DNA from: Akkermansia muciniphila
GTDB taxonomy: Bacteria > Verrucomicrobiota > Verrucomicrobiia > Verrucomicrobiales > Akkermansiaceae
DNA: 44,763 bases
Direction: 5' to 3'
NCBI GenBank assembly: GCA_945860285.1
Contig: CAMAQB010000017.1
Span: 1-44,763, forward strand
Part shown: positions 1 to 44,763 of the stretch, piece after piece
Layout: the number at the start of each line of letters is the position of its first letter
Position numbering within the stretch: position 1 is the stretch's first letter
Position numbers and translations under genes: made by a program
Notes under the pieces: generated by a model
What the model was told of the DNA's origin: nothing
The model's database searches: none
The model's input: the letters and a program-made list of their open reading frames with translations, nothing else

Positions 1-393
1 GATATAACCACCCGCCGCGATGATCCGGTCGAATGCCTGACGATCGACAATCAAATCGCGGATTACCGGAAAGGACTTCGCACGAAATGGCTCGATCCAG
101 ATCGTGTCGCCATCGCGGAATTTTCTCATGTGCACCTGGCAGGTGGTGATGCCGCGCTCTTTGCTGTGCGGCACGCCATTGATGGTGAGGGAACAGGAGC
201 CACAAATGCCCTCGCGACAGTCGTGTTCGAAATGGATCGGCTCGCCGCCGGACTCGATGATGCGCCCGTTGACGATGTCGAGCATCTCCAGAAACGATGC
301 CTCCTCGGGAATGTTTTTCGCATCGTGGGTTTCGATGCTGCCCTGGTCGAGGGAGTTTTTTTGACGCCAGACTTTCAGTGTGAGATTTAGCAT
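1..393 (-). CDS. sdhB: Succinate dehydrogenase iron-sulfur subunit, 3' end outside window, apparent frameshift
   Basis: SdhB passes electrons from the SdhA flavin to quinone through Fe-S clusters. The start codon at 393 opens with LTLKVWRQK, the family's usual beginning, 14 nt after the sdhA stop. The run of six A (plus-strand T at 357-362) then breaks the frame. From ATG the reading continues into a non-SdhB peptide that stops near 126. A -1 step on this run gives QKNSLDQG and rejoins a clear SdhB with the 2Fe-2S ligands CREGICGSC and a later Cys in [10 protein letters not shown]. The gene is open to position 1, so its C-terminal 3Fe-4S/4Fe-4S part lies outside the window. Identity is certain; whether the shift is a sequence error, a mutation or recoding cannot be told from here. 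Confidence 0.9.
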
Positions 394-407
394 AAAAGTG
401 AGGGAAA

Positions 408-2384
<1,977 letters not shown>

Positions 2385-2404
2385 AGGAATTACGTTGATG
2401 GAAA

Positions 2405-3085
2405 TTATCTTCCGAAATGAAACAGATAAATCGCGAGCGGGATCGAAATGAAGCCGAGCCAGATCACCAGCGCGTATCCCTTGCTGAGGAACGTCAGCAG
2501 CGGCGCTGATTTTTTCGAACGCAAACCGAGAGTCTGAAACATGGAAGCCACGCCGTGGGAAAGATGCGAGCAAAGCAGGGTCATCGCGATCAGATAAAAA
2601 AGCACCACCAGGCCGTGGGAGAATCCAACGATCACCATGCGATGGGGATTGGTCCTGCCGATCTCCGCCAGCCCGGCATCGATCCGGACGGTGAAATGCA
2701 GCAGATGGAAAATCACGAATGCCAGGATCGTCAAACCGCTCCAGATCATGATGCGCGAAGATCGACTCGCCTGGACAGTTCCATCGTGAACATATTTCGG
2801 CGAAGCCGCGCGGTTGGCACGGGTCAGCGAGATGGTGGCGACGACGTGTAGGATCAGACAGGAGAGCAAAACGATCCGAGCGATCCAAATTCCCGCGCCG
2901 TGCAACATGTGATGCAGGAATTCCGCATATTCATTGAAGGCCTGCTCACCGACGAACACCAGCAGGTTCCCCGTCAAATGCCCCGCCAGAAACAGCACCA
3001 GCACGACGCCGGTCAGCGCAACCACCAATTTTTTTCCAATCGAGGAATTCCATACCGAACATAACGGGCGAATCAAGGCATTCAT
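2405..3085 (-). CDS. sdhC: Succinate dehydrogenase cytochrome b558 subunit
   Basis: Membrane anchor of succinate dehydrogenase. The 226-residue protein has about five hydrophobic segments, beginning with [19 protein letters not shown] near residue 19, and His residues inside or beside helices ([26 protein letters not shown]) suited to ligating two haems. This is the single-polypeptide b558 type, not the separate SdhC/SdhD pair, and it fits the order C-A-B. It is the first gene of the operon; a promoter-like TTGTTT-N16-TATCTT lies about 37-64 nt upstream. No Shine-Dalgarno sequence precedes the ATG. Confidence 0.93.
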
Positions 3086-3121
3086 GAGTAAAAGTGAGGA
3101 GAAGATGCGCTTCCCGCGGCT

Positions 3122-3149
3122 AAGATACTCAGGAACGCATAAAAAACAA
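3122..3149 (-). promoter_or_regulatory. Probable sigma-70 promoter of sdhCAB
   Basis: On the minus strand TTGTTT (3144-3149) and TATCTT (3122-3127) are separated by 16 nt, pointing to sdhC with a leader of about 30 nt. This is the best match in the spacer, but it is assigned by eye. Confidence 0.45.
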
Positions 3150-3698
3150 GTGCAGAAAATTCCCTTTTCTTTGTCATGCTGGACGCGCAGTGCTCAACAC
3201 GATCCCCATCGATAGTTGAAGGTTCCTCTGCGCGCCTCAATCCCGTCTCACAATCATCACTCCGCCGCTTGCCCCTCTTTATCGATCAGCCAGAAACTCT
3301 CAGACCTGTTCAAACCTCAACCGCCACCCCTCAACGCACCGGGCAAGCAGCAGCAAGAATGCCTTAGCCAAGAGTGCGATCACAAAAATGCAAGAGATAC
3401 CCAATCAAGCAATTAATCAAAATTTGTTAGGCAGCTAGATTCGAATGAAAGTATCGAGTTTGCTACATCAGAATATGCAATCTCCCGAATGGCGCAAGCA
3501 CTCAAAAATCTCCCCGAAATCAACTTTCGAAATGTCCCGTGTCAGGGGCAATTGCGTGCGACTGCTGTCGTGTCATGAAATTGCATAGGGGACTTTCACA
3601 CAGACCCAATTTTGAATTTTTTCTTAAAAAGCAATCGAACAAAAAACCAAAACCACAGGATGCAATGAATGCACCCGTGAAGCATGGCGATGCCGTTA
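3150..3698. other. Non-coding spacer between sdhC and the tspO terminator
   Basis: About 550 nt with lower G+C than the flanking genes. Reading frames here are short, with no start context and no recognisable domain. I saw no tRNA-like TPC arm and no long inverted repeat. Together with the terminator and the tspO 3' region it makes an 853-nt gap between sdhC and tspO. Confidence 0.6.
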
Positions 3699-3726
3699 CA
3701 AAAAAAGACCTCCCGATGAACGGGAG
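3699..3726 (-). terminator. Rho-independent terminator, probably for tspO
   Basis: On the minus strand a hairpin CTCCCG-loop-CGGGAG (arms 3710-3715 and 3721-3726) is followed by GTC and seven T. It lies about 210 nt after the tspO stop, so the transcript would have a long 3' UTR (3727-3938) in which I see no gene. Confidence 0.65.
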
Positions 3727-3938
3727 ACTTTGATGTGGATAGGACCCCTTCTCAGTTCCATCGGCAGCTTATTCTCGCCCGACTCAAGATATGTGTGGCG
3801 CACGCCTGAACTCTGGCGCTTCACGCCGATTTGCGCGTCGTCGCCGCGATTGATCGCTTGCGCTCATGGAGAAACGACGAACCGGTTCTGGTTTTGGCAT
3901 CACTTCACTGCCGCGCATGGCTATATCCTGGGTCGATC

Positions 3939-4430
3939 TCAGGGATTCAGACGCCAGATCGAGTAATTGAGAACAGCGGCAAAAGTCACCCAGACGAGAT
4001 AAGGCAGCAGCAAAAAGCCTGCGACTTTCTTCTCCCGCCAAAACAATGTCACGGTGGCGAACAACGACAACCAAAGTGCCACGATCTCCGCGAAGGCCAT
4101 ACCTGGCTCATGAAGACCGAAAAACAGCGGTGTCCACAGCGCATTGAGCAGCAGCTGCACAAGAAAAAATCCCAGTGCCTGGCGCTGCAACTTCCATCCA
4201 CCCTCACACCAGACCAGCCAAGCTGCCACGGCCATCATCACATAGAGCAGGCTCCACACCGGGCCAAACAGCCACGACGGAGGATTCCAGGACGGCTTGA
4301 TGAGAGTGGCATACCAGCCGTCGATCGAGACAAATGCCGCGCCGGCCGCCGCAGTGAAACAAAGCGCGAGCCAGCCCATCAAGGCAAGTGTTTGGCGGAT
4401 TGGCGAGGGTGATGAGGTGGATGTAATCAT
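3939..4430 (-). CDS. tspO: TspO/MBR family membrane protein
   Basis: Member of the tryptophan-rich sensory protein / mitochondrial benzodiazepine receptor family, five-helix membrane proteins that bind tetrapyrroles and are linked to porphyrin and stress responses. The 163-residue product shows five hydrophobic helices and family signatures: KPSWNPPSWLFGPVWSLLY in the first third, the W-x-x-W rich loop (WLVWCEGGW), LLNALWTPLFFGLHEP, and a last helix with YLVWVTFAAVLNYSIWRLN. The ATG at 4430 gives the family's normal length; the frame is open upstream but without TspO similarity. It is transcribed alone, divergently from the small secreted gene at 4663. Confidence 0.93.
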   Translation of the reverse strand: MITSTSSPSPIRQTLALMGWLALCFTAAAGAAFVSIDGWYATLIKPSWNPPSWLFGPVWSLLYVMMAVAAWLVWCEGGWKLQRQALGFFLVQLLLNALWTPLFFGLHEPGMAFAEIVALWLSLFATVTLFWREKKVAGFLLLPYLVWVTFAAVLNYSIWRLNP

Positions 4431-4625
4431 AATGGACGGACTGTTGGATGACTTGCCGGTTCCTGATTGGATACTTTCGGAAATCGCTATTGACGACAAT
4501 GTTTCTTTGATACTGCCCAAATGATAAAGTATTGACCGGCATGATTGCGATAGGGTGAAACCCTTCTCGTGTGTCGCGCGATTTTCCCCAATGGGGGGTC
4601 CGGAAAATCCGTCCGATTTCGCGGC

Positions 4626-4655
4626 TTGACATCGGCGCATCATCGCGGCTAAAAA
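4626..4655 (+). promoter_or_regulatory. Strong sigma-70 promoter giving a probably leaderless transcript
   Basis: A perfect -35 TTGACA (4626-4631), an 18-nt spacer and TAAAAA (4650-4655) precede the gene at 4663. Transcription starts normally 6-8 nt after the -10 box, which is at the ATG itself. Confidence 0.65.
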
Positions 4656-4662
4656 TCGAGCT

Positions 4663-5139
4663 ATGAAAAAAACATTCTGCATCGTGTTTGCCTTGACGAA
4701 TTTGAGCCATGCCGAGCCCGAGGCAGCAATACAAGAACCGGCGAAACCGGAAATCATCGAGGTGGCGAACACCGAGAAGCTGAAGACTTTGTTGGACAAG
4801 GAGATCACAGTTTCCGGATCGCCGAATGCAACGTCCAACATATCAAAGACAGGACATTTCTTTTACAATTTCGATCACAGTGAAATGATCGTTTTTTGCT
4901 TTTCCGCCGGTGCGGCGACTTTTCCCGAAGACAAAAAACCTGCCTCGCTTGTTGGCAAAAAAATTCTCGTTACGGGAAAACTGACCAAGTATAAGGAGAA
5001 GCTGCAAATCGCGATCAGAAAACCGGAACAGATCTATATCATTGATGCGGCGGCACCACCGGCGGAATCGACAAAACCAGCGGAAACCAAACCTGCGGAA
5101 AGTGATTCTGGCAAGGCTCCGGGTGCGGCAGTGAAGTAG
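4663..5139 (+). CDS. Small secreted protein with OB-fold-like domain
   Basis: A 158-residue protein with an N-terminal export signal (MKKTFCIVFALTNLSHA, likely cut after SHA). The core, about residues 35-125, runs ITVSGSP..., HFFYNFD, MIVFCF, LVGKKILVTGKLTKYKEKLQIAIRKPEQI. The pattern of a short beta segment, a V-x-G-K-L-x-x-Y-K-x-x-L-Q-I-x-I stretch and a closing P-x-Q-I resembles the nucleic-acid-binding OB fold (tRNA_anti-like) found in many short exported proteins. The tail is Pro/Ala/Glu-rich with repeated PAE/TKPAE words and looks disordered. The fold call is inference from pattern only; the function is unknown. Its ATG coincides with the predicted transcription start. Confidence 0.7.
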   Translation: MKKTFCIVFALTNLSHAEPEAAIQEPAKPEIIEVANTEKLKTLLDKEITVSGSPNATSNISKTGHFFYNFDHSEMIVFCFSAGAATFPEDKKPASLVGKKILVTGKLTKYKEKLQIAIRKPEQIYIIDAAAPPAESTKPAETKPAESDSGKAPGAAVK

Positions 5140-5160
5140 TTTCTCAGGCCACATCACGCC

Positions 5161-6042
5161 ATGAGCATTCACTCGATGACCGGCTTCGGCCGCGGCAAAT
5201 GCGCCAACGACGTGTTACAGTCCGCTGTGGAGATTTCCTCGGTCAATAGAAAGCAGGTGGAGTTCGCCCTGACGGCATCGCGCGACTTGAATTGCCTGGA
5301 ACCGCGAATCCGCCAGTCTATTCTGCAACGGGTGTCGCGGGGTCGCATCCAGGTCAATATCAGCGTGGCTGCTGCGACATTAACAACCGACCTGATCGAA
5401 GTCGATTTGAGAATGGCCCGCGCCCTCGAACATGCGTTCACCAAACTTTCGGCAATGCTGGGGCGTGAACTCGTGCCGACAGCCCGCGATTTCACCAGCA
5501 TGCCGGGAATGTTCCGCGCAGAGGAAACAAGCATCGACCCCGAAGAGGCATGGCTGTGCATCGAACCGGCCATGGTTGAAGCAATGAAGCATTTTCTGGA
5601 TTCGCGCGGCCAGGAGGGGTCGGCATTGCTGCACGACGTGCAAACTCGTTTGAAAAATCTTCAGGTCATCCTCGAGGCGGTCACCGCTGCCGCCCCCGGT
5701 CGCTCGGCCCGACAGTCGGCAATGTTGCTCAAGCGCCTGGCGGAGTTGGACTGCCCGGTGAATCCCGATGATGAACGCGTGCTGAAAGAAATCGCCCTGT
5801 TTGCCGAACGCTGCGATATCAGTGAGGAAATCACCCGCTTGCATTGCCATTTCGAGAAATTTCACGAGTATCTCCGCAGCGGCGATTCACCGGGTCGGGC
5901 GCTCGATTTTCTCTGTCAGGAAATACACCGCGAGTTCAACACCATCGGTTCCAAGGCCAACGATTCGGGCATCGCCCAGTCAGTTGTATCCGGCAAAACC
6001 GAACTCGAAAAAATCCGCGAGCAGGTGCAGAACATCGAGTAA
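5161..6042 (+). CDS. yicC: YicC family endoribonuclease
   Basis: YicC proteins are endoribonucleases that take part in RNA turnover. The 293-residue product begins with the hallmark MSIHSMTGFGRG, has the YicC N-terminal domain to about residue 160, and ends with the DUF1732-type C-terminal region carrying EI-x-R-x-HCHFEKF, GRALDFLCQEIHREFNTIGSKAND and a final SVVSGKTELEKIREQVQNIE. Those segments are the best conserved part of the family, and the length is normal. It starts 21 nt after the small secreted gene and may share its transcript. It converges with the tiny lipoprotein at 6053. Confidence 0.95.
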   Translation: MSIHSMTGFGRGKCANDVLQSAVEISSVNRKQVEFALTASRDLNCLEPRIRQSILQRVSRGRIQVNISVAAATLTTDLIEVDLRMARALEHAFTKLSAMLGRELVPTARDFTSMPGMFRAEETSIDPEEAWLCIEPAMVEAMKHFLDSRGQEGSALLHDVQTRLKNLQVILEAVTAAAPGRSARQSAMLLKRLAELDCPVNPDDERVLKEIALFAERCDISEEITRLHCHFEKFHEYLRSGDSPGRALDFLCQEIHREFNTIGSKANDSGIAQSVVSGKTELEKIREQVQNIE

Positions 6043-6052
6043 GGCTCGGGCA

Positions 6053-6235
6053 TCAGCGCTTCTGCAGCATGCCACCGAATTGCGCACCGCCCTCACCCGG
6101 CTGCGGACGGTTCCAAGGCATCTTGCTGGCGGACGATGTCGGCGGCACCGGCTTTCTCTCTTCCTCTTTGTCGACGCATGAGACAAGAAAGGACACGACG
6201 AGTGCGGAAAAAACCAGCAGGATCTTGTTTAACAT
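6053..6235 (-). CDS. Tiny predicted lipoprotein
   Basis: A 60-residue protein with a basic start, a hydrophobic stretch ILLVFSALVVSFLVSC ending in the lipobox LVSC, and a short polar tail rich in Pro, Gly and Gln. I do not recognise a family. Support comes from the complete lipoprotein signal and from a good promoter exactly in front of it: TTGTCA and TAAAAT with a 16-nt spacer, placing the start of the mRNA at the ATG. It follows a terminator that closes the coiled-coil operon upstream, so it is probably transcribed alone. It ends 10 nt from yicC, in convergent orientation. Confidence 0.6.
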   Translation of the reverse strand: MLNKILLVFSALVVSFLVSCVDKEEERKPVPPTSSASKMPWNRPQPGEGGAQFGGMLQKR

Positions 6236-6241
6236 GGCGTG

Positions 6242-6269
6242 ATTTTACAAAAAAACCTGCGCATGACAA
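6242..6269 (-). promoter_or_regulatory. Promoter embedded in a terminator, for the tiny lipoprotein
   Basis: Minus-strand -35 TTGTCA (6264-6269), 16-nt spacer, -10 TAAAAT (6242-6247), each five of six consensus bases. The -35 box begins in the terminator loop and the spacer is the 3' arm plus the T run. The start point would fall at about 6235, the A of the ATG. Confidence 0.6.
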
Positions 6270-6280
6270 GTGCGCAGGTT
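6249..6280 (-). terminator. Rho-independent terminator of the coiled-coil gene pair
   Basis: On the minus strand AACCTGCGCA (6271-6280), a 7-nt loop and TGCGCAGGTT (6254-6263) form a perfect 10-bp stem followed by a run of T. It lies 28 nt after the stop of the gene at 6309. Confidence 0.85.
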
Positions 6281-6308
6281 GGGAAAGAAGGGAAAAAAGC
6301 CGGACTGG

Positions 6309-7121
6309 TTACTGCGTGGCGGGCACGGCGAGAATGACCCGGTCGCCAACCTGCAGACTGGCTCCGGCAGCGAGGCTGTCGCGGTCAATCTCGGCAATCG
6401 TCTGGGTTGGTTCGATCGAAGTAGGCGAGATGCGACCGATCAATACCCCATTGCGCTTTACCAGCAGTTTGGTTTGCGGAGTGAAACCGACATTGCTGCC
6501 CGCGCCGATCACCACAAATCCCCATTCGCCATCCACGGCCGTGATGACCGCTTCTTTCGCATTGTCGCCAATCTTCTTGTCGCGTTTCGATTTGCGGGAT
6601 GACAGGTCGGCAATGTTGCTGTTGTTCCTCGCGACATCCTTGGTTGCGCCGTCGACGAGCGTCACCAGCTCCTCCAGCTTCTGGGTTTTCGCTTTTTTAT
6701 CGTTCTCGATCTCCTCGATTTTCTGAGGAAGATTGTCCAATGTAACCTCCGCACCGACTTTGCTCCGAAGAATTTCACGAGCTTTTTCAAGGGTCTCCTG
6801 GTGGATTTTCATCGTGGCAGCCTGTTCGGTAAGCGTTGCGTCAACCTCAGAGCGCTGGCGCACCAACACGTTTTCATTGGCCACCAATGCAGCCAACTTG
6901 TCGGTTTTTTCCTGCAGATCGGTTTTGGCAGCGGTAAGTCCCTCCTCTTCGTCAAACAACTCCTTTTCGGCTACCTTGATCTGACCATCGAGCTTGGCGA
7001 CGTCCCTTACCGCCTGTTCATAGATGGCTTTTTGTTCATTGAACTTCACATTGCCCTGTTGGGAGAAAAAGACACCCGCCGCGCAGATGGCAATGATGAG
7101 ACTGTGGAGAAATGTTTTCAT
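6309..7121 (-). CDS. Membrane-anchored coiled-coil protein with C-terminal beta domain (paralogue 1)
   Basis: A 270-residue protein with an N-terminal hydrophobic segment (about residues 5-20), then a long Glu/Lys-rich heptad region (about 25-180) with low Gly/Pro content that should form coiled coil, and a C-terminal globular domain (about 193-270). That domain reads GFVVIGAGSNVGFTPQTKLL, then LVKRNGVLIGRI and, at the end, LQVGDRVIL. The same plan and domain occur in the neighbour at 7177 and in the protein at 36740 inside the ribosomal cluster. The beta domain resembles small SH3-like barrels such as the FlgT C-terminal domain, but that is only a pattern impression. Function unknown. It is the second gene of a two-gene unit closed by a strong terminator. 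Confidence 0.8.
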   Translation of the reverse strand: MKTFLHSLIIAICAAGVFFSQQGNVKFNEQKAIYEQAVRDVAKLDGQIKVAEKELFDEEEGLTAAKTDLQEKTDKLAALVANENVLVRQRSEVDATLTEQAATMKIHQETLEKAREILRSKVGAEVTLDNLPQKIEEIENDKKAKTQKLEELVTLVDGATKDVARNNSNIADLSSRKSKRDKKIGDNAKEAVITAVDGEWGFVVIGAGSNVGFTPQTKLLVKRNGVLIGRISPTSIEPTQTIAEIDRDSLAAGASLQVGDRVILAVPATQ

Positions 7122-7176
7122 GGATCAGTTGTAAATAAGTATCAGTTTTGAAAAAAATTAGACCTGTCAGGGAATC

Positions 7177-8169
7177 TCACTTGAACGGATCATCTTCCGC
7201 TGGTTTCGGCGTGGCGGCATCAGCGGGCGCAGCAGGAAAATCGGCATCGGCGGGGGCTGCCGGAGCAACCAAGGCACCGCCCGGCGGAATGACGGGCGCG
7301 CCAGTGAGAGGATCAACTTCGGCCGCAGGCGTGGCTGGCGCCGCATTCGGAGCACCGGCAGGTGCGGTTGCCTCTTTCTTCGGCGGCGGCGGGGGCGGCG
7401 GCATGGTGGACCGCACGCTATCACCGACCATCAGCACTGTATCCGCCTTAATCGAATTAGGAACGATCTCCGCTGCGGCGGTGTTGGCTTCCACCGACTT
7501 CACCAGCAGTTTGCCGATGACCTCGTTGTCGCGCACGATTTCCAGAGTGGAGCCACCCACCACACCGGCACGATTGCCCACCGGCAGGGTAACAAATCCA
7601 TAGCTGTCGAAAATGGCGCTGATGCGGGTTTTCAGATTGGGACTCGACATACTGGCGTTGCGCCAGCCGTTCTCCCATTCATAACCCTTGATGACCGTTG
7701 CCGTGCGATTCTTCTCAGCAATCAAATTGCTCAGCTTCGTGGTGGTGACATCGATATTGGACTCCAGTTCGATCAGATCGTTTTTCAAACGCGTGACCTT
7801 GGCGACCAGTTCTTCGAGACTGCCGATTTTCTCCAGCTCGGCATTCAAGGCATCGATCTTCACCTTCTGCTCGTCCGCCAGCGCTTTTTTCGTTTCGATC
7901 TCTTTCTTCAGATCCGCGACCTTTTTCTCCTGGGCTTCCACTTCCGTGCCCTTGGCGGCGGCAAGACCTTGATATTTTTCCTTCTCCGCCTTGGTGTCGT
8001 CGCGCTGTTCCAAGGTGGCTTTCAATTTCGGCTTGCGCTTGTTGTCGCGCAGATCCTCTTCCTTCTGTCGGGTTGAAATTTGAAGTTCATACTTCTCTTT
8101 GTTTTTGTATCCCAAAAAGGCGGATGCAACAAGTACCAGAGCTGTTAAGATTCCAAGAGTGGTCTGCAT
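7177..8169 (-). CDS. Membrane-anchored coiled-coil protein with beta domain and Pro/Ala tail (paralogue 2)
   Basis: A 330-residue protein with an N-terminal anchor (MQTTLGILTALVLVASAFLG), a Lys/Glu-rich coiled coil to about residue 160, and a beta domain (about 183-256) with GFVTLPVGNRAGVVGGSTLE, then VRDNEVIGKLLVKSVEAN and VGDSV, matching the domain of the next gene. A low-complexity tail follows: seven prolines, then Ala/Pro-rich sequence ending DDPFK. The ATG at 8169 is preferred over an upstream start because it begins the hydrophobic anchor directly. It is the first gene of the pair, 55 nt before the gene at 7121, and divergent from the ABC exporter. An envelope-spanning or scaffolding role is a guess. 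Confidence 0.78.
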   Translation of the reverse strand: MQTTLGILTALVLVASAFLGYKNKEKYELQISTRQKEEDLRDNKRKPKLKATLEQRDDTKAEKEKYQGLAAAKGTEVEAQEKKVADLKKEIETKKALADEQKVKIDALNAELEKIGSLEELVAKVTRLKNDLIELESNIDVTTTKLSNLIAEKNRTATVIKGYEWENGWRNASMSSPNLKTRISAIFDSYGFVTLPVGNRAGVVGGSTLEIVRDNEVIGKLLVKSVEANTAAAEIVPNSIKADTVLMVGDSVRSTMPPPPPPPKKEATAPAGAPNAAPATPAAEVDPLTGAPVIPPGGALVAPAAPADADFPAAPADAATPKPAEDDPFK

Positions 8170-8305
8170 GGGGTATTTTCGCGTTGAGTAATTTAGTGGT
8201 CTGACGGGGAGCATAATTTGAATTCGCGCATGAGCGCAACAGCAAAATAAGAAATTTACAACACGGCTTTACAAAGCATTCACAAAAAGCCATGTAACGC
8301 CTGCG

Positions 8306-10036
8306 ATGAAGTCCATCCTGCGAGTTTTCGGTTACATCAAACATTATCCCTTTCATGCCCTTGCACAGCTGGCCTGCGCGATCGGCATGACCCTTGCGAC
8401 TTTTGTATTCCCGAATGCCACACGCCACGTGATCGATGAGATCATCCCCTTCCCGGCCCGACACGGCGAGTTCGGCTTCTGGGTTGCGATGACCTTTCTT
8501 GGTTTTGTGATCAAAGAAGGACTCAACGGCTTGCGGATCATGGTCAACAACATCTTTGAACAGAAGGTCATCTACGACATCCGCTCCGACCTCTATGACA
8601 AAATCCAGCGCTTGCCGCTGCGATGGTTCGACACCCGGCGCACCGGCGACGTGATGACGAGGGTGGTGGAGGACGTCACCAACATGGAACGGGTATTGAT
8701 CGACGGCATCGAACAAGGCCTGGTGGCGGTGCTGCAGGTGCTCGGTGTCGGGGCGTGTCTGTTTTTGATGAATGCCAAGGTCGCGCTGTGGGCCACCATG
8801 CCGGTGCCGCTGTTGGCCGTGGGCGCATGGATTTATTCCTCCAAGGGGAGGGATCGATACCGCAATCAGCGCGAGGCGGCGTCCGACCTCAACGCGCTGC
8901 TGCACGACAACATTTCCGGCATCCGCCAAATCAAGGCCTACGCCGCAGAGTCGGAAGAGTTGATTCGCTTCAACCGCTTTTCCGAGGTCTTGCGGCAAAC
9001 AAACCTGCGGATGATGAAATGGTGGGCGCTCTATTCGCCAAGCATGTCGCTGCTAAGGATGACCGGTTACGTTTTGGTGCTGGCTCTAGGGGGAATGGCC
9101 GTCATGGACGGGTCCCTTACCAAGGGTGAGTTCGTTGGATTTTTGTTATTCCTGTCCCTGTTCTACGAGCCCATCGACCGTCTCAATTCGCTCAATCAAA
9201 TGATCCTATCCGGCCGTGCCGCCGCCGACAGGGTTTTTGAAATCATGGACAGCGAGGACGAAATCAATGCAACATCGGGAAAAGAACTTCCCGCATCGAT
9301 CCAGGGTCACGTGTGCTTCGAAAACGTGAGTTTTTCCTATCAAGATCAACCCACACTTCACGAGGTGAACATCGAGGCCAAACCCGGGCAGGTCGTTGCG
9401 CTGGTCGGTCCCACCGGCGCGGGCAAAACCACGGTGCTGTCCTTGCTGGCGAGATTTTACGAAACCACCGAGGGGCGCATCACCATGGATGGCATCGATC
9501 TGGCAACGCTTTCGAAAGCCTCGCTGCGCGACCGCATGGGTTACGTCACCCAGGAAGCGTTCCTTTTCAATGGCACCGTCAGGGAAAACCTGCAGCTCGC
9601 AAAACGCGATGCCAGCGATGCCGAAATGTGGGCGGCCCTGGATGCGTCACACGCTTCCAATTTTGTTAGGGAACTGCCGGAATTGCTGGACACCAATGTC
9701 GGCGAACGCGGCGTGAAGCTTTCAGGCGGGGAAAAACAGCGGTTGTCGATCGCCCGCTCGCTGTTGAAGAACGCACCGATCCTTTTGCTGGATGAAGCGA
9801 CGGCTTCGGTCGATTCGGAAACCGAACGATTGATCCAGCAGGCGCTCGATCACTTGATGAAAAACCGCACGTCGTTTGTCATCGCCCACCGGTTGTCGAC
9901 CATCCAGAACGCGGATAAAATCTACGTTCTCGATGCCGGCCGGGTTGTGGAAGAGGGAACCCACCAGCAACTTCTCGACCTCAACGGCAAGTACGCCGAG
10001 CTATGCCGGAAATCGTTCCTGCCCGAAAAGGTCTGA
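8306..10036 (+). CDS. ABC exporter, MsbA/lipid exporter-like, fused membrane and ATPase domains
   Basis: A 576-residue half-transporter. The first 320 residues form the six-helix exporter domain, with DIRSDLYDKIQRLPLRWFDT and TGDVMTRVVEDVTN typical of this type. The ATPase domain has Walker A GPTGAGKTT near residue 369, the Q-loop VTQEAFLFNGTVREN, signature LSGGEKQR near 472, Walker B ILLLDEATASVD, and the H-loop IAHRLSTI. The homodimer would flip a lipid or export a hydrophobic substrate across the inner membrane. Similarity to MsbA-type lipid flippases is strongest, but related multidrug exporters share all these motifs, so the substrate is not fixed. No Shine-Dalgarno sequence precedes the ATG. 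Confidence 0.92.
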   Translation: MKSILRVFGYIKHYPFHALAQLACAIGMTLATFVFPNATRHVIDEIIPFPARHGEFGFWVAMTFLGFVIKEGLNGLRIMVNNIFEQKVIYDIRSDLYDKIQRLPLRWFDTRRTGDVMTRVVEDVTNMERVLIDGIEQGLVAVLQVLGVGACLFLMNAKVALWATMPVPLLAVGAWIYSSKGRDRYRNQREAASDLNALLHDNISGIRQIKAYAAESEELIRFNRFSEVLRQTNLRMMKWWALYSPSMSLLRMTGYVLVLALGGMAVMDGSLTKGEFVGFLLFLSLFYEPIDRLNSLNQMILSGRAAADRVFEIMDSEDEINATSGKELPASIQGHVCFENVSFSYQDQPTLHEVNIEAKPGQVVALVGPTGAGKTTVLSLLARFYETTEGRITMDGIDLATLSKASLRDRMGYVTQEAFLFNGTVRENLQLAKRDASDAEMWAALDASHASNFVRELPELLDTNVGERGVKLSGGEKQRLSIARSLLKNAPILLLDEATASVDSETERLIQQALDHLMKNRTSFVIAHRLSTIQNADKIYVLDAGRVVEEGTHQQLLDLNGKYAELCRKSFLPEKV

Positions 10037-10129
10037 AACTCTTCACCAAGAACCGAACTCAGGGCGAATGCCTAATTTTCATGCGCAAAAGCCTTGTCAT
10101 CCGACGGTTACCTTCATAAAAATCCTGCC

Positions 10130-11161
10130 ATGCCAATTGCAACACCAGCTCAATACCGGGCAATGCTCGATTCCGCCCAGCAAGGCGGCTACGCCTATCC
10201 CGCCATTAACGTGACCAGCATCACGACCATCAACGGCGCGCTGCGCGCCTTCGCGGAAGCAAAGTCAGATGGCATCATCCAGGTATCCACCGGCGGCGGC
10301 AAGTTCGCCTCGGGCACCTCCGTCGGCGACGAGGCTTTCGGCGCGATCGTCCTGGCCGAAGCCGCGCATCGCCTCGCGGAAAAATACAACGTGCTGGTCG
10401 CACTCCATACCGATCACTGCCAGCCGAACAAGGTGGATTCCTTCCTGCAACCGCTGATCGAGGAAACCCGCAAGCGCCGCGGCGCGGGGCTGAACAACCT
10501 GTTTCAATCGCACATGCTCGATGCCTCGGAACTGCCTCTGGCGGACAACCTGGCGCTGTCGGAAAAGCTGCTGAAAGAATGCGCGCCCCTGGAAATCATC
10601 CTCGAGGTCGAAGCGGGAGTCGTCGGTGGCGAAGAGGACGGCGTGGATCACGGCGATGCCCCGTCGGAAAAACTCTACACCACCCCCGAGGACATGCTCA
10701 GCGTGTACGAGCGTCTCCACGGCATCGGCCGTTTTCTTTTCGCCGCGACCTTCGGAAACGTCCACGGTTCCTACAAACCCGGCGCGGTGAAACTCAAACC
10801 CACCATCCTGCGTGACGGCCAGGCCGCGGTGACGGAGAAGCACGGCCCCGCAGCGGAAATGGATCTGGTCTTCCACGGTGGCTCCGGTTCCGACTTGTCC
10901 GACATTCGCGAAACACTCGACTACGGCGTGGTGAAAATGAACATCGACACCGACACCCAATACGCGTTCACCCGTCCGATTGTCGCCCACATGTGCCAGA
11001 ACATCGAGGGCGTGTTGAAAATCGATGGCGAGGTCGGCGACAAGAAACTCTACGACCCCCGCGCGTATCTGAAAAAAGCCGAGATCGGTCTCGCCAACCG
11101 GCTCAAACAGGCCTGCGACGATCTGCTTTCGACCGGAAAAAGCATTTACGGCAAGGACTGA
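10130..11161 (+). CDS. fbaA: Fructose-bisphosphate aldolase, class II
   Basis: Zinc-dependent aldolase of glycolysis and gluconeogenesis, interconverting fructose 1,6-bisphosphate with dihydroxyacetone phosphate and glyceraldehyde 3-phosphate. The 343-residue protein has the class II marks: LHTDHCQPNK with catalytic Asp and a metal His, LEVEAGVVGGEEDGVDH, GNVHGSYKPGAVKL, and FHGGSGSDLSDI for phosphate binding. The chosen start gives MPIATPAQYRAML, the usual beginning of this subgroup; an in-frame start at 10094 would add 12 unconserved residues. Length agrees with the FbaA (type A) subgroup. It stands 93 nt after the ABC exporter. Confidence 0.96.
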   Translation: MPIATPAQYRAMLDSAQQGGYAYPAINVTSITTINGALRAFAEAKSDGIIQVSTGGGKFASGTSVGDEAFGAIVLAEAAHRLAEKYNVLVALHTDHCQPNKVDSFLQPLIEETRKRRGAGLNNLFQSHMLDASELPLADNLALSEKLLKECAPLEIILEVEAGVVGGEEDGVDHGDAPSEKLYTTPEDMLSVYERLHGIGRFLFAATFGNVHGSYKPGAVKLKPTILRDGQAAVTEKHGPAAEMDLVFHGGSGSDLSDIRETLDYGVVKMNIDTDTQYAFTRPIVAHMCQNIEGVLKIDGEVGDKKLYDPRAYLKKAEIGLANRLKQACDDLLSTGKSIYGKD

Positions 11162-11206
11162 GCAACAGGGCGCCAACCCAATTCCGGCGCTTCACCCGAT
11201 AGATTC

Positions 11207-11956
11207 ATGAGCAAAACCCCAGCATCCCAGGAGAATCCGTTAGCCAACATCCTGATCAACGTCCTGGTCCCTGTTTTTGCGCTCAGTGCGATGAGCAAAA
11301 CCGGCGACAAGATCTGGCACATCGGTGCGAGCAATGCGATGATCGTCGCGCTGGTTCCTCCGCTTGCCTATGGCGTCTGGTTTTTCATCAAAACACGCAA
11401 GATGAACGTGTTCTCCCTGCTGGGACTGGCATCGGTGGTCCTGACGGGAGGTCTGACGATCTATCTTTGGAACAAGGATGGCACGATCAAACCAAACGCC
11501 GCGATCCTCTTCGGCATCAAGGAGGCCTGCATTCCCTTCATTCTGGGATTCGTGGTGCTGTTCTCCCATCGCACCAAAAGCCCGCTGCTCAATGCGTTCA
11601 TTTACAACGACGGTCTGTTCAACGTCCCGGCGATCGAAACGATCATCGCCGAGAAAGGCCAGCAAAAGGCCTACGCAAAATTGCTGTGGCAGAGCACCCT
11701 GCTGTTCGCGACATCGTTCCTGATCAGCACGATTCTCAATCTCTATCTGGCGCTGCATTTTCTCGGCGGCCTCGATCACAATGCCGCCAATGCCAAGGAG
11801 GTTTACAACGAGCAGGTGGGCAAAATCACCGGCTCGGGTTTTTTCATCATCGGTCTGCCACTGATGGTATTCCTCGGCTTCACGATCTGGCGACTGCTCT
11901 CCGGATTGCGACGCATCACCGGATTGAACAACGACGGCCTTCTTCTGCCGCGCTGA
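11207..11956 (+). CDS. Polytopic inner-membrane protein, VC0807-like
   Basis: A 249-residue protein with about six hydrophobic helices, among them NILINVLVPVFALSAMS, NAMIVALVPPLAYGVWFFI, MNVFSLLGLASVVLTGGLTI and a long C-terminal helix near GFFIIGLPLMVFLGFTIWRL. The arrangement resembles the VC0807 / septation-protein-A-like membrane family, whose function is not established; this assignment is tentative. A polar segment (about 115-150) with HRTKSPLLNAFIYND sits between helices. It lies between fbaA and the epimerase on the same strand, and no direct link to aldolase function is visible. Confidence 0.7.
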   Translation: MSKTPASQENPLANILINVLVPVFALSAMSKTGDKIWHIGASNAMIVALVPPLAYGVWFFIKTRKMNVFSLLGLASVVLTGGLTIYLWNKDGTIKPNAAILFGIKEACIPFILGFVVLFSHRTKSPLLNAFIYNDGLFNVPAIETIIAEKGQQKAYAKLLWQSTLLFATSFLISTILNLYLALHFLGGLDHNAANAKEVYNEQVGKITGSGFFIIGLPLMVFLGFTIWRLLSGLRRITGLNNDGLLLPR

Positions 11957-11961
11957 GTTGG

Positions 11962-11989
11962 TTGCTTTTGAGCAGTCCAATGCTAGTCT
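11962..11989 (+). promoter_or_regulatory. Possible promoter of the epimerase gene, leaderless arrangement
   Basis: TTGCTT (11962-11967), 16-nt spacer and TAGTCT (11984-11989), with the start point expected at about the ATG at 11997. The matches are only moderate. Confidence 0.35.
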
Positions 11990-11996
11990 CGTCGCG

Positions 11997-12836
11997 ATGC
12001 ATTTACTGATCTGTGGAAATGGCTACCTCGGCGGGGCGCTGAAAACGCAAGCCGTCAATCGGAATTGGAAGGTGGACACCTGCTCGCTCTCGGGTGACCA
12101 CGACAATCACGCCTGCGACCTCGGCGATGAGGAATCCGTTAGAAACCTCGCATCGATGGTCGACCGTCCCGATGCCGTGGTGCATTGCGCCAGCAGCGGC
12201 AAGGGCGGCGCCGAGGCGTATCAGCACGTCTATCGCAACGGCATTGCCAACCTCGCGCGTTTTTTCCCGGAATCCCTGCTGCTGTTCACCTCCAGCTCGT
12301 CGGTCTACAACCAGACCGATGGCATGATCGTCACCGAGACATCCCCCACCGTGCCCGAGCGCGATACCGGAAGGATTTTGTTAGAAGCGGAACATTTGAC
12401 CCTTGCGGCATCGGGCATCATCTGCCGGCTCTCCGGCATTTACGGACCGGGTCGATCGGTGATCCTGCAAAAATTCCTGTCGGGCGAAGCGGTGATCGAG
12501 GACGGCGGCGACCGTTTTCTCAATCAAATCCACCGCGACGATGCAGCCGCCGCGATAATCATGCTGCTGGATTTGGCGCGGGAGAACGCGCCCCATCCGA
12601 TCCGCGGGGAAATTTTCAATCTATCGGATTCGCAACCATTGACCCAGCGCGATGTCTATCAACATCTCGCCGACACTTTCCATCGCCCCCTGCCACCGCA
12701 GGGCCCTCGCGACCTGCAACGCAAGCGCGGCTGGACTCACAAGCAGGTGAGCAACCTGAAAATGCGCGAACTCGGCTGGCAACCGCATTACCCCTGCTAC
12801 CATGATGCCCTCGCCGGACTTTGCGCCGTTTTGTGA
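11997..12836 (+). CDS. NAD(P)-dependent epimerase/dehydratase family protein (extended SDR-like)
   Basis: A 279-residue Rossmann-fold protein of the atypical/extended SDR group, similar in layout to YeeZ-type proteins. It begins MHLLICGNGYLGGAL, a GxGxxG nucleotide-binding loop directly at the N-terminus, followed by VVHCASSGKGG, LLFTSSSSVYNQTDG, GIICRLSGIYGPGRS and NQIHRDDAAAAI, the motifs of nucleotide-sugar epimerases. The Tyr-x-x-x-Lys catalytic pair is not clearly present, so the enzymatic activity is uncertain. The start at 11997 is chosen because the Rossmann strand begins there; the frame is open 13 codons further upstream. Confidence 0.85.
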   Translation: MHLLICGNGYLGGALKTQAVNRNWKVDTCSLSGDHDNHACDLGDEESVRNLASMVDRPDAVVHCASSGKGGAEAYQHVYRNGIANLARFFPESLLLFTSSSSVYNQTDGMIVTETSPTVPERDTGRILLEAEHLTLAASGIICRLSGIYGPGRSVILQKFLSGEAVIEDGGDRFLNQIHRDDAAAAIIMLLDLARENAPHPIRGEIFNLSDSQPLTQRDVYQHLADTFHRPLPPQGPRDLQRKRGWTHKQVSNLKMRELGWQPHYPCYHDALAGLCAVL

Positions 12837-12899
12837 AGTGACACCTGAGGCCCACTTTGTATCATCGAAGGCGGACGAACACTAATTCTTCCCTTTCCC

Positions 12900-14171
12900 A
12901 TGAACAATGACTCACCCGATCCGAACACCGGACCCGCTCTGCTGCGCGCCTATCGCAGCCTTTCGCCGCAGCAACGCAAGTCGGGACTGGCTGCCTGGCT
13001 GGGTTGGTTGTTCGACGGACTGGACATGCACATCTATACCCTGGTGGCGACTCCCTTCGTCGCAGCGCTGCTGCTGCTGCCCGCCACACACGCGGATGTC
13101 GGTTTCAAGAGTTCGATCATCCAGGCGGCATTTCTTGTCGGCTGGGCATTCGGCGGAACATTGTTCGGTCGCATCGGTGACATCTTCGGCCGCAGCCGGG
13201 CGCTGATTCTAACAATTCTCTGCTACTCTGTTTTCACCGGTCTCTCCGCACTCAGCACCGAATGGTGGCACTTGCTGATATTCCGCTTTCTCTCCGCCCT
13301 GGGCATCGGCGGCGAATGGGCGGTGGGGGCCTCGTTGCTCTCCGAGACCTGGCCGAAGCGCTGGCGGCCGTGGATTGCCGCGATCCTGCAGACGGCAGTG
13401 AATCTGGGAATCTTGCTGGCATGCTTTTCCGGTTGGATTCTGGAATCGGCCGATCCCCGCTGGATTTTTGTGGTCGGTGTTCTACCGGCTCTCATCACTC
13501 TCTGGATCCGCCGCGCGGTGCCGGAGACCGAGGAATGGACGGCGGCTCGAAACTTGGAAAAACCGCCGGGCATTTCCGCCTTGTTCGCTCGCGGGGTGGC
13601 ATCGATCACCTGGCGCGCGCTGGCCATTTGCGGCGTGGCACTCACCGCACACTGGGCCTTCATGTTCTGGCAGCAAAAGTTCATCCGCAATCACCCGGAA
13701 ATCATCAACCTGTCCGGCTCCGGAAAAAACCGTGCCGCCGTTCAAGCGCTCACCGTTTTGATGCTCGGCTCCATCGCCGGCAATTTCATCGCCGGCGGCC
13801 TCGCGAAAAAATTCGGCTACCGACGCAGCATTGCCGCAATGATGGCGATCTATGGAATCTGCATGGCACTAACCTTCGCCATGCCGTGGAGTTATCAGCA
13901 AACCCTATGCTGGTTTGTCGCGCTCGGCATCTGCGCGGGAGTGTTCGGCTTGTTCACGATGTGCCTGCCACCGGTTTTTCCCACTCTGCTGCGCAGCACC
14001 GGTTCCGGCTTCTGTTACAACTTCGGCCGCCTGGCCGCCGCGGGTGGCACGGTGTTTTTCGGCTTGTTCAACACCGTCAGCCAGCCGGGCCTGGCACTGC
14101 TCTATGCCAGCACTCTTTTCCTCCCCGCCGCCCTGCTGGCCCTGATCCTGCCGGAGCCGCTTGAGTCATAA
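12900..14171 (+). CDS. Major facilitator superfamily transporter, sugar/aromatic-acid-symporter type
   Basis: A 423-residue transporter with twelve predicted helices. The first helix region WLGWLFDGLDMHIYTLVATPF has the conserved Asp of the metabolite:H+ symporter group; the loop after helix 2 reads GRIGDIFGRSRAL (GxxxDxxGRR-like), and RFLSALGIGGEWAVGASLLSETWP is the family's helix 4-5 signature. A second GRR-type loop, KKFGYRRS, lies in the C-terminal half. Sialate, aromatic acid and sugar carriers share these signals, so the substrate is not resolved. It stands 63 nt after the epimerase on the same strand. Confidence 0.85.
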   Translation: MNNDSPDPNTGPALLRAYRSLSPQQRKSGLAAWLGWLFDGLDMHIYTLVATPFVAALLLLPATHADVGFKSSIIQAAFLVGWAFGGTLFGRIGDIFGRSRALILTILCYSVFTGLSALSTEWWHLLIFRFLSALGIGGEWAVGASLLSETWPKRWRPWIAAILQTAVNLGILLACFSGWILESADPRWIFVVGVLPALITLWIRRAVPETEEWTAARNLEKPPGISALFARGVASITWRALAICGVALTAHWAFMFWQQKFIRNHPEIINLSGSGKNRAAVQALTVLMLGSIAGNFIAGGLAKKFGYRRSIAAMMAIYGICMALTFAMPWSYQQTLCWFVALGICAGVFGLFTMCLPPVFPTLLRSTGSGFCYNFGRLAAAGGTVFFGLFNTVSQPGLALLYASTLFLPAALLALILPEPLES

Positions 14172-14471
14172 ATCATCTCAGGAGTCCGATTCAGAGCGCT
14201 CGTATCCCAGGTTCATCCCGGTCCTGCATGTGAAGTGAGTGACGGGGGCGGGTGGTGGCAGGCAACCGTTGGCGATCGTCAGTCAATCTGCTTCACCCCT
14301 TTTGCCTTGTAACTGGTATGACGAAGTCCCGATTCAACTTGCTGCGAGTTTGTTGCACTCTTCTCCATGGCTGGCACCTCGCTGTTCATATTGATCAGTC
14401 AGGTCGACACGCAATACGAATTTCGCAATCCAATCCTTGAAAAAAAACCACCCCGCCTGCATGCTGCGCCC
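14172..14471. other. Intergenic region upstream of trpS
   Basis: About 300 nt without a gene. I searched it for a tRNA, a T-box (no specifier stem or GGTGGNACCGCG bulge) and a terminator and found none. The only feature I would mark is a weak promoter-like TTGATC (14391-14396), 18-nt spacer and TACGAA (14415-14420), about 50 nt before the trpS start. Confidence 0.5.
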
Positions 14472-15440
14472 ATGCGCATCCTCACGGGACTTCAGCCATC
14501 CGGCAAACTTCACATCGGCAATTTTTTCGGTGCCATGGAACCGGCGATCCGTCTCCAGTCCCATGGCGATGCTTACTATTTCATCGCCAATTACCACGCC
14601 ATGACCTCGCTCCACGACGGTCCCGCGCTGTTGGCAAACACCCACGAGCTGGCCGTCGATTTCCTCGCCTGCGGCCTGGACCCCGGCAAGGCGGTGTTCT
14701 TCCGCCAAAGCGATGTGCCCGAGGTCAATGAACTCGCCTGGATCCTCTCCACCGTGTGTCCGATGGGTTTGCTCGAGCGATGTCATTCCTTCAAGGACAA
14801 AGTGGCAAAAGGCATTGCCGCCAACCATGCCTTGTTCGCCTACCCGGTGTTGATGGCAGCGGACATTCTGCTCTATGACTCGAACCTTGTGCCGGTCGGC
14901 AAGGACCAAAAACAGCACCTCGAAGTCACCCGCGACCTGGCTGTGAAAATCAACGAAGCCCTCGGCGAAGGAACACTCACGGTGCCCGACGCGCTGATTC
15001 GCGATGATACCGCGGTCGTGCCGGGGATCGACGGCCAGAAGATGAGCAAATCCTACGGCAATACCATTCCCCTTTTCGGAGAGGAAAAACAAATGCGCAA
15101 GCTGATGATGAAAATCGTCTCGGATTCGACCCCCGTGGAAGACCCGAAACCCACGGAAAATTCGGCGATCCTCGGGTTGTACAAACTTTTCGCTTCCGAG
15201 GCCGACTATCAGACCATGGTCCAAAGTTTCCTAAACGGTGGCGCGGGATACGGCAGCTACAAAACCCAGCTCTGGGAGGCCTATTGGAATTACTTCACAC
15301 CGATGCGTCAACGGCGCGAGGAAATCCTCGCCGACCCTGGCTATGTCGATGATGTTCTGCAACAAGGCGCCCTGCGCGCCCGCGAAACCGCAAGCAAAGT
15401 GCTCACGTGCATTCGCAAGGCAACGGGCCTGAGCCGATGA
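14472..15440 (+). CDS. trpS: Tryptophanyl-tRNA synthetase
   Basis: Class I aminoacyl-tRNA synthetase that charges tRNA-Trp. The 322-residue product starts MRILTGLQPSGKLHIGN, containing the HIGN signature at about 14-17, has the Trp-binding region AVFFRQSDVPE and VLMAADILLYD, and the GQKMSKSYGN signature at about residue 195. Length is normal for bacterial TrpRS. The frame is open 35 codons upstream, but those residues are not TrpRS-like, so the start at 14472 is used. It converges with the Dabb gene 22 nt away. Confidence 0.97.
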   Translation: MRILTGLQPSGKLHIGNFFGAMEPAIRLQSHGDAYYFIANYHAMTSLHDGPALLANTHELAVDFLACGLDPGKAVFFRQSDVPEVNELAWILSTVCPMGLLERCHSFKDKVAKGIAANHALFAYPVLMAADILLYDSNLVPVGKDQKQHLEVTRDLAVKINEALGEGTLTVPDALIRDDTAVVPGIDGQKMSKSYGNTIPLFGEEKQMRKLMMKIVSDSTPVEDPKPTENSAILGLYKLFASEADYQTMVQSFLNGGAGYGSYKTQLWEAYWNYFTPMRQRREEILADPGYVDDVLQQGALRARETASKVLTCIRKATGLSR

Positions 15441-15462
15441 GCACCAAAATGCCCTGACGGGC

Positions 15463-15771
15463 TCAATGATTCGGTTCGAGGTCCATCACCAGGACCTTTT
15501 CCCATTTGGGACTTTGCTCGCTAACAAAGATATTGTGGTCGGGATCCACCTGATAGGCATCATGGGCTGCCACCGACTCAAAGGTCATGCTGAGCGCGTA
15601 GTCCCAACTGCGGTCGATCACCGGACGCTCCATCACGGCGGCGGGGCGACCCCAGACACCACCGACCAGTCCGGGCAGTTTCAGCAATGAATCGAGCCCG
15701 CGTTCAAACGACTCGCGGTCCTGCTGGTTTTTGCACTGCTCCTTCAACCAAAAATACACATGATGTTCCAT
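15463..15771 (-). CDS. Dabb family protein (stress-responsive alpha/beta barrel)
   Basis: A 102-residue protein with the dimeric alpha/beta-barrel (Dabb) pattern: MEHHVYFWLKEQ as first strand with the family His, a helix with FERGLDSLLKLPG, the strand GGVWGRPA, then SWDYALSMTFESVAAHDAYQVDPDH and the closing VLVMDLE. Members act in stress responses or as small enzymes in polyketide and aromatic pathways; activity cannot be read from this sequence. It may share a transcript with the oxidoreductase upstream, 55 nt away. Confidence 0.88.
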   Translation of the reverse strand: MEHHVYFWLKEQCKNQQDRESFERGLDSLLKLPGLVGGVWGRPAAVMERPVIDRSWDYALSMTFESVAAHDAYQVDPDHNIFVSEQSPKWEKVLVMDLEPNH

Positions 15772-15826
15772 GCCCGATTCTTTTCAGGCAGGGTTCACGC
15801 TGTCCAGAGAAAAACAAATTGAAAAC

Positions 15827-17257
15827 TCAGACGAGCTTGTGCTCCCAGCCCGTGCGATACTCCTTGGTGAGGAACTTGTTCGCTTCCTCGCTGTTGGTGA
15901 AGCGCATGTTCTTTCCATCGTACATCAGTTGCTCATTCATCTTGCCCACGCGCAGGGCGATGTTGCCGAGCAGGATGGACTCGGTGAAAGGCGCGGCGTA
16001 GGTGAAATTCGAACCCGGAGTGTTCCAGGCCTTCTCGCCCTTGCAGGCACGCTGCCAGTCCATGTACTGGCCGTAATCGTTTTCGCCATCGGGATTGCGG
16101 GCCAACAACTGCGGCGGTTTACCGATCGGACTGCTCTTCATTTCCTCGGCGGTCTGAACGATGCGGGCGTTGTTGCCGTAATCGCCTTCGATCAGCAGAT
16201 CGTTCTTCGTGCCAAAGTACACGTTGCCGCTCCTCGACATCTTGTGGTCGGCCGACAGTTTTTCCGGACGACGCACGCGCTCGGCTGCGAGCACCTCCTT
16301 GCCGTCCTTGAGAAGTTTGCCTTCATACCAGTAAATCACCAGTTCCGGACGCGGTTTGCCGTTGGGCAGGATTCCCGCCGCATACGTCCAGCGGAAGATC
16401 GCACCTTTCGGAAACGCTTCCTTGGTGTGACCGTAAATTTCCAACACCTCAACGCTCGAAGGAAGGCCGGGGTTGAGCGACCAGAAGATGCTGTCCATCG
16501 TATGACAGGCCATGTCCGCCAGGGCACCGCCACCGAAATCACACCAGCCGCGCCAGTTGAAATCATGATAGGTGCGCCCTCCCTTGAACGGGCGCATGGG
16601 TGCGGGGCCAAGCCACAGATCCCAATCCAGATTGGCCGGAACCGGATCCTCGCCACCGGGACGCTCCATGCCCTGCGGCCAGATCGGCCGGTTGGTGACG
16701 CAGTGGATTTCCGTCACGTCGCCCAACATGCCGCTGTTGACGTATTCATAAATCTGTCGGTTGCCGTCGTTCGAGTGACCCTGGTTGCCCATCTGCGTGG
16801 CCACCTTGAACTTGTTGACCCCGGCCAGCAGTTGCCGGGCCTCCCATACCGTATGAACAAGCGGCTTTTGCGTGTAACAATGCTTGCCCGCTTCCATGGC
16901 CAGCGCTGTGGGCAGATAGTGATGATGGTCGGGCGTCGACACCATGATCGCGTCGATGTTCTTCATTTCCTTCTCCAGCAGGATGCGGTAATCCTGATAA
17001 AAACGCGATTGCGGCCAAAGCTGAGGCACGCTGCCCTGGCGATCCTTGTCGACATCGCAATGCGCCACCACGATATCGCCGGCCTGCTTCACCATGTCGA
17101 TATGCGCTCCGCCCTTGCCTGCGGTGGCGATCAGAGCGACGCGTAGTTTGTCGCCCTTGTTCTGGGCGTGAAGGATGTTCGGAAATCCGAAAGTGCTGGC
17201 CGCGGATGCAGCGCCGGTCATTTTCAGGAATGAGCGTCGATTGGTGGTGATTTTCAT
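15827..17257 (-). CDS. Tat-exported Gfo/Idh/MocA family oxidoreductase
   Basis: A 476-residue NAD(P)-dependent oxidoreductase with a twin-arginine signal: RRSFLKMTGAAS at about 7-18, hydrophobic stretch and a likely cleavage after LHA. The Rossmann part follows with LRVALIATAGKGGAHIDM, IDAIMVSTPDHHHYLPTALA and HCYTQKPLVHTVWEARQL, the last being the EKP-like motif of the family with Gln in place of Glu. A C-terminal substrate region has DFGGGALADMACHTMD, typical of Verrucomicrobiota and Planctomycetes paralogues that handle sugars in the periplasm. The start at 17257 begins the Tat signal; upstream codons are open but unconserved. The substrate is unknown. Confidence 0.92.
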   Translation of the reverse strand: MKITTNRRSFLKMTGAASAASTFGFPNILHAQNKGDKLRVALIATAGKGGAHIDMVKQAGDIVVAHCDVDKDRQGSVPQLWPQSRFYQDYRILLEKEMKNIDAIMVSTPDHHHYLPTALAMEAGKHCYTQKPLVHTVWEARQLLAGVNKFKVATQMGNQGHSNDGNRQIYEYVNSGMLGDVTEIHCVTNRPIWPQGMERPGGEDPVPANLDWDLWLGPAPMRPFKGGRTYHDFNWRGWCDFGGGALADMACHTMDSIFWSLNPGLPSSVEVLEIYGHTKEAFPKGAIFRWTYAAGILPNGKPRPELVIYWYEGKLLKDGKEVLAAERVRRPEKLSADHKMSRSGNVYFGTKNDLLIEGDYGNNARIVQTAEEMKSSPIGKPPQLLARNPDGENDYGQYMDWQRACKGEKAWNTPGSNFTYAAPFTESILLGNIALRVGKMNEQLMYDGKNMRFTNSEEANKFLTKEYRTGWEHKLV

Positions 17258-17679
17258 GAAATGTTGTTTTTTGAAGTTGTCAGTAATGGGAGGAATCAAG
17301 ACAGCGACTCTTTCAAAGTCAAGACATTTTTGCATCGCGCATTGCGCCAAGCACAATGCCCCCGTGACATCAGGGCACTTGGGGATGTCCCGCGGATTTG
17401 CGGCTACCATGCCCGTCTTGATGCCGAGGTTAATCCGACCATCTTCCTGCCTGCCCTCATGCCTCATCGGTTGGGGGCAATTCAAATTGCTCGCTGCAAA
17501 TGCTTGCATGCATCAAACACGAGGATCACGGAACCGGCGGACAGCGTTTCGTCGTGCGCATCAATGAGACAATACACGACAAATCAGGCTGGAGTTAAAA
17601 ATTCTTGAGTCGCATCGCATCCCGTGCAAAAATTCTGGCCTGCCAACACCCTTGAAAGCGATTATCCCGGAACAAATCG
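17258..17679. other. Divergent intergenic region
   Basis: About 420 nt between the oxidoreductase (minus) and the RlpA-like gene (plus). Weak promoters can be drawn both ways: minus TTGACT (17317-17322), 17-nt spacer, TTGATT (17294-17299); plus TTGAGT (17605-17610), 17-nt spacer, AAAAAT (17628-17633). Short inverted repeats occur around 17350-17400 but none is long. No gene is supported here. Confidence 0.45.
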
Positions 17680-18576
17680 ATGCTGCAACACCCCTATCAC
17701 AACCACAGCCCCTCATCTCGATCGGCGTTGGGCTTTTTTTTCACGGCCTCTGCGCTGCTCTTGGCATCGGTTTCAGCGCAGACAGATTCACCCCGGGTTG
17801 TCATCCCCACCACCAATCGCTCGACCACGCCTTCACGACCCGTCAATCCTGCCGACCGGATTCTTTATCCGTGGAAGCTGAACATTACCACCACGGTTTT
17901 CTGGATTGGCGAGAAGCCTTCCCAAAACAATCCCGTTCCCAACGACGAATCGTCCTGGGATCGTGACTGGGTGGACAATTTCGGCGGCCTCGACGACCCG
18001 GACCCGCTCCGTCGCATCGCTTCCCACCCAACAGCCGAATTCCGTCCGAAAAATTTCATTCCGAAATTGAATCCTTTTTACATCGCCCTGCCTTACAATG
18101 ACAAGGCGCGCTCCGGTTATCGACCCGAAGCCAGCCAGGTCGTCCCGTGGTTCAATCGCATGGCAAAAGGCGACAACAAATCCACTCTCAAAGGCCGCTG
18201 GCTCCAAATCTATGTGAACAACCGCTCCTGTTACGCACAATGGGAGGATGTCGGCCCTTTTGTCGTGGACGACTGGCCCTATGTTTTCGGCGACAAACGT
18301 CCGGTCAACAACAACAACGGTGGAGCGGGACTCGACATCTCCCCGGCGGTGCGCGATTTTCTGGGAATCACCTCCAACCGGCGCGTGCACTGGCGCTTTG
18401 TCGAGGACGCCCAAGTCCCCTATGGCCCATGGAAAAAATACGGCCAACCAGCGAATGTCACCGCAGCCAACAATCCGGACTTGGCCGCACAACAACGTTA
18501 CTTCGAATATCTCCGCAAGGTGCGCGATGAACAATTCATGCGCAAAACAAAATCGCAACTGGAAAACGGCCAGTAA
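17680..18576 (+). CDS. Secreted protein with RlpA-like double-psi beta-barrel pattern
   Basis: A 298-residue protein with a signal peptide (hydrophobic ALGFFFTASALLLASVSAQ, cleavage after VSA or nearby). The mature part contains PWKLNITTTVFWIGE and FYIALPYND, and then WLQIYVNNRSCYAQWEDVGP followed by GLDISPAVRDFLGI. The order of a strand, V-N-x-R, GPF, and G-L-D-[IL]-S-P-A-V-x-x-x-L-G-I is the characteristic last half of the double-psi beta barrel of RlpA and expansin-like proteins, which act on cell-wall glycans. No SPOR domain is seen. Fold assignment is inference from this motif. It is followed 20 nt later by the dehydrogenase gene. Confidence 0.75.
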   Translation: MLQHPYHNHSPSSRSALGFFFTASALLLASVSAQTDSPRVVIPTTNRSTTPSRPVNPADRILYPWKLNITTTVFWIGEKPSQNNPVPNDESSWDRDWVDNFGGLDDPDPLRRIASHPTAEFRPKNFIPKLNPFYIALPYNDKARSGYRPEASQVVPWFNRMAKGDNKSTLKGRWLQIYVNNRSCYAQWEDVGPFVVDDWPYVFGDKRPVNNNNGGAGLDISPAVRDFLGITSNRRVHWRFVEDAQVPYGPWKKYGQPANVTAANNPDLAAQQRYFEYLRKVRDEQFMRKTKSQLENGQ

Positions 18577-18595
18577 GCCACACAACAATCACACT

Positions 18596-19432
18596 ATGAA
18601 CATCAGCGTCTTTGGAATGGGAATCATCGGATCACGATGCGCGGACAACTGGGGAAATGCCGGCCACCGGGTGATCCGGTGGAACCGCACACCTCGCGAC
18701 CTGCCGCATGAAGTTGCCGATGCTCTTGAAGCTGCCCGACAGTCCGACATTCTTTCTCTCTATCTGAAGGACGCCGCGGCAGTCCGCTCAGTGGTGGCGG
18801 CAATCACCCCGGCACTCGACGATGGAAAGATGTTGCTCAACCATTCGACCATTGATTTGGAAACCACGCTTTGGCTCGACGCTCATTGTCGGGCCTTGCA
18901 ATGCCGCTTCGTCGATGCCCCCTTCACCGGTTCCAAAATCGCCGCTGCTGAAGGAAAGCTGACATATTATCTGGCCGGAGATGAGGACGATGTCCAACGA
19001 GCGGAAGAAATTCTGCAAGCCACGGCCGGCAATTTGATTCCGATGGGAAAACCAGGCAACGCCACGGTAATCAAGCTCGCCACCAATTTGATTGCCGCCT
19101 GCCTGGTGCAGTCCCTCGCGGAGGCCCAGGCCATCTCGCTCGGTCACGGCATCAGCGCGGAATCATTTGCAAAAGCCATCCTCACGCACGGCACGGCATC
19201 GATGCTCACCAGCATGAAACTGCCTTCAATGCTGGCGGGAAACTTCGAGACTCACTTTTCGCTCGACAACATGCGCAAGGATTCGGTCTACGCCCTGCAG
19301 CTTGCCGAGTCATGTGGCCTCCCGTTGCCCGCCATGGCAGCGGTTTCGCAACGCATGACGGAACTTTGCGCGCAAGACATGGCGGACTTGGATTACACCG
19401 CCCTGGCCGCACCTTATCCGCGCGAGGCATAG
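18596..19432 (+). CDS. NAD(P)-dependent beta-hydroxyacid dehydrogenase (3-hydroxyisobutyrate dehydrogenase family)
   Basis: A 278-residue enzyme of the 6-phosphogluconate/3-hydroxyisobutyrate dehydrogenase superfamily. The N-terminus MNISVFGMGIIGSRCADN carries the GxGxxG loop; the nucleotide-selectivity region ends in WNRT, suggesting NADPH. The substrate motif is FVDAPFTGSKIAAAEGKLTYYLAG and the catalytic Lys lies in VIKLATNLIAA (K-x-x-x-N). Length is slightly below the usual 290. The frame is open upstream inside the preceding gene, but the ATG at 18596 starts the Rossmann fold exactly. The substrate could be a small hydroxyacid or succinic/glyoxylic semialdehyde and cannot be fixed from the motifs. 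Confidence 0.9.
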   Translation: MNISVFGMGIIGSRCADNWGNAGHRVIRWNRTPRDLPHEVADALEAARQSDILSLYLKDAAAVRSVVAAITPALDDGKMLLNHSTIDLETTLWLDAHCRALQCRFVDAPFTGSKIAAAEGKLTYYLAGDEDDVQRAEEILQATAGNLIPMGKPGNATVIKLATNLIAACLVQSLAEAQAISLGHGISAESFAKAILTHGTASMLTSMKLPSMLAGNFETHFSLDNMRKDSVYALQLAESCGLPLPAMAAVSQRMTELCAQDMADLDYTALAAPYPREA

Positions 19433-19438
19433 TGTGCC

Positions 19439-20680
19439 ATGTTGCGCATCATTCACACCGCCGACTGGCATCTGGGCAAAATGTTGGGCGAGCTGTCCCG
19501 CGAGCAGGAACACCAGATGTTCCTGGATTTTTTGTTGTCGACGATCCGCAACGAGCAGGTCGATGTTTTGTTGATTGCAGGCGACGTATTTGATTCCGCC
19601 AATCCTCCGCAGTCGGCCGTGGCGCTGTATTACAATTTCCTCTCACGCTTGCACCAGCAATGTAACTGCCAGGTGATCATCTCGGCGGGCAACCACGACT
19701 CCCCCGCCCATCTGGAGGCCCCGAAGGAGCTGTTGAAGCAACTGCATGTCCATGTTGTCGGACACCTTCCGGAGAACATCAACGACCTGCTCATTCCTTT
19801 TCCCTCTGCGGAAGACCCCCGGGTCATCATCGCCGCAGTACCGTTTTTGCGCGATCGCGATCTGCGCAGCGGCCAGTCGGGTCAGTCAGCAGCCGAAATC
19901 CAGCAGGCACTGGGCAGAGCCATCGCCGCATGTTATCAATTCGCCGCCGACAACGCCTCGGCCATGGGGAAAAATCGCTCTGTTCTCATCGCCATGGGGC
20001 ATCTCACCGTCAGCGGCGCTTCAAGCTCCGACAGCGAAAGAGACATTCACATCGGCGGCCTTGGAGCGGTATCCGCCGATTGTTTCCCCCCGTCGTTTGA
20101 CTATGTCGCGCTGGGACATTTGCATCGACCTCAGCGCTGCGGCAAACACGAGCACATCCGCTACGCAGGTTCACCGCTGCCGCTGAGCTTCAGCGAAGCG
20201 AATGACAGCAAGGAACTTTGCATGCTGGAAATCGATGCCCAAGGCCGAATCAATCAAAGATGCATCGTCATCCCTTTGCCGCGGATACTGATGCAGGTGA
20301 AAACCAACACGGCAGATGTGGCCAAGGCGCTTGGCAAACTCGCGGAAAAATTCCACACACTTGATAATGCCATACTCAAGCCGTGGCTGGAGTTGCTCAT
20401 CGATGACCCGGTTCCCGGCGACAACATGGTGGAAAAAATCGCCGAACTGACAAGGGAAGCACCCTTCAGTGTGATTCGCATCCTGAACAACAGGTCGGCG
20501 AACCCTGCGGAAATCGGCATCGAAACCCTGAACGAGGATGGTGCGATCGACACCCTGCTGAACAGTCCCGCGCATCTTTTCCAACTTCGGCTCGATCAGG
20601 AGGAAAACCTTTCGCAACAACAGATAGAAGCCGTCATTCTTACGTTTGGCCATTTGCTGAGCATTCATCAAGCCGAGTGA
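19439..20680 (+). CDS. sbcD: DNA double-strand break nuclease subunit SbcD
   Basis: Mre11-like metallophosphoesterase that, with the SbcC ATPase, cleaves DNA hairpins and protein-blocked ends. The 413-residue protein has all metal motifs: HTADWHLGK (D9, H11), GDVFD (48-52), GNHDSPAH (84-91), MGHLTVSG and GHLHRPQ. The C-terminal capping region is present, so the length is normal. It starts 6 nt after the dehydrogenase stop. The usual partner sbcC does not follow; the next gene, 69 nt away, encodes a pseudokinase. SbcC must be elsewhere or missing. Confidence 0.93.
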   Translation: MLRIIHTADWHLGKMLGELSREQEHQMFLDFLLSTIRNEQVDVLLIAGDVFDSANPPQSAVALYYNFLSRLHQQCNCQVIISAGNHDSPAHLEAPKELLKQLHVHVVGHLPENINDLLIPFPSAEDPRVIIAAVPFLRDRDLRSGQSGQSAAEIQQALGRAIAACYQFAADNASAMGKNRSVLIAMGHLTVSGASSSDSERDIHIGGLGAVSADCFPPSFDYVALGHLHRPQRCGKHEHIRYAGSPLPLSFSEANDSKELCMLEIDAQGRINQRCIVIPLPRILMQVKTNTADVAKALGKLAEKFHTLDNAILKPWLELLIDDPVPGDNMVEKIAELTREAPFSVIRILNNRSANPAEIGIETLNEDGAIDTLLNSPAHLFQLRLDQEENLSQQQIEAVILTFGHLLSIHQAE

Positions 20681-20749
20681 ATCCGGAAGGCGGAAACGGG
20701 CCGGATCAAACCTCCTCACGCTGTCGGGAAAACACTTGCCTGTTGAAAA

Positions 20750-22363
20750 GTGTTTGCAAAGAACCGCAAATTTTCCATATTTGCCCGCGTGGAACGCTTT
20801 GACATCAGTGGTCGTATCAACACTCCGGCCGGTCTGAGATACGAGGGAATTGACAACAGCAACGGGATGCCCATCCGGATCATGCGGGTTCCCGAGCCGG
20901 GCTCTCCGTTCCTCCTCCATGAGGAAGCGTTCCATGCTTTGAAATCCATCCTCCCCTCGCTGCGACATGCCAACATCGCTCCGGTCTTCGTGCTCGAAAC
21001 CGACGACGATGGCGCCTATTCCGCTTATGCCCGGATGGACGGCGAGACCCTGCTCGACTGGCTGCGCTTGCACGGTGTGCTGACGCTGGCGGATGCCGCG
21101 CCACTTGCCTTGGATTGCTTGAAAGCGCTGGAGGCACTGCATGCAGCCGGCATAATGCATGGCGACCTCTGTCCCTCGCGAGTTCTTGTGAATCGCGATG
21201 CCACGCTGTCGCTCCATGCGATCCTGATCGAACCCGCAATGGCATTTTTGGTTAGAACGCACGAAGAGAATGCCCCCGGAACACCTCCGCCCGGAAGGGA
21301 CGTGGTTTTCACTTCGCCCGAGGCGATCAATCGGGAGACCCTGGATGTTCGCAGCGATTTGTATTCCCTGGGCACAACACTATACTACGGACTAACAGGA
21401 CAACTGCCGTTCGCGGGCGACAGCCCGTTGGAAATCGCGCTCGCTCATCTTCATGGCAAGCCGGAACCTATCGAAATGTATCGCGACGACATCCCCGCCG
21501 GAATTTCGTCCTGGTTGATGAACCTCATGTCCAGAGATTCGCGAGATCGGCCATCATCCGCAACCATTGCCCTTGCCAATCTGCAGTCGGCACTTGCCGC
21601 AGCCGAGGCTCCGCCGGTGATCGCCTCCCCCGAAGTCTTGATACCGCCGATTCCACAGGACAACATCCTTGTCGCCCAACTCGCACCACTTCCCCCGAAA
21701 CCCAACCCCATTCCCCATTCATCCCCGCAGCATCGTCCCATCCAGCCCGGCCACCCAGCAAGTCCTACGGTGGGAATCAAAATTTCCCTTCTCTTCATCA
21801 TTCTCAATTCCGTACTGGCAATTGGCCTGACCGCACTAGCCATCTGGTATTTCGCTTTCCATCAAAAATCCTCAACTCCGAAGGCGGAGGATCCGAAAAT
21901 CGCTGACAATATGAAAGCACCTGTATACCCAAAGGGCCGCTATGTCAGGATTGAAAATCGGAACAAGCAAATCCTGAATTTTGCCGAATGCCTGGTGCTC
22001 TCAGAAGGTGCCAACATTGCCATCAGAGGCAAGTCCACCGCCTCAAGTAAACATCCCGGCGGAGCGGCGAAGAACGGCAACGATGGCAACACCGCCCAAT
22101 CATTCAGCGAGCACAGTTGCGTCCAGACCAAAGGCAATGAAGACCTTGCATGGTGGGAGGTCGATCTGCTGGAGACACACCCGATTGAACTGATCGAGGT
22201 GTGGAACAGGAAAGAAGCCGGCGATTTGGAATCCATGCGGTTGAGCGGGTTTCAAGTCGTCATCCTCGACAGTGCGCGCAAGGAACTCTACCGCAGTCCC
22301 CCCACCAAAGCACCGGAGCAATCCGTTAAATTCGATCTCAAGGATGTGAAACTGAGCCCTTGA
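20750..22363 (+). CDS. Transmembrane pseudokinase with C-terminal discoidin-like domain
   Basis: About 537 residues in three parts. Residues 15-285 have a Ser/Thr kinase fold: ALHAAGIMHGDLCPSRVLV stands in the catalytic-loop position (HRDLKPxN), VFTSPEAIN is the APE-like motif and DVRSDLYSLGTTLYYGLTG the helix F region. Key residues are lost: the VAIK Lys is replaced in IRIMRV, the loop Lys and Asn are Cys and Arg, and no DFG exists (LIEPAMAF). After a Pro-rich linker, one helix at about 345-370 crosses the membrane. Residues 390-535 match the galactose-binding/discoidin pattern (NIAIRGKSTASS, WWEVDLLETHPIELIEVWNR, FQVVILDSARKELY). The start is uncertain: GTG at 20750 or GTG at 20789. It converges with the transglutaminase 7 nt away. 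Confidence 0.85.
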   Translation: MFAKNRKFSIFARVERFDISGRINTPAGLRYEGIDNSNGMPIRIMRVPEPGSPFLLHEEAFHALKSILPSLRHANIAPVFVLETDDDGAYSAYARMDGETLLDWLRLHGVLTLADAAPLALDCLKALEALHAAGIMHGDLCPSRVLVNRDATLSLHAILIEPAMAFLVRTHEENAPGTPPPGRDVVFTSPEAINRETLDVRSDLYSLGTTLYYGLTGQLPFAGDSPLEIALAHLHGKPEPIEMYRDDIPAGISSWLMNLMSRDSRDRPSSATIALANLQSALAAAEAPPVIASPEVLIPPIPQDNILVAQLAPLPPKPNPIPHSSPQHRPIQPGHPASPTVGIKISLLFIILNSVLAIGLTALAIWYFAFHQKSSTPKAEDPKIADNMKAPVYPKGRYVRIENRNKQILNFAECLVLSEGANIAIRGKSTASSKHPGGAAKNGNDGNTAQSFSEHSCVQTKGNEDLAWWEVDLLETHPIELIEVWNRKEAGDLESMRLSGFQVVILDSARKELYRSPPTKAPEQSVKFDLKDVKLSP

Positions 22364-22370
22364 GCCCCGC

Positions 22371-23228
22371 TCAGTATTCCGCTTTTTCAACAACAACATC
22401 AACCTTCATGATGCAGTGCGCGGTGCCGCTGTAAACGCCCTTGACGGGAGCCACGTCGTCATAATCCCTGCCAACGGCAACTTTCACATAGCGCTCGTCA
22501 GCCAGCATGTTGTTGGTCGGATCATAACCGATCCACCCGGCATGCGGCAGGTAAACCTCACACCACGCATGAGAAGCCTGGGCACCTATGAGAAGATCGG
22601 ATGAACCATTGTAGAGATAGCCCGAGGCATAACGTGCCGGCAGACCGACCGAGCGACATAGTCCCAACATGACATGGGTGAAATCCTGACACACGCCGGC
22701 CCGCAGCGCAAAGGCCTCCGCCAGCCTGGTGTTCGCCACGGTTGCCCCTGGGCTGTAACGGAAGTTCTCATGAATCCATTGCATGATAATCATGGCCTGG
22801 CGATGCAAAGTGTCAACACCATGTGTTAGATCCACCGCGGTCCGCCATATCTCCGCCTGATGGGAAACCAGATGACTGTCCTGCAGATACTGCCACGTCC
22901 GTTCGCGGGTCGACGGATCATTCACGTCCCGCGATGTAGCCTCCATGCCGCGGTCGGAAATGAGCAGCGGAAGATTATGCACTTTCAAACGACTGTCGAC
23001 CTCAAGACGCAGGTGAGGTTTGAACATTTCAAAGTGGTGAGTGATGTTCTGAAACAAATCACTGAAACGCCGCATCCTTGTCGGTGGAAGGATCCGGATG
23101 GTGGATGAGATCGTCCGTTGAAAGGGGAAAGTCCGCGGCTCGAGATGCAGGGTGTTGACGCTGTTCGATACCGGCGCAGCATATTCAAATACTGTGCGAT
23201 GCGTCACCTGAAGTTTTGTTCCCACCAT
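22371..23228 (-). CDS. Transglutaminase-like protein with bacterial transglutaminase N-terminal domain
   Basis: A 285-residue cytoplasmic protein (no signal). Residues 5-90 are the Bact_transglu_N beta domain (LQVTHRTVFEYAAPVSNSVN, LHLEPRTFPFQ). The papain-like core has a complete triad: C180 in RAGVCQDFTHV, H220 in GAQASHAWCEVYLP and D236 in GYDPTNN. Such proteins cleave or form amide bonds at Gln/Lys or isopeptide links. It is the last gene of the ATP-grasp/alpha-E/transglutaminase operon, a combination described by comparative genomics (Iyer, Aravind and co-workers) as a probable peptide-synthesis or tagging system and often seen with the Anbu proteasome-like protease. The true substrate is unknown. 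Confidence 0.93.
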   Translation of the reverse strand: MVGTKLQVTHRTVFEYAAPVSNSVNTLHLEPRTFPFQRTISSTIRILPPTRMRRFSDLFQNITHHFEMFKPHLRLEVDSRLKVHNLPLLISDRGMEATSRDVNDPSTRERTWQYLQDSHLVSHQAEIWRTAVDLTHGVDTLHRQAMIIMQWIHENFRYSPGATVANTRLAEAFALRAGVCQDFTHVMLGLCRSVGLPARYASGYLYNGSSDLLIGAQASHAWCEVYLPHAGWIGYDPTNNMLADERYVKVAVGRDYDDVAPVKGVYSGTAHCIMKVDVVVEKAEY

Positions 23229-23299
23229 ACGCTCGATTTCTTATGGGACTTGAAAAGGAAAATAGCAAGCGCGGTTGCGGACATCACCGCCAGCCTGAC

Positions 23300-24322
23300 T
23301 CATTGCTGCTCCTGTTCCTGTTGATGTTTCCAGGCGCGAATCGTCGACGCGGTATGGTTCACTTTCACCGGAGAATCTATCACATGAGGCATGAGCACGT
23401 AGGTTTCAAACATCGCCTCGCCAATGTTGTTGAACTGATCCTGCAAATGGTCGAGCGAATCGTGCATGCCAGCAGCAAGAAACTCGTCAACAGAGCCATA
23501 ATTCAACTCACCCATGACTTTACCCGCTATCCTCTCCGCCGCATCAGTATAGTCACCGTATCTGCTGCCGGAGATCGAATGCAAACACTGCTCCACCCGT
23601 TCCATGCATGACCGAACGGATCGAGGAAAAGTGCGGGAAAAAACAAGCAAATCGAAGACCTTCTTCGGTTCCACCGCGCCCGCATTCACAGATCGATATG
23701 CCCCCATCGCGCCGCAGGACCGCACGATAGCGTTCCAATGCATCGCCATTGGAGCCGTGGGCGGCAGAAATGTGGAAATATCCAGAAACCGGGTGGTTTT
23801 GTCGGCCCGCTCCAAATGCCTGCCCATGTCCATGAAATCCCATCCCATGCTGCGGTCGATCGTCGATGCTGCAATGCCTTGGAACGTGAAAACAGAGCGG
23901 CGGATGAATCCGTAGTATCGGGGAGGATCATCGCGCAGCATTCTCTCCCCATCCGTGGAGATGACAAAAAGATAAAGGGAGTTCAATTCCTCCCACAATT
24001 CATCGGACAACTGATCCCTGACCGTGCGCGCGTTTTCACGGGCCTGAACCAAACAGGACAGGATGCTGTTGGGATTGCGCCTGTCGTCGGTGAGAAACCT
24101 GATTACATCCGCGCTGTTGCCACTGCCGTAAAGTTCGCCATACAAGGCATCGTCCCCGGCACTCCAAACGATCGGCATCCAGAAATCCCTCAGGCGCTCG
24201 CTGTCCAGTCGTTCCCAGTCGAGCAACAATTGCTCGTTCACGTCGATCAGACGAGCCAGATTGTCGGCGCGCTCCACATAGCGGACCATCCAGTAAAGGG
24301 TGTTTGCAACTCTTGATAACAT
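23300..24322 (-). CDS. Alpha-E domain-containing protein
   Basis: A 340-residue all-helical protein of the alpha-E family (formerly DUF403), starting MLSRVANTLYWMVRYVERADNLAR, which is the family's most conserved segment; other typical parts are YLFVISTDGERMLRD, MGWDFMDMGRHLERADKTTR and MERVEQCLHSI. The ER-A-x-N / ER-A-D-K-T-T-R pairs of Glu and Arg repeat in both halves, suggesting an internal duplication. The biochemical role is not established; it always travels with circularly permuted ATP-grasp ligases. It follows that gene after 24 nt and precedes the transglutaminase by 71 nt. Confidence 0.93.
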   Translation of the reverse strand: MLSRVANTLYWMVRYVERADNLARLIDVNEQLLLDWERLDSERLRDFWMPIVWSAGDDALYGELYGSGNSADVIRFLTDDRRNPNSILSCLVQARENARTVRDQLSDELWEELNSLYLFVISTDGERMLRDDPPRYYGFIRRSVFTFQGIAASTIDRSMGWDFMDMGRHLERADKTTRFLDISTFLPPTAPMAMHWNAIVRSCGAMGAYRSVNAGAVEPKKVFDLLVFSRTFPRSVRSCMERVEQCLHSISGSRYGDYTDAAERIAGKVMGELNYGSVDEFLAAGMHDSLDHLQDQFNNIGEAMFETYVLMPHVIDSPVKVNHTASTIRAWKHQQEQEQQ

Positions 24323-24346
24323 GGCTTTATTCCAAATGATTCCCAT

Positions 24347-25804
24347 TCAACCGCGTAAAACCCAGGTGTCCTTGCTGCCGCCACCTTGCGAAGAGTTTAC
24401 CACCAGTGATCCTTTTGTCAGAGCAACCCTGGTCAGACCGCCGGGCACGATTTTCACCTCCTCGCCGTAAATGATGTAGGGCCGGAGATCGACATGGCGG
24501 CCCGACATTTCGTCGCCAGTCCACGTCGGCGATTGCGACAACGAAACCACTGGCTGGGCAATGTAGTTGCGCGGGTCCTCTATCAGTTTCGCACGGAATT
24601 CTTCAATCTGTTTTTTGCTGGCAGCCGGTCCCATCAGCATGCCGTAACCACCGGACTCATTCGCCGCCTTGACAACCAGTTCAGGCAAATGATCGAGAAT
24701 GTATGTCAGATCGCTTTCCTCGGAAGCGAGATAGGTTTCGACATTGGGCAATATCGGTTCCTGACCTAGATAATATTCGATCATCTTCGGCACAAAAGTA
24801 TACATCACCTTATCGTCCGCCACGCCGGTCCCGACAGCATTCGCCAATGAAACGTTGCCGGCGCGATAGGCATTCATCAAGCCCGGCACGCCCAGGACCG
24901 AATCCTTGCGGAACACCACGGGATCAATGAAATCGTCATCGATGCGCCGGTAAATCACGTCGACACGCTGCAGACCCTTGGTCGTGCGCATGAACACAAA
25001 CTGATCCATGACCACCAGATCCCGGCCTTCCACAATCGGAATTCCCATCTCGCGGGCAAGGTAACAATGTTCGAAATACGCACTGTTGTGGCAACCGGGA
25101 GTCAGCAACACACAAACGGGATTGCCCTCCCGGGCGGGCGAAATGTATCGCAACATCGCAAGCAACTCACGCGGATAGGAATCAAGGGGGCGCACATCGG
25201 AGGTTTCAAACAGGGAGGGAAAAGCGCGCTTCAAGGCATTGCGGTTTTCCAACAAATAGGATGCTCCGGAAGGACAGCGACCGTTGTCCTCTAGTACATA
25301 AAATTGACCGTCACCACCACGAACCAGGTCGGATCCGCATATGTGAATGTATATGTCCTTGGGCACGTCCATTCCCCGGAATTCAGGACGGTAGTTTTTT
25401 GCCTCGTCCACATAGCGACGGGGAATCGTCCCGTCATTCAAGATGTGCTGATCATGATAGATGTCGTGCAAGAACAAATTGAGCGCGGTGATCCTTTGAA
25501 TCAAACCCGCCTCAAGATGCTCCCATTCGGACGCAGTCAGCACCCGCGGCACAGGGTCGAAGGGAAAAATCCGCTCGGTCCCCTTTTCATCATGATAGAC
25601 ATTGAAGGTGATCCCCTGGCGAAGAAAGTACATGTCACTGGAAGCTTTTCGCTCCTCGAAATCCTTTTGCGACAAGCCCTGAAAAGCCCGCAACAATGAA
25701 CTGCAGCATGGACGAACGCTACCATCGGACTCGAACATTTCATCGAATCCGGCCCAGGGTGTGTATCCATCGAATAACTTGCTCACGGGTTTGCGATTCT
25801 TCAT
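24347..25804 (-). CDS. Circularly permuted type 2 ATP-grasp protein
   Basis: A 485-residue predicted ATP-dependent amide ligase (DUF404/407 type). Recognisable parts are FDEMFESDGSVRPCC at the N-terminus, PFDPVPRVLTASEWEHLEAG, DLVRGGDGQFYVLEDNGRCPSG, LTPGCHNSAYFEHCYLAREM, DVIYRRIDDDFIDP, LANAVGTGVADDK and LVVKAANESGGYGMLMGP, then QPVVSLSQSPTW near the end. The order of nucleotide-binding and metal-binding parts is permuted relative to ordinary ATP-grasp enzymes. The ATG at 25804 is chosen; a TTG six codons upstream is possible. It is the first gene of the operon with alpha-E and transglutaminase, which suggests it makes a peptide or tags a protein. Confidence 0.93.
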   Translation of the reverse strand: MKNRKPVSKLFDGYTPWAGFDEMFESDGSVRPCCSSLLRAFQGLSQKDFEERKASSDMYFLRQGITFNVYHDEKGTERIFPFDPVPRVLTASEWEHLEAGLIQRITALNLFLHDIYHDQHILNDGTIPRRYVDEAKNYRPEFRGMDVPKDIYIHICGSDLVRGGDGQFYVLEDNGRCPSGASYLLENRNALKRAFPSLFETSDVRPLDSYPRELLAMLRYISPAREGNPVCVLLTPGCHNSAYFEHCYLAREMGIPIVEGRDLVVMDQFVFMRTTKGLQRVDVIYRRIDDDFIDPVVFRKDSVLGVPGLMNAYRAGNVSLANAVGTGVADDKVMYTFVPKMIEYYLGQEPILPNVETYLASEESDLTYILDHLPELVVKAANESGGYGMLMGPAASKKQIEEFRAKLIEDPRNYIAQPVVSLSQSPTWTGDEMSGRHVDLRPYIIYGEEVKIVPGGLTRVALTKGSLVVNSSQGGGSKDTWVLRG

Positions 25805-25870
25805 TAGCAAGTAGCTTGCCAACTAGGGAAAAAAGATTCGACCGCAAACCCAAACTTGACGGCTGCTGAT

Positions 25871-27969
25871 TCAAGGGACCGTCACGACCAGGCGGCAATA
25901 AACTTCCGGTCCGGGCGGCAAGGTGTAAGTCACCTCGGTGGAAATGGAAGTGTCGATGCTGGGATCGGGCGGCACCACGTCTGTCCATTCTTGGAGATTG
26001 TTCGAATACTGGACCTTAAAGGTGGCGACCGCCGAGGGGTCCCGCGGCCAAGTGACCGTCCTGACCCCGAGATTGTCCACCAGAGGAGGATTCGCAGTGA
26101 AACCCGAACCCGTCTGCCCCATGAAATACTCGATGCCATTGGCCATGCCATCCTTGTCGAAGTCAAAATTCGCGGACTCGTTGTTGGCATGGGAATAAGC
26201 CCAGGCAGCATAGCCCGTGAGAGCCGATTGAATCAATTTGATCTGTCCCGCCGAGCCGTAATCAAGGACATAACCCGCGGGAATGGTCGAGCAGGCAAAA
26301 AAACCTCCAAGCACACCCGTGTAGGTTGCAATGGTGTAACTCGTCGCTGTCGGAGGATTGATCTGGGAGAAAACCAATGTGGATCCGGCGATGTTCAGAG
26401 CACGGCATGCAGCGCGTCTGCGTCGACACCATCAATTTCGCATTGATAAGTTCCCGTCAGAACCGTGCCGCCGGTCGTCAGCGTCCCGATTCCGTATCCC
26501 GGGGAAATGGCACCCGCCGCCACAACCGGACCACTGACAATGCCACTGCCAGCAAGGGTGCCCGCCGTTGCCACCGTGACCTCGCTGTCGGTCGCAAGAC
26601 TGCCATCAACGAGCAATGTTCCGTCGGCTACCAAAGTCGGCCCGAGATAGGTGTTCGCAGCCGTTAGGTTCACGATTCCCCCGCCCAACTTGACAAATCC
26701 CTTGCCGGGTTCGGTAATGCCGATGTCACTCGCATGCGCAAAAACATTGCCGCTCAATACTTCTATGCCAAGCGAGGAACCAACACCAAAAGCATTGGTC
26801 GCCAACAAACCGTCAAGTTCCGCGCCGCTCCATTGTTCATCCACGCCAACCAACCCGCCAACTCGCACAGCCAGTGTGCCGCCGCTTTGCACTGACACCT
26901 TGCCGGCAAGATAACCGGGCAGCGCAGCAGGCTGGGTGGCAATCAACACCCCGCCGGTGATCTCCGTGTTTTTCGTGTAGGAGGAAGTACCTTGAAATTC
27001 CAGCATACCCGAACCGGACTTGACGATGCCGACGGGAGGCAGAATTCCGAAGCCCAGGAGGTTCAAGAGTACATCCCAGGATCCGAGATTCTTGCAGATC
27101 ACCTTGCCCGTGCCATTGACAGTCCATGTTGCCGAGTCCGCGCCGTCGGTGTCGATCCACGGCTTGTCAAAAGTCAAATCTCCGGGTCCTTCAAACGTGA
27201 CGTCGGAAATCAAACTTCCATAATAAGTGTCATGAACCAAGTGCGATCCGGCATTGGCCAGCACCGTGATGCCGCTGAAAAAATTGCTCGATGAATACGT
27301 GTTGTAGATGTTCGCACCGACAACGATGGTGAGCGGGGAGCGGGAGAGATAGGCCTGATCACCGAAGTCGATACCGCGACCGTGCACATCACCGAGAAAG
27401 GTCACGGTGCCGGTGTAGCTGGGATTGCTGGCGTTGGACATGCTGCCGATGGCAAACGTTGCCGCAGTCACCTGCTGGCCAAATGTGATATCGCCGGTTC
27501 CCTTCATCCTGAGGTTGCCATTGCCCGTGATATTGGCTCCGATCTCATGCGAGCCTCCCAGCACATTGATGAAACATTCGCCCCCCGCAGTGCTCGTCGT
27601 TATGGTCTGACCGACCCCGTTGGTGGTGATGCTGGTGTTCACATCAGCCAAAAATTTGAATCCGCCCACGCTGCGATTCGCATTCCCCAAGTCTGCGGCT
27701 GCCGTCGATCCAGCCAAGCCGAAAGTCGCTTCGTAGGCCGAACCATTGGCCACGCCATTGCTCCAATTGGCAGGGTTGCCCCAATCCGTCGGTCCGCCGC
27801 CATCGCCGCCGATCCAAGTGGTGAAAATCGAGGGGGCGGCAACAGCGGTGGAGCAATGCAGTCCGATGATGGCCATGGCGATGAGAGTGTTGGGACAACG
27901 CCATCTCGAACCAATGCGGATTTCAGGGACAAATTGAATCGTGACAGGTTTCACTGCTAACAGTTTCAT
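25871..27969 (-). pseudogene. Secreted protein with autotransporter-associated beta-strand repeats, frame-broken
   Basis: The first part (27969-26395, 524 codons) has a long basic leader, the hydrophobic segment TLIAMAIIGLHCSTAVAA, then a Gly/Ser/Thr-rich beta-helix with two repeats of the G-x-L-x-x-x-[GA]-x-[NS]-[TS]-Y-x-x-x-T-x-[IV]-x-x-G-x-L type (KSGSGMLEFQGTSSYTKNTE and KLGGGIVNLTAANTYLGPTL). It stops at TGA after DADALHAVL. Moving one base, the second part (to 25871) continues LNIAGSTLVFSQI, then TATSYTIATYTGVLGGFF and FDKDGMANGIEYFMGQTG, as in intact relatives. ATG to final stop is 2099 nt, one short of 700 codons. So this is a single gene with a one-base deletion near 26396-26403, not in a homopolymer. 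Confidence 0.82.
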
Positions 27970-28005
27970 GATTTTGGTTTTGTTGGGTTTGGCACGGAGG
28001 TGAAT

Positions 28006-28022
28006 GGTTGATTGAATCAACC
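28006..28022 (-). promoter_or_regulatory. Perfect palindrome upstream of the beta-strand-repeat gene
   Basis: ggttgattgaatcaacc: two 8-nt arms around a single central base, 37 nt before the start codon at 27969. It could be an operator for a dimeric regulator or a short hairpin in the leader. The function is inferred from position only. Confidence 0.45.
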
Positions 28023-28164
28023 ACACTTTCGCAAAGGTATTCAACTGCACCCATGGAGCATTGCCCAGAAAAAAACATGAGCGAAGCACAAGCAAATGAA
28101 GCGCGTACATTAGCAAATTTCGCGCTATCCGGATATTGCGATGCCGAGGTGCGCATCATGCAAA

Positions 28165-28968
28165 TCACAGCGCGGCAATACCCAGCATCTCCGGCAGCGC
28201 GGTGCGGGGACGCAGGGTGAGAATCTCCGGATCACCCTCGGTCACCAGGATCGTATGCTCGAAATGCGCCGAAGGCATTCCGTCCTCGGTGACCACCGTC
28301 CAACCATCGGCAAGGATTTTCACGTGGCCGACACCGGAATTGACCATCGGTTCGATAGCCAATGTCATCCCCGGTTCGAGAATCGGCGTTTTTCCCTGCG
28401 GTCGGTAATTGGGAATCTGCGGCTCCTCGTGCAGGTCGCGCCCGACACCGTGACCGACGAATTCCCTGACAACCGCGTAGCCGCGGGGTCTAACATATTC
28501 CTCCACGGCACCGCAAACATCCGCCAACCTCTTGCCGGCCCGTGCGTGTGAAATCGCTTCGTATAAGGATTGTTCCGTGGCGGCCAGCAGGCGCTTGACC
28601 TCGGGACTCACCTCCCCCACCGCAACAGTCGTGGCATTGTCACCGATCCAACCCGCCTTCACCACGCCGACATCGAGGCTGACGATGTCACCTGGCTGAA
28701 CAATCCGCGATCCACCGATCCCATGCACCACTTCCTCATTGAGGGAAATGCAGGTGTGCGCCGGGAACCCGCGGTAGCCAAGGAAAGCGCTGACGCATCC
28801 GTTCTGTTTCATCAACAACGCCGCATACTGATCGATCTGCGCCGTGGTTCTCCCTGGCATGATGAAAGCCGCCACTTCCTGCAAGATGATCGACGCCGTC
28901 TGACACGCATCACGCATCATCACCAGCTCGCGTCCTTTTTTCAGGCGGATTTTATTGCGTTTGGCCAT
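28165..28968 (-). CDS. map: Methionine aminopeptidase, type I
   Basis: Removes the initiator Met from nascent proteins. The 267-residue enzyme shows the five metal ligands expected for the family: D99 (SLDVGVV), D110 (GDNATT), H173 (GHGVGRDLHEEP), E206 (AIEPMV) and E237 (AHFEHTI), plus the substrate His in EEVVHGIGG. Length is normal and there is no N-terminal zinc-finger extension. Map normally follows secY (or adk) in the spc cluster, and it does here, but a strong terminator lies between them, so it is probably transcribed from its own promoter. That promoter may overlap the terminator's T run (TACATT at 28977-28982, weak -35). Confidence 0.96.
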   Translation of the reverse strand: MAKRNKIRLKKGRELVMMRDACQTASIILQEVAAFIMPGRTTAQIDQYAALLMKQNGCVSAFLGYRGFPAHTCISLNEEVVHGIGGSRIVQPGDIVSLDVGVVKAGWIGDNATTVAVGEVSPEVKRLLAATEQSLYEAISHARAGKRLADVCGAVEEYVRPRGYAVVREFVGHGVGRDLHEEPQIPNYRPQGKTPILEPGMTLAIEPMVNSGVGHVKILADGWTVVTEDGMPSAHFEHTILVTEGDPEILTLRPRTALPEMLGIAAL

Positions 28969-28981
28969 CGGAAAAAAATGT

Positions 28982-29015
28982 AAAAAACAGAAGCTGCACC
29001 ATCCAGCGCAGCTTC
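28982..29015 (-). terminator. Rho-independent terminator after secY
   Basis: On the minus strand GAAGCTGC (29008-29015), a 10-nt loop and GCAGCTTC (28990-28997) form an 8-bp stem followed by TG and six T, with a further T run nearer map. It closes the str-S10-spc transcript 25 nt after the secY stop. Confidence 0.8.
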
Positions 29016-29040
29016 GTGGGGAACATCTTGAAATCGAACT

Positions 29041-30543
29041 TTACTTTTGCGTGATCCACACCGCCGCTCCAACAACCGTTAGAATGGCGATCACCACCCA
29101 GAGGAAAACGAGAACAGAACTCGAAGCCGCGTTCCCCGTCTGCTGCAGCCGGTCATAGCGGCCCTTGAGCTTGCCCTTGCGGAGAAATCCATCGTAATGG
29201 CGTTGCAATAAATGGGTTTCCACCTGGCGCATCACGTCCAGCACCACGCCAACAAGAATCAACAGGCTGGTTCCGCCGAAAAATTGCAGAATCGGCGAGT
29301 TCTGTTCAATCTTCATCAGTGCACCGACCGCAGAGGGTAGCACAAAAATGAAGGTCAGGAAGATCGATCCGGCGAAGGTAAGCCGGGTCATGGTGAAGTC
29401 GAGAAATTCACCCGTCGGCTTGCCGGGTCGCACACCGGGGATGTATCCGCCGTTGCGTTTCAGGTCTTCCGCAATTTGCGAAGGCTGGAACATCGTGGCC
29501 ACCCAGAAATAGGAGAAGAAGAAAATGCCGATCGCACCAAGGGTATAGTACAACCAGCCCTGACCCAGCGCGGTTTGCAGTTTGACCGACCACGAGGCCT
29601 TGCTGCCGATCAACTGGAGCAGAATCCCGGGAAGTGTGATCACGGCGGACACGAAAATAATCGGCATGACCCCGGAGTAGTTGACCTTGAGCGGCAGGTA
29701 CTGGGTCTGGCCGCCGAACTGCTTCTTGCCCACCACCCGCTTCGCATACTGCACCATGATCCGCCTCTGTGCCTGGGTGATCGAGATCACCGCCGCGATC
29801 ACAAAAACCAGGAATGCAATCATAAACACCAGCTTCAGGGCGATGAACGGGTTGTTCTCGACATTGGTGGTGAACATTTTCCACGCCAGCACCAGCGCGC
29901 CAGGAAGGGCGGAAATGATGTTCACCATGATGATGATCGATGTCCCGTTGCCAATGCCACGCTCGGTCATCTGGTCGCCGATCCACATCAACAACATGGT
30001 ACCGGAAACAATGGTCAACATCGTGATCGCATGCCACGCGAAACTCGGGTCGGGCACCAGGAGCCGGCCGTTCATGACCCGCTCGATCCCGCTCATCAAG
30101 CCGCGCAATTGCTCGGGATGGGTAAGCGTCGCGGTCAGAAAATACCCCTGAACAAGGGCGATGATCAACGCGAGATAACGCGTCCACTGGGTGATTTTCT
30201 GCCGTCCGCCCTCTTCACGGGATAGCTTGGAAAGCTTTGGCACCACCGCCGTCATCAACTGCACCATGATCGACGCGGAAATGTAGGGCATGATCCCCAA
30301 TGCGAAAATGCCCGCCTGCTGAAGGGCCCCGCCTGAGAACACAGTGAGCATCGCCGTCAACGGATTGCCCGTGCCGCCGTCTCCCTTGGCCATCGACTTC
30401 GTCCAATCATCAATCAAGGCAGCGTCAACGCCAGGGAGGGTGATGTGGACACCGAGACGCACGATGATGATCATCGCCAGAGTGAAAAGAATGCGATCGC
30501 GCAATTCAGGAACGCGCCAGGTGTTAGCAAATGCAGATATCAT
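29041..30543 (-). CDS. secY: Preprotein translocase subunit SecY
   Basis: Channel subunit of the Sec translocon. The 500-residue protein has ten helices and SecY signatures: GIMPYISASIMVQLMTAVVP in helix 2, GGRQKITQWTRYLAL, GIGNGTSIIIMVNI, the cytosolic loop QAQRRIMVQYAKRVVG, and YFWVATMFQPSQIAEDLKRNGGYIPGVRPG. It is longer than E. coli SecY (443), mainly through an enlarged loop after helix 1 (DDWTKSMAKGDGGTGNPLTA) and extra sequence between helices 3-4 and 6-7. The ATG at 30543 gives the canonical MISAFANTWRVPELRDRI. A hairpin separates it from rplO. Confidence 0.97.
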   Translation of the reverse strand: MISAFANTWRVPELRDRILFTLAMIIIVRLGVHITLPGVDAALIDDWTKSMAKGDGGTGNPLTAMLTVFSGGALQQAGIFALGIMPYISASIMVQLMTAVVPKLSKLSREEGGRQKITQWTRYLALIIALVQGYFLTATLTHPEQLRGLMSGIERVMNGRLLVPDPSFAWHAITMLTIVSGTMLLMWIGDQMTERGIGNGTSIIIMVNIISALPGALVLAWKMFTTNVENNPFIALKLVFMIAFLVFVIAAVISITQAQRRIMVQYAKRVVGKKQFGGQTQYLPLKVNYSGVMPIIFVSAVITLPGILLQLIGSKASWSVKLQTALGQGWLYYTLGAIGIFFFSYFWVATMFQPSQIAEDLKRNGGYIPGVRPGKPTGEFLDFTMTRLTFAGSIFLTFIFVLPSAVGALMKIEQNSPILQFFGGTSLLILVGVVLDVMRQVETHLLQRHYDGFLRKGKLKGRYDRLQQTGNAASSSVLVFLWVVIAILTVVGAAVWITQK

Positions 30544-30602
30544 AAAGTGGTGTAAAAGTAGCGTGCCGTGACACTGTAAACAGAGCGAGGAAGCGCGCAA
30601 GC

Positions 30603-30646
30603 ACTTCCCCGCAGGAATGGAAAAATTATTCCGCTAACGGGGAAGT
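30603..30646 (-). promoter_or_regulatory. Long hairpin between rplO and secY
   Basis: Outer arms acttccccg (30603-30611) and cggggaagt (30638-30646) are perfect 9-nt complements, and an inner ggaat/attcc pair continues the stem. It begins 7 nt after the rplO stop and lacks a T run on either side, so it looks like an mRNA processing, stability or regulator site rather than a terminator. Confidence 0.5.
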
Positions 30647-30652
30647 CAGCAT

Positions 30653-31099
30653 TCAGGCAGGCTGAATGGTTCCGCCAGCCTTCTCGATCTTCTCGCGCGC
30701 GGATGCGCTGACGTGCTCGACTTGAATCGTCAGGCTCTTGGTGATTTCGCCATTGCCGAGGATCTTCACGCGGTCGTAGCGACCATTGACCAGACCAGCG
30801 GCGCGGAGGATTTCCTCGTTGACGACGGCACCGCTCTCGAAGTTCTCCTCCAAAGTGGCAACGTTGACACCGAACACCTTCGTTTTGTAGTCGTAGTTGT
30901 TGAAACCGCGCTTGGGCAGCCGGCGGTGCAGAGGCATCTGGCCGCCTTCAAAGCCGACGCGGACGGTGCCGCCCGAGCGGGCCTTCTGGCCCTTGTTGCC
31001 CTTGCCGGACGTTTTGCCATGGCCCGAACTTTCGCCGCAACCGAGACGTTTGACGCGGTGTTTGGAGCCGGGATTGGGAGATAGAGTATGAAGTTTCAT
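30653..31099 (-). CDS. rplO: Ribosomal protein L15
   Basis: Large-subunit protein of 148 residues that binds 23S rRNA late in assembly. Marked by MKLHTLSPNPGSKHRVKRLG at the start, SGHGKTSGKGNKGQKARSGG and GGQMPLHRRLPKRGF, all standard. It follows rpsE by 21 nt; rpmD (L30), which normally stands between them, is absent. The C-terminus ends VSASAREKIEKAGGTIQ, complete. Confidence 0.98.
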   Translation of the reverse strand: MKLHTLSPNPGSKHRVKRLGCGESSGHGKTSGKGNKGQKARSGGTVRVGFEGGQMPLHRRLPKRGFNNYDYKTKVFGVNVATLEENFESGAVVNEEILRAAGLVNGRYDRVKILGNGEITKSLTIQVEHVSASAREKIEKAGGTIQPA

Positions 31100-31120
31100 T
31101 GCTGCTGAAAAATAAAATTG

Positions 31121-31795
31121 TTAGACCGATTTCTCACGGACTTTTTTCCCCCGTGAGCTGAGAATGTTTTCCCGGGTGCGCAACGACGAGAGCGCCTTGA
31201 TGGTGGCTTTCACGACGTTGGCGTGGTTGGAGGAGCCCATCGACTTGGCGAGGATGTCCTTCACGCCGGCTGCCTCGCAGACCGCGCGGACACCACCACC
31301 GGCGATGATTCCGGTTCCGGGTGATGCCGGTTTGAGTAGCACCTTGCCACCACCGAATTCCGCGTAGGTTTCGTGCGGCAGCGTGCCATTGACGATGCAC
31401 ACCAGTGTCAGGTTCTTGCGGGCCGCCTGGCCGCCTTTTTTGATCGCATCGGAAACCTCCTTGGCCTTGCCAAAACCAAGTCCGACTTTGCCCTCCTTGT
31501 CGCCACAGACAACAAGCGCGGAGAAACTGAAGCGACGTCCACCTTTCACCACCTTGGCGCAACGATTGATGAACACGACTTTTTCGGAAATGCCGTCGTC
31601 AATATCGGGACGGCGGTCGTCACGGCGCGGGCCGCGATTGTTGCCACCGCCCTGCCCACCGCGGTTGAATCCGCCGGGGCCTCCTGGGCCGCCACGACGC
31701 TGGTCAAAACCTGCGGAGCCCGCCACCGGACCGAGGGCATTTACAGCAGGGGTTTCTGGAACTTGTGTAACGGGAATATCGGAATCTGTAACCAT
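31121..31795 (-). CDS. rpsE: Ribosomal protein S5 with long Gly/Arg-rich N-terminal extension
   Basis: Small-subunit protein that helps to form the mRNA entry channel and affects accuracy. The canonical part begins around residue 68 ([20 protein letters not shown]) and includes [18 protein letters not shown] and the C-terminal domain ending in SLRTRENI. At 224 residues it is about 55 longer than the E. coli protein (167). The surplus is a disordered N-terminus: an acidic/Pro part (about 1-30), then [16 protein letters not shown] and [16 protein letters not shown]. No internal ATG would give the standard length, and the frame is uninterrupted from ATG at 31795, so the extension is probably real. 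Confidence 0.96.
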
Positions 31796-31806
31796 GATAA
31801 TTTTTG

Positions 31807-32163
31807 TTAGAATTGGAGACCGGCTTCCCGGGCGGCATCGGCAAGAGCTTTCACCTTGCCATGATAAAAGTGACCACCACGGTCAAAGACCACGTTGCTG
31901 ATGTTGGCGGCCTTGGCGCGTTCGGCGATCAGCGCCCCGATGCTGCGGGCGCATTCGATGTTTGCCTGCGATTTTTCGAGCGTCTTGTCGAGCGTCGAAG
32001 CCGAGCAAAGCGTGCGACCGACAACGTCGTCGACGATCTGCACATAGACATGCTGGTTGGAGAAATGCACGGCGAGGCGTGGACGGGCGGCTGTGCCCGT
32101 CACCTTGCGGCGGATGCGCTTGTGAACGCGCTGCCTGATTTCCTTGCGATTGATCATGCTCAT
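31807..32163 (-). CDS. rplR: Ribosomal protein L18
   Basis: A 118-residue 5S rRNA-binding protein. [40 protein letters not shown] and the ending [20 protein letters not shown] are diagnostic. The N-terminus MSMIN offers two ATGs two codons apart. It stands between rplF (41 nt before) and rpsE (11 nt after), the usual spc order. Confidence 0.98.
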
Positions 32164-32204
32164 GAAGTTGTTTTTCTTGGAGTTTCAGTGTTGGTGGCGG
32201 ATGG

Positions 32205-32744
32205 TTATTTGCCGACAGATTTGCCTTCCTTGCGGCGCACATGTTCGCCGACATAGCGCACGCCTTTTCCTTTGTAGGGCTCCGGCGGATGGAAGCCGCG
32301 GACTTCGGCAGCGAACTGACCGACCATCTGTTTGTCAATTCCTTCGACTTTGATCTTGGTGTTGTCCGTGACCGTGACGGTCAGGCCTTCGGGAATCGGA
32401 TGCAGCAGTGGATGGGAACGACCGAGCGAGAGGTCGAGATCCTTGCCTTTCACTGCGGCGCGAAAACCGACGCCCTGGATTTCAAGGTCTTTGACGAAGC
32501 CCTTGGAAACGCCATTGATCATGTTGTTGACAATCGCCCGGGCGGTGCCGTGAAGCGCCCGCGTCTGGCGGGTTTCCGAGGTCCGGGTAACCGTCAATTT
32601 TTCCTTTTCATTGCTGAGCTCGATTCCGGTGGGAAGAGTGAAGGCAAGCTTGCCCTTGGGTCCTTCGACGGTGACGACGCCGCCGTCGTTCTTGACGGTG
32701 ACTTTCTCCGGCAAGCTGATTGGTTTAACTCCTACGCGTGACAT
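32205..32744 (-). CDS. rplF: Ribosomal protein L6
   Basis: A 179-residue two-domain protein near the factor-binding site of the 50S subunit. It begins MSRVGVKPISLPEKVTV, has GPKGKLAFTLPTGIEL and the classical C-terminal motif in which an FHPPEPYKGKGVRY segment replaces R-x-P-x-P-Y-K-G-K-G-I-R-Y, followed by the basic end RRKEGKSVGK. Its leader TTAACCAACTAATACC contains no G at all. Confidence 0.98.
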   Translation of the reverse strand: MSRVGVKPISLPEKVTVKNDGGVVTVEGPKGKLAFTLPTGIELSNEKEKLTVTRTSETRQTRALHGTARAIVNNMINGVSKGFVKDLEIQGVGFRAAVKGKDLDLSLGRSHPLLHPIPEGLTVTVTDNTKIKVEGIDKQMVGQFAAEVRGFHPPEPYKGKGVRYVGEHVRRKEGKSVGK

Positions 32745-32772
32745 GGTATTAGTTGGTTAAATGGTTGTTGGT

Positions 32773-33171
32773 TTACCAGACAATGGCGAGCAGTTCGCCG
32801 CCGAGTTTCTCCCGTTTGGCGCGGGCGCCGGTCATCACACCTTTGGACGTTGAAAGAATGGAAATCCCCAAGCCGGACATGACGCGCGGGATTTCATCGG
32901 TGCCGACATAATTGCGTCGACCGGGAGTCGAGACGCGCTTCAATCCGGTGAGAACCGGGCGGCCATCGACAAACTTGCCTTTCACCTTCAGGGTGGGATG
33001 ACCGTCGGTGGTCAGAACTTCGTAGTTCCAGACATAACCCTCCTCCTGGAGGATTTTGGCGATGTCGGCTTTGATCCGCGAATAGGGCGCGGTGAAAACT
33101 TCGTTGCCAGCACGCGAGGCGTTGCTGAAACGGGTGAGGAAATCGGAAATGGGATCGGTAAGAACGGCCAT
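32773..33171 (-). CDS. rpsH: Ribosomal protein S8
   Basis: A 132-residue 16S rRNA-binding protein, in other bacteria also the repressor of the spc operon through an mRNA site near rplE. It begins TDPISDFLTRFSNASRAG and closes with the conserved RVSTPGRRNYVGTDEIPRVM, GLGISILSTSKGVMT and GGELLAIVW. It comes directly after rplE (26 nt), with no rpsN between. An S8-type regulatory stem could exist here, but I cannot identify it reliably. Confidence 0.98.
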   Translation of the reverse strand: MAVLTDPISDFLTRFSNASRAGNEVFTAPYSRIKADIAKILQEEGYVWNYEVLTTDGHPTLKVKGKFVDGRPVLTGLKRVSTPGRRNYVGTDEIPRVMSGLGISILSTSKGVMTGARAKREKLGGELLAIVW

Positions 33172-33197
33172 AATGGGAGTCGTGTTGGTAGTTGGAT

Positions 33198-33779
33198 TCA
33201 GGCTGCGCTGGTTTCGGTTTCTTGCTCTTTCTTGTTCTCACGGAACGGCATCCCAAGGGCGCGAAGCAACTCGCGGCCTTCATTGTCGGTGGCGGCCGAT
33301 GTCACGAAAATCAGGTCGAAGCCGATGGTGCGCTTGATTTGATCGATTTCAATTTCAGGGAAAATCGACTGGTCAGGCACGCCCATGGCGTAATTGCCGT
33401 GCCCGTCGAATGACTTGAACGGAACGCCCCGGAAGTCGCGGATGTTCGGTGCGGTGACATTGATGAAACGATCAAAAAACTCCCACATGCGGTTGCCGCG
33501 CAGGGTCACGCGGGCACCCAATGGTTCGTCGGCGCGCAACTTGAAGTTGGCGACGGCTTTGCGGGAGAATGAAATCGACGGCTTCTGGCCGGTAATCTTG
33601 GCAATTTCGTTGGCAGCGTCCTCGACGGCGAGTTTGCGGTCGGGAGCTTTGCCCATGCAGGACGTCACCACGATTTTTTCGAGGCGCGGTACGGCATTCG
33701 GGTTGGTGTAACCTAGTTTCTCCACGAGCGCCGGAACGGCTTTCTCGCGATAGTATTGTAACAGTCTTGGTGTGCTCAT
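33198..33779 (-). CDS. rplE: Ribosomal protein L5
   Basis: A 193-residue 5S rRNA-binding protein that contacts the P-site tRNA. Clear motifs: VPRLEKIVVTSCMGKA, ITGQKPSISFSRKAVANFKL, GARVTLRGNRMWEFFDRFI, and FPEIEIDQIKRTIGFDLIFV. The family usually has N-x-G near SCMG (here Ser-Cys-Met-Gly), a small deviation. A short acidic tail (KKEQETETSAA) extends the C-terminus. It is preceded by a 90-nt gap with two inverted repeats. Confidence 0.98.
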   Translation of the reverse strand: MSTPRLLQYYREKAVPALVEKLGYTNPNAVPRLEKIVVTSCMGKAPDRKLAVEDAANEIAKITGQKPSISFSRKAVANFKLRADEPLGARVTLRGNRMWEFFDRFINVTAPNIRDFRGVPFKSFDGHGNYAMGVPDQSIFPEIEIDQIKRTIGFDLIFVTSAATDNEGRELLRALGMPFRENKKEQETETSAA

Positions 33780-33818
33780 ATTTTTGTTTTCAGCGGGTCA
33801 GCGCATTTTGTGATGCTT

Positions 33819-33862
33819 GCGCTTAAGCGCGGGCGGAAAATCCTGTCGTTCCGGGGAACGAC
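33819..33862 (-). promoter_or_regulatory. Two inverted repeats in the rplX-rplE gap
   Basis: gtcgttccggggaacgac (33845-33862) is an 8-bp stem around two bases starting 7 nt after the rplX stop; gcgcttaagcgc (33819-33830) is a perfect 12-nt palindrome downstream. Neither is followed by a T run. They lie just before rplE, the place where S8-dependent control acts in the spc operon of enterobacteria. Confidence 0.4.
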
Positions 33863-33869
33863 GGGGAAT

Positions 33870-34109
33870 TCAGCCCAGTTTCTTGACATTGGAAATGTGA
33901 ATCGGTGCGTCGATGGAAAGAAGCCCTCCGTCGGGATTGGCTTCGCTTTTGCGGGTAGCCTTGGTAACCGTGCGGGTCTCGCCGACGATGACGGTGCCTT
34001 TTTTCGCGTTCACCGACAGGACGGTGCCGCGTTTGCCCTTGATGGCCACTCCGCCGGTCGTGATCTCGACCTGGTCGCCCTTTTTGACATGTGTTTTGAT
34101 TTTACTCAT
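33870..34109 (-). CDS. rplX: Ribosomal protein L24
   Basis: A 79-residue KOW-domain protein that starts 50S assembly. The KOW core is [18 protein letters not shown] and [19 protein letters not shown], followed by [15 protein letters not shown]. The protein is shorter than E. coli L24 (104) because the C-terminal part after the DAPIHISNV segment ends almost at once; such short L24 forms are common in this lineage by my recollection. Spacing to rplN is 27 nt. Confidence 0.96.
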
Positions 34110-34136
34110 GATGGATGGTGTTTGGTGCGATGCGGC

Positions 34137-34502
34137 TCAGACAACTTCAGGGGCGAGGGAGACGATTTTCATGAACGACTTCTCGCGAAGCTCACGGGCC
34201 ACAGGGCCGAAGATGCGGGTGCCGCGGGGATTGTTGTCCTTGTCGATGATCACGATCGCGTTGGTGTCGAAGCGCAATACCGAACCATCGGCACGGCGGA
34301 TCGGTGCGCTGGTGCGGACGACAACCGCTTTGACAACCGAGCCTTTTTTCACCGCTGCGGTGGGGATCGAGTCGCGGATGTGGGCGGTGATCACGTCACC
34401 CACGTGGGCAAAGCGGGTGCGTTTGCCAATGACGCCGATCATCTTGGCGCTTTTGGCGCCCGTGTTATCGGCTACGACTACGGTGGATTCCATCTGGAGC
34501 AT
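34137..34502 (-). CDS. rplN: Ribosomal protein L14
   Basis: A 121-residue protein at the subunit interface. It shows [20 protein letters not shown], the basic stretch [20 protein letters not shown] and [20 protein letters not shown], and ends SLAPEVV. This is one of the most conserved ribosomal proteins and the match is complete. It follows rpsQ with 45 nt between. Confidence 0.98.
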
Positions 34503-34547
34503 GATTCAATAAAATGTGTGTGTTTTGCCTGCGCGGCGGTGTTGCTA

Positions 34548-34817
34548 TTAGTGAGTAAGGATCGAGTCAAGCGCCCATCGCTTTAATTTCGATGTCGGGC
34601 GGGATTCCACGATGCGAACCTTGTCGCCGACCTTGGCTTCGCCTTTTTCGTCATGCACATAGAATTTCTTGGTCTGCTTGACGATTTTGTTGAAGCGCGG
34701 ATGCGGCACGCGGGCGACGTATTCGACAACGATGGTTTTGTCCATCTTGTCGGAGACGACGAGGCCCACGCGTGTTTTGCGGCTGGAGGAACTGGTGTTG
34801 GTGGCGGTTTCGCTCAT
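34548..34817 (-). CDS. rpsQ: Ribosomal protein S17
   Basis: An 89-residue primary 16S rRNA-binding protein with an OB fold. GLVVSDKMDKTIVVEYVARV, VPHPRFNKIVKQTKKFYVHD and GDKVRIVESRPTSKLKRWAL are diagnostic. A Ser/Thr-rich N-terminal run (SETATNTSSSSRKT) precedes the core. Frame and order (rpmC-rpsQ-rplN) are standard. Confidence 0.98.
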   Translation of the reverse strand: MSETATNTSSSSRKTRVGLVVSDKMDKTIVVEYVARVPHPRFNKIVKQTKKFYVHDEKGEAKVGDKVRIVESRPTSKLKRWALDSILTH

Positions 34818-34847
34818 AGAAAATAGTGGGTCGATGATGAAGTTGTT

Positions 34848-35051
34848 TTATGCCTTGGCCTTGCGCTCATTGAGGATCGTCGCCAGCCGGGCGTTTTCGC
34901 GGCGGATGGCACGAACACGAGCGGGGTTTTCCAATGCGCCGGTGGCTTTCTGGAGTTTGAGGTTGATGCCCTCGATTTTCAGGTCGCGGGTGCGACGCTT
35001 GATTTCGTCGGCGGACAGTTCACGGAGGTCTTTCGCTTTGGAGTTGGCCAT
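34848..35051 (-). CDS. rpmC: Ribosomal protein L29
   Basis: A 67-residue helical-hairpin protein at the peptide exit tunnel, a docking site for trigger factor and SRP. It starts MANSKAKDLRELSADEIKRR and has LKLQKATGALENPARVRAIR and RRENARLATILNERKA, the conserved second helix. Spacing is 21 nt from rplP and 30 nt to rpsQ. Confidence 0.97.
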   Translation of the reverse strand: MANSKAKDLRELSADEIKRRTRDLKIEGINLKLQKATGALENPARVRAIRRENARLATILNERKAKA

Positions 35052-35072
35052 GGTATTTGGGAAGTTGAATGA

Positions 35073-35492
35073 TTATGCGTGAGGATTGCGGACGACAAAA
35101 CGTGTGGGCAGACCCAGTTTGTAGGAGGCGAGGCGCATTGCTTCACGGGCCTGGGACTCGGGAACGCCGGCGATTTCAAAAAGCATGTTGCCGGGGCGGA
35201 TCACTGCGACCCAACCCTCAACCGGTCCCTTGCCTTTACCCATCCGGGTTTCGGGAGGACGCGAGGTGATCGACTTGTGCGGGAAAATCCTGATCCAGAC
35301 CTTGCCCTTCCGCTTCATGAAACGGTTGATCGCGATACGGCAGGCTTCGATCTGGCGGTTGGTCATCCAGCCGCGGTCAAGGGCCTGGAGACCGAAGTCG
35401 CCAAAGGCTACGGTGGTTCCCGAAGTGGCATTTCCGGCGCGGGAGCCGCGGAAAGACTTGCGGAACTTGGTTCGTTTGGGCATCAAAGGCAT
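35073..35492 (-). CDS. rplP: Ribosomal protein L16
   Basis: A 139-residue protein at the A-site tRNA elbow. It shows [20 protein letters not shown], the loop with [40 protein letters not shown] and [20 protein letters not shown]. The Arg-rich IRIFPHKSI segment is intact. Two ATGs three codons apart exist; the first (35492) is favoured because it lies 7 nt after a good Shine-Dalgarno sequence, rare in this cluster. Confidence 0.98.
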
Positions 35493-35499
35493 AATAGTG

Positions 35500-35505
35500 T
35501 CCTCC
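35500..35505 (-). promoter_or_regulatory. Strong Shine-Dalgarno sequence of rplP
   Basis: Minus-strand GGAGGA, 7 nt before the ATG at 35492. It is the only strong Shine-Dalgarno sequence I could find among the genes of the ribosomal cluster; rpsL has a weaker AGGAA. Confidence 0.75.
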
Positions 35506-35553
35506 TGGGAATAATGTTGGCGTTAAATGTGGTGAAATCGGAAGGGCGGGAAC

Positions 35554-36297
35554 TCAGCGACGTTCGCCGCCGCGGTTGTTATTGTTGTTGTCGCGGCGAT
35601 CACCACCGCGGTTGTTGTTGTCACGGCGCTCACGACGTTCGCGCGGCGGACCACCAGCACCGGGACGATTGTCCTCCTCCTTGCGGTTGATCCAGCACTT
35701 GACGCCGATGATGCCATACAGCGTGCGCGCCTCGGCAAAGCCGTATTCTATCGGCACGCGGAGCGTTTGCAATGGCACCTTGCCTTCGCGATACCACTCG
35801 GCACGCGCGATGTCGGCACCACCGAGTCGACCGGCACAGCGGACGCGGATGCCTTCGGCACCGAATTCCATGGCGGTTTGCAGGCAGCGTTTCATCGCAC
35901 GACGGAAGGAAACCCGGCGCTCAAGCTGTTGGGCGATGTTTTCCGCGACAAGTTGCGGTTCCAATTCGGGCTTGCGGATTTCAAGAATGTCGATCTTGAC
36001 CTGGGCATTGCCGCAGATTTTGGAGATCTCATTGGTCATTCTCTCGATCTCGCTGCCTTTGCGTCCGATGATCAATCCGGGACGGGCCGAGTGCAGGGTC
36101 ACGCGGACGGAATTCCAGGCACGCTCGATGACCACTTTGGCGATGGCGGCAAACTGCAGGTTCTTTTTTACATATTCGCGCACCGCAAGGTCCTCGTGAA
36201 GTTTGTTGGCATAATCCTTGCCAGTGGCAAACCACTTGGAGCGCCAGTCTTTATTGACGGCGAGGCGGAAGGCGATCGGGTTGACTTTTTGTCCCAT
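35554..36297 (-). CDS. rpsC: Ribosomal protein S3 with Asn/Arg/Gly-rich C-terminal tail
   Basis: Protein of the mRNA entry channel with helicase activity together with S4 and S5. The body is typical: [20 protein letters not shown], the KH domain [34 protein letters not shown] and [20 protein letters not shown]. The final 40 residues replace the usual short end by a low-complexity tail: PRERRERRD, then NNNRGGDRR and [12 protein letters not shown], visible in the DNA as an imperfect tandem repeat (about 35570-35640). Total length 247, against 233 in E. coli. Confidence 0.97.
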
Positions 36298-36327
36298 GGT
36301 AGATTTGGTTGAATGTTGATGGTGAGC

Positions 36328-36711
36328 TTATTTGACAGCTTTTTCAGCTTTGGCGGATTTGCCTTTCTTGGCGGGCGTCTCCTCATCGGTGAGCGTGATG
36401 AAAATGTGGCTGGTCGGACGGCGGATCGCACCGGCGGAGCCTTTGGCGCGGGGCTTGAAACGTTTCAACGCGGGACCGATTCCAATCACAGCTTCCTTGA
36501 TCGTCAGCGTTTCGGCATCCATCTTGAAATTGTGTTGAGCATCGGCCATCGCCGTTTTCAGCGTTTTGCCGATCAACTGGGCTGCTTTTTTCGGAGTGAA
36601 ATTAAGAATATCCATGGCGCTGCCAGCCGGCATGCCTTGAATTTCGCGGGCGACGTCGCGCGCCTTTTTGGGCGAGAGACGAACGTATTTTGATGTGCTT
36701 TTGACTTCCAT
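36328..36711 (-). CDS. rplV: Ribosomal protein L22
   Basis: A 127-residue protein with a loop lining the peptide exit tunnel. The product reads MEVKSTSKYVRLSPKKARDV, then ALKRFKPRAKGSAGAIRRPT (tip of the tunnel hairpin) and SHIFITLTD, followed by a Lys/Ala-rich tail. The frame is open upstream within the preceding gene, but the ATG at 36711 is the L22 start. Unusually the upstream neighbour is not rpsS but a coiled-coil envelope protein. Confidence 0.97.
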   Translation of the reverse strand: MEVKSTSKYVRLSPKKARDVAREIQGMPAGSAMDILNFTPKKAAQLIGKTLKTAMADAQHNFKMDAETLTIKEAVIGIGPALKRFKPRAKGSAGAIRRPTSHIFITLTDEETPAKKGKSAKAEKAVK

Positions 36712-36739
36712 GGTCGTGGGATCTGGTTGTGCCGGAGGC

Positions 36740-37480
36740 TTATCGTGGTTGTGTGTCGAGAATGATGGTGTCGCCGAGGCGGACGGTTTCGTTAGGTGGG
36801 TCGATCTGTTCGACAAAAGCACCGGCGACATTCTTGCGAACATCGGCGATGATGGCTTTGCCGAAGGGGCGGTCGCCGCGCTGGATGGTGTAAACCATGC
36901 CAATGCGGCATTCTTGATTCTGGCCGACATTGACAACAAGCAGACCGCTTTCCGAGTCCAAGCTGACCACCTGCGCCCGTTGCAGGGAGCCGGTTTTGAT
37001 GTCGGGGCGGGGTTTATGGCGCAATCCAAGCGCCGCGTCAAGATTGCGAAGGGAACTTTCCAGACGGAGCCGCACATCGGGATCGGCAACAACAGCGTGG
37101 CGGACGAAATCCTGAGTTGTTGAAGCAAGGGCGATGGCCGCCTTCTCAGTAGCTTCCAGCCGTTCCTGCAGCACTTGTTGCTCGGCCGCGGCCTGCACAA
37201 GGCGGTCGTCGCCGCCGTCGAGAAGATTTTTTCCAAGCGCTTCCAGACGTTGTTTGATCTGGGCCAATTGCTCGGCAGCGAGCGACTCGCCGCGTTTGGC
37301 CTCGATCACCGCATTGGCGAGCACCTCGTTCTGCTTGCGCAGCTTGGCGATTTCCAAGCCCTGGGTGTCGGCAGCCGGCGCGGACGGCGGCGTATCATCC
37401 TGGCAAAGAGCCACAAGCGGTGCCGCGCAGAGGCCAAAAGCCGTGCGTGCGAGCAACCGATATGTGGTGGAAAATGACAT
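36740..37480 (-). CDS. Exported coiled-coil protein inserted in the S10 cluster (paralogue 3)
   Basis: A 246-residue protein between rpsS (20 nt) and rplV (28 nt), same strand, so certainly co-transcribed. It has an export signal (FGLCAAPLVALC; cleavage or weak lipobox near residue 26), a heptad-rich coiled coil at about 40-125 (LEIAKLRKQNEVLANAVIEA, AAEQLAQIKQRLEALGKNLL), and a C-terminal domain at about 169-246: VVSLDSESGLLVVNVGQNQE, then GMVYTIQRGDRPFGKAIIAD and VRLGDTIIL. This domain matches those of the proteins at 6309 and 7177 in length and pattern. The function is unknown; a ribosomal role is unlikely because of the signal. Confidence 0.88.
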   Translation of the reverse strand: MSFSTTYRLLARTAFGLCAAPLVALCQDDTPPSAPAADTQGLEIAKLRKQNEVLANAVIEAKRGESLAAEQLAQIKQRLEALGKNLLDGGDDRLVQAAAEQQVLQERLEATEKAAIALASTTQDFVRHAVVADPDVRLRLESSLRNLDAALGLRHKPRPDIKTGSLQRAQVVSLDSESGLLVVNVGQNQECRIGMVYTIQRGDRPFGKAIIADVRKNVAGAFVEQIDPPNETVRLGDTIILDTQPR

Positions 37481-37500
37481 GCAGAATGAAGTGTGAACGG

Positions 37501-37770
37501 TTATTTCTTGCCGATGCCGCCGTGTGCTTTGAAAATCCGGGTGGGCGAAAACTCACCGAGCTTGTGGCCCACCATGTTTTCGGTAACGAAAACCGGGACG
37601 AACGTTTTACCATTATGAACAGCGAAGTTGTGACCGACGAAATCAGGCGTGATCATCGACTTGCGGCTCCATGTCTTGATGGCCTTGTATTCGCCGATGG
37701 CGGCAACGGCATCAATTTTGGCGAGAAGTTTTTGATCGACAAACGGACCTTTTTTTAACGAGCGGGGCAT
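37501..37770 (-). CDS. rpsS: Ribosomal protein S19
   Basis: An 89-residue head protein of the 30S subunit, near the decoding A site. [40 protein letters not shown] and [18 protein letters not shown] are exact family marks. Its upstream leader TTTAACCACTCAACACC has no G. It stands 31 nt after rplB. Confidence 0.98.
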
Positions 37771-37801
37771 GGTGTTGAGTGGTTAAATGGATGAAAAATG
37801 A

Positions 37802-38638
37802 TTACTTCTTGGTGCGGGGCGAGACGATGAAAATCGCGCTGGCCTTCTTCTTGTTGCGGGTCTTCTGACCTTTGGCGTGTCCCCACGGGCTGAGAAGGTG
37901 TTTGCGACCGCCACCGGACTTCGAACGACCCTCACCACCGCCGTTCGGGTGGTCAACCGGGTTCATCGTCATGCCGCGGACGGTGGGACGAACGCCATTC
38001 CAGCGGGTGCGTCCCGCTTTGGCGGAAACCTCGTTCATGTGCTCGCGGTTGCCGACTTGGCCGATGGTGCAAAGGCAGTTTTCATTGAAGCGGCGAATCT
38101 CCCCGGACGGCATCTTGACCAGACCGAAGCCAGCCTCGCGGTTGGAAAGAATGGCCTGCTGGCCAGCGGCACGCGCCACCTTGCCACCGGAACCGGGAAG
38201 CAGTTCGATGTTGTGAATCACCGTTCCCAGCGGCACGCTTTTCAAAGGCATCGCATTGCCGGGTTTGGGATCGGCTTTCACAGTCGAAATCACCGATGCA
38301 CCGACCTCGAGACCCACGGGAGCAAGAATGTAACTCTTCGTGCCGTCGGTGTATTGGATCAAAGCGATGCGGCAGGTGCGGTTCGGATCGTATTCAATCC
38401 CGACCACCGTGGCAGGCATGTCAATTTTGTTGCGCTTGAAATCGACCAGGCGGTAGTGACGCTTGGCGCCTCCGCCGACATGACGACAGGTGATGCGGCC
38501 CGTGTTGTTGCGACCGCCGCTGCGCTTGATCGGCGAGAGCAGGGATTTTTCAGGCGTTGACTTCGTGACCTCTTCAAAGGACGGAAGCTGCTTGTAACGC
38601 GCGGATGGTGTGTGAGGTTTGAAAATTTTTAAAGCCAT
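37802..38638 (-). CDS. rplB: Ribosomal protein L2
   Basis: A 278-residue protein required for subunit association and peptidyl transfer. It contains [36 protein letters not shown], the motif [20 protein letters not shown], and the C-terminal [20 protein letters not shown] with the catalytic-centre His, followed by [16 protein letters not shown]. Complete and of normal length. Confidence 0.98.
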
Positions 38639-38697
38639 GACTCAAGGTATGTTCGAGTTGTTCGGTTTGCGGGAGCAGTGGTGACGGGATGAATGGA

Positions 38698-38982
38698 TTA
38701 CACGAGGTCGAGTTTTTCGCCCTCCTTCAGGCGCACGATCGCTTTTTTGATGTGGTTGGTGCGGCCCTCGTCTGCACGGCGGCGGCGTTTCGCCTTGCCC
38801 TTCATGTTGAGCGTGCGGACATCGGCGACTTTCTTGCCGAAAAGGGTTTCCACAGCCTGCTTGATTTCAAGCTTGTTGGCCTGCGGATCCACATCGAGCA
38901 CGATCTCATTGTTGAGTTCGTTCAAGTACGTGGCCTTCTCGCTCATGCGGACGTTTTTGATAACATGGAAAAGATCTTTCAT
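38698..38982 (-). CDS. rplW: Ribosomal protein L23
   Basis: A 94-residue tunnel-exit protein that binds trigger factor and SRP. It starts MKDLFHVIKNVRMSEKATYL and has EIKQAVETLFGKKVADVRTL, MKGKAKRRRRADEGRTNHIK and KKAIVRLKEGEKLDLV. The ATG at 38982, 7 nt after the rplD stop, is used; the frame is open upstream inside rplD. It is a little shorter than E. coli L23 (100). Confidence 0.97.
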   Translation of the reverse strand: MKDLFHVIKNVRMSEKATYLNELNNEIVLDVDPQANKLEIKQAVETLFGKKVADVRTLNMKGKAKRRRRADEGRTNHIKKAIVRLKEGEKLDLV

Positions 38983-38989
38983 AACAATA

Positions 38990-39598
38990 TCAGGCTGTGC
39001 GTTTGGCAAGGGTTTCAAGAGCTGCGCCGACGACGAAAATGTCGTTGTGCAGCAGCATTTGCTCGACGTTCACTTCGTTCGCCGTCATCAGCAGGACATG
39101 GGAAACGTTGCGGGCAGAGAGGTAGGTTTTCTCATCGAAGCTGTCGGCGATGATCAAAATGCGGCGTGCGGTCGAGAGGGCGTCGACGGCAGCGACGAAC
39201 GACTTCGTTTTTCCATCGGCGATGACAAAGGAAGGCAGGGTGTGCAGAACACCACCGCGGATGAGGTCGCCCAGCACGCGGCGCAGCGCCAGCTTGCGGG
39301 TGGTTTTGGAAACCTTCTTGGAGTAGTCACAAGCGCGGGGGCCGAAGACGACACCGCCGCCGACGAAAATCGGCGCGCGTTTGTCACCATGACGGGCGCC
39401 ACCGGTGCCTTTTTGCTTGTAGATTTTCTTGTTGTTGCCCGAGACCTCGCCACGTGTCTTGGTGTGGGCGGAACCGGTGCGGCGGTTGGCCCGATACGCG
39501 GTAATCAGGTCGTGCACGGCCTGGGTGCCCTTGTCGGCGGGAGCCAGCAGCAAATGCGCCGCTTCAGCGGCTTCTACGGAGAGTGTTTGGGAAGTCAT
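38990..39598 (-). CDS. rplD: Ribosomal protein L4
   Basis: A 202-residue tunnel protein; in E. coli it also represses the S10 operon by binding a leader before rpsJ. Here the basic loop RANRRTGSAHTKTRGEVSGN, KIYKQKGTGGARHGDKRAPI and GPRACDYSKKVSKTTRKLAL are clear. No S10 leader is possible in the classical place, because only 37 nt separate fusA from rpsJ, so autogenous control by L4 must differ or be absent. Confidence 0.97.
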   Translation of the reverse strand: MTSQTLSVEAAEAAHLLLAPADKGTQAVHDLITAYRANRRTGSAHTKTRGEVSGNNKKIYKQKGTGGARHGDKRAPIFVGGGVVFGPRACDYSKKVSKTTRKLALRRVLGDLIRGGVLHTLPSFVIADGKTKSFVAAVDALSTARRILIIADSFDEKTYLSARNVSHVLLMTANEVNVEQMLLHNDIFVVGAALETLAKRTA

Positions 39599-39635
39599 GA
39601 CGTGGAATGTGGTTCGGAATTCGATTCAGTGGAAA

Positions 39636-40274
39636 TCACGCGGATTTTTTCTTTGCGGGGCGAACGGTTACGTAGCTGCCCTTGGCGCCTGGAATGGCAC
39701 CGGAGATCAACAGCACGCCGTCTTCCGGACGAACGGCGACAACTTTCAAATTCTGCACGGTGCGCTGGGTGTTGCCATCCTGTCCGGGCATCTTCTGGTT
39801 TTTCCAGACGCGTCCCGGGGTGGAGCGGCAACCGATCGCTCCCGTTCTGCGGTGCATCATCGATCCGTGAGTCATGCGCAATCCACCGAACTTGTATCGT
39901 TTGACAACACCGGTGAAGCCGTGACCTTTGGAAGTGCCGATCACATCGACAAACTGGCCCGCTTTGAAAAGATCCATGCCGGGATGCACTTCGGGAAGCG
40001 TCTCGCTGCCGGTGATGCGGAATTCCTGAATCTTGCGCTTCGGTGCCGAACCAGCCTTGTTGAAAATACCCATCGCCGCCTTGTTCACGCGCTGGGGTTT
40101 CAACTGGTCGTCAAATCCAACTTGAACGGCCTTGTAGCCCTCCTTGTCGACGGTTTTGTGTTGCAGATAGGTGTTGCCCTGCACGTCGACAACGGTCACG
40201 GGGATCATCGCCTGCGTGGCCTCGTCAAACAGACGGGTCATTCCTAATTTTTTGCCGAGAAGTCCTAGTGGCAT
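39636..40274 (-). CDS. rplC: Ribosomal protein L3
   Basis: A 212-residue protein close to the peptidyl transferase centre. It shows MPLGLLGKKLGMTRLFDEAT, the GTSKGHGFTGVVKRYKFGGL segment, THGSMMHRRTGAIGCRSTPG and RVWKNQKMPGQDGNTQRTVQ. The Gln that is methylated in enterobacteria lies in the GQDGN part. The leader is A/C-rich and G-free (TTTTCAACCAAACATTATT). Confidence 0.98.
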   Translation of the reverse strand: MPLGLLGKKLGMTRLFDEATQAMIPVTVVDVQGNTYLQHKTVDKEGYKAVQVGFDDQLKPQRVNKAAMGIFNKAGSAPKRKIQEFRITGSETLPEVHPGMDLFKAGQFVDVIGTSKGHGFTGVVKRYKFGGLRMTHGSMMHRRTGAIGCRSTPGRVWKNQKMPGQDGNTQRTVQNLKVVAVRPEDGVLLISGAIPGAKGSYVTVRPAKKKSA

Positions 40275-40305
40275 AATAATGTTTGGTTGAAAAGTTTGAT
40301 GAAAA

Positions 40306-40614
40306 TCAGATGCGGATGGAGATGTCTACGCCGGCGGGAAGATTGAGTTTCTTCAACTCATCGACCGTGCGCGATGTCGGATCAATGATGTCGAGCAGGC
40401 GTTTGTGCGTGCGGATTTCGAACTGCTCGGCGGACTTTTTGTTCACGTGTACTGAACGGTTGACGCTGAATTTTTCGATGCGTGTCGGCAGCGGGATCGG
40501 CCCGGAAACCTTGGCGCCCGTGCGTTTGGCGGTTTCAACAATTTCAGCGGCGGATTTGTCCACGGCGCGATGATCAAAAGCGCGGAGGCGGATGCGTATT
40601 TTCTGATTTTCCAT
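40306..40614 (-). CDS. rpsJ: Ribosomal protein S10
   Basis: A 102-residue 30S head protein that also serves as the NusE antitermination factor. [40 protein letters not shown] and [20 protein letters not shown] are unmistakable. The ATG at 40614 is chosen; the frame is open upstream into fusA's end but unconserved. It follows fusA after 37 nt, where tuf would be expected. Confidence 0.98.
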
Positions 40615-40651
40615 AACGAGAAGAGGTTTGGTGTGGTGGTTGCTGTGTGAA

Positions 40652-42811
40652 TTAAAAACGGGATGTGCCGCCGCGCTCGTTGACGATTTCATCGACAATG
40701 TTGCCGGGGACCTGCTCGAAATGCGAGGGGGTCATCGAATACGAGGCGCGACCGGAGGACAAGGTGCGCACAGCGGTGGAGTACCCGAACATCTCCTTGA
40801 GCGGAACGGAACAGCGGACGATCGCCAGTTTGCCCTTGGTGTCCATGCTGGTGATTTGTCCACGGCGACGGTTCAAGTCGCCCATGACATCGCCCTGATA
40901 GTCCTCCGGGGTCGAGACCTCAACCGCCATGATCGGCTCGAGCAAAATCGGCTTGGCTTTTCTAAAGGCTTCTTTCATCCCGAAAATGGCGGCCATGGTA
41001 AAGGCGTTTTCGTTCGAATCCACATCGTGATACGAGCCGCCGAGAATGTTGACATGCACGTCGATGACCGGATAGCCCGCGATGATGCCGTTGGACATCG
41101 ACTCATTGACACCCTTGTAAACGGCATTGATGTACTCCTTGGGAATTTCGCCGCCGACGACCTTGTTTTCGATCGTCAGCCCCTTGCCCTTGTCATTCGG
41201 GGCCACATTGAGGCGAACGTGGCCGTATTGTCCGCGACCGCCGGATTGTTTGACCAACTTGCCTTCCGCCGCAGCGGGCTGGGTGATTGTCTCGCGATAA
41301 GCGATTTGCGGGGCCCCGGTGTTTGCCTCCACTTTGAATTCGCGCTTGAGACGGTCGACGATGATTTCCAAATGCAGTTCGCCCATGCCGGAGATGATGG
41401 TCTGACCGGTTTCCTCATCGGTCTTGACCATGAATGTGGGGTCTTCTTCGGAGAGGCGGGCCAGGGCCAGCGCCAGTTTCTCCTGATCCACTTTTGTCTT
41501 GGGCTCGACGGCCATCGAGATCACCGGTTCCGGGAAAGTGGGCGGTTCGAGAACCACGTCGTGATTGTCTGCCGCGAGGGTGTCACCCGTGGTGACGTTT
41601 TTCACTCCAACCATTGCCGCGATGTCGCCGGAATAACAGGCATCAATGTCGGTATGCTGGTTTGATTGGATGCGGATCAAACGACCAACGCGCTCGGAAC
41701 GCCGCGTGCGGGGGTTGTAAATGGTATCGCCCTTCTTGACGCAACCGGAATAAACACGGAAGAAAACGAGCTTGCCAACGAACTTGTCGGCCCAAAGTTT
41801 GAATGCCAACGAGACGAACTTCTGATTGTCGTCGGTGATGACATTGATTTTCTTCTCCTCATTGTCGGGATCCATGCCAATCGCAGGGGGAATGTCCAGA
41901 GGATTGGGCAGGTAGTCGACCACGGCATCCAGCAGGAACTGCACGCCCTTGTTTTTGAATGCGGAGCCACCGGCCACCGGAACGAGATGATTGGCAATGG
42001 TGGCACGACGAATGCCGTTTTTCAAGTCTTCGCGGGAAATGGGTTGTTCCAACAGGAATTTTTCCCCAACCTGCTCATCGACACTGGCAACCGCATCCAA
42101 CAGTTCGGTGTAGGCCTCTTGGGCGATGATTTTTTGGTCGGCTTCAAGCTCCTTGACAGTGTATGTTGATCCGAATTTGTCGTCGTCGTTGTAATAAACC
42201 GCCTTTTGATTGACCACGTCGATCTGGCCTTTCAACTGGTCCTCGGCACCGATCGGAATCAGGATGCGCACGGCGTTCGCTCCGAGTTTGTCCTTGATCT
42301 CTTCGAAGACGCTTTGGAAATTGGCGCCGATGCGATCCATTTTGTTGACGAATACAAGGCGCGGCACGTTGTATTTCGTCGCCTGACGCCAGACCGTTTC
42401 CGTCTGCGGTTGCACCCCGGCGACGCCGCAGAACACCACAATCGCGCCATCGAGAACCCGCAGGGATCGTTCCACCTCGGCCGTGAAGTCCACGTGACCT
42501 GGAGTATCGATGATGTTGACCCGCATCTTCTCCCCGGCGTGCAGTTTGGTGACACCTTCCTCTTCGCGCTGCCACCACTCGGTGGTCACGGCGGCGGAGG
42601 TGATGGTGATGCCGCGCTCGCGTTCCTGCTCCATCCAGTCAGTTGTCGCGGCACCGTCGTGCACTTCGCCGATCTTGTGAATCATTCCGGTGTAGAACAA
42701 AATCCGCTCAGTCAAAGTCGTCTTGCCCGCATCAATGTGCGCGCAAATGCCGATATTCCGCGTGCGATCCAGCGGATATTGGCGATTCGGACTGTTGGGA
42801 TTGGACGACAT
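40652..42811 (-). CDS. fusA: Elongation factor G
   Basis: GTPase that drives ribosomal translocation and, with RRF, recycling. The 719-residue product has G1 [15 protein letters not shown] (near residue 24), the switch region [21 protein letters not shown]3 DTPGHVDF, and G4 NKMD in [12 protein letters not shown]. Domains II-V follow, with [19 protein letters not shown] and the C-terminal [16 protein letters not shown]. All are features of the canonical fusA type rather than the spdG/EF-G2 types. Location between rpsG and rpsJ supports this. Confidence 0.98.
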
Positions 42812-42854
42812 GAAAGGGATGAAATTTTCCGGGCAGGCAGGTTGCTATAAATTA

Positions 42855-43328
42855 TCAGAAACGGAAATGGGCGAATGCGCGGTTGGCTTGGGCCATTTTA
42901 TGCACATCGTCGCGCTTGCGCACGGCGTTGCCCTGGTTGTTCGCGGCATCTTTGAGTTCGTTGGCGAGTGCCACATGCATCGGCGTGCCTTTGCGATTGC
43001 GAGCGTAATTGATCAACCAGCGCATCGCCAGAGCCTCGGAGCGCGCGGCCGGCACCTCAAGAGGCACCTGATACGTCGCACCGCCCACGCGGCGAGATTT
43101 CACTTCCACACGCGGTTTTGCGTTCTCGATCGCACGGGTCACAACCTCAAGCGGGTCGATGGTTTCGGTGCCCTCGCTGGCACGGTCGATCGCGGCATAG
43201 ACAATCCGCTCGGCAAGAGCGCGTTTGCCATCGACCATGACCTTGGAAATCAGATTGCCAACCAGCGCGCTATCATAGCGGGGGTCGCGTTTTTCAACCT
43301 TGTGGAATACTCGTTTACGACGTGACAT
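42855..43328 (-). CDS. rpsG: Ribosomal protein S7
   Basis: A 157-residue protein that organises the 30S head at the E site. MSRRKRVFHKVEKRDPRYDS, LISKVMVDGKRALAERIVYA, PRVEVKSRRVGGATYQVPLE and ALAMRWLINYARNRKG are standard. In E. coli S7 represses the str operon through the rpsL-rpsG spacer; here that spacer is only 34 nt, too short for the known structure. Confidence 0.98.
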   Translation of the reverse strand: MSRRKRVFHKVEKRDPRYDSALVGNLISKVMVDGKRALAERIVYAAIDRASEGTETIDPLEVVTRAIENAKPRVEVKSRRVGGATYQVPLEVPAARSEALAMRWLINYARNRKGTPMHVALANELKDAANNQGNAVRKRDDVHKMAQANRAFAHFRF

Positions 43329-43362
43329 GATGAAAAGTAGTTAGGTGTTTGTCAAAAAGGGG

Positions 43363-43779
43363 TTATTTCTTGCCGCCCTTGCCTTTGGCGGGCGCCGCCG
43401 CAGCACCGGGCTTCGGACGTTTGGCACCGTACTTCGAACGACTCTGTCTGCGTTTGTCGACACCGAGTGTATCGAGCGCCCCGCGGACAATGTGATAACG
43501 GACACCGGGAAGGTCTTTCACACGACCGCCGCGGACGAGCACGATGGAGTGCTCCTGCAAATTGTGTCCCTCACCGCCGATGTAAGCAATGACTTCAAAG
43601 CCGTTGGTCAGGCGAACCTTGGCCACCTTGCGGAGGGCGGAGTTCGGTTTTTTCGGCGTACGCGTCATGACCTGCAAGCAAACACCCCGGCGGGCCGGGC
43701 AGTTGGCAAGAGCGGGAGATTTGGACTTGTCCACGGGTGTTTTACGCCCTTTGCGAACTAGTTGATTGATGGTCGGCAT
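43363..43779 (-). CDS. rpsL: Ribosomal protein S12
   Basis: A 138-residue decoding-centre protein and the target of streptomycin-resistance mutations. It starts [20 protein letters not shown] and shows [20 protein letters not shown] (with the Lys associated with streptomycin sensitivity), [20 protein letters not shown] and [16 protein letters not shown]. The end carries an Ala/Pro/Lys tail (about 18 residues) beyond the E. coli length. It opens the cluster. A weak Shine-Dalgarno sequence AGGAA lies before the ATG. Confidence 0.98.
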
Positions 43780-44058
43780 GTGATTCCTGCGATTATTGGT
43801 TAGATGTCTGCCATCAAGGGACACTCCGCAGGCCGCGAAATTCTTCGCAGGAGCCTGTTTTCCGGAGCTGCACCCGATAGCAAAATTTGTTGATGAAGCG
43901 CGGCGTCTGGCGGAAGTGCCGTTCGCGGAGCGCGATGTGGGGCGCGGATTCTCGCTATTTTTCGCATCAACGCAAGCACCAATTTTACTTTTTTGCAATT
44001 TTCCTGTGAATCCTTCCTGCAGCAAGGAGTTTTCTTGAATTGATGCCCCAACAACACG
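43780..44058 (-). promoter_or_regulatory. Leader and promoter region of the str-S10-spc cluster
   Basis: About 280 nt between the CBS-gene terminator and rpsL, with no gene. A weak promoter can be drawn on the minus strand: TTGGTG (43977-43982), 16-nt spacer, AAATAG (43955-43960), implying a leader of about 170 nt. I do not recognise a riboswitch or a known ribosomal-protein leader in it. The promoter position is tentative. Confidence 0.35.
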
Positions 44059-44104
44059 AAAAAAAAAGCCACAAAAATGGGGAGGCTTTTTGCAAAACCT
44101 CCCC
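44059..44104 (-). terminator. Rho-independent terminator of the CBS-domain gene
   Basis: On the minus strand GGGGAGG (44098-44104) pairs with CCTCCCC (44079-44085), with extra TTTT/AAAA pairing in the loop, followed by ATTTTTGTGGC and nine T. It is 29 nt after the stop and separates this gene from the rpsL promoter region. Confidence 0.85.
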
Positions 44105-44133
44105 CTGCACGCTCGACGCCTGCCAACCGCAAT

Positions 44134-44553
44134 TCAATACAACTCCGCCAAATACCGGAGCAGGTCGCTGCTGGTGAGCATTCCGACCAACTGTCCGTCG
44201 TCGACAACCGGCAGGCAGTGAAACTGGCCTTTGCATAGGATCTCCGCCGCTTCGCGCACGGTCGTTTGCGAATCCGCAGCAATGGGATCCACTGACATGA
44301 CCTGCTCCAATGTCATCGTATGATCGAGGGTCGCGTCAACCGCCCGGTCATCCGACCCAAAGGCATCGCCAAAACTAACGCGCAACAAGTCGCTCCAGGA
44401 AATGACCCCCCTGAGTTCACCACCGCTGACAACCGCCAAGTGATGCACGCCTTTTTCCAGCATCAGCTTCCTCGCCCTGGACAGTGGCTCGCCGTGATGA
44501 ATTGTTACCAGTTCCGTGGACATCAGTTTTTTAATCGCTTCGTTTTTTCTCAT
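44134..44553 (-). CDS. CBS domain pair protein
   Basis: A 139-residue protein consisting almost only of two CBS motifs. The first (about 8-60) has MSTELVTIHHGEPLSRARKL, KGVHHLAVVSGGELRGVISW and SDLLRVS; the second (about 83-139) has MSVDPIAADSQTTVREAAEI, CLPVVDDGQLVGMLTSSDLL. Both end with the nucleotide-contacting [ST]-x-[ST]-D pattern, so adenine nucleotide binding is likely. No catalytic domain is attached; such stand-alone CBS proteins usually regulate partners. It is transcribed alone and closed by its own terminator, so its place before rpsL does not show a functional link. Confidence 0.92.
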   Translation of the reverse strand: MRKNEAIKKLMSTELVTIHHGEPLSRARKLMLEKGVHHLAVVSGGELRGVISWSDLLRVSFGDAFGSDDRAVDATLDHTMTLEQVMSVDPIAADSQTTVREAAEILCKGQFHCLPVVDDGQLVGMLTSSDLLRYLAELY

Positions 44554-44763
44554 GACAAGAAAACCCTAGCCCCGCTTCCCCTGCCCTGCTCTGCCCAATT
44601 TGCTATAAGCCGCGCCAGAACTGTTCGGCATGCTCTTTGCTGACCGATTTAGTGCTCCAATGTGACAAAATTGTCACTTGTACTATTGGGTCGTTTCTGA
44701 TTTCCTGTGGGTGTGGGCCGCGCCAAGGAAAAGATCGATGAGAAGAAGCTCCGCAGTTGGAAG
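44554..44763. other. Right-end intergenic region with a palindrome
   Basis: Contains gtgacaa-aa-ttgtcac (44662-44677), seven-base arms around two A, a typical shape for a dimeric regulator's site; its halves also resemble -35 boxes on both strands. From GTG at 44707 a frame stays open to the window end (VGVGRAKEKIDEKKLRSWK), but 19 codons are too few to call a gene. Confidence 0.35.

Follow-up and report, generated by a model that had tools for sequence, protein, structure and literature searches.

Between rpsS and rplV, inside the S10 operon, Akkermansia muciniphila carries a gene (hereafter gene X) that appears to be an old, vertically inherited member of this operon in Verrucomicrobiota, apparently retained at this site over a very long period. 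Its product is probably exported, to judge from its amino-acid sequence, and is predicted to combine a helical stalk with a small C-terminal barrel. The position of the gene, its conservation, the purifying selection acting on it and the fold predicted for its product are computed results. The explanation that we favour, at slightly less than even confidence, is that X is a structural or adaptor protein facing the periplasm and made in amounts that depend on the S10 transcript. X would be transcribed with rpsS and rplV, and for this reason its supply would track ribosome synthesis. Through its helices the protein would form a dimer or an oligomer beyond the inner membrane, and the barrel, through a near-invariant arginine, would dock on an envelope partner, X thereby acting as a structural or adaptor element required in proportion to growth. 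Co-transcription, export, oligomerization, the partner and the coupling to growth are steps that we infer. Bearing no Pfam or NCBIfam name and being kept between rpsS and rplV across many families, X suggests a growth role at this place and would provide a concrete handle on the matching of envelope growth to ribosome synthesis.

Genomic context of gene X

The window, i.e. the whole stretch of 44,763 nt that was analysed, corresponds to contig C17 in a draft genome of 3.7 Mb. Its minus strand carries a str-S10-spc series, the genes of which were named by recognising their translations, in the order rpsL, rpsG, fusA, rpsJ, rplC, rplD, rplW, rplB, rpsS, X, rplV and rpsC, followed by rplP, rpmC, rpsQ, rplN, rplX, rplE, rpsH, rplF, rplR, rpsE, rplO, secY and map. 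Gene X, delimited by an ORF analysis of the window, occupies positions 36740-37480 of the minus strand (ATG start, 246 codons and a stop). The upstream neighbour rpsS (37501-37770, minus strand) is separated from it by 20 nt and the downstream neighbour rplV (36328-36711, minus strand, starting at 36711) by 28 nt, the three genes sharing one strand and one orientation; the coordinates thus confirm the placement and spacers given in the preliminary description. The rpsS-rplV pair is among the steadiest bacterial gene pairs. Since the site lies inside the contig and relatives show a matching order, the arrangement cannot be put down to an assembly break.

The preliminary description also held that the expression of X must follow ribosome synthesis, which the gene arrangement makes plausible. 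A simple scan of the minus strand revealed neither a terminator-like nor a promoter-like site within either spacer of X. No Shine-Dalgarno-like site was found before X, nor before 18 of the 19 other genes checked; among these 20 ribosomal-cluster genes (window 30653-43328), a clear one occurs only at rplP. The codon adaptation of X (0.655) is not separable from that of ordinary genes (0.509-0.750) or from that of ribosomal proteins (0.638-0.807).

The closest parallel within the window is secY (29041-30543 or longer, the start codon being our choice), which, like X, is a membrane- or export-related gene amid genes of ribosomal proteins. It specifies the universal translocon, whereas no name attaches to X, whose product is probably exported and which was searched for within one phylum. 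Other features of the region concern ribosomal proteins: in the usual spc order rpsN separates rplE from rpsH, and rpmD separates rpsE from rplO, and both places are empty here (33172-33197, a gap of 26 nt, and 31100-31120, a gap of 21 nt). The end of rpsC (35554-35690) is a low-complexity tail in which N, R, G and D abound. Searches of the window for Rfam families (at gathering score) and for tRNAs were negative.

Conservation and distribution in the phylum

Up to the order level, 57 genomes were sampled (the genome itself, nine of the same genus, 25 of the same family and 22 of the same order), and X is present in all of them. It lies just upstream of rplV in 57/57 and has rpsS upstream in 56/57, the contig of the remaining genome (G053) beginning 230 nt before X; spacers within the order range from 11 to 76 nt before X and from 4 to 89 nt after it, with the first ATG taken as start. 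A second, weaker match occurs in six of the 57 genomes: the five examined resemble P2 and P3, two distant relatives of X elsewhere in the window, and the sixth is the match with an in-frame stop in G027, where the X match crosses one stop and the X reading frame ends at 236 aa. The order rpsS-X-rplV was also found in 79 of the 80 loci of a second set, the last reaching a contig edge after X. These loci are the best 80 of 110 by similarity and several belong to genomes of the 57-genome sample, so the two counts are not additive. A chance ORF or an assembly artefact is ruled out by the homologues in 57/57 genomes, the conserved position and a dN/dS of 0.08-0.17.

At the class level, a profile built from 39 rows (threshold E up to 0.001) matched 231 of 285 genomes, weak matches including those to P2/P3-like genes, and rpsS was located in 274 of the 285. 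The positions of the two genes were compared in the 126 genomes present among the best matches listed for both: X follows rpsS on the same strand in 125 of them, with 8-521 nt between matches, and stands at a contig edge in the other. Seventy-eight of the 125 are outside the order, spread over 20 families. Among the class matches listed, that of G204 has an in-frame stop.

Twenty further class genomes were examined, namely 19 of the 23 with a listed rpsS but no listed X, plus G148; having been picked for missing X, they give no estimate of loss frequency. An X-type gene does occur between rpsS and rplV in six of them, as a long form in G148 and G098 and as a short form (114-185 aa) in G129, G264, G237 and G308. 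The place between rpsS and rplV holds no X in the other 14 (gap of 24-339 nt), which include two genomes of 0.9 Mb (G072 and G081), and X is therefore dispensable in some lineages.

In the phylum, 154 of 240 sampled genomes matched the X profile at E up to 0.01, P2/P3-like matches counted in. Twenty hits outside the class were selected with a preference for strong matches and matches to the C-terminal domain; 19 are just upstream of rplV, 15 of these with rpsS upstream, and the other is a P2/P3-like tandem. In the four remaining loci (L116, L117, L121 and L126), 15 str/S10 proteins of the window, used as tblastn queries, revealed no gene of this set within ~7.5-9.4 kb upstream of X. In G419 (L238:7568-9300), where the operon is broken, the X ORF (8434-9300) overlaps at its start with a same-strand ORF (7568-8455) that resembles TatC on visual inspection.

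Searching the S10 clusters of relatives at the rpsS-rplV point, as had been suggested at the outset, thus recovered X in many genomes across the phylum; absence from all relatives combined with an assembly break at the site was not observed. The arrangement had been called unusual, a qualification that holds in so far as several lineages are without X, but the order rpsS-X-rplV is widespread in this phylum, the one searched.

Inheritance and selection

Distances of X and of rpsC correlate over 82 loci (r 0.73, reached in 0/2000 permutations) and within the order (0.78). In a tree of rplV, rpsC and rplP, the loci L116, L117 and L121 fall into a single clade (0.997), with L126 apart from them and clustering with L128, so the operon probably broke upstream of X at least twice, with X staying with rplV each time. 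The deeper branching order is uncertain because the node uniting the out-of-class loci has a support of 0.71 and the tree is midpoint-rooted. Whole-gene dN/dS was 0.08-0.17 over the 13 within-genus pairs listed, many synonymous distances being near saturation, and X is under purifying selection. Across the alignment of 82 sequences, G186 and G194 never vary, and R215 occurs in 78, including all 19 out-of-class rows.

Vertical inheritance also fits a possible, though less probable, account in which a single insertion placed X in the operon. The protein would be required at a constantly high level for some unrelated periplasmic task, and the gene would have been retained because breaking an essential operon is costly; neither ribosomes nor growth rate would have a functional connection with X. 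The loss of X without obvious substitute in 14 of the 20 further class genomes examined and the location of the distant relatives P2 and P3 outside the operon agree with such a history. This account is weakened by the loci in which the operon broke, at least twice, while X held its place before rplV. It also fits poorly with the operon cluster of Gammaproteobacteria and Bacilli where, in the text available of PMC8046335, insertions between and in operons are described whose new order is often not kept; the persistence of X in its place contrasts with these insertions.

Export signal and predicted structure

A putative signal peptide covers approximately residues 1-26 of X (37403-37480, minus strand). 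By our own rough rule, a signal-like start is found in 54 of 57 X homologues against 3 of 19 ribosomal-protein controls; in the X of the window the hydrophobic stretch is clear and the cleavage site picked by the rule (after residue 40) unconvincing, which leaves the exact site uncertain. Some out-of-class versions look, by eye, N-terminally membrane-anchored.

The AlphaFold2 model of full-length X (53 sequences) has a mean pLDDT of 83.3 and a pTM of 0.42, with ten-residue blocks at 88-96 over residues 161-240. It shows a helical stalk over residues 37-151 (37028-37372, minus strand; helices 37-86, 91-128 and 134-151) and six strands between residues 168 and 241. The latter form a C-terminal barrel domain (residues 164-241; 36758-36991, minus strand) containing the near-invariant R215, which modelled alone gave a pLDDT of 89.0 and a pTM of 0.77. 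The arrangement of stalk and barrel relative to each other is uncertain owing to the pTM of 0.42 of the full model. The signal-bearing start, helical part and small beta domain initially described for this protein are upheld, as far as a rough signal rule and a predicted model can tell.

The short forms of X (L102, L112, L108 and L109; 114-185 aa) keep the signal-like start and the barrel, are without the long stalk and are still flanked by rpsS and rplV. Their retention of the start would suit a quite improbable reading in which the start signal outweighs the domain, co-translational export of X from mid-operon tethering the S10 transcript to the membrane (transertion). Against this reading stands the strong conservation of residues in the barrel, which a mere tether would not need. 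More broadly, the phylum might possess a built-in ribosome-envelope link, in which an exported barrel protein, kept within the S10 operon from an early point in the history of the phylum, either provides an envelope component in amounts that scale with ribosomes or, through its export, fastens the S10 mRNA to the membrane; we regard this wider proposition as speculative and rather unlikely.

Comparison with known families and folds

No Pfam family over cut-off and no NCBIfam match was found for X, and PHROGs gave weak matches only; no family match in Pfam or NCBIfam supports X as a ribosomal protein. When 39 family members were scanned singly, the commonest weak Pfam matches were to helical families, namely ZapB (11 members, best 0.00069), DivIC (7, 0.00026) and MscS_porin (2, 2.5e-5), which we read as coiled-coil similarity. 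A sequence search against solved structures gave coiled coils for the most part, with myosin on top (E 0.0029), and weak rows for TsaP (0.051) as well as MreC (0.13 and 0.24). No description of X was found in the literature covered, judged by title and start of abstract, with subscription papers and supplements outside this coverage, and the text available of PMC3444138, PMC2474590, PMC8046335 and PMC4960237 makes no mention of it.

By structure comparison with VIA-align, the full model ranked closest to the FlgT C-domain (8z5n, Z 11.2, 1.8 Å over 73 residues; 3w1e, 10.6), followed by V1/F1 barrels (9.5) and MreC (7eft, 9.2). The domain alone scored 10.6 with FlgT and 9.6 with F1, which is at the limit of a tie, and MreC was not among its best 50 rows, which excludes nothing. 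The top Foldseek rows for the full model were F1-ATPase (E 8.3e-4), and FlgT came at 1.6e-3 and MreC (2j5u) at 5.2e-3; the domain alone had no match at E up to 0.001, its best being 8z5n (7.9e-3). A viral structure library also gave barrel matches, one of them named FlgT C-terminal domain. Since this fold is common to unrelated functions, it does not indicate any function for X.

FlgT_C (PF16538), from the Vibrio flagellar H ring, has a six-stranded barrel fold that the X model shares, as do F1 barrels and others. At the sequence level, FlgT_C stays below the Pfam cut-off in 19/19 genomes; of 39 family members, 7 match it with an E no higher than 1, the lowest being 0.03. X holds the top FlgT_C match of the whole genome in G036, G037, G038 and G039, and P3 holds it in the genome of the window, all below cut-off; in the four other genomes with a match it lies elsewhere. 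X differs from FlgT by its helical stalk and its location in the S10 operon. A flagellar X is unlikely, FlgI being detected in 0/19 genomes with three control genomes positive. The N-terminal barrel of F1-ATPase alpha/beta subunits and the barrels of adaptor proteins belong to the same fold class as the X model (F1 chains, Z ~9.5), but sequence identity is 7-16% in the listed rows and X is without an ATPase domain. The likeness of the FlgT C-domain, the F1 barrel and adaptor barrels is described in the available text of a review (PMC4446572).

That the barrel might help to hold a secretin complex in the envelope, in the manner of TsaP, seems very unlikely. Secretins are present in 19/19 genomes and there is a weak profile match to TsaP in the FlgT_C-type region (E 0.051), but this match is not significant, no secretin gene adjoins X, and X shows no Pfam match up to E 10 to LysM, a domain of TsaP going by its PDB molecule name.

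MreC (PF04085) resembles the X model in its layout of helices followed by a barrel (7eft, 2.2 Å over 69 residues). In MreC the helical stretch precedes two barrel domains, whereas the X model shows one six-stranded barrel. A Pfam search at E up to 10 gave no match of the MreC family to X, and an hhalign comparison with an MreC profile, using 18 of 22 MreC rows, was weak (E 0.008 for one target, probability 4.9). X as the MreC of the organism is ruled out, since 22 of 24 genomes have their MreC family match at another place, that of its own genome being on contig C75; the two genomes without such a match are G011 (99% complete) and G012 (69% complete). As MreC is a separate gene, X and MreC could act together, and X might be an accessory of the MreB/MreC elongation machinery. 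The modelled likeness to MreC (7eft and 2j5u) and the common succession of helices and barrel would suit this role, which we nevertheless consider the least probable of the readings weighed here, given that G011 (L030), of the same family, carries X with no MreC match and that the profile match is so weak.

The favoured reading of X, as an envelope element supplied with the ribosome, concerns a phylum in which experimental work is feasible. In Verrucomicrobium spinosum, according to the text available of PMC12283558, targeted mutagenesis exists, and an essentiality screen reported 644 essential genes; the 618 essential proteins include 100 without known function.

Distant relatives outside the S10 operon

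The preliminary description mentioned paralogues of X elsewhere in the window. Two minus-strand ORFs outside the S10 operon, P2 (6309-7121) and P3 (7177-8169), do carry the C-terminal domain type of X, but as distant relatives (34.9 and 41.0 bits, respectively, against the X profile). A single-protein search at E up to 10 found no second X copy in the genome, and the family profile gave a second, weaker match. The best FlgT_C match of the genome, in P3, has an E of 0.15, below cut-off. P2 and P3 form a conserved pair: matches to both lie side by side in four of the five relatives examined (L059-L062), and a locus outside the class (L123) carries two P2/P3-type ORFs in tandem.
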